Assembly (NCBI GenBank): GCA_025352785.1
Contig: JANXSD010000014.1
Coordinates: 1-45,155, forward strand
Direction: 5' to 3'
DNA length: 45,155 nucleotides
Source: Bacteroidota bacterium
GTDB lineage: Bacteria; Bacteroidota; Bacteroidia; AKYH767-A; OLB10
The notes under the pieces: model-generated
Told to the model about the DNA's origin: nothing
Database searches by the model: none
Seen by the model: only the letters and a program-made list of their open reading frames with translations
Position numbers and translations under genes: made by a program
Shown here: positions 1-45,155 of the stretch, one piece after another
How positions within the stretch are numbered: the first letter of the stretch is position 1
Layout of the letters: the number at the start of each line of letters is the position of its first letter

Positions 1-2005
1 CAATTAAATATTGTTTAATGGATTTCGATCTGTTCTCAGAAAGTTTTTCGTTGTATTCTTTCGTTGCACGACTATCTGTATGCGAATTAATACTAATTTT
101 TACATCTGAATGCTCCTTTAAGAAAGTTAATACTTCAATCATTGTTTTAGTTGCATCTTCACGAATATTGTATTTGTCAAGATCATAATAAACAATTTTA
201 TACCAATTTTCATACGGATAAACATCTTTTGCAGGAGTTAACTCTACATTGTAGTTAAGGTCTTTCGGCGTTTGTCCTAGCTGTCCTTTTAACATAATAA
301 TTTTAGGGCGATATCCTTCAAGAGATACAACTAATTGCTCATCTTTTTCAGGTACTAGGGCTTGTTTATATTGGCCTTGTAAATCAGTGCTTCCAATTGC
401 ACGTCCAGTAATTTCATCTTTAATAATGGCACCAGGAATTGGTAATTTTGTATCTGCATCAATTACAGTAATGCTAATTGCAAATACCGAAGGCTTCCCG
501 AGTTCAATCCGTACGAATGGGTCAATAGGAGTTAATGATGAAGTAGCAAATTGTAAAGTTGTATCACCTAATCCTTCTGCTTGTCCTTTTATTGTATAAT
601 TTTTATCGAACTCACCTGGAAAATCAAAACGTCCATTTTCCATTGTAGTAAATGATAAAGTATTATTGTCAGATTTCAATTCAACTTTTGCATTCTTTAT
701 TGGCTGACCATTTTCTTTGTTTACTACAATTCCACGAATACGAATTGATTTCTTCTTGAATGTGTAAAGATCATCATCAAAGCCTCTATTCGCTCGATTA
801 GAACTTAAGTATCCAATTTTATTTTTCACATCATATACAAGACCAAAATCATCGTCAGCAGAATTCAAAGGATAACCCACATTAATTGGAGCTACATAAT
901 GTCCACCAATTTCTCTAGAATAATAAACATCTAGTCCGCCGATTCCTGGATGCCCATCAGATGAAAAATAAATAGTTCCATCTTCCATTAATTCTGGGAA
1001 TAATTCATTTCCTCGTGTATTAATTGTGTCTCCTAAATTTTGTGGTTTGCCCCATCCTTTTCCTTCTTTGTTACACATCCATAGATCCATTCCGCCTTTT
1101 CCACCAGGCATATCGGATGCAAAATATAATTTTTGTCCATCACTACTTAATGCTGGATGGGCACAATTATAATTATCGTTGTTGTATTGGAATGATTCGA
1201 GTGTTCCCCATTCGTTTCCACCAGTATTTTTAGTTTTAAAGATTTTTAGTTTCACAATTTTATCACTGCTCTTATGAATTTTCCCGCCTTCAATATTATT
1301 TCGTGTGATGTACATTTCATCTCCACTTTTATTAAAGCAAACGGGTCCATCATTTAATCGTGTTGCGATTTTTTCGGCAAAAAATTCAGGGCTTCTAAAG
1401 GAATTCTCCTTTCCTCTGCAATAATAAAGTGCAAGAAATGGTTCGTTAGTCCATGCATGAGTACGCTCAATCATTTCTGGTCGTTTGCGTGATGATGCGA
1501 AAACAATTCCATCTTGATAAAGCGAGGCGCCGAAATCAGCATTAGTAGAATTAATATCAAGTTTTGTTACAGAGTAATTCGAGGAGTCGCTAAAGAAACT
1601 TTCATACATATCAATAGCTCTCACAAAAGCCTGACCTCGTCCATCTGTTTTATTATCTAATACAAAATCTTCCATCCATTTGCGAGCTTGTGCATATTTG
1701 CCATTGTTCATTAATGATTGTCCGTAATAAAATTTGTAGATAGACGTTACCGCTGGCATTTGAACAGCTTTCGCATACCAAACTTCTGCTAACAAACGAT
1801 TATTTGTTAAACGATAACAGTCTGCAAGGCTAAACACTGCATTTTGAATAGTGCTATCTTTCCTTAATGCTTTGGCATAGTATGGAATTGCTTTTGGATA
1901 TGCCATCTGTTTGAAATACAGATCACCTTTGTTTACGAGGACCTTCTGAGAATATGACGTCAAAAATCCAATTGATAATAGTAAGCAGAGCAATGACTTT
2001 TTCAT
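1..2005 (-). CDS. OmpA-family protein with TPR-like, PD40 propeller and CRD domains (PorE-like), 3' end cut by window
   Basis: Open reading frame from the ATG at 2003-2005 with no stop before the window edge, so the C-terminus is missing after about 668 codons. It begins with a classical signal peptide (MKKSLLCLLLSIGFLTSYSQ) without a lipobox. Residues about 20-140 look TPR-like (repeated YxxA/YxKA patterns). About 160-410 carry PD40 beta-propeller motifs such as YFASDMPGGKGGMDLW and IYFSSDGHPGIGGLDVY. About 415-590 look like two carboxypeptidase-regulatory-like (CRD) folds. From about 600 an OmpA_C peptidoglycan-binding domain begins, with NSHTDSRATKEYNEKLSENR visible before truncation. TPR, propeller, CRD and OmpA is the architecture known for the T9SS component PorE, but many paralogues share it. 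It is the last gene of a minus-strand cassette, 26 nt after the PorP/SprF gene. Likely role: periplasmic or outer-membrane anchor for the co-encoded secretion partner (inference). Confidence 0.88.
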   Translation of the reverse strand, partial: MKKSLLCLLLSIGFLTSYSQKVLVNKGDLYFKQMAYPKAIPYYAKALRKDSTIQNAVFSLADCYRLTNNRLLAEVWYAKAVQMPAVTSIYKFYYGQSLMNNGKYAQARKWMEDFVLDNKTDGRGQAFVRAIDMYESFFSDSSNYSVTKLDINSTNADFGASLYQDGIVFASSRKRPEMIERTHAWTNEPFLALYYCRGKENSFRSPEFFAEKIATRLNDGPVCFNKSGDEMYITRNNIEGGKIHKSSDKIVKLKIFKTKNTGGNEWGTLESFQYNNDNYNCAHPALSSDGQKLYFASDMPGGKGGMDLWMCNKEGKGWGKPQNLGDTINTRGNELFPELMEDGTIYFSSDGHPGIGGLDVYYSREIGGHYVAPINVGYPLNSADDDFGLVYDVKNKIGYLSSNRANRGFDDDLYTFKKKSIRIRGIVVNKENGQPIKNAKVELKSDNNTLSFTTMENGRFDFPGEFDKNYTIKGQAEGLGDTTLQFATSSLTPIDPFVRIELGKPSVFAISITVIDADTKLPIPGAIIKDEITGRAIGSTDLQGQYKQALVPEKDEQLVVSLEGYRPKIIMLKGQLGQTPKDLNYNVELTPAKDVYPYENWYKIVYYDLDKYNIREDATKTMIEVLTFLKEHSDVKISINSHTDSRATKEYNEKLSENRSKSIKQYLI

Positions 2006-2031
2006 TGTGTTTTTTATTTGAAAGTACATTA

Positions 2032-2973
2032 TTAGAAATAACGAGGTGTTACGATTTTATTTTTATTGAAAGAGAAATCATACCCTAATGTGATTTCATG
2101 TGTTCCTGAATTATAACGTTGCAAATCGGTGATGGTATAGTCGTACGAATATCCCATGCGTAATTGTTTCGTTAGTTGAAACTGAACAATAGCCGCCCAA
2201 GAGTCACCAGTACGATATGAACCACCAACCCATAATACTTCGTTAAATAAAACATGTGCACCAAGATCAGCTTCTAAAGGAGCACCACTTACTACTTTCA
2301 ACATCATGGTAGGTTTAATTTTTACATTTTCATTAACCGTAAAAACATAACCACCCATTAAGTAGTAATGCCAGTAATCCATTTTAACTTGATTAACCCC
2401 TTTCCCTGTTTTTGCATCCACCGAATTTTGTAGGATTCTAGGAATTGATAAGCCACCATAATATGTTTTGCTATTGTAATAAATTCCGAAACCTACATTG
2501 GGAACTGTTAATTTTGGAGTTCCTAAAAATGAATTGTCAAATTGATCTTGTGTCTTTACATCTTCTAATTGTTCCACATGATTAATTACTCCGGCTTGTA
2601 ATCCCATGGAAAATGTTCCAGATTTCATTGGAACACGATAAGCGTAATTTGCAAAAACGCCAAGATCCTTGGTCACGCCAATTTGCTCGTTAAGAATGGT
2701 TAAACCTACACCAACTTTTTCGTTTCGTAATGGAGTGTGGCCACTAAACGTTTGAGTTTTTGGAGCACCTTCTATGCCTACCCATTGGTTACGGTACAAT
2801 CCTGTTAATGCAGCATGTTCTCTAGATCCCGCATAGGCAGGATTAATAAACATTTCATTATACATGTATTGTGTGAACTGTGGTTCAAATTGTGCTTGTG
2901 CTTGAAAGCAAATCACAATTAATGAGGCTGCCAAGAATATTTTCTTGTCTGCAAATAGTTTTAACCTGTTCAT
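2032..2973 (-). CDS. PorP/SprF family type IX secretion system membrane protein
   Basis: PorP/SprF-family outer-membrane beta-barrel-like protein. The mature N-terminus after the signal peptide has the family hallmark FTQYMYNEMFINPAYAGSRE, followed by the LTGLYRNQW motif. The C-terminus has RMGYSYDYTI and SGTHEITLGYDF and ends in an aromatic residue (PRYF), as barrel proteins do. I chose the ATG at 2971-2973 because it gives a standard signal peptide (MNRLKLFADKKIFLAASLIV, cleavage after QAQA); an in-frame ATG at 2998-3000 would add nine residues. In Flavobacterium johnsoniae, SprF is required for secretion of the adhesin SprB, and PorP-like proteins are generally paired with type B cargo. 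Here it lies 54 nt (or 27 nt with the longer start) after a giant SprB-repeat gene, so it is probably that protein's dedicated partner. Confidence 0.92.
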   Translation of the reverse strand: MNRLKLFADKKIFLAASLIVICFQAQAQFEPQFTQYMYNEMFINPAYAGSREHAALTGLYRNQWVGIEGAPKTQTFSGHTPLRNEKVGVGLTILNEQIGVTKDLGVFANYAYRVPMKSGTFSMGLQAGVINHVEQLEDVKTQDQFDNSFLGTPKLTVPNVGFGIYYNSKTYYGGLSIPRILQNSVDAKTGKGVNQVKMDYWHYYLMGGYVFTVNENVKIKPTMMLKVVSGAPLEADLGAHVLFNEVLWVGGSYRTGDSWAAIVQFQLTKQLRMGYSYDYTITDLQRYNSGTHEITLGYDFSFNKNKIVTPRYF

Positions 2974-3027
2974 GATTTTGTATAAGATTATCGTATTCAT
3001 TTTTATGTTTGTGTAATTAAAAGAAAT

Positions 3028-6000
3028 CTAGCGACGAATCACTACGAAGCCATTAATTGGTTTTTGTTCGTTGTTTAAATTTAAGATAAAATAATAGGTT
3101 CCGTTTGGCAATTCTTCTCCAAACAACGCACCACCAACATTAGAACTTCCATTCCATTTATTATCATAATCATGTTGCTTGTAAATTAAGTTACCCCATC
3201 TATTATAAATAAATATTGAATTTCCGGGATAATTATTTATTCCATCGATAACAAAATAATCATTTGTGCCATCACCATTAGGTGAAAATCCATTCGGAAT
3301 ATCGAGTGTATCACATCCTAATGTTATTGTTACAGCTGCTGTAGCTTTACATCCATATTGATCTTTTACGGTAACAATATATTCAGTTGTTTTCTCTGGA
3401 CTAGCTGTTGGATTTGGGATATTGTCAAAATTTAATCCTAATGATGGCGACCATTGATAATCGATACCTCCTCCAGCGACTAACTGAATTTTTTCGCCTT
3501 TGCAAATAATCACATTGTTATTTATCGAAACAGAGTTCATCGTTCTAACGATTACATCAATCGAGTTGGAGGTATATGTACCACACGATGATGTAGCAGT
3601 TAATGTATAGCTACCAGCAACAGGAGTTACAAATGAATTTGACGTTGCTCCATTTAAGGGAACTCCATTGTAATTCCATTGTAGAGTTACTCCGGGCATT
3701 GAATCGGCAATTAATATTGCTTTATCTCCCATGCAAATATTCGCATCTCCTTTGGATTCAATTGCAAGAACAGAGGTATCCGCAATCGCAGCTGTTTTCG
3801 CATCATTACATCCATTGCCATCAGTAACAGTAACAGTATAAGTTCCTGGTATTTCGTTTAAGCGATTCTGGGCGGTTTGTCCGTCATTCCAAACGAAAGA
3901 ATATGGAGATGTACCACCATTAACTTGAATGTAAATATTTCCTTTTATGTTAGAGATGCAATTAGCAGCTTTTGCATTTGCAGTAATTGCAAGTTGATTG
4001 CCAGGTTCTTGAATCGTTGTTGAATATTGTAAAGAACATCCATGTGCATCAGTTACAGTAACCGAAAAAGAGCCAGAACTTACTGCATTCAATAACGAAG
4101 TTGTATTACCATTACTCCATAGGTAAGTATAGGAAGGTGTTCCTCCAGAAACAGTTAATTCAATGCTGCCATTACCACTTCCTTTACAATTTACATTATT
4201 TACGGTTGCGCTAATAATTAAGTTGGTACCAGGTTGTGTTATAGTTGTTGAAGCAGATGCCGTACATCCATTTTGATCAGTAATAATTACTGAATATATT
4301 CCAGACAATAAATTTGTTAAATTTTGAAGTGTGTCACCATTATTCCATTGATAAGAATAATTTCCCATTCCTCCAGAAACAATTAAATCGATTTTTCCAT
4401 TCAATGCATTGTAACAATTTACTTGATACGATTGGGCATTTGCACTAATAGGTGCAATTGGTTGTGACACACTAACGGGCATTGTTTTAATACAGTTGTT
4501 TACATCGGTAACAGTGAGGGTATAAATTCCAGCTGCAAGATTTTGAATGGAGCTACTCGTTGTTCCATCACTCCATAAATAAGTGTATGGATTAGTCCCA
4601 CCATTCACCAATGCTGAGATTGCTCCTGTAGAATTTCCAAAACATTTTACATCAGTTACGAAATAAGTAATATCCAAAACGGCAGATGGTTGTTGTACAT
4701 TTTGTGTGTAAACATATATACAATTGTTAGCGTCCGTAATTGTTACTGTGTATAAACCAGAAATTAAATTTTGTGGATTTGATGTAGTATTTCCATTACT
4801 CCAATTATAGGTATATGGAAATGTTCCACCTGATGTGATTAGTGAAATTGTGCCATTATTATTTCCATTACAAGTTACATTTGTTGTTGTTGCTGTAGCA
4901 GATAATTGCGCTGTAGGTTGTGTGACAGTATATGAGGAAGTGAACGTACATCCATTCGCATCAGATACGAGTACAGCATAAGTTCCTGCAGATAATGATG
5001 ATATTGAAGAAGTCGTTTCTCCATTAGTCCAGCTGTAAATATAGGGAGCAGTTCCACCATTTGTTGTAGTGTTGATGCTTCCACTATTATTAGAATAGCA
5101 ACTAAGATTCGTTACATTTCCTGTTGCTGAAAGTGCAGATGCAGGTTGTGAAATAGTAAAAGTTTGTATAGAAATACATCCATTCGCATCCGTCACAGTT
5201 ACGGTATAATCTCCAGCATTTAAATTGCTTAAATCTTCGGTGGTAATTGAATTACTCCAATTAAAATTATAGGGAATTGTACCCCCACTAACTGTTAAAT
5301 CTATTGTAGCGCTCGATGATCCATAACAGTTCACATTCGTATTAGTGTTTGTTAAGGATATAGCAGCTTGTGGTTGCCAAATGTTAGCACTTCCATTAAT
5401 AATACATTGATGTGAATCAGTAATAGTATATTGATAATTTCCGATTACTAATCCATTTGCTATTGCTGTTGTATTTCCGTTACTCCATTGATACGAATAA
5501 GGAGACGTTCCTCCGTTAGGTTGTAAAGAAATACTTCCGGTTCCATTTCCGTTACAATCAACATGTGTGATTTGTGATTGTGTGTTTAAAATTGCTAATG
5601 GTTGATCAACTATAATGGTTTGAGAAAGCACACAACCATTTGCATCAGTAATTTCGATTGAATAACTCCCAGCAGCAATTGAATTCAAATCTGCCTGAGA
5701 TGGTTGATTGTTCCATAATATAGAATAGATAGGTGTTCCTCCAGATATTGTTGTTGCAATATTTCCAGTTAATTCACCGTAACATGCTGGATTTGTAGTT
5801 TGGAAAGTTGCATTCAATACTGCTGTAGGCTCATCTATGACCATACTTTGTACAAGCGTACAGTTTTTTGAATCCGTTATCGTTAAAGTGTAAACTCCCG
5901 CTGTCATACCGAGTAAATCCTCTTGAGTTTCTCCGTTATTCCAAGAATAAATATATGGGAATGTTCCTCCTTGAACTGTGACATCAATTGCACCAGTTGA

Positions 6001-9000
6001 ATTCCCATGACATAAAACTGGATTAACAGTTTGTGTAATTGAAATAGAAGCCGCGGGTTCATTAATAGATCCACTTAAAGAGGTAGTACAACCATTCACA
6101 TCTGTAATTTCTACTGTGTATACTCCCGTTGTAATATTTAAAAGATCTTGTGAAGTAGAATTGTTACTCCATGAATAAGTATAGGGTGTAGTGCCACCTT
6201 GAACATCTAAATCAATTGCACCAGTGCTTGCACCATGACAAGTTACTTCTGTTATTGATGCAGATGATGTTAACGTGGAAGCATTGTAAGTAATCGTGAA
6301 AGATTTTGATGTGTAGCAACCGTTCGTATCTGTAACAGTTACTGTATAAGTTCCTATAGAAAGACCCGATAAATCTTCTGTTGTATTTCCATCATTCCAT
6401 AAAAAAGTATATGGAGCAGTACCGCCATTGATTGTTAAGTTGATAGATGCATCATTAACGTCATGACAATTTATATTTTGAATAATGGAAGAGATATTTA
6501 AAGCTCCAATTGGTTGCGTCACCGTTGCCGAACCTGAAGTAGTACATTCATTCGCATCAGTAATATTCACTGTATAATTTCCAGCAGCAAGTGATGTGAG
6601 ATCTTCTGTAGTTGAATTGTTACTCCAAGAAAATGTATAAGGTAATGTTCCGCCATTTACAGTTAAATCAATTGCTCCAGTATTATTTTCAAAACATGTT
6701 AATGCTGTTGTTGTAAATGAGGTACTTAATATTTCGGATGGTTGTGTAACAAATAATGTATAAGCAATAGCGCATGCATTATTATCTGAAATTGTAACTG
6801 TGTATGTTCCTGCAGTAAGATTATTTAAATCTTGTGTGTTAACACCATTACTCCATGAATAGGAATAGGGTGGTGTACCTGCAGTTGCAGTAAGATCGAT
6901 TGCTCCATTGTTATCGTTATAACAAGATGCATTTGTAATATAACTGCTAGCATTTAATGCTCCTGGAGGTTGTGAAATTGATTCAGAAGTTATTGCCGTA
7001 CATCCATTGCTATCCGTTACTGTTACTGTATATGTTCCTGCGGTAAGATTTGTTACATCCTGTTGTGGCGATCCTATATTCCATAAATAGGAATAAGGTG
7101 TTGTTCCGCCGTTAACAGTTAAATCAATGCTTCCAGCAGGAAGACCATTGCAAGTAACATTCTGATGTGTTGTTGAAAGTGATAAAGCTAATGATGGTTG
7201 ATTTAATGTAACAACTTGACTGGCCGTACAACTATTATTATCAGTAACGGTAACTGTATATGTTCCAGCAGTGATCGACGATAATGATGAATTTGTTGTA
7301 GAATTATTCCAGTTATATGAATAAGGTGAAGTTCCACCAGATACTGAAGTAGTTATTGTGCCATCTGTGCCATTGTAACAATTAATATCAGTACCAGTTG
7401 CTGAAAAATTTAATGCTGCAAGAGGTTGTGAAATTATTATATCTGTTGTAGAGGTGCAATTGTTAGCATCAGTAACGGTTACTGTATAATTTCCTGATGG
7501 AATTGTATTTAAATTTTGTGTTGTATTGCCGTTGCTCCAAGAATACAAATAGGGTGTTGTTCCTCCAATAACAGTTAGGTTCGCATTTCCTTTTGATTGT
7601 CCAAAACAGTTAACATTTGTGCCAACAATTGAACTCTGTAATTGTAGTGCTGGTTGAGTAATAGCATAACTGTTGTTAATAGTGCAACCATTATTATCTG
7701 TTACTGTAACAGAATAATTTCCTGCAACTAAATTTAAATTTATGGATGTGCCATTGCCATTACTCCAAAGGTAAGTATAAGGTAAAGTTCCACCTGAAAT
7801 ATTTATTGTAGCACTTCCCGTATTATTATCCTTGCATTTAACATTTATTGATGAAGTAGTAGCAGATAATCCAGCAGCGGGTTGTGTTAATGTTACCATT
7901 GCAATCGCTGAACAATTATTCGCATCTGTTACAGTTACTGTATATGTTCCTGCTACTATATTATTTATCATTGAAGTTGTTGCAGAATTACTCCAGTTAT
8001 AGGTATAGTTTCCTATTCCACCTGATGCGGAAACGGAAGCTACTCCCGTTGAAGTTCCATAACATCGTATATCAGTTTTTGTAGTGCTAATATTTAATGC
8101 AGCTGTTGGCTGAGTAATAACTGTTGATAACGCAAAAGTACATCCACGTGTATCCGTTATTGTTACATTATAAGAACCCGCATTTAGCGAATTCAAATTT
8201 TGACTCGTTGCTCCATTGTTCCAGAGGAAAGTATAACCACTAGTTCCTCCCGAAACAGTTAAATTAACGGCACCTGTATTATCGCCATTGCATTGAACAT
8301 TGGTATTAGAATTTGTTGCAGATAGTGCCACCGCAGGTTGTGTTACTGTTGCTTGCTTTGTGATCGAACAATTATTTGCATCCGTTACTGTAACGGTATA
8401 TGTTCCTGCAATTACATTTGAAATATTTTGAGTACTTGTTCCATTACTCCAATTATAGGTGTAAGGAGTAGTACCACCATTAACTGTTAAGTTTACCGAC
8501 CCCGTTGATGTGCCATAACAATTCGCATACGTTGCAACTACATTTCCACTTAATGTTGTTGCAGGTTGGTTTATAGAAATAGATGTCGTTGTCGTACATA
8601 AATTTGCATCAGTAATAGTTACAGTATATGTTCCAGCAACGATGTTGTTTAATGATGAAGATGTTGCACCGTTATTCCAATTATACGAATAAGGAGCTGT
8701 TCCACCTGTAACACTACTGCTTATGGTTCCTGTAGAATTTCCGAAACAAAGTACATCTGTTTTAGTTGTACTATTGGCTAATACGGCTAATGGTTGAGTT
8801 ATAGTTGTAGTTGCTGTTGTAGTGCAGTTATGACTATCAGTAACTGTTAAAATATAAGTTCCTGATGTTATATTAGTAAGTGATGATGTTGTTGCTCCAT
8901 TACTCCATGTATACGTATATGGACTTGTTCCACCAGTAACTGTTGATGAAGCACTTCCTGTTGTATTACCAAAACATTTTACATCCATTTTTGATAAGCT

Positions 9001-10872
9001 CACTGCAAGCGAAGCAGTTGGTTGTGTGATTTGTGCAGATACAGTTGACTTACATAAATTAGCATCTGTAATTGTTAACGTAAATGTTCCTGCAATTGTA
9101 TTTGTTAAATTTTGTGATGAAGATCCATTACTCCAAGCATAAGTATAAGGTGTAGTTCCTCCAGAAATGGTTGTATAAATTCCGCCAGTATTCGCACCAA
9201 AGCATGCTACGGACGAAGCTGTTGCAGAAGAACTAAGTGTAAATAAATTTGTAATTGTATAGCTTGCTGTCTTAGTGCAATTATTTGCATCTGTTACTGT
9301 AACAGTATAAGTGCCCAGACATAAATTATTTAAATCTTGATTTGTTTGTGCATTACTCCATAAATAAGTGTATGGCGCAATACCACCACTAAGCGATAAG
9401 TCTATTGAACCATTACAAATTCCAGGACACGTAGCGTTAATAATATTTGTTGATAGGGTTATTCCTGTCGGTTGAGTAATATTTACTGTTTGTAAAGCAG
9501 TACAACCTCCACCATCAGTAACTGTAACTGTATAAGTACCTGCCACAACATTTGATATGGTAGCAGTAGTTGAAGGAGGAGTTGTATTCCAGTTATATAA
9601 ATATGTCCCCGCATATACTGGAATAGCACTTGCTGTTCCAGTCGACGAGCCATTGCATGTTACATTTGTACTTGTTGCTGTGAAATAGGGACTCGGAACA
9701 TAAATATTATAAGAATAGGTTTGAATGCCATTATTAGGGCAAGCGTTATCACGAACAGTAATTGTAAAAGTATTTGGACTTAAACCGATATCAGCAAATG
9801 TGGGTGTCCAACAAAAAGTTAACGTTGGACGATTTCCAGAACTAATAGTATAAGTTGCATTAGGAATTCCGTTGTTTGTTGTAATGCTTACGATTTGTGC
9901 AGCATCTAAGTCTGCAGTATTTATAGTAAAGCAAACTTGTTGATTTGGACAAACAGTAGTATTGAAATTGGAAGTTCCGTTTATACCACTTGCTGTTGGT
10001 AAATTATTACTGCATGCTGTCGTATAAATTTGCATATCGCGAATTGCAGTTCCAATTAATTGATGGTTACGGTATTCTTTAACTAAAATTGCCATTACAC
10101 CAATTTGAACTGCACTCGGAGTAAAGTTTAAATCACCTGTTATAGCATTCATGGTAAACGGAGTGCTTGATGCAATGGGTGTTGTAACAGATGCAGGAGC
10201 AATAAAACTTACGTTTGTTGTGTTGCTAATTTTCGGAGCTACTAATTGATATGCTAATGAATCGCCATCTGGGTCGATTACTCCGTGGTTGTAATTAAAA
10301 TTTTGACCTAAGCAAACAAAGGCAATCGGAATATTTGAAAATGTTGGAGAGCTATTGCAAGGCGCTAATATATTATTCAATGTAGCTTCAACATATAAAA
10401 CAGAACTTGAAGCACAAGGATTTGAAATAGTTGTTATTGCACAGTTTCTGCAACAAACACTATAGCTAAAAACCCAATCAGCTCTTGCAGAGGGTAATGT
10501 TATCGTTGCAGTATAAACAAATTTACGTATACCTGTAGTCGATCCACCTCCACATGTTGATGAGGATGCTGTACATGGAACAGTGATTTCTTGTCCAGTA
10601 CTTGCAATTTTATTAGCTGTTGCATTAAGATTTACATTCGCATTCGCGCTCTTGTAATTTACAGTAATGGTTGCTGGCTCAGCAACACCGCCGCAATCAC
10701 GATAAAAGGTAACTTCTACTTCGTACTGTAATCCTCCCAAACATCGGTATTTAATGTCGGAACCTGCTGCATGTGTTGCATAAACATGTTGCGTTCCGCT
10801 TAAAATAATTCCTAGTCCTAAAAGTATGGACCAAAGAAGGCGTTTGTGATGCTGTTTCATAACTTTTTTCAT
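3028..10872 (-). CDS. Giant SprB-repeat secreted adhesin with T9SS type B (CHU_C) C-terminal domain
   Basis: About 2,614 residues from the ATG at 10870-10872 (MKKVMKQHHKRLLW), which starts just before a signal peptide ending near VYATHAAGSD; a frame-open ATG at 10906-10908 would add 12 unlikely residues. Numbering below is from 10908. Residues about 50-400 are a Cys-rich N-terminal region (RCLGGLQYEVEVTFYRDCGG, CCRNC) with a cadherin/Ig-like DPDGDSLAYQL motif. About 408-2378 are 26 tandem SprB repeats of about 76 aa. About 2380-2530 are two Ig/PKD-like domains. The end is a gliding-motility-associated C-terminal domain (IPNGFSPNGDGTNDYFVIDG, YNRWGNLIY, GTYYFIL), the type B signal for T9SS export. 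First gene of a cassette with PorP/SprF and OmpA-like genes. Likely a cell-surface adhesin by analogy with SprB; its ligand is unknown. Confidence 0.93.
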   Translation of the reverse strand: MKKVMKQHHKRLLWSILLGLGIILSGTQHVYATHAAGSDIKYRCLGGLQYEVEVTFYRDCGGVAEPATITVNYKSANANVNLNATANKIASTGQEITVPCTASSSTCGGGSTTGIRKFVYTATITLPSARADWVFSYSVCCRNCAITTISNPCASSSVLYVEATLNNILAPCNSSPTFSNIPIAFVCLGQNFNYNHGVIDPDGDSLAYQLVAPKISNTTNVSFIAPASVTTPIASSTPFTMNAITGDLNFTPSAVQIGVMAILVKEYRNHQLIGTAIRDMQIYTTACSNNLPTASGINGTSNFNTTVCPNQQVCFTINTADLDAAQIVSITTNNGIPNATYTISSGNRPTLTFCWTPTFADIGLSPNTFTITVRDNACPNNGIQTYSYNIYVPSPYFTATSTNVTCNGSSTGTASAIPVYAGTYLYNWNTTPPSTTATISNVVAGTYTVTVTDGGGCTALQTVNITQPTGITLSTNIINATCPGICNGSIDLSLSGGIAPYTYLWSNAQTNQDLNNLCLGTYTVTVTDANNCTKTASYTITNLFTLSSSATASSVACFGANTGGIYTTISGGTTPYTYAWSNGSSSQNLTNTIAGTFTLTITDANLCKSTVSAQITQPTASLAVSLSKMDVKCFGNTTGSASSTVTGGTSPYTYTWSNGATTSSLTNITSGTYILTVTDSHNCTTTATTTITQPLAVLANSTTKTDVLCFGNSTGTISSSVTGGTAPYSYNWNNGATSSSLNNIVAGTYTVTITDANLCTTTTSISINQPATTLSGNVVATYANCYGTSTGSVNLTVNGGTTPYTYNWSNGTSTQNISNVIAGTYTVTVTDANNCSITKQATVTQPAVALSATNSNTNVQCNGDNTGAVNLTVSGGTSGYTFLWNNGATSQNLNSLNAGSYNVTITDTRGCTFALSTVITQPTAALNISTTKTDIRCYGTSTGVASVSASGGIGNYTYNWSNSATTSMINNIVAGTYTVTVTDANNCSAIAMVTLTQPAAGLSATTSSINVKCKDNNTGSATINISGGTLPYTYLWSNGNGTSINLNLVAGNYSVTVTDNNGCTINNSYAITQPALQLQSSIVGTNVNCFGQSKGNANLTVIGGTTPYLYSWSNGNTTQNLNTIPSGNYTVTVTDANNCTSTTDIIISQPLAALNFSATGTDINCYNGTDGTITTSVSGGTSPYSYNWNNSTTNSSLSSITAGTYTVTVTDNNSCTASQVVTLNQPSLALSLSTTHQNVTCNGLPAGSIDLTVNGGTTPYSYLWNIGSPQQDVTNLTAGTYTVTVTDSNGCTAITSESISQPPGALNASSYITNASCYNDNNGAIDLTATAGTPPYSYSWSNGVNTQDLNNLTAGTYTVTISDNNACAIAYTLFVTQPSEILSTSFTTTALTCFENNTGAIDLTVNGGTLPYTFSWSNNSTTEDLTSLAAGNYTVNITDANECTTSGSATVTQPIGALNISSIIQNINCHDVNDASINLTINGGTAPYTFLWNDGNTTEDLSGLSIGTYTVTVTDTNGCYTSKSFTITYNASTLTSSASITEVTCHGASTGAIDLDVQGGTTPYTYSWSNNSTSQDLLNITTGVYTVEITDVNGCTTSLSGSINEPAASISITQTVNPVLCHGNSTGAIDVTVQGGTFPYIYSWNNGETQEDLLGMTAGVYTLTITDSKNCTLVQSMVIDEPTAVLNATFQTTNPACYGELTGNIATTISGGTPIYSILWNNQPSQADLNSIAAGSYSIEITDANGCVLSQTIIVDQPLAILNTQSQITHVDCNGNGTGSISLQPNGGTSPYSYQWSNGNTTAIANGLVIGNYQYTITDSHQCIINGSANIWQPQAAISLTNTNTNVNCYGSSSATIDLTVSGGTIPYNFNWSNSITTEDLSNLNAGDYTVTVTDANGCISIQTFTISQPASALSATGNVTNLSCYSNNSGSINTTTNGGTAPYIYSWTNGETTSSISSLSAGTYAVLVSDANGCTFTSSYTVTQPTAQLSATATTTNVTCNGNNNGTISLITSGGTFPYTYNWSNGNTTSNPQNLISGLYTVTITDANNCIYVYTQNVQQPSAVLDITYFVTDVKCFGNSTGAISALVNGGTNPYTYLWSDGTTSSSIQNLAAGIYTLTVTDVNNCIKTMPVSVSQPIAPISANAQSYQVNCYNALNGKIDLIVSGGMGNYSYQWNNGDTLQNLTNLLSGIYSVIITDQNGCTASASTTITQPGTNLIISATVNNVNCKGSGNGSIELTVSGGTPSYTYLWSNGNTTSLLNAVSSGSFSVTVTDAHGCSLQYSTTIQEPGNQLAITANAKAANCISNIKGNIYIQVNGGTSPYSFVWNDGQTAQNRLNEIPGTYTVTVTDGNGCNDAKTAAIADTSVLAIESKGDANICMGDKAILIADSMPGVTLQWNYNGVPLNGATSNSFVTPVAGSYTLTATSSCGTYTSNSIDVIVRTMNSVSINNNVIICKGEKIQLVAGGGIDYQWSPSLGLNFDNIPNPTASPEKTTEYIVTVKDQYGCKATAAVTITLGCDTLDIPNGFSPNGDGTNDYFVIDGINNYPGNSIFIYNRWGNLIYKQHDYDNKWNGSSNVGGALFGEELPNGTYYFILNLNNEQKPINGFVVIRR
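3775..9687 (-). repeat. 26 tandem SprB repeats (about 228 bp / 76 aa each)
   Basis: 5,913 bp encoding 26 head-to-tail units of about 76 residues. The consensus runs as a Cys near a TNVxCxG motif, then GGTxPYxYxWSNG, AGTYTVTVTDxNxC and a closing TQP. Nearly every unit has two cysteines at fixed positions. At DNA level the TVTVTD segment is the best conserved: many copies of a roughly 20-nt stretch reading cagtaacagttactgtatat or close variants on the plus strand. Units differ at enough positions that this is an old, diverged array rather than a recent expansion. Units 1 and 26 are the most divergent. Confidence 0.93.
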
Positions 10873-10908
10873 GCGTAGTATCGTTGAATTGCAATGGTTA
10901 GGGTGCAA

Positions 10909-11175
10909 GAATGGGTTTTTAATCCCTTATTTATGCGAAAATTCGTGCAAAACGTTTCGTTTTTCAGTCGATAAATTAATTATTTCTTACAATTGTAACC
11001 TTATAATTAATTGTTCGTTAAACTAAGGTTTTAGAAAAATCTTTATTGCCTACAAAAAACAAATTATTTAAATAAAAATGACAGTAATTCGCTTTAATTT
11101 TTTAATGATGCGAAAGTGAATTGTAAGAAATGATCTTGTTTTCATCACTTCTCTAAAAATGAAAAGAACAATGTG
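10909..11175. other. Intergenic gap upstream of the giant adhesin gene
   Basis: About 267 bp (303 bp with the preferred adhesin start) between the end of the carotenoid operon and the adhesin gene, both on the minus strand. It must hold the adhesin cassette promoter if the cassette is not read through from crt. I searched the minus strand for the Bacteroidota -7 motif TAnnTTTG and found no convincing copy with a correctly spaced -33 TTTG. No clear hairpin-plus-T-tract terminator is visible after the lycopene cyclase gene. The stretch is very AT-rich and holds no credible ORF. Confidence 0.4.
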
Positions 11176-11877
11176 TTATTTTGTACGTAATGATGAAAGA
11201 GATGGTTGTTTTTTTCTAAAAAATTCCATCATAGAAATGGTCATTAATAACATCAAAAATGAATATATCATGTCATCTAATGGGATTGAAGTAATTCGTA
11301 TTCCTAAATTTTCAGCATCATTATAAATCACAATGGGTAATGATGTTAATAGTCCATTAACAATAAAAAATGGAATCTGACAAACAATATATGCGCGATA
11401 AAATTTAGGCATATAATCTATTCTTGCCAAAATAATAATTGCCATATAAATGCTTGCAAAAAATGAAGTGTAAAAAGTATAAGCTTTATCAACATGAGTA
11501 AAAGCTATGTAAGCAAATAGCAATAATAATGCATAATTGAAAATGTTTATACTTCTTGTAGTGATAGAACTTCGAATTAAAAAATTAAGAGATTCGTAAA
11601 TGAATACACAGCAATACGGAATGATGATAAAGAACATGATCTCTTCAATAGGAAGGTCATATATTTTTATTCCTGTAATATATTTATCATTGAAACTCCA
11701 TACAGCATTAATCGTAAAATAATGATCCCAAATGATAAAGAATATTGCCGTAAGGCCAATAGCTGGAAACAAATATTTCCAGGTCTTGAAAAAACTTATT
11801 CTTTTTTCAAATGTATAGGAAAATGGAAAAGCTAGCGAACCTAAAAGTAGTAGCCAGTAAGTATATTTTACCATCAA
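11176..11877 (-). CDS. crtYcd: Lycopene cyclase (CrtYc-CrtYd fused membrane type)
   Basis: 233-residue polytopic membrane protein, about six to seven hydrophobic helices. It matches the small integral-membrane lycopene cyclase family (the heterodimeric CrtYc/CrtYd or archaeal type, fused) common in Bacteroidota. The first half carries the diagnostic DLPIEEIMFF motif near residues 74-83 with its acidic pair (Glu78, Glu79). The second half carries the related SIPLDDMIYSFLM, showing the internal duplication. Reaction: cyclises the ends of lycopene to give beta- (or gamma-) carotene in the cytoplasmic membrane; ring specificity cannot be read from the sequence. It begins 10 nt after crtB and closes the crtI-crtB-cyclase operon. 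No crtZ hydroxylase or crtW ketolase follows in the window. Confidence 0.87.
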   Translation of the reverse strand: MMVKYTYWLLLLGSLAFPFSYTFEKRISFFKTWKYLFPAIGLTAIFFIIWDHYFTINAVWSFNDKYITGIKIYDLPIEEIMFFIIIPYCCVFIYESLNFLIRSSITTRSINIFNYALLLLFAYIAFTHVDKAYTFYTSFFASIYMAIIILARIDYMPKFYRAYIVCQIPFFIVNGLLTSLPIVIYNDAENLGIRITSIPLDDMIYSFLMLLMTISMMEFFRKKQPSLSSLRTK

Positions 11878-11887
11878 TTATATTAGC

Positions 11888-12721
11888 TTAAAGAATATTT
11901 AGTCTGAATCGAAACCAACTGGCGCAAAGTAACGCAAACTTTTGTTTATTAGGAACTCGAATACGCTCATTACAAATTGAAATAGCAGGAAGGTTCATTA
12001 TTTTTTGTAATAAGGCTTTGTAATAAATGTATGCCACATAAACACCAAATCGCGCATCAGCAGGTAAATTCACAATTCCTTTATAGGCTTCTTTATAATC
12101 TTCTAAAATATCGGCTTCAATTTCTTTCTTCATGTTATCGTTAAAGAAGTTGAAATCTACCAACGGAAAATATACTCGACCTCGTTCTTTAAAATCACTT
12201 TTCATATCTCTTAAAAAATTCACTTTTTGGAAGGCAGCACCTAAACGTCGAGCGGGTTCTTTTAGACGTTGATATTCACTTTCGTTTCCCTCAACAAAAA
12301 CTTTCAAGCACATGAGCCCAACTACCTCCGCTGATCCAAAAATATACTCATTATAATTATGAGAATTGTAGGTGTTGTTGTATAAATCCATTTCCATGCT
12401 GTTTAAAAATGCTATTATCAATTCGCGATCAATATTGTATTTATGCACCATCATTTGAAAGGAATGAAGTATAGGATTGGTGCTAATTTTTTCATCAATT
12501 GCATGCCATGTTTCTTCACGAAATCGAAAGAGTAAATCTTTTTTATCGAAATCATGAAAAGTATCAACGATCTCATCCGCTACTCTCACAAAACCATAAA
12601 TTGCATAGATGGGATTGTGAAAGCGTTTATGTAATGTACGAATTCCTAAGGTGAACGAGGTGCTGTAACTCCATGTTACCGATTTGCTTAAACTGAGGCA
12701 GAGTTGATTAAATTTTTCCAT
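11888..12721 (-). CDS. crtB: Phytoene synthase (15-cis-phytoene synthase, squalene/phytoene synthase family)
   Basis: 277 residues, usual length for bacterial CrtB. It condenses two geranylgeranyl diphosphates head-to-head to phytoene. Two aspartate-rich Mg-diphosphate motifs are visible: DEIVD at residues 49-53 and DMKSD at 172-176 (inside NFLRDMKSDFKERGRVYFP). The YxxYGFVRVADE context and the RRLGAAFQKVNFLRD region are family signatures. Its 5' end overlaps the 3' end of crtI by 14 nt, implying translational coupling, and the cyclase follows 10 nt downstream. The order crtI-crtB-cyclase supports carotenoid rather than squalene synthesis. Confidence 0.95.
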   Translation of the reverse strand: MEKFNQLCLSLSKSVTWSYSTSFTLGIRTLHKRFHNPIYAIYGFVRVADEIVDTFHDFDKKDLLFRFREETWHAIDEKISTNPILHSFQMMVHKYNIDRELIIAFLNSMEMDLYNNTYNSHNYNEYIFGSAEVVGLMCLKVFVEGNESEYQRLKEPARRLGAAFQKVNFLRDMKSDFKERGRVYFPLVDFNFFNDNMKKEIEADILEDYKEAYKGIVNLPADARFGVYVAYIYYKALLQKIMNLPAISICNERIRVPNKQKFALLCASWFRFRLNIL

Positions 12722-14192
12722 CGTCTTTTAATATTCGTTCTGTGGTAAGTTTGGAACTTATTATTACTATTGGTAATCCCGTTCCAGGAACGGTACTCGC
12801 ACCTACATAATAAAGATTGTCAAATTCCTCATCTTTATTAGACGGTCGAAATCCACCTATCTGATTGAGTCCATGAGCTAATCCAAGTCCGCTTCCTTTG
12901 TATAAATTAAATTTTTCTTCCCAATCAATAGGGGTTAGAATCGTTCGTGAAAGAGTATTCGCAGCAATGTCATAACCAATCCTCTTTGATAAATCTGCGA
13001 TAATTGTATCTGCCAATGTTTCCGAATCTTGCCAGTTGGTTTTAAATCGCAAATCAGGAACTGGGCAAAGGATGAACATATTTTCCGAACCTTCTGGAGC
13101 ACAATTGGGATTTGATCTCGAGCTAACATTTACATAGTAATAGGGTTTTTTCGGACTTATACCAGTAGAAAAAATTTTGTCAGCATAATCTTTAAAATTT
13201 GTTCCTAGAAAATAATTATGATGATGAAGATTATCCATCTTTCCCTTCACTCCGAGATAAATGGTGAAAGGCGCAAGTGTCCATTCCATCTTGTCAAGTT
13301 TAACTTGCGCATATTTTGCTCTCTTTAAAATTTTCCCTCGGAAGGAAGCCGCATCGGCATTGCAAACGATATAGTCCGCAGCAAATTCACGACCGTCAAC
13401 ACTGATGGCAGATTTAGCTTTTTTCGAATCAGTAATAATAGATTGGATTTCTGTATTGAAATGAAATTTAACACCACGTTGATCTAATATTTTTTTTATC
13501 TCTTCAACAATTTTATACATGCCACCTTCTACATTCCAATATCCATCGTGTTTTAACTCGGTGTAATTCAGTAAGCTATAAACAGCCGGAGTTTGAAAAG
13601 GAGTGGAACCCAGAAAAAAAGAGACAAGAGAAAATATTACCTTAACTTCTTGCGAATCGAAATTTTTTTCAAGCTCTGTCCACATCGAGCGAAACATTTT
13701 CGGACTATGCTTTAGTGGAACACGTGTTAACTGCATCAGGTAATCCGATTTAGAATTGAAGTTTCTACGAATCACAATGTCTTCTGTATCATGAAAGAGT
13801 TTCCCCGCAGCAGACAAATACTTTTCTGTTTTGGCAACCATATTCGCTTCCACATCTACAAATTCTTTTGCTAATTTCTCTAAATCTTTATAGATCAAAA
13901 ACGGTTTTAAGCGATTTTCGAAATAAACAGCGTAAAGTGGATTTAACTCTTTTATTACAAGAGGATTAGGTATTTTGCAATAGTCAAATAGTTCTTTAAA
14001 TTCATAACTCATACTGAAAAAAGATGGCCCTAAATCAAAGGTAAATCCATCTTTACAAAGTTGGTTCAACCGACCTCCAGCCTGATGGTATTTCTCCACC
14101 ACTTCTACTTCATAGCCTTTGGAAGTCAGCCTTAAAGCCGTTGCCAAACCACCAAGTCCAGAACCAATTATCAGTACTTTTTTATTTTTCAT
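12708..14192 (-). CDS. crtI: Phytoene desaturase (CrtI-type FAD oxidoreductase)
   Basis: 494 residues, full family length. N-terminal Rossmann FAD-binding motif GSGLGG at residues 10-15, then the glutamate-bearing second strand and VVEKYHQAGGRLNQL. The C-terminal family signature reads LYYVGASTVPGTGLPIVIIS. It introduces double bonds into phytoene to give lycopene, a peripheral inner-membrane reaction. It is the first gene of the minus-strand carotenoid operon and is divergent from nuoA. The number of desaturation steps (lycopene versus neurosporene) cannot be told from sequence; the adjacent lycopene cyclase favours lycopene. Confidence 0.95.
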   Translation of the reverse strand: MKNKKVLIIGSGLGGLATALRLTSKGYEVEVVEKYHQAGGRLNQLCKDGFTFDLGPSFFSMSYEFKELFDYCKIPNPLVIKELNPLYAVYFENRLKPFLIYKDLEKLAKEFVDVEANMVAKTEKYLSAAGKLFHDTEDIVIRRNFNSKSDYLMQLTRVPLKHSPKMFRSMWTELEKNFDSQEVKVIFSLVSFFLGSTPFQTPAVYSLLNYTELKHDGYWNVEGGMYKIVEEIKKILDQRGVKFHFNTEIQSIITDSKKAKSAISVDGREFAADYIVCNADAASFRGKILKRAKYAQVKLDKMEWTLAPFTIYLGVKGKMDNLHHHNYFLGTNFKDYADKIFSTGISPKKPYYYVNVSSRSNPNCAPEGSENMFILCPVPDLRFKTNWQDSETLADTIIADLSKRIGYDIAANTLSRTILTPIDWEEKFNLYKGSGLGLAHGLNQIGGFRPSNKDEEFDNLYYVGASTVPGTGLPIVIISSKLTTERILKDDGKI

Positions 14193-14434
14193 TGTTAGAA
14201 ATAGTATAACAATAGCGTAGGTTAATTGTTTAATTAGCCTTGAAATATTTTAAAGGGACTGTACTATTGAAATTTATTGAGAAGAATCGCCTGTTTTACA
14301 TTTGGATATTTATTTAAGAACTTCAAATGAGATATTAGCTTCATTTAATAGGATAGAAACATTAAAAATCTGTAATTTCGCTCCTCTGTTTAACAATGTT
14401 TCTAAGAACGTGTTAAGCTATAAGAAAAATCAAT
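14193..14434. promoter_or_regulatory. Divergent crtI / nuoA intergenic promoter region
   Basis: 242 bp between two divergently transcribed operons, so it must contain promoters in both directions unless either is expressed from elsewhere. On the plus strand a weak candidate for the nuo -7 element is TAATTTCG at 14373-14380 (consensus TAnnTTTG, one mismatch), about 55 nt before the nuoA ATG; no -33 TTG is correctly spaced. For crtI nothing convincing is visible. No operator-like palindrome stood out. Confidence 0.45.
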
Positions 14435-14806
14435 ATGATATTACTTAGCGCACCTGTAGATTATCTTCCAATCGCCATGATGTTTGTGGTCGCAATGGGA
14501 TTCGTGCTTAGCACGATGGTAGCCACCCATTTGTTAGGGCCGAATCGCAAATCAAAAGTGAAATTAGAAACTTTCGAATGTGGTATTGAACCACAAGGAA
14601 ACTCACGAATGCCGTTCTCTATCAAGTATTTTTTGATAGCAATTCTTTTCGTTTTATTTGATGTTGAAGTAATATTTATGTATCCGTGGGCAGTAAATTT
14701 CAGATCGATGGGAGTGACAGGTTTACTCGAGATGTTCCTTTTTATGGGGATTCTAGTGTTAGGATTAATTTATATCATCAGAAAGGGTGCTCTAAAGTGG
14801 GAGTAA
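14435..14806 (+). CDS. nuoA: NADH-quinone oxidoreductase subunit A
   Basis: 123 residues with three transmembrane helices, as in the family. The signature CGIEPQGNSRMPFSIKYFLI in the loop after the first helix carries the conserved Cys-Gly-Ile/Glu and F/KYFLIAILF, followed by FDVEVIFMYPWA with the conserved Asp/Glu pair. It is part of the membrane arm at the quinone-site entrance, next to subunits H, J and K. First gene of the plus-strand nuo operon; nuoB starts 20 nt downstream. Confidence 0.96.
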   Translation: MILLSAPVDYLPIAMMFVVAMGFVLSTMVATHLLGPNRKSKVKLETFECGIEPQGNSRMPFSIKYFLIAILFVLFDVEVIFMYPWAVNFRSMGVTGLLEMFLFMGILVLGLIYIIRKGALKWE

Positions 14807-14826
14807 GAATTTAAAATCGAAGAAAG

Positions 14827-15363
14827 ATGTCGACGGAAGTTGTAAAATTAGAGGGATACGAAGGGCCTGGTTTCATGGCTACTTCTTTAGATAAGGCTAT
14901 AGGCTTGGCAAGGAAAAATTCTCTTTGGCCACTGCCTTTCGCAACTAGCTGTTGTGGAATTGAATTCATGGCCACAATGGCATCAACGTATGATCTAGGG
15001 CGATTTGGCTCTGAAAGATTAAGCTTCTCACCTCGCCAAGCCGATTTGCTAATGGTGATGGGAACGATAGCAAAAAAAATGGGTCCTGTTTTGCGACAAG
15101 TTTACGAACAGATGGCAGAACCAAAGTGGGTGATCGCTGTTGGCGCATGCGCATCAACAGGAGGAATTTTCGATACGTATTCTGTATTGCAAGGGATTGA
15201 CCGTATTATTCCTGTGGATGTATATGTTCCGGGATGCCCACCTCGTCCAGAACAAATTTTAGATGGCGTATTAAAAATTCAAGATCTAGTACATAACGAA
15301 TCTTTACGTAGAAGAAATTCTGCAGAATACCGTGAGATGTTAGCCTCTTACGGAATGGAATAA
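14827..15363 (+). CDS. nuoB: NADH-quinone oxidoreductase subunit B (N2 cluster)
   Basis: 178 residues. It holds the terminal [4Fe-4S] cluster N2 that reduces quinone. All four ligands are visible: the tandem Cys42-Cys43 in [10 protein letters not shown], Cys108 in VGACASTGG and Cys137 in [11 protein letters not shown]. It sits at the junction of the peripheral and membrane arms, binding NuoCD and NuoI. The start at ATG 14827 fits the family length. No abnormal residues. Confidence 0.97.
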
Positions 15364-15412
15364 AATCGAACTAAATTAAAGTCAACGAATTTTTCTCTAA
15401 CGCATAAATAGT

Positions 15413-15916
15413 ATGTCTGAATTAAGTAATGAGTTTGTAAATGATCAGTTGAAAGAAAAGTTTGGAGAAGCAATTCTCACTTCCGAAACACTATATGATT
15501 TTCTTACAGTAACAGTTAACAAGCAAGAAATATTTAATGTTATTCAATTCTTAAAAGAAGATTCTAAAATTAATTGTCATTTCTTAACTACGATGTGTGG
15601 CTTGCATTATCCTGATGCCATTGAACCTTTCGGGATGATGTATCAATTGCACAATATGCCTTTGAATTATCGTATCCGATTAAAAGCTTTTACGAGCGAT
15701 GCTGTGCCCATGTTTAAATCTTTAACTGTGTTATGGCCGTCTTCCAATTGGATGGAACGAGAGGCTTATGACTTTTTCGGTTTTCGTTTTGAAGGACATC
15801 CTAACTTACGACGAATATTAAATATGGATTCATTAGAAGGATGGCCAATGCGTAAGGAATTTCCTCTTGAAGATCCCTTCCGTTATGATAAAGATGATAA
15901 AATGTTTGGACGATAA
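15413..15916 (+). CDS. nuoC: NADH-quinone oxidoreductase subunit C (30 kDa)
   Basis: 167 residues. The signature region near the C-terminus reads EREAYDFFGFRFEGHPNLRR followed by GWPMRKEFPLED, the 30-kDa subunit hallmark. It is a hydrophilic peripheral-arm subunit, separate from NuoD here (fused as NuoCD in E. coli). It lies 49 nt after nuoB and 69 nt before nuoD. Confidence 0.96.
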   Translation: MSELSNEFVNDQLKEKFGEAILTSETLYDFLTVTVNKQEIFNVIQFLKEDSKINCHFLTTMCGLHYPDAIEPFGMMYQLHNMPLNYRIRLKAFTSDAVPMFKSLTVLWPSSNWMEREAYDFFGFRFEGHPNLRRILNMDSLEGWPMRKEFPLEDPFRYDKDDKMFGR

Positions 15917-15985
15917 TTTCTAATTCTTAACCAATATTAAAAACAAGTATCATCCAAGGAATTTTAATTAGAAGCGATCAAAAAA

Positions 15986-17191
15986 ATGTCAAATAATTAT
16001 ACTGTTATACAACCTAAAGAGTATACAACACTAAACCTCGGACCTACACACCCTGCAACACATGGAATTTTTCAAAATGTATTGAAGATGGACGGGGAGA
16101 TTATAGTTGAAGCAGAACCAACAATAGGATATATTCATCGCGCTTTCGAAAAGCTTGCTGAACGTCGCCCGTTTTATCAGATTACTCCCATTACTGATAG
16201 GTTAAATTATTGTTCGTCGCCAATCAATAACATGGGATGGCACATGACAGTAGAAAAACTTGCAGGCATTGAAATACCAAAACGTGTTCAATATTTGCGT
16301 GTGATCATCATGGAACTTTCTAGAATTTCTGATCACATTATTTGTAATTCAGTAATTGGTGTTGATAGCGGAGCGATGACGGGCTTCTTGTATATTTTTC
16401 AATGGCGCGAAAAAATCTACGAAATTTTTGAAGAGATATGTGGTGCACGTTTAACAACAAACATTGGACGTATTGGTGGATTAGAACGCGATTTTTCTCC
16501 AGTAGCATGGGAAAAACTTAATACGTTTTTAGAGGACTTTCCTGCGGGATTAAAAGAGTTCGACGACTTACTTGTACGCAATCGCATCTTTATGGATCGT
16601 ACTATTAAATGTTGTCCTATCACTGCGGAAATGGCTCTTGATTATGGCTTTACTGGTCCGAATTTACGCGCTGCAGGTGTTGATTATGATGTACGCATAA
16701 TGAATCCCTATTGTTCATATGATGAATTTGAATTTATTGTTCCAATTGGAACAAATGGTGATACGTATGATCGTTTTATGGTGCGTGATGAAGAGATGTG
16801 GCAGAGCTTAAGTATCATCCGCCAAGCAATTGTGAAACTCGATAAACTAGAGGATAAAACTTCTATTCATGCTGATGTTCCAGAATTTTATTTGCCTCCC
16901 AAAGAAGAGGTATACAATACGATGGAAGGTCTAATATGGCATTTCAAAATTGTGATGGGTGAAACAACAATTCCGAAAGGAGAAGTGTATCATTGTGTGG
17001 AAGGTGGTAACGGTGAATTAGGATTTTATCTTATCAGTGATGGAGGAAGAACTCCTTATCGTTTGCATTTCCGCCGACCATGTTTCATCTATTATCAAGC
17101 ATATCAAGAAATGATTAAAGGTGCGATGTTGAGTGATGCAATTTTAACAATGAGTTCAATGAACGTGATTGCTGGTGAGTTAGATTCTTGA
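15986..17191 (+). CDS. nuoD: NADH-quinone oxidoreductase subunit D (49 kDa)
   Basis: 401 residues, standard for an unfused NuoD. The N-terminus has LNLGPTHPATHGIFQNVL with the His that contacts quinone. Downstream are IGYIHRAFEKLAERRPFYQ and the C-terminal RLHFRRPCFIYYQ. Derived from the Ni-Fe hydrogenase large subunit without the metal centre; it forms the quinone pocket with NuoB. A 40-nt gap separates it from nuoE. Confidence 0.97.
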   Translation: MSNNYTVIQPKEYTTLNLGPTHPATHGIFQNVLKMDGEIIVEAEPTIGYIHRAFEKLAERRPFYQITPITDRLNYCSSPINNMGWHMTVEKLAGIEIPKRVQYLRVIIMELSRISDHIICNSVIGVDSGAMTGFLYIFQWREKIYEIFEEICGARLTTNIGRIGGLERDFSPVAWEKLNTFLEDFPAGLKEFDDLLVRNRIFMDRTIKCCPITAEMALDYGFTGPNLRAAGVDYDVRIMNPYCSYDEFEFIVPIGTNGDTYDRFMVRDEEMWQSLSIIRQAIVKLDKLEDKTSIHADVPEFYLPPKEEVYNTMEGLIWHFKIVMGETTIPKGEVYHCVEGGNGELGFYLISDGGRTPYRLHFRRPCFIYYQAYQEMIKGAMLSDAILTMSSMNVIAGELDS

Positions 17192-17231
17192 TTATAACGT
17201 GTATAATTTATTTTAGATTTAAATGTAGTTT

Positions 17232-17774
17232 ATGTGTGAAGAAATAAAATTTAGTGATGATGCATTCGCATTGGTAAAGCGTTTGATGAGTCGCTATCCG
17301 GAAGGAAAACAGAAGTCTGCGATATTGCCGATTTTACATGTTGCACAAGCAGAATTTGGTGGATGGCTAAGCGCTCCTGTAATGGATTACGTTGCTTCCA
17401 TTTTATCGATACAATCTATCGAAGTGTATGAAGTCGCATCATTCTATTCAATGTTTAATTTGAAGCCAGTTGGTAAATGTGTGATTGAAGTTTGTCGCAC
17501 AGGTCCGTGTTGGTTATCAGGTGCAGAAGATATCGTAAATTATATTGGTAAGAAATTAAATATTAAAGAAGGTGAAACTACAGTCGATGGAATGTTTACT
17601 CTTAAGGGAGTAGAGTGTTTAGCATCATGCGGATCAGCACCAATGATGCAAGTTGGAGAGAAGTATCATGAGTTTCTTACACCTGCAAAAATTGATACGA
17701 TTCTTGATGAATACCGTCAAACAACTTCTGAGCCTATTTCACATTGGGCGAAAAATGAAATTAAAGTAAATTAA
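17232..17774 (+). CDS. nuoE: NADH-quinone oxidoreductase subunit E (24 kDa, [2Fe-2S] N1a)
   Basis: 180 residues of the thioredoxin-like ferredoxin family. The [2Fe-2S] N1a ligands are Cys88 and Cys93 (CRTGPC) and Cys129 and Cys133 (CLASC). The N-terminal helical bundle includes YPEGKQKSAILPILHVAQ and VYEVASFYSMFN, typical of the family. It pairs with NuoF to form the NADH-oxidising module. Unusually, the next gene (6 nt later) is not nuoF but a DUF2442 gene. Confidence 0.96.
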   Translation: MCEEIKFSDDAFALVKRLMSRYPEGKQKSAILPILHVAQAEFGGWLSAPVMDYVASILSIQSIEVYEVASFYSMFNLKPVGKCVIEVCRTGPCWLSGAEDIVNYIGKKLNIKEGETTVDGMFTLKGVECLASCGSAPMMQVGEKYHEFLTPAKIDTILDEYRQTTSEPISHWAKNEIKVN

Positions 17775-17780
17775 ATTATT

Positions 17781-18053
17781 ATGAGTATTGTAAAACCCTT
17801 ATTAATTAAAACTGAACCAGGCTTTAAATTAATTATAAAGATTTCAGATGGTAATGAAGGTATAGTAGACCTTTCTGATTTAGTTGGTAAAGGTGTATTT
17901 AAGGAATGGAGCAATGGTGATTTATTTAACAAAGCATATATCGACGTAACAGGTGCTATTGCATGGAATGATGAATTGGATATTTGTTCTGATGCGTTAT
18001 ATGAGAGAATAATACGTAATGAAAGGTTAAATTTAATAGAGCCTTTAAAATAG
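17781..18053 (+). CDS. DUF2442 domain-containing small protein, inserted between nuoE and nuoF
   Basis: 90 residues, no signal peptide or membrane segment. The pattern of a short beta-rich protein with FKLIIKISDGNEGIVDLSDL, GVFKEWSNGDLFNKAYID and AIAWNDELDICSDALYERII matches DUF2442, whose members often end in a WPxGxDLxPDxLY-like motif. DUF2442 genes are frequent partners of DUF4160 genes and are suspected toxin-antitoxin or regulatory proteins; their function is not established. It begins 6 nt after nuoE and ends 13 nt before nuoF, so it is almost surely on the nuo mRNA. No DUF4160 partner is adjacent. A role in complex I is not supported by the family. Confidence 0.82.
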   Translation: MSIVKPLLIKTEPGFKLIIKISDGNEGIVDLSDLVGKGVFKEWSNGDLFNKAYIDVTGAIAWNDELDICSDALYERIIRNERLNLIEPLK

Positions 18054-18066
18054 TATGTTTTAAATT

Positions 18067-19413
18067 ATGGGAATTAAATTACTAACGAATAATATTAACG
18101 TTGCAGGTATTCAGAAACTGGATACGTATCAAAATAATGGTGGTTACGACATGTTCAAAAAAGCATTGTCGATGACTCCTGATGCAATTGTTGAAGAAGT
18201 AAAAAAATCTGGTTTACGCGGACGAGGAGGTGCAGGATTTCCTACTGGAATGAAATGGAGTTTTCTTGCTAAGCCAGAAGGGGTGCCACGTTATTTAGTT
18301 TGTAATGCAGATGAAAGTGAGCCTGGGACATTTAAAGATCGTTACATGATGGAACGTATTCCACACCTGCTCATCGAAGGAATGGCAATCGGAAGTTTTG
18401 CATTAGGATGTCACACATCTTATATTTATATCCGTGGTGAATTAATGTACGTTTATCATATTTTACAAAAAGCAATTGATGAAGCGTATGCTGCAGGATT
18501 TTTAGGAAAAAATATTTTAGGTAGCGGTTTTGATTTCGATTTACATGTGCATTGTGGTGCAGGAGCATATATCTGCGGAGAAGAAACTGCATTGATTGAA
18601 TCGCTAGAAGGTAAACGTGGAAACCCTCGCATTAAACCACCATTTCCTGCGATAAGAGGTTTATGGGATTGCCCTACTGTTGTGAATAATGTTGAAACAT
18701 TAATGGCAGTTGTTCCGATTATAAAATTAGGTGGCGATGAATATGCAAAAATCGGAATTGGAAAAAGTACAGGAACAAAATTAATTTCTGCATGCGGACA
18801 CATCAATAAGCCTGGCATCTATGAAATTGAATTGGGAATTCCTGTAGAAGAATTTATTTATTCTGATGAATATTGTGGTGGAATAAGAAATGGAAAAAAA
18901 TTAAAAGCAGTTGTTGCGGGAGGTTCTTCCGTTCCTGTTTTACCTGCTGAATTAATATTAAAACTAGCAAATGGCGAACCACGTTTGATGTCCTATGAAT
19001 CACTTGGTGAAGGTGGTTTTGCAACAGGAACGATGATGGGTTCGGGAGGGTTTATTGCGATGGATGAAGATACTAGCATCGTAAAAAATCTCTGGACATT
19101 CGCACGTTTTTATCATCACGAAAGTTGTGGACAATGTAGTCCTTGCCGTGAAGGAACTGGTTGGATGGAAAAAATTCTTCACAAAATTCTTGATGGACAT
19201 GGTAACATTTCCGACATCGATTTGCTGTGGGATATTCAATCAAAAATTGAAGGCAAAACAATTTGCCCGTTGGGTGAAGCTGCAGCATGGCCTGTTGCAA
19301 GTGCAATACGACATTTCAGAAGTGAATTCGAAGAGTATGTTCGGAATCCACAAAATATAATAGAAGATCATCATTATTACCGGTTGAATAATATCTCACA
19401 GGAATCAGTATAA
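18067..19413 (+). CDS. nuoF: NADH-quinone oxidoreductase subunit F (51 kDa; NADH, FMN, N3)
   Basis: 448 residues, full length. The NADH/FMN-binding region has [17 protein letters not shown] and [19 protein letters not shown]. The N3 [4Fe-4S] ligands are Cys354, Cys357 and Cys360 (SCGQCSPC) plus Cys400 (TICPLGE). It oxidises NADH and passes electrons from FMN into the cluster chain. Its presence with E and G shows this complex accepts NADH, unlike the 11-subunit forms known from some bacteria and chloroplasts. nuoG follows 12 nt downstream. Confidence 0.97.
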
Positions 19414-19425
19414 GCAAATTACATT

Positions 19426-20406
19426 ATGCCGAAAGTCACTATCGACGGTCAGTCAATTGAAGTACCAGAGGGAACAAGTATCCTTCAGGCAGCACGCTTG
19501 ATAGGAGGAGATATTGTACCTCCAGCAATGTGTTATTATTCGAAACTAAAAACGAGTGGAGGATATTGCCGTACCTGTATCGTAAAAGTTACGAAAGGCT
19601 CAGAGAAAGATCCTCGTCCGATGCCTAAGCCTGTTGCATCTTGTCGCACCAATGTGATGGATGGAATGGAAGTGCAAAATATCACAGCTCCTGATTTAGT
19701 GGAAGCTAGAAAAGGTGTTGTAGAATTTTTATTAATCAATCATCCTCTCGATTGCCCCATTTGTGATCAGGCTGGTGAATGTGATTTGCAAAACTTAAGT
19801 TATAGTCATGGTATCGAAAAATCTCGCTACGAATTTAAACGTCGTGAATTTGAAAAGATTGATATCGGTGAAAATATTAAATTGCACATGACACGTTGCA
19901 TCCTTTGTTATCGTTGTGTAAAGGTTGCCGAACAAGTTTGTGAAAGCCGTGATCACGGTGTGATTGGCAGAGGCGATGTTGCAGAAATTAGCACCTATAT
20001 TCAGAAAGCTGTCGATAAAGATTTTTCAGGAAACATGATTGATGTTTGTCCTGTTGGTGCATTAACAGATCGTACTTTCAGATTTAAAAGTCGTGTGTGG
20101 TTTACAAAACCAATGAATGCACATCGTAAATGTACAAAGTGTTCAGGTAAAACAGTTGTTTGGTTAAGTGGTGATGATGTGTTACGTGTTACTGCAAGAA
20201 AAGATAAATTTGGTGAAGTAGAAGAATGGATCTGTAATGAATGCCGTTTCGAAAGAAAAGAAACAAAAGACTGGAACATAGAAGGACCACGACATATCGA
20301 TCGCCAATCTGTGATTGCACAAAATCATTATGAAGTGAATAAACAACTGAAGATTGATGTTTCAAATCAAAAACTTCTTGGTGAGAAAGCACATAACAAA
20401 CAATAG
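19426..20406 (+). CDS. nuoG: NADH-quinone oxidoreductase subunit G, short form
   Basis: 326 residues, versus about 900 in E. coli. It keeps all N-terminal cluster sites: [2Fe-2S] N1b (Cys36, 48, 51, 73), N5 (His106, Cys110, 113, 119) and N4 (Cys158, 161, 164, 208, the last in DVCPVGALTD). After about residue 230 only the start of the molybdopterin-like domain remains, with two CxxC pairs (Cys236/239 and 270/273) whose spacing differs from the N7 motif. The protein then ends. Short NuoG proteins of this kind are common in Bacteroidota, so I read this as the native form, not a truncation; the downstream sequence to nuoH (59 nt) shows no remnant. Confidence 0.93.
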   Translation: MPKVTIDGQSIEVPEGTSILQAARLIGGDIVPPAMCYYSKLKTSGGYCRTCIVKVTKGSEKDPRPMPKPVASCRTNVMDGMEVQNITAPDLVEARKGVVEFLLINHPLDCPICDQAGECDLQNLSYSHGIEKSRYEFKRREFEKIDIGENIKLHMTRCILCYRCVKVAEQVCESRDHGVIGRGDVAEISTYIQKAVDKDFSGNMIDVCPVGALTDRTFRFKSRVWFTKPMNAHRKCTKCSGKTVVWLSGDDVLRVTARKDKFGEVEEWICNECRFERKETKDWNIEGPRHIDRQSVIAQNHYEVNKQLKIDVSNQKLLGEKAHNKQ

Positions 20407-20465
20407 ATAAACATTTCGAACATCAATAAGTGAAAGTAGGATTACAATAGAGCGATTAATATATT

Positions 20466-21497
20466 ATGGAATTTATACTCTTCAAATTAGTTTTAGTGAT
20501 TTCAGTTTTCGTTGCTTCGTTGTTGATAGCAATGTATTCAACATACGGTGAACGAAAAATTGCAGCATTCTTTCAAGATCGATTGGGACCGAATAGAGCA
20601 GGTCCATTTGGTTTGCTACAACCTCTCGCTGATGGCGTGAAGATGTTTATGAAAGAAGAAATTATTCCTACCAATGCTGATAAGGCCTTGTTCATTTTAG
20701 GTCCTTGCGTGATGATGATGACTGCCTGCATGACGGGAGTTGTAATTCCATGGGGAAATAGTTTAATCATTGGCGGTCAAGAATACATGATGCAGATTAC
20801 TGATATTAATATTGGAATTCTTTATGTTTTCGGTGTGGTTTCTATTGGTGTTTATGGTATCATGATCGGTGGATGGGCATCCAATAATAAGTATTCATTA
20901 ATGGGAGCTATTCGTGGTTCATCACAAATGATTAGTTACGAATTAGCAATGGGACTTGCAATCATCGCACTAATAATGACGACAGGAACATTGAGTATTC
21001 GTGAAATGGTGCAGCAACAACATGGCGCACATTGGAATGTGTTTTATCAACCATTAGGATTTTTACTATTCATTATCTGTGCGTTTGCAGAATGTAACCG
21101 CACACCATTTGATTTGCCTGAATGTGAAACGGAATTGGTTGGAGGTTATCACACCGAATACAGTTCGATGAAATTGGGATTTTATTTGTTTGCTGAATAC
21201 ATCAATATGTTCATCAGTTCTGCCATCATTGCTTCCTTATATTTTGGCGGATACAACTTCCCATTTCTCAGCAATTTAGGGTTATCACACAACGCATTGA
21301 GCTTGCTTGGAACCGCAGTCTTCTTCGGAAAAATATTCTTCTTTATCTTTTTGTTCATGTGGATACGTTGGACAATCCCTCGTTTTCGTTATGATCAATT
21401 GATGCATTTAGGATGGAGAATAATGATTCCACTTGCATTATTTAATATTCTGCTTACAGCACTTGTTGTATTGTGGAGAAGCGGACAGTTAGGTTGA
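20466..21497 (+). CDS. nuoH: NADH-quinone oxidoreductase subunit H
   Basis: 343 residues, about eight transmembrane helices. Conserved loops: YGERKIAAFFQDRLGPNRAG, then LLQPLADGVKMFMKEE, and later AFAECNRTPFDLPECETELV and GGYHTEYSSMKLGFYLFAEY. It forms the quinone channel and links the peripheral and membrane arms. The gap to nuoI (22372) is 874 nt, occupied by two accessory genes, whereas H and I are usually adjacent. Confidence 0.97.
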   Translation: MEFILFKLVLVISVFVASLLIAMYSTYGERKIAAFFQDRLGPNRAGPFGLLQPLADGVKMFMKEEIIPTNADKALFILGPCVMMMTACMTGVVIPWGNSLIIGGQEYMMQITDINIGILYVFGVVSIGVYGIMIGGWASNNKYSLMGAIRGSSQMISYELAMGLAIIALIMTTGTLSIREMVQQQHGAHWNVFYQPLGFLLFIICAFAECNRTPFDLPECETELVGGYHTEYSSMKLGFYLFAEYINMFISSAIIASLYFGGYNFPFLSNLGLSHNALSLLGTAVFFGKIFFFIFLFMWIRWTIPRFRYDQLMHLGWRIMIPLALFNILLTALVVLWRSGQLG

Positions 21498-21540
21498 AAA
21501 TGAATTTTAAATTGTAGAATATAATTTTAGATTAAAGCAA

Positions 21541-22119
21541 TTGCAAAATAAAGAACTTGTAATTATTGGAGGACCGAATGGGTCGGGTAAAACCACTTTC
21601 GCTAGAATATTTCTCGAACAAAATAAAAAATATATTTTTATTAATGCCGACGAAATTGCGAAAGAGAATTCTGATGACAAGTCTAAGGGTGGAAATATAG
21701 GTGCTGGTAAAATTTATTTTAAACGGATTGAAGAATTGTTTAAAAAGGGAAAATCATTATTAATTGAATCTACAATGTCAGGATTATTTCTTGGCAGGTT
21801 TTTGAAAGAGTTTAGAAAAGCGGGTTATTCAATTAAATTAATTTATATTACAATTAATAGTGCAGAAGGATGCATTCAACGTATTCAAGATAGAATAAAA
21901 AAAGGGGGTCATTTTGTACCTGATGAAGACGTTATTAGAAGATATTATAGAGGACGAAAGTATTTCTGGAATAATTATCGAAACTTTGCGGACGAATGGC
22001 ATTTATATAATAACACCGATAGGTTTGAGATGATTGCAATTGGTAACAAATCAAATTTTGTAATTGCAAATGATATATTGTATGATAACTTTATTAATTC
22101 ACTAGATGAGAATGGCTAA
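21541..22119 (+). CDS. Zeta-toxin-like P-loop kinase / AAA ATPase, inserted between nuoH and nuoI
   Basis: 192 residues from a TTG start; the only nearby upstream in-frame stop is at 21508, and TTG puts the Walker A motif (GGPNGSGKTT, residues 10-19) at the N-terminus as in the family. FINADEIA (residues 33-40, Asp37-Glu38), LLIESTMSG and RIKKGGHFVPDEDVIRRYYR match the zeta-toxin-like ATPases of COG4185. Zeta proteins phosphorylate UDP-N-acetylglucosamine; activity of this branch is not established, so toxicity is inference. The 3' end overlaps the next small gene by 14 nt, the usual arrangement for this family and its small companion. Located 43 nt after nuoH, hence probably cotranscribed with nuo. 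Confidence 0.85.
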   Translation: MQNKELVIIGGPNGSGKTTFARIFLEQNKKYIFINADEIAKENSDDKSKGGNIGAGKIYFKRIEELFKKGKSLLIESTMSGLFLGRFLKEFRKAGYSIKLIYITINSAEGCIQRIQDRIKKGGHFVPDEDVIRRYYRGRKYFWNNYRNFADEWHLYNNTDRFEMIAIGNKSNFVIANDILYDNFINSLDENG

Positions 22120-22339
22120 CACGAATATAAGTAAAATCAAAGACAAGAATTTGTTTAGAAATGCTATTGAATTTTTGACCATAGGGAATATTGGCGTCAA
22201 TAGAGCGATAGAAGAAAGTATAAGTTTGGGTCTCCCTGTTGTATTTGGATACATGAATACAGTTCTGTTTAGAATGCCCGATGGCACCATCACCTCAAAA
22301 AGTCCTTACAAGAAAATTGTTCAGAAAAAGAAGAGCTAA
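22106..22339 (+). CDS. Small partner protein of the zeta-like kinase (possible antitoxin)
   Basis: 77 residues (75 if the second ATG at 22112 is used), overlapping the kinase gene's last 14 nt. It is basic at the C-terminus (KIVQKKKS). An N-terminal helix is followed by RAIEESISLGLPVVFGYM, then a beta hairpin and RMPDGTI. The pattern of a residue-dense helix, an RLGxPVVxxxxG-like turn and a short beta segment is what small genes beside COG4185 kinases commonly encode. I infer it is the kinase's partner or antitoxin; there is no direct evidence. Antitoxin genes more often lie upstream of zeta genes, so the order here is worth noting. Confidence 0.68.
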   Translation: MRMANTNISKIKDKNLFRNAIEFLTIGNIGVNRAIEESISLGLPVVFGYMNTVLFRMPDGTITSKSPYKKIVQKKKS

Positions 22340-22371
22340 TTATTCATTCTGACAAAAAAAATAAAAATTAA

Positions 22372-22911
22372 ATGCAGCTTACCAATAGATCTAAAGTAGT
22401 CGTAAATAAGGAAATGTCATTGATGGAGCGATTGTATTTGCCTGCAATTGCTGGTGGAATGATGATCACCTTAAAGCATTTCTTCCGCAAATCTGTTACG
22501 ATTAATTATCCAGAAGAAACCCGACCGATGGCTCCTGTTTATCGTGGTTGGCATGTGCTAAAACGCGACGAACAAGGACGAGAAAATTGCACCGCATGTG
22601 GTTTATGTGCCGTTGCGTGTCCTGCTGAAGCGATTACAATGACGGCTTCCGAACGAAAAAAGGGGGAAGAAAACCTTTATCGCGAAGAAAAATATGCATC
22701 TGTTTATGAGATCAATATGTTGCGTTGCATTTACTGTGGATTATGCGAAGAAGCTTGCCCAAAGGAAGCTATCTTCCTAACAGATAGGCTCGTACCTTCT
22801 GGTGTGGATAGAGCAAGTTTCATCTATGGCAAGGATAAATTGGTAGAAGGAGTGGAAGCGGATCAACGAATTGATATCGGAAAACGAACAAAAGCGCATC
22901 GTAAAATATAA
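22372..22911 (+). CDS. nuoI: NADH-quinone oxidoreductase subunit I (N6a, N6b)
   Basis: 179 residues. Two [4Fe-4S] ferredoxin motifs: Cys73-76-79-83 (CTACGLCAVAC) and Cys119-122-125-129 (CIYCGLCEEAC). An amphipathic N-terminal segment contacts the membrane arm. It conducts electrons from NuoG to cluster N2 in NuoB. It resumes the nuo order 32 nt after the inserted pair. Confidence 0.96.
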   Translation: MQLTNRSKVVVNKEMSLMERLYLPAIAGGMMITLKHFFRKSVTINYPEETRPMAPVYRGWHVLKRDEQGRENCTACGLCAVACPAEAITMTASERKKGEENLYREEKYASVYEINMLRCIYCGLCEEACPKEAIFLTDRLVPSGVDRASFIYGKDKLVEGVEADQRIDIGKRTKAHRKI

Positions 22912-22973
22912 ATCGCTTTTTCGGTAATGGCGGATGTGTTATTTTCGCCACCCGGTTAAGTCAACTAAAATCA

Positions 22974-23471
22974 TTGGAACCAAGTTTACCATTTTATATT
23001 CTTGCCACATTATCAGTGTTTAGCGCATTGATGGTTGTGTTATCGCGTAAGCCGGTACATAGTGTATTGTACCTTATTTTTTGCTTCTTCACAATAGGTT
23101 GTCATTACCTGCTTTTAAATGCGCAATTTCTTTTTGCAGTACATATCATCGTGTATACAGGTGCTATCATGGTACTCTTTCTTTTCTCCATCATGTTTAT
23201 TAATATGAATAAAGAATCGGAGCCTCATAAAAATACACTCATCAAAATTGCAGCAGGTGTACTAGCTGGATTGTTATTTCTGGTATTACTTGAAGCAACA
23301 AAAGGTGCCGAAACATTAGGACCTCCATCACCAAACGAAAGTTATAGTACTGTTGCTAATCTTGGCAAAGTACTTTACGGACAATATTTATTACCCTTCG
23401 AAATTATTTCTATCATGCTGCTCTCTGCTATGGTGGGTGCCGTAATGCTTGGTAAAAAAAGTGTTGATTAA
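22974..23471 (+). CDS. nuoJ: NADH-quinone oxidoreductase subunit J
   Basis: 165 residues, about five transmembrane helices. The TTG start at 22974 is needed to include the first helix ([16 protein letters not shown]) seen in all NuoJ; the next ATG would delete it. Conserved [11 protein letters not shown] and [20 protein letters not shown] contain the bulge-forming region of TM3. C-terminal [14 protein letters not shown] matches the family. The 62-nt gap before it contains TATTTTCG at 22940-22947, a weak match to a -7 element, so an internal promoter is possible but unproven. Confidence 0.93.
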
Positions 23472-23484
23472 TAAAGACATCGAA

Positions 23485-23805
23485 ATGAATAATATCCTGC
23501 ATGTCGTTCCGCTTAGCTATTATGTAGCACTGTCTTCACTACTATTTACAATTGGTGTGATGGGCGTATTATTTCGTCGCAATGCAATAATCATTTTCAT
23601 GTGTATTGAACTTATGTTAAATGCAGTTAATTTATTGTTGACAGCTTTCTCAGCACAACATGGCGATGCAAGTGGTCAAGTAATGGTATTCTTTATCATG
23701 GCCGTTGCTGCTGCAGAGGTGGCTGTCGGGCTAGCAATTCTCGTAATGATTTATAATAATATTCGAACTGTTGATATCAATGAGCTTAACAAACTCAAAT
23801 GGTAA
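23485..23805 (+). CDS. nuoK: NADH-quinone oxidoreductase subunit K
   Basis: 106 residues from the ATG at 23485, close to the usual 100. A longer frame opens at a TTG at 23449 inside the nuoJ 3' end, but this would add 12 residues unlike the family. Three helices, with conserved glutamates in [14 protein letters not shown] (TM2) and [16 protein letters not shown] (TM3), part of the proton-pathway series. Starts 13 nt after the nuoJ stop codon. Confidence 0.94.
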
Positions 23806-23871
23806 ATAATTTTTAATGTAGGAGGTTGTGTGGGGGGATTATCAGATATATAAAAAGTAGAAATAAAAAAC

Positions 23872-25764
23872 ATGATTCAATTAGCTTGGCTGATACCGCT
23901 CTTTCCTTTACTGGGTTTCCTGGTGATAGGAATGCTGAACAAGCGTTTGCCAGTAAGCTTAAGCGGTGCAATTGCTAGTTTATCAGTATTCCTATCTTTC
24001 GTTGTTTCAGTAATCATTTTTAATGAGATACATCAGGTGGGTTCTGTTCCCGAACGTATTTTAATGTTTGATTGGATTAATGTTGGTGACTTAAATATTC
24101 CCTTTTCTTTTCTGATTGATCGTCTATCGGTGATTATGTTATTAGTGATTACGGGTGTTGGATTTTTGATACATGTTTATTCGATTGGATATATGCAGCA
24201 TGAGCAAGATCATTCACGCTTTTTTTCTTACTTAAATCTATTTATATTTTTTATGTTGCTCCTTGTATTAGGTGCAAATTATATCGTGATGTTCGCAGGA
24301 TGGGAAGGAGTTGGATTATGCTCTTATCTGCTAATAGGATTTTGGTTTAAATACACGGAATACAACAATGCTGCGAAGAAAGCTTTTATCATGAATCGCA
24401 TTGGTGATTTGGGATTTTTGCTGGGTATCTTTTTAATCTATACAACATTTGGAAGTGTTAGTTATCAAGAAGTATTTAATGCTGCCAAAGGTTTTCCTGA
24501 TGGTGATGCTGCAATAACTGCAATTACACTTCTTTTGTTTGTTGGGGCGATGGGAAAATCTGCACAAATACCACTTTATACTTGGCTTCCAGATGCGATG
24601 GCAGGACCAACACCAGTTTCTGCATTAATACATGCCGCTACGATGGTAACTGCCGGTATTTATATGGTGATTCGCTCTAACGTATTGTATACTTTAGCGC
24701 CATACTCTTCAGAGATTGTTGCAATTGTTGGATTAGTTACTGCAGTTTTCGCAGCAACAATTGGTTTGAAGCAAAATGATATTAAAAAAGTATTGGCATA
24801 TTCCACAGTGAGTCAGTTAGGATATATGTTTGTTGCGCTTGGTGTTGGCGCTTATGATACTGCCTTGTTTCATGTTGTGATGCACGCATTTTTTAAAGCC
24901 TTATTATTCCTTGGTGCTGGTTCTGTAATTCATGCCATGAGTGGCGAACAAGATATCCGTTACATGGGCGGACTAAAAAAGAAATTACCAATCACGCATA
25001 TCACTTTTTTAATTGGAACATTAGCAATTGCTGGAGTATTTCCTTTTGCAGGATTCTTTTCTAAAGATGAGATTCTTTCAAAAGTATATGCCTTCTCGCC
25101 ATTCATGTTTGTGGTATTGATGTTTACATCTGCATTAACTGCCATCTATATGTTTAGATTGTATTGGTTAACTTTTTACGGATCTTTTAGAGGGACAGAA
25201 CAACAACGTACTCATTTGCATGAGTCACCATCAAGTATGACTATGCCATTAATAATTCTTGCACTACTTTCAACTATTGGAGGATTTTTAGGAATGCCAG
25301 AAGTTTTCCATGTACCACATTATTTTAGTGAATTTCTGTCTTCTATTATATATCGTAAAGCAGAACTCACTTTGCCAGAATCGTCGGAGTTGATGGTGAT
25401 GGGAGGATCATTAACAATGGTTGTATTAATTATTATAATGACATACAATCATTACGTTAAAAAAGCGGTAATGCCTGAAACGAATGAAGGTGAGTTGCGC
25501 GGATTTCAAAAAGTACTTTCTCATAAATATTATATCGATGAAATATATTCTGCGCTCATAACAAAACCTATCGATTGGCTAGCCTCCTTTAGTTACAAGC
25601 GAATCGAATTAGGAGTAATTGATCGTATCGTAAATGGAAGTGGTTATATATTAAATGGAATTAGTTCGCTTTTGCGTTATGTTCAAACTGGTAGTATCGG
25701 AACGTATGTTTTCGGAATGGTTATCGGAATTATTTTACTCGTTGCTTTAACTATGATTCACTAA
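23872..25764 (+). CDS. nuoL: NADH-quinone oxidoreductase subunit L (proton-pumping)
   Basis: 630 residues, antiporter-like with about 16 helices. GWEGVGLCSYLLIGFW carries the conserved Glu of TM5. DAMAGPTPVSALIHAATMVTA is a hallmark loop. KKVLAYSTVSQLGYMF follows the conserved Lys region. The C-terminal extension after about residue 510 (KYYIDEIYSALITKP onward) forms the lateral helix that spans the membrane arm. nuoM begins 6 nt later. Confidence 0.97.
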   Translation: MIQLAWLIPLFPLLGFLVIGMLNKRLPVSLSGAIASLSVFLSFVVSVIIFNEIHQVGSVPERILMFDWINVGDLNIPFSFLIDRLSVIMLLVITGVGFLIHVYSIGYMQHEQDHSRFFSYLNLFIFFMLLLVLGANYIVMFAGWEGVGLCSYLLIGFWFKYTEYNNAAKKAFIMNRIGDLGFLLGIFLIYTTFGSVSYQEVFNAAKGFPDGDAAITAITLLLFVGAMGKSAQIPLYTWLPDAMAGPTPVSALIHAATMVTAGIYMVIRSNVLYTLAPYSSEIVAIVGLVTAVFAATIGLKQNDIKKVLAYSTVSQLGYMFVALGVGAYDTALFHVVMHAFFKALLFLGAGSVIHAMSGEQDIRYMGGLKKKLPITHITFLIGTLAIAGVFPFAGFFSKDEILSKVYAFSPFMFVVLMFTSALTAIYMFRLYWLTFYGSFRGTEQQRTHLHESPSSMTMPLIILALLSTIGGFLGMPEVFHVPHYFSEFLSSIIYRKAELTLPESSELMVMGGSLTMVVLIIIMTYNHYVKKAVMPETNEGELRGFQKVLSHKYYIDEIYSALITKPIDWLASFSYKRIELGVIDRIVNGSGYILNGISSLLRYVQTGSIGTYVFGMVIGIILLVALTMIH

Positions 25765-25770
25765 TACGGC

Positions 25771-27225
25771 ATGCTGACATTACTCCTGCTCTTCATACCT
25801 CTTATTGCCTCTCCACTTTGCGCCGTAATCAGCCGTGATAAAGTAAAGTACTTTGCCTTGGTGGTTAGCTTGCTTCAATTAGCAGCTATTGTTTATGCAT
25901 TCACTTTATTTAAATCAGATATCGCCAATCAATTCGGAGTTAATTATTGGTGGATTCAATCATTAGGAATCGCTTTTAAAGCGGGCTTCGATGGTATTAG
26001 TATTTTGATGGTTGCACTTACCAATTTTTTAATACCGTTAATTATTCTTTCTTCCTTCAGAAATGAAAATGAAAACCCAAAAGCATTTTACGGATTAATA
26101 CTTTTCATGCAATTTGCACTGGTTGGAGTATTTACGGCATTAGATGGTTTTCTGTTTTATGTGTTCTGGGAGTTAGCACTAATTCCAATTTATTTTATAT
26201 GCCTTATGTGGGGTGGAAAAGATAAAGTTAGAATTACTTTAAAGTTTTTCATCTATACTTTAGCAGGAAGTTTATTGATGTTAGTTGGATTGATTTACCT
26301 CTATCTTCAAACACCTGGTATTCACACCTTCGACATTCAATCATTTTATAATGTAACACTAACTCCTGAAGCGCAAGGATGGTTATTCTGGGCATTCTTT
26401 ATCGCCTTCGCCATCAAAATTCCGATATTTCCGTTACACACTTGGCAGCCTGATACCTATACGGATGCACCAACACAAGGAACCATGCTTTTGTCGGGAA
26501 TCATGTTAAAAATGGGACTTTATGGAATGATTCGTTGGATGTTACCGATAGTACCAATTGGCATCAACGAATGGGGGCATTTTGCAATGATACTTTGCGT
26601 GATTAGTATTGTGTATTCTTCCTTAATGGCGTTTGTTCAAAAAGATTTCAAACGATTAATTGCTTATTCTTCTATCGCACACGTTGGTTTAATTGCAGCA
26701 GGAATTTTATCGTTAAACATTCAAGGATTGCAAGGTGCGATGATTCAAATGTTGAGTCATGGTGTTAACGTGGTTGGAATGTTTTTCATCGTTGATATCA
26801 TCCAACGTAAAATGAAAACACGAAATCTTGCTGAACTCGGCGGGCTAGCGAATAATTCACCCATCTTTACAATCCTTTTTATGATTGTCTTGTTAGCATC
26901 CATCGCCCTTCCATTAACAAATGGATTTGTAGGAGAATTTTTATTGCTCAATGGGATTTATCAATACAATGCTTGGATTGCCGCATGTGCAGGATTAACG
27001 GTAATTCTTGGATCGGTATATATGCTTCGAGCATATCAAGCAATCATGCTTGGCGAACCAAATGCAAAATATACAGAGTTTACGGGTTTAAGTAAAATAG
27101 AAAAAATTATACTGGTATCAATTGTATCGGTAATCTTCATAACAGGAATATATCCAAAGCCAATATTTATGGTTGCTCAACCTGCGCTTGAAGATATCCT
27201 GGTTCATATTAAAGACATCTACTAA
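25771..27225 (+). CDS. nuoM: NADH-quinone oxidoreductase subunit M (proton-pumping)
   Basis: 484 residues, antiporter-like with about 14 helices. FYVFWELALIPIYFIC contains the conserved TM5 Glu. IPIFPLHTWQPDTYTDAPTQ and FKRLIAYSSIAHVGLI are family motifs with conserved Lys. SHGVNVVGMFFIVDI is the TM12 region. Only 3 nt separate it from nuoN. Confidence 0.97.
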   Translation: MLTLLLLFIPLIASPLCAVISRDKVKYFALVVSLLQLAAIVYAFTLFKSDIANQFGVNYWWIQSLGIAFKAGFDGISILMVALTNFLIPLIILSSFRNENENPKAFYGLILFMQFALVGVFTALDGFLFYVFWELALIPIYFICLMWGGKDKVRITLKFFIYTLAGSLLMLVGLIYLYLQTPGIHTFDIQSFYNVTLTPEAQGWLFWAFFIAFAIKIPIFPLHTWQPDTYTDAPTQGTMLLSGIMLKMGLYGMIRWMLPIVPIGINEWGHFAMILCVISIVYSSLMAFVQKDFKRLIAYSSIAHVGLIAAGILSLNIQGLQGAMIQMLSHGVNVVGMFFIVDIIQRKMKTRNLAELGGLANNSPIFTILFMIVLLASIALPLTNGFVGEFLLLNGIYQYNAWIAACAGLTVILGSVYMLRAYQAIMLGEPNAKYTEFTGLSKIEKIILVSIVSVIFITGIYPKPIFMVAQPALEDILVHIKDIY

Positions 27226-27228
27226 AGC

Positions 27229-28605
27229 ATGAATGCCTTAATAGTTATAGCCTGTTTAGGAATTGCGGCAATGATGTCGGAAGTATTGGGCTTTAAAAAG
27301 CTTTTACTTCCCTTAGTTGCGATTGGCTTGATTTCAGTTGTTGGTCTGTTTGTAATGGATTGGAATACTTCTATCCGTTATTATCATGATATGCTTTATT
27401 TCGATAATTATGCAATTGCATTTTCAGCAATGGTTACCGTTTTAACAGCACTATGGCTCATCATGTCGAAGGAGTATTTTATCTCTACTACTAGCAAGGC
27501 AGAACATGCTGCACTCATTTTGTTTTGTTTAACTGGTGCAATTGTGATGATCAGTTATTCGGATTTGTCCATGTTATTTATAGGCATCGAAATATTATCA
27601 ATCAGTTTATATGTTTTAGCAGCAAGTAATAAACACGATTTAAGATCGAATGAAGCCGGACTAAAATATTTTTTGATGGGAGCCTTTGCAACGGGTTTTT
27701 TACTTTTTGGAATTACATTGATTTATGGCGCCTCTGGGAGTTTTAATTTACAAGAAATCGCAAATTATTTAAGTAAAAATTCTGAGCATCTACCAATGTT
27801 TGTATATGCTGGTGTTTTATTAATGCTAGTAGGATTGCTTTTCAAAGTGTCAGCAGCACCTTTCCATTTTTGGGCTCCTGATGTTTATGAAGGTTCACCA
27901 ACTCTCGTAACCGCATTTATGTCGACGATTGTAAAGACAGCAGCATTTGCTGCATTTTATAGGTTATTCGCGACTTGTTTCAGTGATTTATCAGGATGGT
28001 GGGGTGAAACATTGGCCATTGTAGCCGCGCTCACAATGTTGGTTGGGAATGTCTTGGCTGTTATGCAGCAGAACTTTAAACGAATGTTGGCCTATTCAAG
28101 TATCGCACATGCAGGGTATATGCTTATGGCAATTGTGGCGATGAATCATATTTCAGCAGGTGCAATTTTCTTGTACACTTCGGCCTATTCAATAGCTAGT
28201 TTAGGTGCCTTTGCATGTTTACATGCGTTAGGAGCAAATGACAATGAAAAAATTATCAATCTTCGAGGATTTATAGCAAAACAACCTTTTAATGCCGGTT
28301 TATTATGCCTTGCAATGCTATCCTTGGCCGGAATTCCACCTTTAGCAGGATTTTTTGCGAAATATTATTTGTTTTATGGTGTAATTCAGAGTGGTTATTT
28401 ATGGCTGGTGCTGGTTGCCGTTCTGAGCTCCTTAATTGGTGTTTATTATTACTTCCGAGTGATTTATACTATGTTTTTACCTCGGGAAGAGGAAGATGGA
28501 GTGCTCCCAAAAATTTCTGGAGGTCATAAAATATTGTTAACGATTGTAGCGATTTTATCCCTTCTAATGGGTATTTTTCCAGGAATTTTGCAAGGAATTC
28601 TTTAA
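27229..28605 (+). CDS. nuoN: NADH-quinone oxidoreductase subunit N (proton-pumping)
   Basis: 458 residues, antiporter-like. MLFIGIEILSISLYVLAASN carries the conserved TM5 Glu; FHFWAPDVYEGSPTLVTAFM and FKRMLAYSSIAHAGYMLMAI are family signatures. Last gene of the 14-subunit operon. No strong terminator is visible in the 90 nt between its stop and the giant adhesin gene, so some read-through into the next cassette is possible. Confidence 0.97.
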   Translation: MNALIVIACLGIAAMMSEVLGFKKLLLPLVAIGLISVVGLFVMDWNTSIRYYHDMLYFDNYAIAFSAMVTVLTALWLIMSKEYFISTTSKAEHAALILFCLTGAIVMISYSDLSMLFIGIEILSISLYVLAASNKHDLRSNEAGLKYFLMGAFATGFLLFGITLIYGASGSFNLQEIANYLSKNSEHLPMFVYAGVLLMLVGLLFKVSAAPFHFWAPDVYEGSPTLVTAFMSTIVKTAAFAAFYRLFATCFSDLSGWWGETLAIVAALTMLVGNVLAVMQQNFKRMLAYSSIAHAGYMLMAIVAMNHISAGAIFLYTSAYSIASLGAFACLHALGANDNEKIINLRGFIAKQPFNAGLLCLAMLSLAGIPPLAGFFAKYYLFYGVIQSGYLWLVLVAVLSSLIGVYYYFRVIYTMFLPREEEDGVLPKISGGHKILLTIVAILSLLMGIFPGILQGIL

Positions 28606-28695
28606 GATATGTGTAGGACGGTTTCCTTTTTTTACCTTTGTCATTAGTTGCAACTTCATAATTCATAAAATTCTCCCATTTTTCAAACACCTACT
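28606..28695 (+). promoter_or_regulatory. Candidate promoter for the second adhesin cassette
   Basis: 90-nt gap. TACCTTTG at 28633-28640 fits the Bacteroidota -7 consensus TAnnTTTG exactly and would give a leader of about 50 nt. The -33 position has no TTTG at the right spacing, so support is partial. The gap is otherwise featureless. Confidence 0.4.
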
Positions 28696-31600
28696 ATGTC
28701 ATTGTTAATTAAGTTAGGTTCAACATTTATTAATAAAACTTATTTGTTGCTTGGGGGCATTGTCATCTTTTTTTGTACAAATGCAAACGCAAGTTTAAAT
28801 CTAGATATCAATGGTAAGCTCTTAAATCATTCAAATAATATAACCCCGCTTTTATTTGGATTGGGTGTTACCGTCTCCAATTTTAATGGAGTAAATATTA
28901 GTTGCAATGGCGTTAATGATGGTACGATTTCTATTGTCCCTAATGGTGGTGTTAATCCGTATACTTATGCATGGTCGAACGGTGCTTCGGCCGCAGATTT
29001 AACTGGACTTTTTGCAGGCACGTATACTGTAACGGTTACTGATAATAATGGAGACACGGAATCAACTACAGTTACATTAACAGAACCCAATCAATTAATT
29101 CTAACTAATTCAACTACCAATGTGCTTTGCAATGGTGCATCAACAGGAGCAATTGATTTAACAGTTGCTGGAGGAACAACTAATTATTCGTATGCTTGGA
29201 GTAATGGAGCTATCACGCAAGATCTCACTGGAAAAATTGCTGGTACTTATAACGTAACCGTTACCGATGCGAATTCGTGTACTGCTACAACCTCCGCAAC
29301 CATCACACAACCTGCCGCATTAAATTTATCGACAACAGTTACAAATGCAGGATGTGCTGGAGCACAAACAGGAAGTGTAAACTTAACAGTTTCGGGAGGT
29401 AATCCATCTTACACTTACTTGTGGAGTAATGGTGCACTTACACAAAATTTAAATAACGTTGCAGCAAATACGTATACTGTAACCGTTACCGATTTGAATT
29501 CTTGTACTGCTAAAATATCAGCAACTGTTTCGCAGCCATCAACAATTAATATTAATATTATTCCCGTTAATGGAACATGTAACGCAGCAAATGGCTCTGC
29601 TTCTGCTATCGTTGTTGGAGGAACATTGCCCTATTCGTATTTATGGAATACGGGATCCGTATCTCCTGTAATTAGCGGACTTGCAGCAGGAACATATACT
29701 GTAACCGTTACTGATTTATTTGGTTGCACAGGAATTTCGTCAGCTTTAGTTGGCAATAGCGGTTCACCAATAATTACTGTTACAGCAATAACGAATGTGT
29801 CCTGCCATAACGGTAATAACGGGGCAATCGATATAACTATTTCAGGGGGTCAACCATTATATAGTTATTCATGGAGTAACGGAGCTTTAACACAAGATTT
29901 ATCGGGGCTCGCTACAGGTGTTTTTACAGTTACTGTAACGGATAATAATTTATGTTCATCTGCAAAATCAATTACCGTTAGTCAACCTCAAGCAATAACA
30001 TTTACGAATACAAATACTAACGTATCCTGTTTCGGCGGAACAAATGGCGCAATTGATATCACTGTTTTTGGCGGAACAATTCCATACAGTTATTTATGGA
30101 ATTCAGGAGCGATTACACAAGATATTTCTGGAAAGATTGCAGGTACATATCTTGTTACTGTTACTGATGCAAATAGTTGCACAGCTAATTCGTCGTTTAC
30201 ACTCACACAACCTACAACTTTAGCATTAATAGTAAGCACCAATCAGGCAACATGTGGAAGTGTTAATGGTTCCGCTACAGCAACTCCATCAGGAGGTACT
30301 AGTCCTTATATTTATTTATGGAATACCAGCGCTACAACGGCTACAATAAATGGATTATCTCCTGCCATCTATACCGTTACAGTAACAGATTTTAACGGTT
30401 GTACTATTTCAAAATCTATTCAAGTTACATCGGCAAATGCACCAGTTATCTCGAGTGCTCTGGTAACAAATGTTTCTTGTAACGGAGGATCGAATGGTGC
30501 AATAGATATTTCTGTAACTGGAGGAGTTGGAACGATATCTTATTTGTGGAGCAACAGTAGTGTATCACAAGATTTAACAGGACTTTCTATAGGTACATTT
30601 ACTGTAACAGTTACTGATGCTAATCTTTGTACCACTTCAGCAAACTACACTTTAACCCAACCAGCGAGTATCAATGCAACTGCAATAATCACAAATTTAG
30701 CATGTAATGCAGTCCCTACAGGAGTAATTAATATTACACCATCAGGCGGTACGGGAGCGTATACTTATTTATGGAGCAATGCAGCAACAACACAAGATAT
30801 TTCTTCTGTTTCTGCAGGTTCTTTTTCGGTAACTATTACTGATGTGTTTAGTTGTACAGCCGTAAAAATCTTTAATGTTACACAACCTTTAGCACTTAAT
30901 ATAGCTTCTGTTGTTACAAATGTAAGTTGTCATTCAGGTAATAATGGAAGTATAAATATTACTGTAAGTGGAGGCGTTAGTTCCTATACCTTTCAATGGT
31001 CAAATGGAATTCTTACGGAAGATTTAGTTGCACTTACTTCAGGAACTTATACCGTAACCGTTACCGATCAAAATGGATGCAAAGCATCTGCTTCGTATCC
31101 CATTACTCAACCTGCAACATTAGCTGTAAGTTTTACTAGTATAAATAGTAGCTGTGGTTCTAGCAATGGGTCTATTAATGCGAATGCAATTGGAGGAACA
31201 ACACCATATACTTATCTCTGGAGTAATAATGCCACTACGCAACAGATTACCTCACAATTGGCAGGAACATATACTGTAACAATTACCGACCTTAATTCCT
31301 GTACAGTGATAGGAACAAAAACAATTTCTAATCAAGCTGCTCCGGTTATTAGTGTTATTACAACAAGTCCTGTATTGTGTTTTGGTGGAAGTACAGGTTC
31401 CATTACATTAACAATTACAGGTGGTACTTTTCCGTTAACTTATTTGTGGAGTAATAGTGCTACAACTAAAAATATTAATGGAGTTGTTGCCAATACGTAT
31501 ACCGTTACAGTAACGGATGCAAACAATTGCACTACAACAGCTATTGATTCAGTTCTTCAACCTTCTGCTCTTAGTATAGTTTTTACTGCAACGCAACCAA

Positions 31601-34600
31601 CTTGTGGAAATGCGAATGGAAATATCAATGCTGCTGCTAATGGAGGTAATCCTGGATATACTTATTTATGGTCAACTGGAACTTCAGGCCCATCAATTAC
31701 GAATCGATCAGCTGGAAATTATACGGTAACTGCAACTGATGCGAATGGATGTACGAAGTCATTTGTATATAATTTAACAAATATTCCTGGACCTAGTATC
31801 AGTTTAACAAGTTCACAAAATGTTTCTTGTTTTTTAGGTAGCAATGGCGCTATCAATATTACAATAAATGCAGGTACAGCACCATTTAGTTATTTGTGGT
31901 CCAACAATGATACTTTAGAAGATATATCAAATTTAATTTCTGGAACTTATTCTGTTGTTGTTACTGATTTCAATAGTTGTACTGCAACAAGAACTATAAA
32001 TATTTCACAACCTTCCATAATCTCAGGATCATTTACTACCACACAAACATTTTGCGGATTAGCATTAGGAAGTACTCAAGTGAATGTTTCAGGAGGAACA
32101 CCTCCTTATACTTATTTATGGAGTAATTCAGCAACAACAGCAGCAATAAACAATCTTTTTGCAGGTCAATATAGTGTAACAATTACTGATTTACGTGGTT
32201 GTACCAAAATTAAAACAGTAAATGTTACACAAGCTAACGGACCAGTTATATCAATTATCAGCCAAACGGATGTTAGTTGTAATGGTGGAATTAATGGTGC
32301 AATAGATATTGATGTTTCAGGTGGTGTTCAACCTTATACTTATTCCTGGTCCACTACTGCAGTTACTCAAGATATCAGCAACTTAACTACGGGTAACTAT
32401 ACTGTTTCTGTTACAGATAATATTGGTTGCTCAGATTCGCTTTCCATTTTTGTGGATCAACCATTGAAAATTGCCATTTCATCAGTTGTCACAAAGGCGA
32501 GATGTGGACAAGCAAATGGCGCTATCAATAATGTTATATCTGGTGGAACATCACCTTATTCATATTTGTGGTCGAATGGGGGATTAAGTTCATCCATTTC
32601 AAATATAGTTGCTGGAAATTATACGTTAACGGTAACTGATTTTAATAACTGTGACTCTATTTTTTCTTTTAGTGTTGGCACAATTGCAGGCCCTACACTC
32701 ACATTAGATTCTACTAGAATTCCTAAATGTAATGCAAGTGTAAACGGTGCTATTTATCTTTCAAAAGCAGGTGGACAATCGCCTTACCAATATCTTTGGA
32801 ATGATGGAGTAATAACGTTGAGCAGAACAAATATTGGCGGCGGAATTTATACGATTACCATCACTGATTTTTTCGGATGTAGTAACTCTTTAACTGTTAA
32901 TTTGCCAGCGCCAACATCCGTATCTGCATCGTTTACTGTTACCAATGCAACTTGTAATTTGTCAAATGCAACTGTAATTGTTGCAGGTGGAGGAGGTACC
33001 TCACCATACACTTACAAATGGAATGGCGGAAGTACATCAGCATCGTTAGTAAATATTAGTGCAGGAAGTTATACGGTTACAGTAACTGATTCTTTAGGAT
33101 GTAAAAAAACAGATTCAGTACAAGTTGTTTCCAGTGGATTTCCTACAATTCAATTATTAAGTTCAACGGCGCCATTGTGTTTTGGAACTTCGGATGGAGT
33201 CATTAATGTAAATGTATCAGGAGGAACAACTCCTTACAATAGTTTAATATGGTCGAATGGAGATACTGGTTTAACTGCTGATAGTTTAATTGCGAATACT
33301 TACACAATTACCGTGACTGATTTTGTTGGATGTACAACAACTGCAAATTATGCAATTACAAACCCAGCACTTTTATTCGCATCTCTAACAAGTGTTTCTT
33401 CTAATTGTAGTCAGCCTAATGGCAGTATATCACTCACTACTGGCGGTGGTACTTCACCATTCACTTACTTATGGTCGAATGCTGCAACAACAGGTTCAAT
33501 TGCATCTCTCATTCCGGGTATTTATGTAGTAACAACTACCGATTCTCATAATTGTAAATCTATAGATTCAATTACGGTAGGCAACATTAATGCTCCAACA
33601 TTAGTGATTACTAATCAACAAAATGTATTATGTAAAAATGGAAGTAATGGTTCCATAGATATCAGTACAAGTGGTGGCGCTGGCCCTTACACATACATTT
33701 GGTCAAATGGATTTCTAACGAAAGACATTTCGGGATTAATAGCTGGTGTTTATACTTTAACAGTAACTGATTTTGCTGGATGTACTTCTTCTATCTCTAC
33801 AACCATTACAGAACCATCAGCATTAACTGCTCTTTCAATAGTTACTAATTCAACATGTGGAAATGCAAATGGAAGTATTCAATTAACTCCTTCTGGAGGA
33901 ACTCCGGGATATTTTTATATTTGGTCTAACTCAGCGAATACTTCTATAATTAATGGATTATTAGCTACAACATATTCTGTTACTATTTCCGATAATAATG
34001 GATGTACGCTGCAACAAAATTTCGTTGTCAATAATATTGATGGTCCTACAGTTCAGCTGCAGTCTAAAGTAGATGTAAAATGTGCTGGTGGAAGTGATGG
34101 TTCATTAACTGTAGTTGTTCAACAAGGTGTCACACCCTATTCTTATTTGTGGAGTAATGGAGTTTTAACTGCTGATAATTTAAATATCCCTGAAGGAATC
34201 TATACGGTTACAGTAACTGATTTTAATGGATGTACTGTTGTTTATTCAGATACTGTTTCTGCTCCTGCACCCTTTATCATTAGTGCAACAATTAGTAACG
34301 CCACTTGTGGATTGAATAACGGAATAATCGTCGTTCAAGTTACTGGAGGAAATCCCGGTTACTCTTACTTATGGTCAACTTCAGATGCTTCTTCTACTAT
34401 TTCATCTCTTGCAGCTGGAAGTTATTCTTTAACAATAACGGATACTCGTTTCTGTACGAAGGATACTGTTTTCAATTTAATAAATACGGGACTTCCAATA
34501 ATTAATTTAATAAAAATTGATAGTGTTTCTTGTAATGCATTAGCTGATGGAAAAATTAATTTAAATGTTACAGGGGGTGTTCAGCCATATTCATTTACAT

Positions 34601-36201
34601 GGATTAACACAACACAAATCACAGAAGATGTAAATAATTTAAGTGCAGGAAATTATTCTGTTATCGTTACAGATAATCAAGGTTGTACCTCAACTAATTC
34701 ATATTTTGTAGGAGAACCTGCTGCAATCACTGTTGCATTTCCGCTCATTCTTGATGCAACGTGTGGAGTTAATAATGGTTCCGTTGCTGTATCTGTAAGT
34801 GGCGGTATCCCATCTTATTCTTTACTTTGGTCAACTGGTTCTATAAATGATACGCTGTTTAATATTCCTGCTGGAAGCTATAGTTTAACAGTTACCGATT
34901 CTAAAGGATGTACTAAATCAAGTATTGCGAATGTGAGTAATTTAAGTGGACCAACTATTACTGTTATTGATTCAGGAAATGTTTCTTGTCCTAGTGGTAA
35001 TAATGGCTTTGTTACAATCTCTGTTAGGGGCGGAACATTACCATTAGATTATTCTTGGACTAATCTTCCTGATAAAACCCCCTCTATTACAAACTTAATT
35101 GCTGGAATTTATACTGTCACTGTTAAAGATGCGAGTGGTTGTATCGCAGTTCGATCAATAGAAGTAAAGCAACCATCACCAATAGTTGTTAATTCGGTAA
35201 TACCACAAAAAAATCCACCCTATAATCTTAAATGTAATCAATCTTCTGATGGGGAAATTTATCTTAGCTTAAATGGTGGAACTGCACCTTATAATTATAT
35301 ATGGAGCAATGGAGCAGTCACACAAAATATATTGGGTCTTCCAGCAAATACGTATACTGTTTTAATTACTGATCAAAATAATTGTACAAGTACTTCTGCT
35401 TATGTTCTTAGTGAACCACCACAATTAATTTCAATTGCAGGATTAGATTTTACTGTCTGCGGAGAAACATCTGCAATGCTTTCAGCAAATACACCAACAT
35501 ACGGAATCGGTTATTGGACAGCCGTTACTAATTCAGGCATAATTGTTTTTTCGGATTCAACATCTGCTATTACTAATGTAACTAATATGCCTGCTGGTGA
35601 TAACATTTTTAAATGGACGGTAACTGATGGAAAATGTTTGGTATCATCAAATGTTACTGTTGCGATCACCTCTAAAATTGAAGCAATACCTGGTATTGAT
35701 AGAACTATTTGTGGTAGTGAAACAAATTTAAATGCTACTCGACCACAATTCGGCTCAGGGTCATGGTCAACGTTTTCATCAGGAGTTAGTATTGAGTTTG
35801 TATCGAGGGCATTTACTGCAATATCAAATTTAAATTTCGGAAATAATTTCTTTCAGTGGACTGTTGTCAATGGTACTTGTCGGGATTCAGCTAAAATAAA
35901 TATTTACCGACGAGACTCACTCGATTGCTTATCCAATATACAACTACCAAATGCATTCTCTCCAAATGCAGATGGATATAATGATGAATTTCTTGTTAAA
36001 GGATTAGAAGATTATCCCGATAATGAATTCGTTGTTTATAACCGATGGGGAAGTAAAGTTTTTGAGAAGAATAGTTATAGAAGTAATTGGAAGGGGACAA
36101 ATAATAATGGTGAAAACTTGCCAGATGGAACTTATTTCGTTATTTTAAAAGTGCGCCAACTAAATAAAATTTTTAAAACGTATGTAGACCTACGACGATG
36201 A
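28696..36201 (+). CDS. Giant SprB-repeat secreted adhesin with T9SS type B (CHU_C) C-terminal domain
   Basis: 2,501 residues. Signal peptide with hydrophobic core LLLGGIVIFFC, cleaved near NANA (about residue 32). Residues 58-2241 are 29 tandem SprB repeats of about 75 aa. About 2242-2405 are two related domains starting AGLDFTVCGETSAMLSAN and PGIDRTICGSETNLNATRPQ. From about 2408 a gliding-motility-associated C-terminal domain (LPNAFSPNADGYNDEFLVKG, YNRWGSKVFEK, DGTYFVILKVRQ) marks a type B T9SS cargo. Its stop overlaps the next PorP/SprF start as ATGA. It lacks the Cys-rich N-terminal region of its minus-strand paralogue, so the two adhesins probably differ in binding or display. The ligand is unknown. 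Confidence 0.93.
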   Translation: MSLLIKLGSTFINKTYLLLGGIVIFFCTNANASLNLDINGKLLNHSNNITPLLFGLGVTVSNFNGVNISCNGVNDGTISIVPNGGVNPYTYAWSNGASAADLTGLFAGTYTVTVTDNNGDTESTTVTLTEPNQLILTNSTTNVLCNGASTGAIDLTVAGGTTNYSYAWSNGAITQDLTGKIAGTYNVTVTDANSCTATTSATITQPAALNLSTTVTNAGCAGAQTGSVNLTVSGGNPSYTYLWSNGALTQNLNNVAANTYTVTVTDLNSCTAKISATVSQPSTININIIPVNGTCNAANGSASAIVVGGTLPYSYLWNTGSVSPVISGLAAGTYTVTVTDLFGCTGISSALVGNSGSPIITVTAITNVSCHNGNNGAIDITISGGQPLYSYSWSNGALTQDLSGLATGVFTVTVTDNNLCSSAKSITVSQPQAITFTNTNTNVSCFGGTNGAIDITVFGGTIPYSYLWNSGAITQDISGKIAGTYLVTVTDANSCTANSSFTLTQPTTLALIVSTNQATCGSVNGSATATPSGGTSPYIYLWNTSATTATINGLSPAIYTVTVTDFNGCTISKSIQVTSANAPVISSALVTNVSCNGGSNGAIDISVTGGVGTISYLWSNSSVSQDLTGLSIGTFTVTVTDANLCTTSANYTLTQPASINATAIITNLACNAVPTGVINITPSGGTGAYTYLWSNAATTQDISSVSAGSFSVTITDVFSCTAVKIFNVTQPLALNIASVVTNVSCHSGNNGSINITVSGGVSSYTFQWSNGILTEDLVALTSGTYTVTVTDQNGCKASASYPITQPATLAVSFTSINSSCGSSNGSINANAIGGTTPYTYLWSNNATTQQITSQLAGTYTVTITDLNSCTVIGTKTISNQAAPVISVITTSPVLCFGGSTGSITLTITGGTFPLTYLWSNSATTKNINGVVANTYTVTVTDANNCTTTAIDSVLQPSALSIVFTATQPTCGNANGNINAAANGGNPGYTYLWSTGTSGPSITNRSAGNYTVTATDANGCTKSFVYNLTNIPGPSISLTSSQNVSCFLGSNGAINITINAGTAPFSYLWSNNDTLEDISNLISGTYSVVVTDFNSCTATRTINISQPSIISGSFTTTQTFCGLALGSTQVNVSGGTPPYTYLWSNSATTAAINNLFAGQYSVTITDLRGCTKIKTVNVTQANGPVISIISQTDVSCNGGINGAIDIDVSGGVQPYTYSWSTTAVTQDISNLTTGNYTVSVTDNIGCSDSLSIFVDQPLKIAISSVVTKARCGQANGAINNVISGGTSPYSYLWSNGGLSSSISNIVAGNYTLTVTDFNNCDSIFSFSVGTIAGPTLTLDSTRIPKCNASVNGAIYLSKAGGQSPYQYLWNDGVITLSRTNIGGGIYTITITDFFGCSNSLTVNLPAPTSVSASFTVTNATCNLSNATVIVAGGGGTSPYTYKWNGGSTSASLVNISAGSYTVTVTDSLGCKKTDSVQVVSSGFPTIQLLSSTAPLCFGTSDGVINVNVSGGTTPYNSLIWSNGDTGLTADSLIANTYTITVTDFVGCTTTANYAITNPALLFASLTSVSSNCSQPNGSISLTTGGGTSPFTYLWSNAATTGSIASLIPGIYVVTTTDSHNCKSIDSITVGNINAPTLVITNQQNVLCKNGSNGSIDISTSGGAGPYTYIWSNGFLTKDISGLIAGVYTLTVTDFAGCTSSISTTITEPSALTALSIVTNSTCGNANGSIQLTPSGGTPGYFYIWSNSANTSIINGLLATTYSVTISDNNGCTLQQNFVVNNIDGPTVQLQSKVDVKCAGGSDGSLTVVVQQGVTPYSYLWSNGVLTADNLNIPEGIYTVTVTDFNGCTVVYSDTVSAPAPFIISATISNATCGLNNGIIVVQVTGGNPGYSYLWSTSDASSTISSLAAGSYSLTITDTRFCTKDTVFNLINTGLPIINLIKIDSVSCNALADGKINLNVTGGVQPYSFTWINTTQITEDVNNLSAGNYSVIVTDNQGCTSTNSYFVGEPAAITVAFPLILDATCGVNNGSVAVSVSGGIPSYSLLWSTGSINDTLFNIPAGSYSLTVTDSKGCTKSSIANVSNLSGPTITVIDSGNVSCPSGNNGFVTISVRGGTLPLDYSWTNLPDKTPSITNLIAGIYTVTVKDASGCIAVRSIEVKQPSPIVVNSVIPQKNPPYNLKCNQSSDGEIYLSLNGGTAPYNYIWSNGAVTQNILGLPANTYTVLITDQNNCTSTSAYVLSEPPQLISIAGLDFTVCGETSAMLSANTPTYGIGYWTAVTNSGIIVFSDSTSAITNVTNMPAGDNIFKWTVTDGKCLVSSNVTVAITSKIEAIPGIDRTICGSETNLNATRPQFGSGSWSTFSSGVSIEFVSRAFTAISNLNFGNNFFQWTVVNGTCRDSAKINIYRRDSLDCLSNIQLPNAFSPNADGYNDEFLVKGLEDYPDNEFVVYNRWGSKVFEKNSYRSNWKGTNNNGENLPDGTYFVILKVRQLNKIFKTYVDLRR
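28867..35418 (+). repeat. 29 tandem SprB repeats (about 226 bp / 75 aa each), two subtypes
   Basis: 6,552 bp encoding 29 units with the same core as the minus-strand array (GGTxPYxYLWSNG, AGTYTVTVTD, xxCT). Two subtypes are visible. A units have a C-x-G-G/S-x-N-G-A-I start and usually close with QP. B units have a shorter TCGxxNGS start, two residues fewer before the first beta strand, and usually hand over to a GP-containing linker instead of QP. Units 10-28 alternate A, B, A, B strictly; earlier units are irregular (B at 4, 7 and 11). Unit 1 lacks the second Cys and unit 29 has a short insertion before its first Cys. Confidence 0.9.
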
Positions 36202-37127
36202 GAAAAAAAATATTATTTTTCGTAATGGTGATGTGTTGCATTACTATCAGCGTATGGTCACAACAAAGTCCATTGTTAAGTCATTATATGTTTAATGGGT
36301 TGTTAATTAATCCTGCTTATGCAGGAAGTAAAGAATATGTTAGCAGTACTTTAATGTATCGTAAACAATGGTCAGGTTTTGATGGCGCCCCTGTAACGTA
36401 TTCAGGTACCATTAATGGTTTAATTAAAAAGAAAAATTTGGGATTGGGGGCATTAATTCAACAAGATAAAATTGGCGTTACAAAGGAAACTGATATCTAT
36501 GCTATGTTAGCTTACCATCTTCCATTAGGGGTTGGAAAGTTATCAGTAGGCATTCAAGCTGGAATTAGTAACTTTAATTCGGAAGTTGTTAAGTTGGTTT
36601 ATTGGGATCCTAATGATAAAGTTTATGATTACAATACCTTTAGTAGTGTTTTGCCTAATGCAGGTTTAGGAGTTTACTATTACCAAACTAGATTTTATGC
36701 AGGATTGTCTGCTCCATTTTTAATAAGTTATGATAAATCACAAGGTGGTTCTTTTGATCCTAGTACTCCTGTTCATCATCAAGTAAGAAGATATTTCGCT
36801 ACTGCAGGTGCAGTTTTTGAAAACGAAAATGATTTAAAATTTAAACCCTCTTTCTTGATACGATATGAAGGGAATGCGCCTGTTCAATACGACTTAAATT
36901 TAAATATTTTGATAAATGATATTTTCTGGATCGGGGCATCTTACCGTTCCAAAGAAGCCATTGTTGGGATGTTCGAATATCAATTAAGTAAGAAACTACG
37001 AATTGGTTATTCTTATGATTATTCTCTCGGTGATTTAAGTAATTACAATTCTGGTTCACATGAAATAATGTTAGGCTATGATTTTGGTTTCTCTGTTTTG
37101 AAAATGAAATCTCCACGCTATTTTTAA
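36198..37127 (+). CDS. PorP/SprF family type IX secretion system membrane protein (second copy)
   Basis: 309 residues with a signal peptide ending near SVWS. Family hallmark LSHYMFNGLLINPAYAGSKE at the mature N-terminus, then STLMYRKQWSGFDGAP; C-terminus LRIGYSYDYSLGDL and SGSHEIMLGYDFGF, ending PRYF like the minus-strand copy. Starts inside the stop codon of the giant gene (ATGA), implying translational coupling and a fixed ratio. Likely the SprF-like partner needed to export that adhesin (inferred from SprF/SprB in F. johnsoniae). Confidence 0.93.
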   Translation: MRKKILFFVMVMCCITISVWSQQSPLLSHYMFNGLLINPAYAGSKEYVSSTLMYRKQWSGFDGAPVTYSGTINGLIKKKNLGLGALIQQDKIGVTKETDIYAMLAYHLPLGVGKLSVGIQAGISNFNSEVVKLVYWDPNDKVYDYNTFSSVLPNAGLGVYYYQTRFYAGLSAPFLISYDKSQGGSFDPSTPVHHQVRRYFATAGAVFENENDLKFKPSFLIRYEGNAPVQYDLNLNILINDIFWIGASYRSKEAIVGMFEYQLSKKLRIGYSYDYSLGDLSNYNSGSHEIMLGYDFGFSVLKMKSPRYF

Positions 37128-37129
37128 TT

Positions 37130-39043
37130 ATGAGAAAACAATATATCATCTTATTTTCAAGTTTATTGATAACCCTTTTAACAGGATGTGTTCAAGTTCG
37201 TTTACGTACTGCTAATGAAAATTATGATCAATTTGCTTACGCTACGGCTGCAAAAGATTATGAATTTGTTTTGAGAAATAAAATTGATAATCAAGCAATG
37301 ATCAATATTGCTGACTGCTATCATCAAATGGGCAATGCAGTTAAAACAGAATTTTGGTATCGAAAAATCATAAAGTTTCAAGACGCTAAACCTGAATGGA
37401 ATTTATATTTAGCCGAAGCGCTGATGCGTAATGCAAAATATAGCGAAGCTCAAATTGAATTGGAAAAATATTTGGAATTAAATAAAAGTGATTTTCGTGC
37501 ACAACGAATGTTGCATGCTTGTTTAAATCTTCAGCAATTTGATATGGATACAACGTTGTATACCATTAATGCATTAAGATTAAATACTCCAAAACAAAAT
37601 TATTTTAGCCCTGCATTCTACCGTTCAGGAATTGTTTTTCTTTCCGATAAATATTACAAAGGTTCTAATCGAACGAAATCTGATTGGACTGGTGAACGTT
37701 ATTTGGATATGTTTTATGCAAAGAAAACTGATCACGGTAATTGGCTTGACCCCGAACCTATCAGAGGTGATGTAAATGGAAAATTTAATGAAGGTCCATT
37801 AGTTTTTTCACGAGATAACAATACAATGTATTTTACTAGAAATAATTACATGAGTAATGTTGTTGAAAAAAATAAACGGAATATCAATGTTCTGAAAATT
37901 TATAAGTCAGAAATGGTGGAAGGCTTATGGAAAATTAAAGGTGAAATGTTGTTCAATAGCGGTGAATATTCTGTTGGTCATCCAGCATTAAATCAAGACG
38001 GAACGATTATGTATTTTACCTCCGATATGCCATGGGGTTATGGCGGAACCGATATTTATATGGTCCAATCTGTCGGTGATAATAATTGGAGCCAACCAAC
38101 AAATTTGGGAGCTCCAATTAATACTGAAGGAAATGAAATGTTTCCATTCTTGCAAAATGATTCTACATTATTTTTCGCTTCAGATGGGCTTGAAGGATTA
38201 GGTGGTCTTGATATCTTCGAATCAAATAAAGTGAATGACGTATGGTCACAACCAATTAATTTAGGACGACCAATAAATTCATCCATGGATGATTTTAGTT
38301 ATATCATTGATTCAGCTTCTGTGTCTGGTTATTTCTCCTCTAATCGTGAAAGTGTAGAAGATAAAATTTTTAGCTTCGAAAAGAATCTCCCAAAACTACA
38401 AATTCAAATTTCTGTAATCGATCAAGTTGGAAATTCTCCAATTGATAAAGTTTATATCGCCGTGCAACAAGAGGGTAAAAAAGATACTGTTGTCGTTACA
38501 AATGCAAGTGGCAAAGTTCGTTTTAAAGCGGAAGGGGATAAGGATTATTCTTTAAAATGTGATAATCAAAATTATTATTTGATAAATACTTCTACAACAA
38601 CGAAAGGAAAACGTTTTTCCGAAACTGTAAATGTGGAAGTGGCAATGAAAAAAATAAAAGTAAATAGCCCTGCAATATGGGAAGGTGTTGCATTCAATAA
38701 AAAAGATTGGCAATTAAAATTGTCATCTGCAAAAGCATTATCGGATTTAGTAAGATTGCTTACAGAAAATCCTCGCATTCAAATAGAAATTGGTTCTTAC
38801 ACGGATTCACGAGGTAAGGATCCCGAAAATCTCAGTTTGACACAACGTCGTGCTGAATTGGTAATGCAGTATTTAATATCACAAGGAATAAAGGCAGAGC
38901 GACTAACTGCCAAAGGTTATGGTGAAACTAAATTGCTGAATCATTGTATTAATGGTCTTTTATGCATCGAAGAAGAACATGAAATAAATAATCGCATTGA
39001 AATTACGGTAACAAGTATTTCAAAAGATACCGCTCTCAAATGA
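37130..39043 (+). CDS. OmpA-family lipoprotein with TPR-like, PD40 and CRD domains (PorE-like)
   Basis: 637 residues. Lipoprotein signal with lipobox LLTGC (Cys20), in contrast to the non-lipidated copy at 1-2005. Residues about 30-150 are TPR-like. About 160-410 are a PD40 propeller (PALNQDGTIMYFTSDMPWGY, FFASDGLEGLGGLDIFES). About 420-510 are a CRD-like fold. The C-terminus is an OmpA_C domain (IEIGSYTDSRGKDPENLSLT, QRRAELVMQYLIS, NNRIEITV) that should bind peptidoglycan. Two nt follow the PorP/SprF stop, and rarA starts inside its stop. Likely outer-membrane lipoprotein anchoring the secretion partner to the cell wall (inference). Confidence 0.92.
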   Translation: MRKQYIILFSSLLITLLTGCVQVRLRTANENYDQFAYATAAKDYEFVLRNKIDNQAMINIADCYHQMGNAVKTEFWYRKIIKFQDAKPEWNLYLAEALMRNAKYSEAQIELEKYLELNKSDFRAQRMLHACLNLQQFDMDTTLYTINALRLNTPKQNYFSPAFYRSGIVFLSDKYYKGSNRTKSDWTGERYLDMFYAKKTDHGNWLDPEPIRGDVNGKFNEGPLVFSRDNNTMYFTRNNYMSNVVEKNKRNINVLKIYKSEMVEGLWKIKGEMLFNSGEYSVGHPALNQDGTIMYFTSDMPWGYGGTDIYMVQSVGDNNWSQPTNLGAPINTEGNEMFPFLQNDSTLFFASDGLEGLGGLDIFESNKVNDVWSQPINLGRPINSSMDDFSYIIDSASVSGYFSSNRESVEDKIFSFEKNLPKLQIQISVIDQVGNSPIDKVYIAVQQEGKKDTVVVTNASGKVRFKAEGDKDYSLKCDNQNYYLINTSTTTKGKRFSETVNVEVAMKKIKVNSPAIWEGVAFNKKDWQLKLSSAKALSDLVRLLTENPRIQIEIGSYTDSRGKDPENLSLTQRRAELVMQYLISQGIKAERLTAKGYGETKLLNHCINGLLCIEEEHEINNRIEITVTSISKDTALK

Positions 39044-40308
39044 AAACTCCTTCCGTTCCGTTGGCAGAACGGATGAGGCCGAAAAGTATCGATGAACTCG
39101 TTGGTCAGCAACATTTAACTGGGTCAAATGGGATTCTTCGCCAGCTTTTAAAATCAGGTAATATACCATCTTTAATTTTTTGGGGACCTCCTGGGATAGG
39201 CAAAACAACACTTGCATTCATTCTTGCAAATCATGCAGGGTTACCCATGTTTTCCTTAAGTGCAATCAGTGCGGGTGTCAAAGAAATTCGTGAAGTGATT
39301 GCGAAAGCAAAAGAAATTGGAAAGGCAATCTTATTTATTGATGAGATTCATCGATTCAATAAATCACAACAAGATTCATTGCTTGCCGCTGTCGAACAGG
39401 GAACCATAATTTTAATTGGTGCAACAACAGAAAATCCTTCCTTTGAAGTGATACGACCATTATTGTCACGCTTACAAATTTATATACTTGAGCCTTTATC
39501 GGAATCCGATATGCTTCAATTGTTGAATAGAACAATTAAGGAGGATGCGTATCTTTCAAAGCAAAATGTAATGCTAAAGGAGACGGGGGCATTGTTTACG
39601 CTTTCTGGTGGTGATGCACGTAAGCTTTTAAACCTTTTAGAAATCGTAGTACAAAGTATTACGGTGAGACCTGCAATAATTACCGATAAAGCTGTAACGC
39701 GCGTTGCACAACAAAGAATTGCTGCGTATGATAAAAGTGGCGAACAACATTATGATGTAATTTCTGCCTTTATTAAATCAATTCGCGGCAGTGATCCCAA
39801 TGCAACTTTGTATTGGTTAGCAAGAATGGTAGAAGGTGGTGAAGAAGCTAAATTTATTGCAAGAAGAATGTTGATTCTTGCTTCGGAAGATATTGGTAAT
39901 GCAAATCCAAATGCATTATTAATTGCAGCAGCTTGTTTTCAAGCTGTGGAAATGATTGGATATCCTGAGTGTACATTAAACCTTGCACAAACCGCAGTAT
40001 ACCTTGCTTCATCCGTAAAGAGTAATGCAAGTTATATCGGATTAAAATCTGCAATAAAAGCTGTTCGCGAAAATGGTGATCAACCTGTACCATTGCAATT
40101 GCGAAATGCTCCAACTGGTTTAATGAAAGATTTAGATTATGGAAAGGGTTATCGCTATGCACATGAATACGAAAATAATTTTATTGATATAGAATTTTTA
40201 CCAGAGACTTTATCTGGAACTAAATTTTATGAGCCTGGGAATAATACTAGAGAGAATGAAATTAGGCAGTTTCTAAAAAGTAGATGGAAAGATAAATATG
40301 GTTATTGA
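39040..40308 (+). CDS. rarA: Replication-associated recombination protein A (AAA+ ATPase, RarA/MgsA)
   Basis: 422 residues. The N-terminus PLAERMRPKSIDELVGQQHL is diagnostic. Walker A GPPGIGKTT at residues 49-57, Walker B LFIDEIHRFN with Asp101-Glu102, sensor 1 IGATTENPSFEV. The C-terminal MgsA/RarA tetramerisation region follows (SIRGSDPNATLYWLARMVEG, ARRMLILASEDIG). It acts at stalled replication forks, related to clamp-loader ATPases. It overlaps the OmpA-like gene by ATGA, an unexpected coupling of a DNA-maintenance gene to a surface cassette. murB follows 46 nt later. Confidence 0.96.
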   Translation: MKTPSVPLAERMRPKSIDELVGQQHLTGSNGILRQLLKSGNIPSLIFWGPPGIGKTTLAFILANHAGLPMFSLSAISAGVKEIREVIAKAKEIGKAILFIDEIHRFNKSQQDSLLAAVEQGTIILIGATTENPSFEVIRPLLSRLQIYILEPLSESDMLQLLNRTIKEDAYLSKQNVMLKETGALFTLSGGDARKLLNLLEIVVQSITVRPAIITDKAVTRVAQQRIAAYDKSGEQHYDVISAFIKSIRGSDPNATLYWLARMVEGGEEAKFIARRMLILASEDIGNANPNALLIAAACFQAVEMIGYPECTLNLAQTAVYLASSVKSNASYIGLKSAIKAVRENGDQPVPLQLRNAPTGLMKDLDYGKGYRYAHEYENNFIDIEFLPETLSGTKFYEPGNNTRENEIRQFLKSRWKDKYGY

Positions 40309-40354
40309 TAAGTTTTAGTATTATAATTTTAGCAGATAAAAATTAGCGTAGCTG

Positions 40355-41383
40355 ATGTCGATTCTTCAGAATGTATCCATAAAGGAATTGAACACCTTTG
40401 GATTAAATATTCAATCATCTTATTTCACATCTATTCATGATGTAAGCGAAATTCATTCTGTACTCCATAGTAAGGAGTGTATAGGGAAAAAGTACATGAT
40501 TTTAGGAGGCGGAAGTAATGTTTTATTCATTCATGATTTTGAAGGATTAATTTTGCGAAATGAATTGCGAGGTATCCATATTGTTAATGAAGATGAAAAT
40601 TATGTTTGGGTGAAAGTTGCTTCTGGAGAAGTATGGCATGAATTGGTTTTATGGAGCATCGATAGAAATCTTGGAGGAATAGAAAACCTAAGTCTTATTC
40701 CAGGAAGTGTAGGTGCAGGCCCAATGCAAAATATTGGAGCCTATGGTGTGGAACTTAAAGATGTTTTTTATGAGTTAGAGGCAATGAATTTAAAAACGTT
40801 TGAGATGGAAACGTTTAGTAAACTGGATTGCAAATTTGGATATCGCGAAAGTGTTTTTAAACATGAATTTAAGGATCAGTATTTTATTTCTTCTGTCACA
40901 TTTCAATTAAATAAAAATCCCAGAATAAATATTTCGTACGGAGCTATTTCTCAAGAGCTCCGTAAAATGGTTGTCGGAAATCCTACAGTGAAAGATGTTA
41001 GTGATGCTGTAATTCACATCAGAAAAAGTAAACTTCCTGACCCAAAAATTCTAGGCAATTCAGGAAGTTTTTTTAAGAATCCTGAAATTGAAACAGAACA
41101 ATTTAATTCGCTAAAAGAAAATTTCCCTGCTATTGTAGGTTATCCTCTTCCAAATAATAAAATGAAACTCGCTGCTGGTTGGTTAATTGAGCAATGTGGA
41201 TGGAAAGGAAAACGCATTGGTGAAACTGGTTCACATAAAGATCAAGCCTTAGTACTTGTTAATTACGGAAACGCCACGGGTAATGAAATTTATGCATTAG
41301 CATTACAAATTAAACAATCAGTTTTTGAAAAGTTCGGAGTCGTTATTGAACCCGAAGTAAATATAATTGGTATAATTAGTTAG
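40355..41383 (+). CDS. murB: UDP-N-acetylmuramate dehydrogenase (UDP-N-acetylenolpyruvoylglucosamine reductase)
   Basis: 342 residues, the E. coli-like type I length. FAD-binding motifs ILGGGSNVLFIHDF and SLIPGSVGAGPMQNIGAYGV, then FGYRESVFKHEF with the Tyr-Arg of the type I loop. The catalytic serine lies in NSGSFFKNPEI, and KLAAGWLIEQCGWKGKRIG is conserved. It reduces enolpyruvyl-UDP-GlcNAc to UDP-MurNAc with NADPH in peptidoglycan synthesis, in the cytoplasm. Likely the last gene of the operon before the terminator at about 41391-41430. Confidence 0.96.
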   Translation: MSILQNVSIKELNTFGLNIQSSYFTSIHDVSEIHSVLHSKECIGKKYMILGGGSNVLFIHDFEGLILRNELRGIHIVNEDENYVWVKVASGEVWHELVLWSIDRNLGGIENLSLIPGSVGAGPMQNIGAYGVELKDVFYELEAMNLKTFEMETFSKLDCKFGYRESVFKHEFKDQYFISSVTFQLNKNPRINISYGAISQELRKMVVGNPTVKDVSDAVIHIRKSKLPDPKILGNSGSFFKNPEIETEQFNSLKENFPAIVGYPLPNNKMKLAAGWLIEQCGWKGKRIGETGSHKDQALVLVNYGNATGNEIYALALQIKQSVFEKFGVVIEPEVNIIGIIS

Positions 41384-41390
41384 GTAAAAA

Positions 41391-41430
41391 AAATTCGGAT
41401 AGCTATTTTTTATCTACCCGAGTTTTCTTT
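41391..41430. terminator. Candidate bidirectional terminator between murB and the convergent lipoprotein gene
   Basis: Imperfect inverted repeat: the left arm (41391-41405) can pair with the right arm (about 41411-41425) over about 15 positions with two mismatches and one wobble, around a short T-rich loop. An A-tract precedes it and a T-rich stretch follows it, so it could stop transcription from both sides. The position between convergent genes fits. The pairing was judged by eye. Confidence 0.55.
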
Positions 41431-41944
41431 AATCTTTTAAATTTAATCGTTGCATTACAGCTTTATAATCATTCCAATTTAAATCAGGATTTGCTAACTT
41501 AACTGAACCCGCCACTGCTACAACTTTAAAATCATAATTCGCATTGTTTGTATTTGGAGTAGAGAGATCCGAAAGTTGAATGTCCACTTCTACATTTCCA
41601 ATAGTAACGTAATTAAAAAATAATACATTATTAGTTCCTGTTGGTGCAGTGATGGGCAAAGGAGTATAAAATCCATTTTGGTTAAGATAAACCAAGACCA
41701 TTCCATAATCCACATACGTACTTGTTAATTCGGGTATTGAAAAGGTCACGTATTTGGAGTGATTAGTATTTCCAGGAGTTCCAAAGGTCTGCCAATCGGT
41801 ACTAATAGTGGTTAAAAACCAATTTTTGACATTTGCATTTCCTTTTGGTCCTACTGGTCCTTGTGCCCCAGGGTCCCCATCTCGTCCGCATGAAGTTATT
41901 GTAAGCGATCCCGCAACGAGGAACATTAATAAGATGTTTTTCAT
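41429..41944 (-). CDS. Small lipoprotein with short collagen-like segment
   Basis: 171 residues. Lipobox TITSC puts the lipidated Cys at residue 19. Immediately after it, residues 20-37 form six Gly-X-Y triplets (GRD GDP GAQ GPV GPK GNA). The remaining 130 residues look beta-rich with several aromatic strands (NWFLTTISTDWQTF, YGMVLVYLNQNGFYTPLP). Similar collagen-stalk lipoproteins are frequent in Bacteroidota; the function of the C-terminal domain is unknown to me. Transcribed alone, convergent with murB. Confidence 0.85.
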   Translation of the reverse strand: MKNILLMFLVAGSLTITSCGRDGDPGAQGPVGPKGNANVKNWFLTTISTDWQTFGTPGNTNHSKYVTFSIPELTSTYVDYGMVLVYLNQNGFYTPLPITAPTGTNNVLFFNYVTIGNVEVDIQLSDLSTPNTNNANYDFKVVAVAGSVKLANPDLNWNDYKAVMQRLNLKD

Positions 41945-42379
41945 AATTTTTTTGATTATATCTCAAAGAAACGCAATTATTGATCCATTAAAAATTCTTG
42001 ATACTGCCTATTGGTAAATCTGAAATAAATAAGCAAAACAAGATTTTATTGCAATCCCAAAAGGAACTCTCTTTATAGATGAGTTTTTCAAATTAAATTG
42101 ATAATACTTGAAGTAGTAAATGAGTTAGTACAAAACATGGTATATTTGCGTTTAAGAGGTAATTCAAGATAAATTAAGCTGTATTATTTTAAAGTTTGAA
42201 GTAATTTCTAGTTCTTAAATCCAAACATACTAGATTTATCGTAGATGGAAGGGTAAGGATTAGATTTGAGTAATTGAATAAAAATAGAGATTAGCGATAA
42301 AATCTCAGTGCGAAAATTGAAATTGTGGTTAAGTATTTAGATTTCAACAGAAAGCGGATTTTAATTGCCTAATATTAGA
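41945..42379. other. 435-bp gene-poor gap with one promoter-like motif
   Basis: Lies between the divergently transcribed lipoprotein and cupin genes. No credible ORF. TATATTTG at 42141-42148, followed by C, is an exact match to the Bacteroidota -7 consensus TAnnTTTG on the plus strand, but the -33 position reads AATG rather than TTTG. A start there would leave a leader of about 230 nt before the cupin gene. No riboswitch or tRNA was recognised. Confidence 0.4.
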
Positions 42380-43003
42380 ATGAAAAATATGGAAAACCTC
42401 AATGGATTTATTGAATCCGGAATTTTAGAAATGTATGTTTTAGGAAATACAACTGCAGAAGAAACTTTGGAGATTGAGAAATTGGCGCTTCAACATGTCG
42501 AAATTCAGAATGAAATTGTATTGATTAGTACAGCTCTTGAAAAATATGCTGATGCCACCGCGATTAAACCACCCATAACGGTTAAGCCTTTTCTATTGGC
42601 AACTATTGATTATACTGTCCGTATGCAAAGTGGTGAACATCCAAGTTTTCCTCCAATAATTAGTGAAAAATCGAATATTGAAGAATATAAAGAGTGGTTA
42701 AATAGAAAGGATTTGGAGCCCGAAAATTCCTCTTACGATATTTTTGCCCGTATCATTGGTTTTACTCCTAAGGCAACAACAGCAATTGTTTGGTTGAAAG
42801 GAGAAGTGCCACCAGAAACACACATTGATGAACATGAAAAATTCATGGTTGTTGAAGGCTCATGCGAAATTATTATTGATGAAAAGGAAGTGTATAAATT
42901 GGAAGTTGGAGACATTTTTAATATCCCACTTTTTAAATCCCATCGGGTTTGCGTTACTTCTTCGATTCCTTGTAAATTAATTTTGCAAAGAGTCGCTGCA
43001 TAA
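42380..43003 (+). CDS. Cupin-domain protein with anti-sigma-factor-like N-terminus
   Basis: 207 residues from the ATG at 42380 (an in-frame TTG at 42365 and ATG at 42389 are alternatives). Residues about 8-60 (GFIESGILEMYVLGNTTAEE followed by an IEKLALQHVEIQ helix) closely resemble the N-terminus of Bacteroidota anti-sigma proteins of the RskA type. Instead of a membrane helix the protein ends in a cupin_2 domain: GEVPPETHIDEHEKFMVVEG with metal-ligand candidates His148, His152, Glu153, and His188 in FKSHRV. The layout recalls ChrR (anti-sigma plus cupin), but the ChrR zinc cysteines are absent. No sigma-factor gene lies nearby. Soluble, cytoplasmic; likely a sensor or regulatory protein (inference). 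Confidence 0.78.
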   Translation: MKNMENLNGFIESGILEMYVLGNTTAEETLEIEKLALQHVEIQNEIVLISTALEKYADATAIKPPITVKPFLLATIDYTVRMQSGEHPSFPPIISEKSNIEEYKEWLNRKDLEPENSSYDIFARIIGFTPKATTAIVWLKGEVPPETHIDEHEKFMVVEGSCEIIIDEKEVYKLEVGDIFNIPLFKSHRVCVTSSIPCKLILQRVAA

Positions 43004-43532
43004 GATTTGCCTTTTCTTCTTCTATAAATTACGCTTTTTCGTTTGTAATTAGGGTTGACTTCCCCGTTTTTAATAATTCTTTACTATAAACTTGGTTTGT
43101 CTTTTTCAGCAAGTGTGGATGCTTCGCTAATTTTAAAATATAATTAAGAACAATTTTCTATCAATTTTGCATTTGACTCGCACATTATATTTATTAAGTC
43201 TAATACCAACTGCAAATATGTTTTTGTCCAAAGATGCGATGTAATTTTTTTATCAAGACGATTTTAAAAAATCGTTGCATAGCCTTTGCCTACGGAACTG
43301 TTTTTTTAAGAAGTATTGATGAAAAAGGACAAGTAGATTGGACTAAAACATATTGGCAGTTGGTATAACAGTGTTGAGGGATGCTGATACCTTTAAAATA
43401 GTGCGATTCACCGAAAAGCGGAGAGGAAATTTAATAAATTCTATACATTAGAACCGAAGTTTTTAATTGTAAAATTGTATATTGCATTAGGCATTATCAT
43501 TATAAATAATTAGAGAAATTAAATTTATATAG
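43004..43532. other. 529-bp gap between the cupin gene and the mbnP-like gene
   Basis: Contains the inverted-repeat element at 43201-43368 described separately. Elsewhere it is AT-rich without a credible gene. A weak hairpin with a 6-7 bp stem (AATTAC/GTAATT) sits near 43027-43050 and could be a poor terminator for the cupin gene. TATATTGC at 43478-43485 is a one-mismatch -7 candidate about 50 nt before the mbnP-like start. Confidence 0.45.
43201..43368. repeat. 168-bp element bounded by 28-nt inverted repeats (MITE- or IS-remnant-like)
   Basis: Arms at 43203-43230 and 43339-43366 are reverse complements at 26 of 28 positions (mismatches at arm positions 12 and 23). Between them lies a small perfect hairpin (ACGATTTT at 43258-43265 with AAAATCGT at 43268-43275). 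The whole resembles a non-autonomous transposable element or a structured repeat. A 44-codon ORF (43234-43368) runs from just inside the left arm and ends in the right arm at its TAA; its last residues read KTYWQLV. No transposase is present and no obvious target-site duplication was found. Confidence 0.7.
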
Positions 43533-44228
43533 ATGAAATTAAAATTATTATTTGTCTTAATAATAGTACTATACAATGTAAAATATTTAAAGGCCCAAAA
43601 TAAGGAGAATCGTATTTTGGTTTTTCATCCTTTTTTTGCTGGATCTCAATTGCAGGTTGGGGGATCATATTCTAAATTTGGAAATGGTGATAGTATTCAG
43701 TTTAACACATTGAAATTTTATATTTCAAATATTGAATGTGTTGAAAATAATAAAATTGTTTGGAGTGAAAATAATAGTTATCACTTAATTGATGCCTCCA
43801 TTAGTAATTCTTTGAAAGTTGCATTGGAAATTCCTATGCAGGTTTTCTTTAATCGTTTAATTTTTAATCTCGGAATTGACAGCCTTACCAATGTTTCTGG
43901 TGCTATGGGCGGAGATTTAGATCCTACAAAAGGAATGTATTGGACATGGCAAAATGGCTATATCAACATTAAATTAGAAGGAAAAAGTAATGCTTGTATT
44001 ACTAGAAATAATGAATTTGAATTTCATCTCGGTGGTTATCAATATCCAAATTACAACATGCAAAAAATTGAATTAAGTGTAAAAGATGATTCAAACTTAA
44101 ATGTAATGATTGATCTTGAGAAATTTATTTCTGCGATTGATTTAACAAATCATCATCACATAATGGAACCAACTAGCAACGCGATGATGCTCTCCAATGA
44201 ATTTTCGAAATGCTTTTTTGTGCAATGA
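43533..44228 (+). CDS. MbnP family periplasmic/secreted protein
   Basis: 231 residues with an N-terminal signal peptide (hydrophobic LLFVLIIVLYNV, cleavage near YLKAQ). The segment GDLDPTKGMYWTWQNGYINI, with its WxW and NGY, and the NTLKFYISNI strand are hallmarks of the MbnP family. In characterised methanotroph systems MbnP binds copper and is modified by the di-heme enzyme MbnH (tryptophan to kynurenine). Its gene overlaps the following di-heme peroxidase gene by ATGA, the expected pairing. Whether the copper role holds in this organism is inference. Confidence 0.82.
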   Translation: MKLKLLFVLIIVLYNVKYLKAQNKENRILVFHPFFAGSQLQVGGSYSKFGNGDSIQFNTLKFYISNIECVENNKIVWSENNSYHLIDASISNSLKVALEIPMQVFFNRLIFNLGIDSLTNVSGAMGGDLDPTKGMYWTWQNGYINIKLEGKSNACITRNNEFEFHLGGYQYPNYNMQKIELSVKDDSNLNVMIDLEKFISAIDLTNHHHIMEPTSNAMMLSNEFSKCFFVQ

Positions 44229-45155
44229 AAAAGTATTATATAGCACTTTTATTTTTGAGTGCATTATTATTTGCGTTTCGAAGTATTGCCGATTTGTATT
44301 TTGTAACACCACCAAATTGGCCTAAAACGGAATACGATTTCAGTAAGAATCCACTTAGTGCTGAAAAAATTTTATTAGGAAGAGTTTTGTTTTACGACCC
44401 TATTTTATCGCGTGATAATTCTACATCATGTTCAAGTTGTCATTCTCAATATACAGCCTTCGCGCATATTGATCATTCGTTGAGCCATGGGATTGAGAAT
44501 AGAATTGGAACCAGAAATGCACCGGCATTAGTAAACTTAGCATGGCATAAAACTTTTATGTGGGATGGTGCCATCAACCACCTTGACATGCAGGCATTGG
44601 CGCCAATTACGAATCATGATGAGATGGATGAAAAAATAGAGAATGTAGTTTCTAAATTGCAACATTCATCTATATACCCCAAGTTGTTTTTTAATGCATT
44701 TCAAGATAGTACTATTACTGGAGAACATACTTTAAAAGCTATTTCTCAATTCGTACTTACTATCGTTAGCTCTAATGCTAAATATGATAGTGTAATGCAA
44801 AAAACAGCACAGTTTTCGTTGCAAGAAAACAAAGGTTATAAATTATTTAAAACTAATTGCGCTTCTTGTCATAAGGAACCATTGTTCACCAACCTCCAAT
44901 TTGAGAATACGGGATTAACACTTGACACAACCCTCAACGACCTTGGAAGAATGAACGTTACACATAATAACAACGACTCATTGAAATTTATGGTGCCCAC
45001 GTTGCGTAATATTGAATTTTCTGGTCCATATATGCACGATGGAAGATTAAAGAGATTAGATGATGTGTTAAATCATTATGTGAACGGAATTATTCCTTGT
45101 AAAACACTTGCGGAGCAACTTAAAAAGCCAATTTTATTTTCATCCAATGAAAAAG
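44225..45155 (+). CDS. Di-heme cytochrome c peroxidase / MauG-MbnH family, 3' end cut by window
   Basis: About 310 codons visible before the window ends. A signal anchor or signal peptide (IALLFLSALLFAF) precedes two c-type haem motifs: CSSCH at residues 69-73 and CASCH at 212-216. Other family features are LLGRVLFYDPILSRDNSTSC, GTRNAPALVNLAWH and MWDGAINHLDMQALAPITN, then FMVPTLRNIEFSGPYMHDG. It uses H2O2 or oxidises a partner protein in the periplasm. The ATGA overlap with the MbnP-like gene suggests an MbnH-like role rather than a free peroxidase (inference). Confidence 0.9.
   Translation, partial: MKKYYIALLFLSALLFAFRSIADLYFVTPPNWPKTEYDFSKNPLSAEKILLGRVLFYDPILSRDNSTSCSSCHSQYTAFAHIDHSLSHGIENRIGTRNAPALVNLAWHKTFMWDGAINHLDMQALAPITNHDEMDEKIENVVSKLQHSSIYPKLFFNAFQDSTITGEHTLKAISQFVLTIVSSNAKYDSVMQKTAQFSLQENKGYKLFKTNCASCHKEPLFTNLQFENTGLTLDTTLNDLGRMNVTHNNNDSLKFMVPTLRNIEFSGPYMHDGRLKRLDDVLNHYVNGIIPCKTLAEQLKKPILFSSNEK

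What the first reader, a model, noticed from the sequence alone, without database searches (positions are those of the whole stretch)
21541..22339. Zeta-toxin-like kinase and small partner gene embedded in the complex I operon
The 14 nuo genes run in canonical order but nuoH and nuoI are separated by 874 nt holding a P-loop kinase (GGPNGSGKTT, FINADEIA, GGHFVPDE motifs) and an overlapping small basic partner. Both are codirectional with tight spacing (43 nt after nuoH, 14-nt overlap, 32 nt before nuoI), so they are probably cotranscribed with respiration genes. Toxin-antitoxin modules are usually autonomous; placement inside an essential respiratory operon would tie their dosage to NADH dehydrogenase expression, or stabilise the operon against loss.
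Basis: partly seen in the sequence, partly recalled or inferred. Interest (0 to 1): 0.62.

Follow-up and report, generated by a model that had tools for sequence, protein, structure and literature searches.

The report
Kinase–inhibitor gene pair inside complex I operon
A two-gene module that looks like a poison kinase and its antidote sits inside the operon for respiratory complex I, where it was probably inserted once in an ancestor of this bacterial order and has since been lost many times, seemingly kinase first; such small selfish-looking modules turn out to invade this operon often in this class of bacteria.

Summary
A 192-aa zeta-toxin-fold kinase (21541-22119) and a 77-aa partner (22106-22339) lie codirectionally between nuoH and nuoI, in a 14-gene nuo operon that also holds a DUF2442 (DhiA-like antitoxin) gene between nuoE and nuoF. 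The pair is a real, cross-phylum module: in all but one of about 40 related kinases examined (the exception looks fused or frameshifted), a homologous partner follows immediately. The partner family has no Pfam, PHROG or PDB match. The kinase folds like zeta, PezT and AvrRxo1, with the catalytic motifs kept.

The same pair sits at nuoH|nuoI in five other genomes of two families in the order (one with a broken kinase); a seventh keeps the partner alone. The five intact nuo-embedded kinases form one clade (support 100/94), pointing to one old insertion and many losses. Kinase loss with partner retention recurs elsewhere; the reverse was not seen: the polarity expected of toxin and antitoxin.

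The setting is not unique: of 141 nuo operons in the class, 64 have a gap over 230 nt and 14 hold TA-like genes; ribosomal operons do not (1/464 versus 94/1426 junctions).

Best reading: a passenger TA-like module using nuo transcription, not a complex I factor. Toxicity, substrate and co-transcription are untested.

The parts
21541..22119 (+). zeta-toxin-fold P-loop kinase (192 aa, TTG start), the presumed toxin
   Evidence: PF06414 51.4 bits; AF2 model pLDDT 92 matching zeta, PezT and AvrRxo1; 27 invariant residues kept
22106..22339 (+). small partner (77 aa; a second ATG lies at 22112), the presumed antitoxin or inhibitor; undescribed family
   Evidence: conserved immediately downstream of related kinases across phyla; no Pfam, PHROG or PDB family
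20466..21497 (+). nuoH, upstream neighbour
   Evidence: PF00146 E=2e-121
22372..22911 (+). nuoI, downstream neighbour
   Evidence: tandem 4Fe-4S domains; 75-81% identity to nuoI at the same junction in the family
17781..18053 (+). second inserted TA-like gene: solitary DUF2442 (DhiA-like antitoxin) between nuoE and nuoF
   Evidence: PF10387 37.4 bits, cut-off 23.9; NCBIfam DhiA E=1.5e-4, far below its cut-off
14435..20406 (+). nuoA, B, C, D, E, (DUF2442), F, G: upstream part of the host operon
22974..28605 (+). nuoJ, K, L, M, N: downstream part of the host operon

Best explanation
The pair is a toxin-antitoxin-like module: a small-molecule kinase of the zeta/PezT/AvrRxo1 fold, followed and translationally coupled to a ~70-aa inhibitor of an undescribed family. 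It was probably inserted once between nuoH and nuoI in an ancestor of at least two families of this order. It is read out with the nuo mRNA and behaves as a passenger: the kinase decays or is deleted first and the partner persists. Shown: anatomy, fold, motif conservation, obligate pairing, shared junction, monophyly, decay polarity. Inferred: toxicity, inhibition by the partner, co-transcription, and substrate (a nucleotide or nucleotide-sugar).
For: Zeta_toxin domain and fold. All 27 invariant kinase residues (Walker A G..GSGKTT region, NADEI, E76, T78, GGH, R133/R134/R137) are kept in the five intact nuo copies. Partner follows the kinase in about 40 related loci across phyla. Pair at nuoH|nuoI in G000, G017, G021, G029, G030, with a broken kinase and intact partner in G028. 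Nuo kinases are one clade, 100/94, split by host family. Partner without kinase: G002 at the nuo site, G645 at a site where its congener G653 has both genes, and G505 and G599. No promoter or terminator signal above chance in the insert. Pair also on a Persephonella plasmid. The same decay polarity is reported for avrRxo1:arc1 (PMC4938570).
Against: No direct evidence of toxicity, binding or co-transcription. Patchy distribution needs about 12 losses against 7 gains on the host tree, so repeated gain at one junction is not excluded. The kinase stays AT-richer than nuo in every genome, which a very old vertical insertion might have lost. The broken kinase in G028 rests on one draft assembly. 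Kinases without partner may be under-sampled, since the searches began from paired loci.
Confidence: 0.65

Rival explanations
1. The pair was recruited by complex I as a regulator: the kinase modifies NAD(H) or a quinone-related metabolite, and its place in nuo tunes respiration or stabilises the operon.
For: Held at the same junction across two families; AvrRxo1, a near structural neighbour (TMq 0.75), phosphorylates NAD (PMC5491322, PMC5087710).
Against: Most relatives with complete nuo operons lack it; the same pair lives away from nuo in many phyla; at least five unrelated TA kinds sit in nuo operons of the class; the flanking nuo segments track the host genus, not the pair.
Confidence: 0.1
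2. Independent insertions into one hot junction: nuoH|nuoI attracts this module repeatedly instead of one ancestral insertion.
For: Scattered presence, 7 changes minimum and no better than shuffled labels; nuoH|nuoI also took four-helix-bundle genes, ClpP and others in other families; AT-rich kinase.
Against: Nuo kinases are one clade that splits by host family. Independent insertions from a diverse pool should not be monophyletic unless the pool is specific to the order, and no nuo-clade kinase was found elsewhere in the order.
Confidence: 0.2
3. The kinase is a nucleic-acid or RNA-repair kinase with a chaperone-like partner, not a toxin.
For: Polynucleotide kinases score as high as zeta in structure (4gp7 Z 16.0) and first in a profile search of PDB sequences (Pnkp1).
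Against: The best full-length match is to zeta and AvrRxo1 (180-188 residues aligned versus about 156 for PNK); no ligase or phosphatase neighbour; partner outlives kinase, which is odd for a chaperone.
Confidence: 0.05

Closest known systems
AvrRxo1:Arc1 toxin-antitoxin module (PMC4938570)
   Same: Zeta-fold kinase encoded first, small antitoxin gene immediately downstream; antitoxin stays intact when the toxin gene is a pseudogene; best query TM-score (0.75)
   Different: About 15% identity; AvrRxo1 is about 414-421 aa; Arc1 is 81-98 aa and gave no structural match to the partner; not linked to nuo
epsilon/zeta and PezAT type II TA systems
   Same: Kinase fold (1gvn Z 16.3, PezT Z 15.3), Walker A, catalytic Asp-like D37, PF06414
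   Different: Kinase lacks the long C-terminal part (192 vs about 240-270 aa); antitoxin is downstream, predicted as one helix plus a beta hairpin, with no match to epsilon or PezA
Rv0366c-Rv0367c non-canonical PezAT-like pair (PMC6362051)
   Same: Short chromosomal zeta-like kinase with a non-standard antitoxin
   Different: Its antitoxin is upstream with an RHH domain
TA modules inserted in nuo operons (DhiAT, ParE-type, MntA/HepT, HicAB), found here
   Same: Small codirectional TA-like modules between nuo genes
   Different: Unrelated families at other junctions and in other lineages

Membership tests
Zeta_toxin (Pfam PF06414) | Profile score above the curated cut-off | tested here: met
   51.4 bits against 22.3
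Zeta_toxin (Pfam PF06414) | Zeta kinase fold with Walker A and catalytic Asp | tested here: met
   K17/T18 and D37 invariant; equivalence of D37 to zeta D67 is inferred from motif and position
epsilon/zeta (PezAT) TA system | epsilon/PezA-type antitoxin gene upstream of the kinase | tested here: not met
   nuoH lies 43 nt upstream; partner is downstream
epsilon/zeta (PezAT) TA system | Antitoxin with epsilon or PezA fold | tested here: inconclusive
   partner model is helix plus beta hairpin with no PDB match; no Pfam hit
epsilon/zeta (PezAT) TA system | UNAG-binding residues and UNAG kinase activity | not testable with these tools
   no residue-level structural alignment was available; no assay
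epsilon/zeta (PezAT) TA system | Kinase toxic, neutralised by partner | not testable with these tools
   needs expression assays
AvrRxo1:Arc1 | Toxin gene first, small antitoxin gene directly downstream | tested here: met
   order in PMC4938570
AvrRxo1:Arc1 | Partner homologous to Arc1 | tested here: inconclusive
   no sequence or structural match
Type II TA module (generic) | Adjacent, coupled, obligate gene pair | tested here: met
Type II TA module (generic) | Antitoxin can persist without toxin, not the reverse | tested here: met
   5 partner-only or kinase-broken loci; no kinase-only locus among about 40 type-1 kinases, one fused or frameshifted; few cases, draft genomes
Complex I accessory gene | Co-occurs with nuo in relatives and is linked to nuo | tested here: not met
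   absent from most complete nuo operons; present away from nuo in other phyla

The most novel reading that the evidence does not exclude
Bacteroidota-type nuo operons act as a landing strip for promoterless hitch-hiking TA and 23S-IVS-like modules that live off host operon transcription; in this order the resident kinase may act on NAD(H), AvrRxo1-like, so that complex I expression and NAD phosphorylation became coupled.
Probability: 0.08. Interest if true: 0.8.

Novelty: new variant of a known kind. Interest (0 to 1): 0.5.

Why it matters
It gives a widespread zeta-like kinase module with an undescribed ~70-aa partner family whose decay pattern predicts which gene is toxin and which antitoxin. 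It also shows that a core respiratory operon is repeatedly colonised by TA-like and 23S-IVS-like modules in one class of bacteria. If co-transcription and toxicity hold, it makes directly testable whether TA modules persist as parasites of host operons without a promoter of their own, a contested question about chromosomal TA systems.

Tried and rejected
(1) Search for the kinase in viral contigs with profile A3: no relative; 2 weak phage records. (2) Remnants of the pair in the other nuoH|nuoI gaps of the order: none detectable, including the long gaps of G022 and G025. (3) Recombination of the flanks as the cause of patchiness: flanking nuoH and nuoI segments track the host genus, no signal; old events cannot be excluded. 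(4) Sigma-70-like or Bacteroidetes-type promoters and terminators in the insert: no excess over shuffles. (5) Sulfurovum pair near nuoA (L082): an opposite-strand gene lies between, so it is not embedded. (6) Literature: no paper found on COG4185 by name or on TA genes inside nuo operons; the library is open-access only. (7) Fold search with the partner: no match above noise; absence is not proof of a new fold.

Full report
OBSERVATION. In relatives the kinase and partner genes usually overlap by 4 nt, typical of translational coupling.

WHAT THE GENES ARE. The kinase scores 51.4 bits for PF06414 Zeta_toxin, cut-off 22.3. Its AF2 model (pLDDT 92) matches zeta 1gvn (Z 16.3, 180 residues), AvrRxo1 4z8v (Z 16.0, 188 residues), bacterial polynucleotide kinase 4gp7 (Z 16.0, 156 residues) and PezT 2p5t (Z 15.3); by query TM-score AvrRxo1 is best (4z8u 0.75). 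Across 25 kinases, 27 columns are invariant, and the window copy and the four other intact nuo copies keep them all. The partner belongs to a family with a core motif IGNxAVxxAQ...GIPNVYSKNGxxYFQLPDGTITxxxP and has no Pfam, NCBIfam, PADLOC, PHROG or PDB relative. It is predicted as a long helix and a beta hairpin without structural match.

THE PAIR AS A MODULE. tblastn and ORF inspection of 80 GTDB loci show the partner directly after the kinase in Bacteroidota, Acidobacteriota, Aminicenantes, Lentisphaerota, Planctomycetota, Elusimicrobiota, Campylobacterota and others. More distant kinases carry other short downstream partners, for example a 64-aa protein in Gastranaerophilales. A pair lies beside conjugation genes on a Persephonella plasmid, so the module can travel; it is essentially absent from viral collections.

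THE nuoH|nuoI SITE. In the order, the pair is at this junction in G000 (window), G017, G021, G029 and G030. G028 has a kinase with an internal, frame-changing deletion (only residues 1-23 and 79-184 align) but an intact partner, and G002 has the partner alone. Other nuo operons of the order have a short nuoH-nuoI gap (mostly 14-66 nt, up to 183) without remnants. The five intact nuo kinases form one clade with support 100/94, split into the two host families. On a nuo-protein host tree the character is scattered: 7 changes at least, or about 12 losses by my hand count if gained once. Flank identities follow host genus rather than presence of the pair. I read this as one old insertion followed by many losses; repeated gain is a live rival. 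The kinase remains AT-richer than nuo in every genome, for example GC3 0.48 against 0.71-0.81 in G030, which I cannot fully explain by age.

POLARITY OF DECAY. Besides G002 and G028, the partner stands without kinase in G645, exactly where its congener G653 has both genes between the same neighbours, and in G505 and G599. Among about 40 type-1 kinases none lacks a partner; L055 looks fused or frameshifted. This is what toxin and antitoxin predict, and the same is reported for avrRxo1:arc1, where arc1 is intact even downstream of avrRxo1 pseudogenes and the antitoxin gene is also the downstream one (PMC4938570). The searches started from paired loci, so kinase-only cases could be under-sampled.

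THE SETTING IS NOT UNIQUE. In 141 nuo operons of the class, 94 of 1426 junctions exceed 230 nt and 64 operons have at least one. Gaps were measured between tblastn alignment ends, so some are a little overestimated, and about 15 contain no ORF of 45 aa. The inserted ORFs include 23S-rRNA-IVS/four-helix-bundle proteins (13), zeta kinases (6), MntA-like nucleotidyltransferases (4) with HepT (3), GxxExxY proteins (4), ParE toxins (2), DUF2442 (2; one with DUF4160/DhiT), HicAB and ORF6N. By my count 14 operons hold TA-like genes, all on the nuo strand. In 20 ribosomal S10-spc operons, after setting aside the rpsS-rpsC interval in which rplV was not among the queries, 1 of 464 junctions exceeded 230 nt. 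In the same 20 genomes nuo gives 14 of 212 (Fisher p about 7e-7); junctions are not fully independent, and ribosomal operons are an extreme comparator.

MECHANISM. Most likely: the pair is transcribed from the nuo promoter (inferred from spacing and from the lack of any own signal) and translated as a coupled unit. The partner holds the kinase inactive (inferred from pairing and decay order), and a freed kinase would phosphorylate a nucleotide or nucleotide-sugar and stop growth (inferred from fold; substrate open, since zeta family members act on UDP-amino-sugars or NAD: PMC3062530, PMC5923241, PMC5491322, PMC5087710). The pair gains stable transcription from a highly conserved operon; I found no evidence that complex I gains anything. 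Three near-complete genomes of the order (G001, G018, G024) show no close nuoH homologue, only a 43-47% paralogue, so the main nuo operon itself can be lost here; the sample is too small to test stabilisation.

VERDICT. A new variant of a known kind: a zeta-fold kinase TA-like module with an undescribed downstream partner, in an unusual but not unique place. Interest 0.5.

Noticed in passing
window 17781-18053 (+): Solitary DUF2442 (DhiA-like antitoxin) gene between nuoE and nuoF; in G122 (L199) the same junction holds a DUF2442 + DUF4160 (DhiA/DhiT) pair.
   Followed up: partly
L169 (G028), nuoF|nuoG, nuoG|nuoH and nuoH|nuoI: One nuo operon carries three inserts: a 23S-IVS four-helix-bundle gene, a ParE-type toxin with a 76-aa upstream ORF, and the broken kinase plus partner.
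   Followed up: partly
L190, L204, L217, L225, L230, L231, L243, L244, L268, L285: 23S-rRNA-intervening-sequence/four-helix-bundle proteins (PF05635) are the commonest insert in nuo operons of the class (13 ORFs), twice per operon in G126 and G061.
   Followed up: partly
L184 and L185, nuoH|nuoI: An intact ClpP gene sits between nuoH and nuoI in two genomes of family f15.
   Followed up: no
L162, L163, L164, L165, nuoI|nuoJ: A conserved 106-107 aa lipoprotein-like ORF lies between nuoI and nuoJ in all four fetched g10 genomes.
   Followed up: no
L298 (G505) 1489-2344 (-): A solitary partner gene lies directly after a SocA/Panacea antitoxin-domain gene and near a ParE-like pair.
   Followed up: no
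L082 4998-5546 (+): Sulfurovum kinase with a changed Walker A (GSGKI instead of GSGKT) but an intact partner, in a TA cluster near nuoA.
   Followed up: no
window 28696-36201 (+): 2501-aa protein made of many short repeats (VTVTDxxGC type), apparently an SprB-like adhesin, directly downstream of nuoN.
   Followed up: no
window 19426-20406 (+): nuoG is short (326 aa) and matched only the N-terminal Fe-S cluster domains.
   Followed up: no

Follow-up and report, generated by a model that had tools for sequence, protein, structure and literature searches.

A conserved alternation of two domain subtypes in a predicted SprB-repeat surface adhesin of a Bacteroidota bacterium

The closest described systems are the SprB repeat arrays (PF13573) of T9SS type B proteins, two gene arrangements of F. 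johnsoniae and the GhpA protein of Aureispira. For F. johnsoniae, the available part of PMC12618676 proposes that adhesin-PorP-PorE triads anchor adhesins statically and describes mobile substrates as being without a PorE gene; the available part of PMC12635249 reports that SprF, the partner of SprB, needs a twin-cysteine C-tail to bind GldK. GhpA (PDB 9flp and others) is described, in the accessible part of PMC11205867, as a heptameric hook secreted by the T9SS. The protein analysed here, P0001, is the SprB-repeat protein on the plus strand of the window, by which the whole analysed stretch of 45,155 nt is meant and in which all coordinates are counted (Table 1). P0001 scored 822.7 bits over 28 stretches with PF13573 (Pfam cut-off 28 bits), which makes it an SprB repeat protein, and 51.6 bits with TIGR04131 (cut-off 35), which makes it a T9SS type B substrate; the CHU_C profile scored 91.2 bits. 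It resembles other SprB arrays in its repeat family, its sorting domain and the PorP/SprF gene directly downstream, but P0001 has a strictly alternating order of two domain subtypes, A and B, with offsetting loop and linker lengths, and most of those sampled show no order of this kind.

Table 1. Positions of P0001, its domains and the two genes downstream in the 45,155-nt window
Feature	Position	Strand	Basis
P0001, 2,501-aa T9SS type B surface adhesin (predicted)	28696..36201	+	ORF and profile matches
Domains 1-9, irregular zone, order AAABAABAA	28870..30894	+	
Site after the VTD of domain 1 where Cys2 is absent	29044..29058	+	
B domain 4	29545..29769	+	
B domain 7	30220..30444	+	
Domains 10-28, strict A/B alternation	30895..35199	+	
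B domain 11	31120..31344	+	
B domain 13	31570..31794	+	
A14-B15-A16 segment, input of the structure model	31795..32469	+	
B domain 15, part of the structure model	32020..32244	+	
B domain 17	32470..32694	+	
B domain 19	32920..33144	+	
B domain 21	33373..33597	+	
B domain 23	33823..34047	+	
B domain 25	34273..34497	+	
B domain 27	34729..34953	+	
Two Ig-like domains past the SprB array, resembling the C-terminal part of GhpA	35419..35895	+	
Extra cysteine, aa 2411, right before the sorting domain	35926..35928	+	
CHU_C / T9SS type B sorting domain	35938..36198	+	Profile matches
PorP/SprF family outer membrane shuttle, C-terminal tail without cysteine	36198..37127	+	TIGR03519 284 bits
PorE-like OmpA-domain protein	37130..39043	+	NF052230 385 bits, below the model cut-off of 600

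PorP/SprF and PorE-like genes follow P0001 directly, which is the gene order proposed for static adhesins, and the adhesin-PorP-PorE order was present in 18/18 orthologue loci. A type B substrate, a PorP/SprF shuttle and a PorE-like gene are likewise what the operon shares with Fjoh_3952-3951-3950 of F. johnsoniae as described in the available part of PMC12618676; by this analogy, which is one of gene order, the operon looks like that of a static adhesin and P0001 is probably held statically at the cell wall. F. johnsoniae SprB/SprF are alike in repeat family name, sorting domain and PorP/SprF partner (PMC12635249, PMC12618676, both from the accessible parts of the texts). Unlike SprF, for which PMC12635249 reports, in the part available, that the twin-cysteine motif is needed, the partner of P0001 has cysteines only in its signal region and a tail without cysteine; and unlike the mobile substrates, which have no PorE gene in the available account of PMC12618676, the operon of P0001 contains one. 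GldJ (480.1 bits, cut-off 458.2) and GldK (614.4 bits, cut-off 350) were found in the genome, so gliding in general is possible, and P0001 may have a link to it. The region past the SprB array (35419-36198, plus strand) was the only part of P0001 strongly matched in the PDB, and comparison of aa 2242-2501 with the C-terminus of GhpA (90.4 bits, i-Evalue 3.3e-25) identified a homologous C-terminal region, two Ig-like domains and the sorting domain being shared; Stacked Ig-like domains are present in GhpA too, and in the alignment their cysteines coincide with the two cysteine positions of the SprB domains. GhpA differs in its length of 5,898 aa and in the weak similarity of its best stretch to the SprB-domain profile (34.9 bits).

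The minus strand carries another adhesin operon that is organised in the same way (3028-10908, then 2032-3000 and 2-2029); its adhesin of 2,626 aa has near-uniform 76-aa SprB domains with no alternation and is followed downstream by a PorP/SprF protein (286 bits) and then a PorE-like protein. Elsewhere in the window, a small P-loop kinase-like ORF (21541-22119, plus strand; GGPNGSGKTTFA), zeta-toxin-like by eye, is embedded in the nuo operon together with a short ORF after it; the genes on either side are nuoH-like and nuoI-like (names by eye). Promoter and terminator scans gave only background levels.

For the analysis of domain order, 29 SprB units were cut in P0001 from one VTD motif to the next and were classed by anchor distances. 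The distance from Cys1 to Trp is 22 residues, which defines B, in units 4, 7, 11, 13, 15, 17, 19, 21, 23, 25 and 27, and 23-24 residues, which defines A, in all other units; from VTD to the Cys1 that follows, the stretch measures 30 residues after a B unit and 29 elsewhere, with exceptions before unit 27 (30 residues) and before unit 29 (35 residues). By these distances units 10-28 therefore read A-B-...-A over 19 domains, and every B in P0001 (11/11) is followed by an A. An alternating run of 19 was reached in 0/2000 letter shuffles, and the VTD-to-VTD unit lengths from unit 10 on run 75, 74, 76, 74, 76, 74 and so forth. Sequence identity among units 10-28 was 38.9% for pairs of the same parity versus 33.0% for pairs of different parity (0/20000 shuffles), and lag identity along P0001 was highest at even lags. 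The strict A/B order of units 10-28 and the true period of two domains, both proposed in an earlier note on this DNA, were thus borne out, as was its statement that the minus-strand paralogue (P0002) has no alternation (no parity effect, 4170/5000 shuffles). Units 1-9 likewise gave no parity effect (2777/5000 shuffles); their order is irregular, as the note had said, but they are not random, because both B units there (4 and 7) also bear the GP-type exit.

Separation of the classes was measured with the class-defining indel zones masked. The between-within difference of A and B was matched by 1/10000 permutations, and the nearest neighbour was of the same class in 24 of 28 P0001 domains (14.1 expected), but UPGMA of the masked domains gave no clean split at k=2, so that the check by clustering which the note had suggested still separated A from B, though not as a clean split of the tree; domains of the same class within P0001 share an identity of just about 0.41. 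When a position-specific matrix was trained on other species, again with indel zones masked, it assigned the correct class to 26/28 domains of P0001, to 32/34 in the orthologue L055 and to 31/32 in L062, but to 31/45 in L068. The alternation of two subtypes along domains 10-28 of P0001 is confirmed as real.

When domains were cut at their natural boundary, 11 residues before Cys1, a length of 75 aa was obtained for 11/11 B and 14/17 A domains of P0001, and for 140/161 B and 149/230 A domains in 16 arrays of the family. Compared with A, B has one residue fewer in the Cys1 loop and one more in the exit linker, where a later GP stands in place of the QP of A; the pitch stays at a constant 75 aa because the loss in the Cys1 loop is offset by the gain in the linker. 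The idea that B is the shorter subtype was rejected: unit length depends on where the cut is placed, and what had been described as a shorter B was an effect of the cut point, since all 11 B domains are 75 aa long at natural boundaries.

Orthologues were collected with the C-terminal 275 aa of P0001, for which one full-length match was obtained in 18/23 other family genomes, plus the window; of these 18 orthologue loci from 24 family genomes, 16 gave arrays of at least six units, and L057 and L064, at contig ends, were excluded for having no array of 6 units. Arrays of fewer than 6 units were dropped from the counts of B followed by A and of exit linkers. Runs of the form -B+A- were present in 16/16 orthologue arrays, in which B was followed by A in 155/161 cases, a 30-residue exit occurred after B in 151/161 and after A in 49/232, and a GP-type exit occurred after B in 127/161 and after A in 7/232. 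The strict alternating run is exactly 19 domains long in P0001, L055, L056, L058, L059 and L061, and comprises 31 domains in L068, 27 in L062 and 24 in L065. The best register of P0001 domains 10-28 was at offset +6 on L055 (0.496 vs 0.412 for the next register), +5 on L056 (0.493 vs 0.412), -2 on L058 (0.455 vs 0.410), -1 on L059 (0.442 vs 0.393) and +9 on L061 (0.441 vs 0.421); on the more distant L062, L065 and L068 no single register to P0001 stood out. Best matches of domains 10-28 were colinear for 8/19 domains in L055 and L058 and for 5/19 in L061, well above the 0.5-0.7 of 19 expected by chance, though not for all domains. The irregular order BAABAAABAB of P0001 recurs in L055, L056 and L058, in which the domain order is conserved from domain 3 on, and where species differ in array length they do so on the N-terminal side. 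Since conservation in the orthologues from other genera is domain by domain, the alternation is old; the pattern of P0001 is, judged from these alignments, ancestral to several genera, with the differences between species mainly N-terminal.

The highest DNA identity of any domain pair in P0001 is 0.64, in the N-terminal pair (2,6), and the mean identity within zones is 0.44 for domains 2-9 and falls to 0.36 for the C-terminal zone. TRF reported no repeats over the array because the copies are too diverged, and for the same reason, with the best pair at 0.64, collapse of the array in the assembly is unlikely. In L062 (G011:C61), DNA pairs of domains 9-14 are up to 0.93 identical at even spacing, which is a recent dimer-wise duplication, so duplication by dimers exists as a process in the family; in L068, near-identical A monomers were observed at the N-terminal side.

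The reach of the pattern outside the orthologue family was assessed in 80 named loci, which are the best matches of an A-B-A-B query, and in a phylum sample of 40 regions picked non-randomly from the top PF13573 matches listed; the minus-strand protein was left out of the transition counts for the own genome, and runs of fewer than 12 units were left out of the period analysis. B was followed by A in 93/182 cases in the named loci and in 27/32 in the phylum sample. A GP exit occurred in the named loci after B in 61/187 and after A in 82/859, which is a weak coupling, and in the phylum sample after B in 2/38 and after A in 23/357, where no coupling was seen. A period of 2 with z > 4 was found, among 77 long runs, in 9/15 of the family, 2/4 of the own genome, 3/43 of the named loci and 2/15 of the phylum sample. 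One paralogue in the same genome (L032, G000:C118; 2,531 aa, at a contig end) contains 11 domains in strict A/B order (11/2000 shuffles) with A-rich flanks. The alternation is therefore not private to P0001 but recurs in orthologues of the family and in this paralogue. A rule of Cys loop plus GP linker for all SprB proteins was tried and rejected, because the coupling of B to GP is weak in the named loci and the phylum sample shows none; this particular A/B grammar is therefore best described as a feature of the orthologue family. Higher-order periods do occur now and then in other SprB arrays. Among them, L167 of the Saprospiraceae follows a period of 2 in another pattern (z 6.2, mean identity 0.41) and may be an independent array of two modules, and L195 (G335:C22:16000-34000) has a three-domain period (z 13.3). 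Among the papers listed by a literature search, none dealt with an alternation of SprB repeats or with disulfides between SprB domains.

Each domain has two cysteines, of which Cys1 follows the first strand and Cys2 the VTD motif; given an Ig-like topology, they would lie at opposite poles of the domain. Domain 1 of P0001 has Cys1 and no Cys2, and the 62 cysteines outside the signal region, including that at aa 2411, all find a partner if Cys1 of domain i is paired with Cys2 of domain i+1; pairing within domains would leave one orphan cysteine at each end. The minus-strand protein has many further cysteines, and no such pairing ledger could be drawn up for it. A first domain with Cys1 and without Cys2 was found in 8/9 family genes without truncation at a region end; in the ninth, L071, the first detected domain has both cysteines.

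Joint absence of cysteines was counted in 1987 adjacent pairs; arrays of fewer than 4 units were dropped from this test, runs of fewer than 3 domains from the shuffle tests, and domains that lacked Trp or had an unusual length between Trp and Asp from all cysteine tests. Cys1(i) and Cys2(i+1) were jointly absent in 28/1987 pairs (OR 54, p 1e-28), Cys1(i) and Cys2(i) in 6/1987 (OR 2.0, p 0.14), and Cys1(i+1) and Cys2(i) in nine of 1987 (OR 2.8, p 0.0095). When domains were shuffled within arrays, 27 events at shift +1 were observed versus 10.4 expected (maximum 17 in 300), and 7 versus 12.7 at shift 0; counts at shift -2 were likewise elevated when L195 was included (16 vs 8.4, maximum 15). In L195, absence of Cys1 from one domain repeatedly goes with absence of Cys2 from the next, which contributes 9 events, a third of all; with L195 left out, 18 events versus 7.3 expected (maximum 15) remained, in 12 arrays versus 5.0 expected (maximum 10). 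The 83 discordant pairs comprise 69 in which only Cys1(i) was missing and 14 in which only Cys2(i+1) was missing, and some of them may be parsing errors. Only Cys2 was missing in 18/68 first domains of arrays versus 62/2137 of all domains. This evidence, good but indirect, suggests that neighbouring domains are joined by a Cys1(i)-Cys2(i+1) disulfide. The A/B switch sits at that same junction, in the Cys1 loop, the exit linker and the residues around them.

A structure model of A14-B15-A16 was computed from an alignment of 122 rows, using 111/119 trimers of the kept loci, and reached a mean pLDDT of 97.2 and a pTM of 0.79; an earlier model of A12-B15 from 4 rows was discarded (mean pLDDT 42.8). 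In the trimer model the A14 strands extend to residue 70 and the B15 strands begin at 77, which leaves a strand gap of 6 residues at the A-to-B junction, and B15 finishes with strands 137-144 and 146-147 before A16 begins at 150, so that the strand is nearly continuous at the B-to-A junction. Short strands at 85-86 and 146-147 are present in B15 only; in domain numbering these residues are positions 10-11 and 71-72, columns that rank with the most class-specific ones, and in the model the two short strands would pair with each other. Differences between A and B cluster, in the position-specific comparison, at the exit side and in the Cys1 loop. That A and B stack differently, as the earlier note proposed, is plausible on this model. 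The best solved match of the trimer model by Foldseek and VIA-align was the GhpA fragment 9flw; Foldseek matched its Ig-like stacks with E 1.8e-10, and VIA-align gave Z 11.4 over 213 residues with an rmsd of 6.6.

The two classes, the offsetting indels, the alternation and the one-by-one conservation in orthologues can be read directly from the sequences, and together with the cysteine statistics, the model and the gene order they can be accounted for in several ways. We favour, with a probability of roughly 0.55 for the whole, a secreted, two-module, disulfide-stapled and statically held rod with two junction types. P0001 would be a cell-surface rod of 29 Ig-like SprB domains, mostly of 75 aa and of two kinds, in which the B-A pair is the repeating unit across domains 10-28. 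Each junction would be stapled from Cys1 of one domain, on its exit side, to Cys2 of the next, on its entry side, and A and B would create junctions of two geometries, whose alternation from domain to domain would determine how stiff and how curved the rod is. Secretion would be by the T9SS, and the rod, an adhesin, would probably be fixed to the cell wall by way of the adjacent PorP/SprF and PorE-like proteins. The strongest competitor for this rod, though an unlikely one, is a historical relic, in which an ancestral B-A pair went through several duplications in the distant past and left a pattern that has persisted without structural selection. Dimer-wise duplication does occur in the family (the even-spaced L062 pairs of up to 0.93), the low same-class identity of P0001 fits, and unrelated period-2 or period-3 patterns exist in arrays elsewhere; yet other genera retain class-specific residues also outside the indels (26/28, 32/34 and 31/32, with 31/45 in L068), loop and linker lengths remain coupled (151/161), and the near-identical A monomers of L068 show that family arrays can change by single domains too. 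Hardly any credence is left for a recent dimer amplification towards the C-terminal side of P0001, as the earlier note had suggested. The regular part does sit C-terminally and L062 shows dimer amplification, but amplification was rejected for P0001 itself: DNA identity is at most 64% and that pair is N-terminal, the C-terminal 19 domains are colinear with those of other genera, identity within zones is lower C-terminally, and the species differ in length at the N-terminal side.

Ig domains often contain an internal disulfide, and with two conserved cysteines per domain the bonds of P0001 might be closed inside each domain, A and B then differing in loop packing only; this is quite improbable, as co-loss within domains was not above chance (6/1987; 7 events against 12.7 in shuffles) and the first domain keeps Cys1 without Cys2 in 8/9 genes. 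Somewhat less probable again is lateral packing, in which several chains would associate side by side, in the manner of the heptameric grappling hook, with A and B forming two faces of the fibre. The GhpA-like C-terminal 260 aa, together with the heptamer described in the accessible part of PMC11205867, make an oligomeric rod a possible alternative, and the fragment 9flw was the best solved match of the trimer model; P0001 has shown no evidence of oligomers, however, and the A/B differences concentrate at the exit side and the Cys1 loop.

The higher-order pattern of P0001 is true and well conserved, and the protein that carries it is of a known kind. SprB repeats build very long surface filaments in Bacteroidota, chains that stay stiff under load. 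An old, ordered array of two modules, combined with a disulfide signal in the sequences, provides two testable rules for their geometry, namely which junction is rigid and which cysteines pair. More tentatively, and with the balance somewhat against it, SprB adhesins across Bacteroidota could be covalent Cys1(i)-Cys2(i+1) ladders, in which case the alternating junctions, encoded by the offsetting one-residue exchange of Cys1 loop and linker, would here give a rod with a defined straight or twisted shape, kept domain by domain over several genera.
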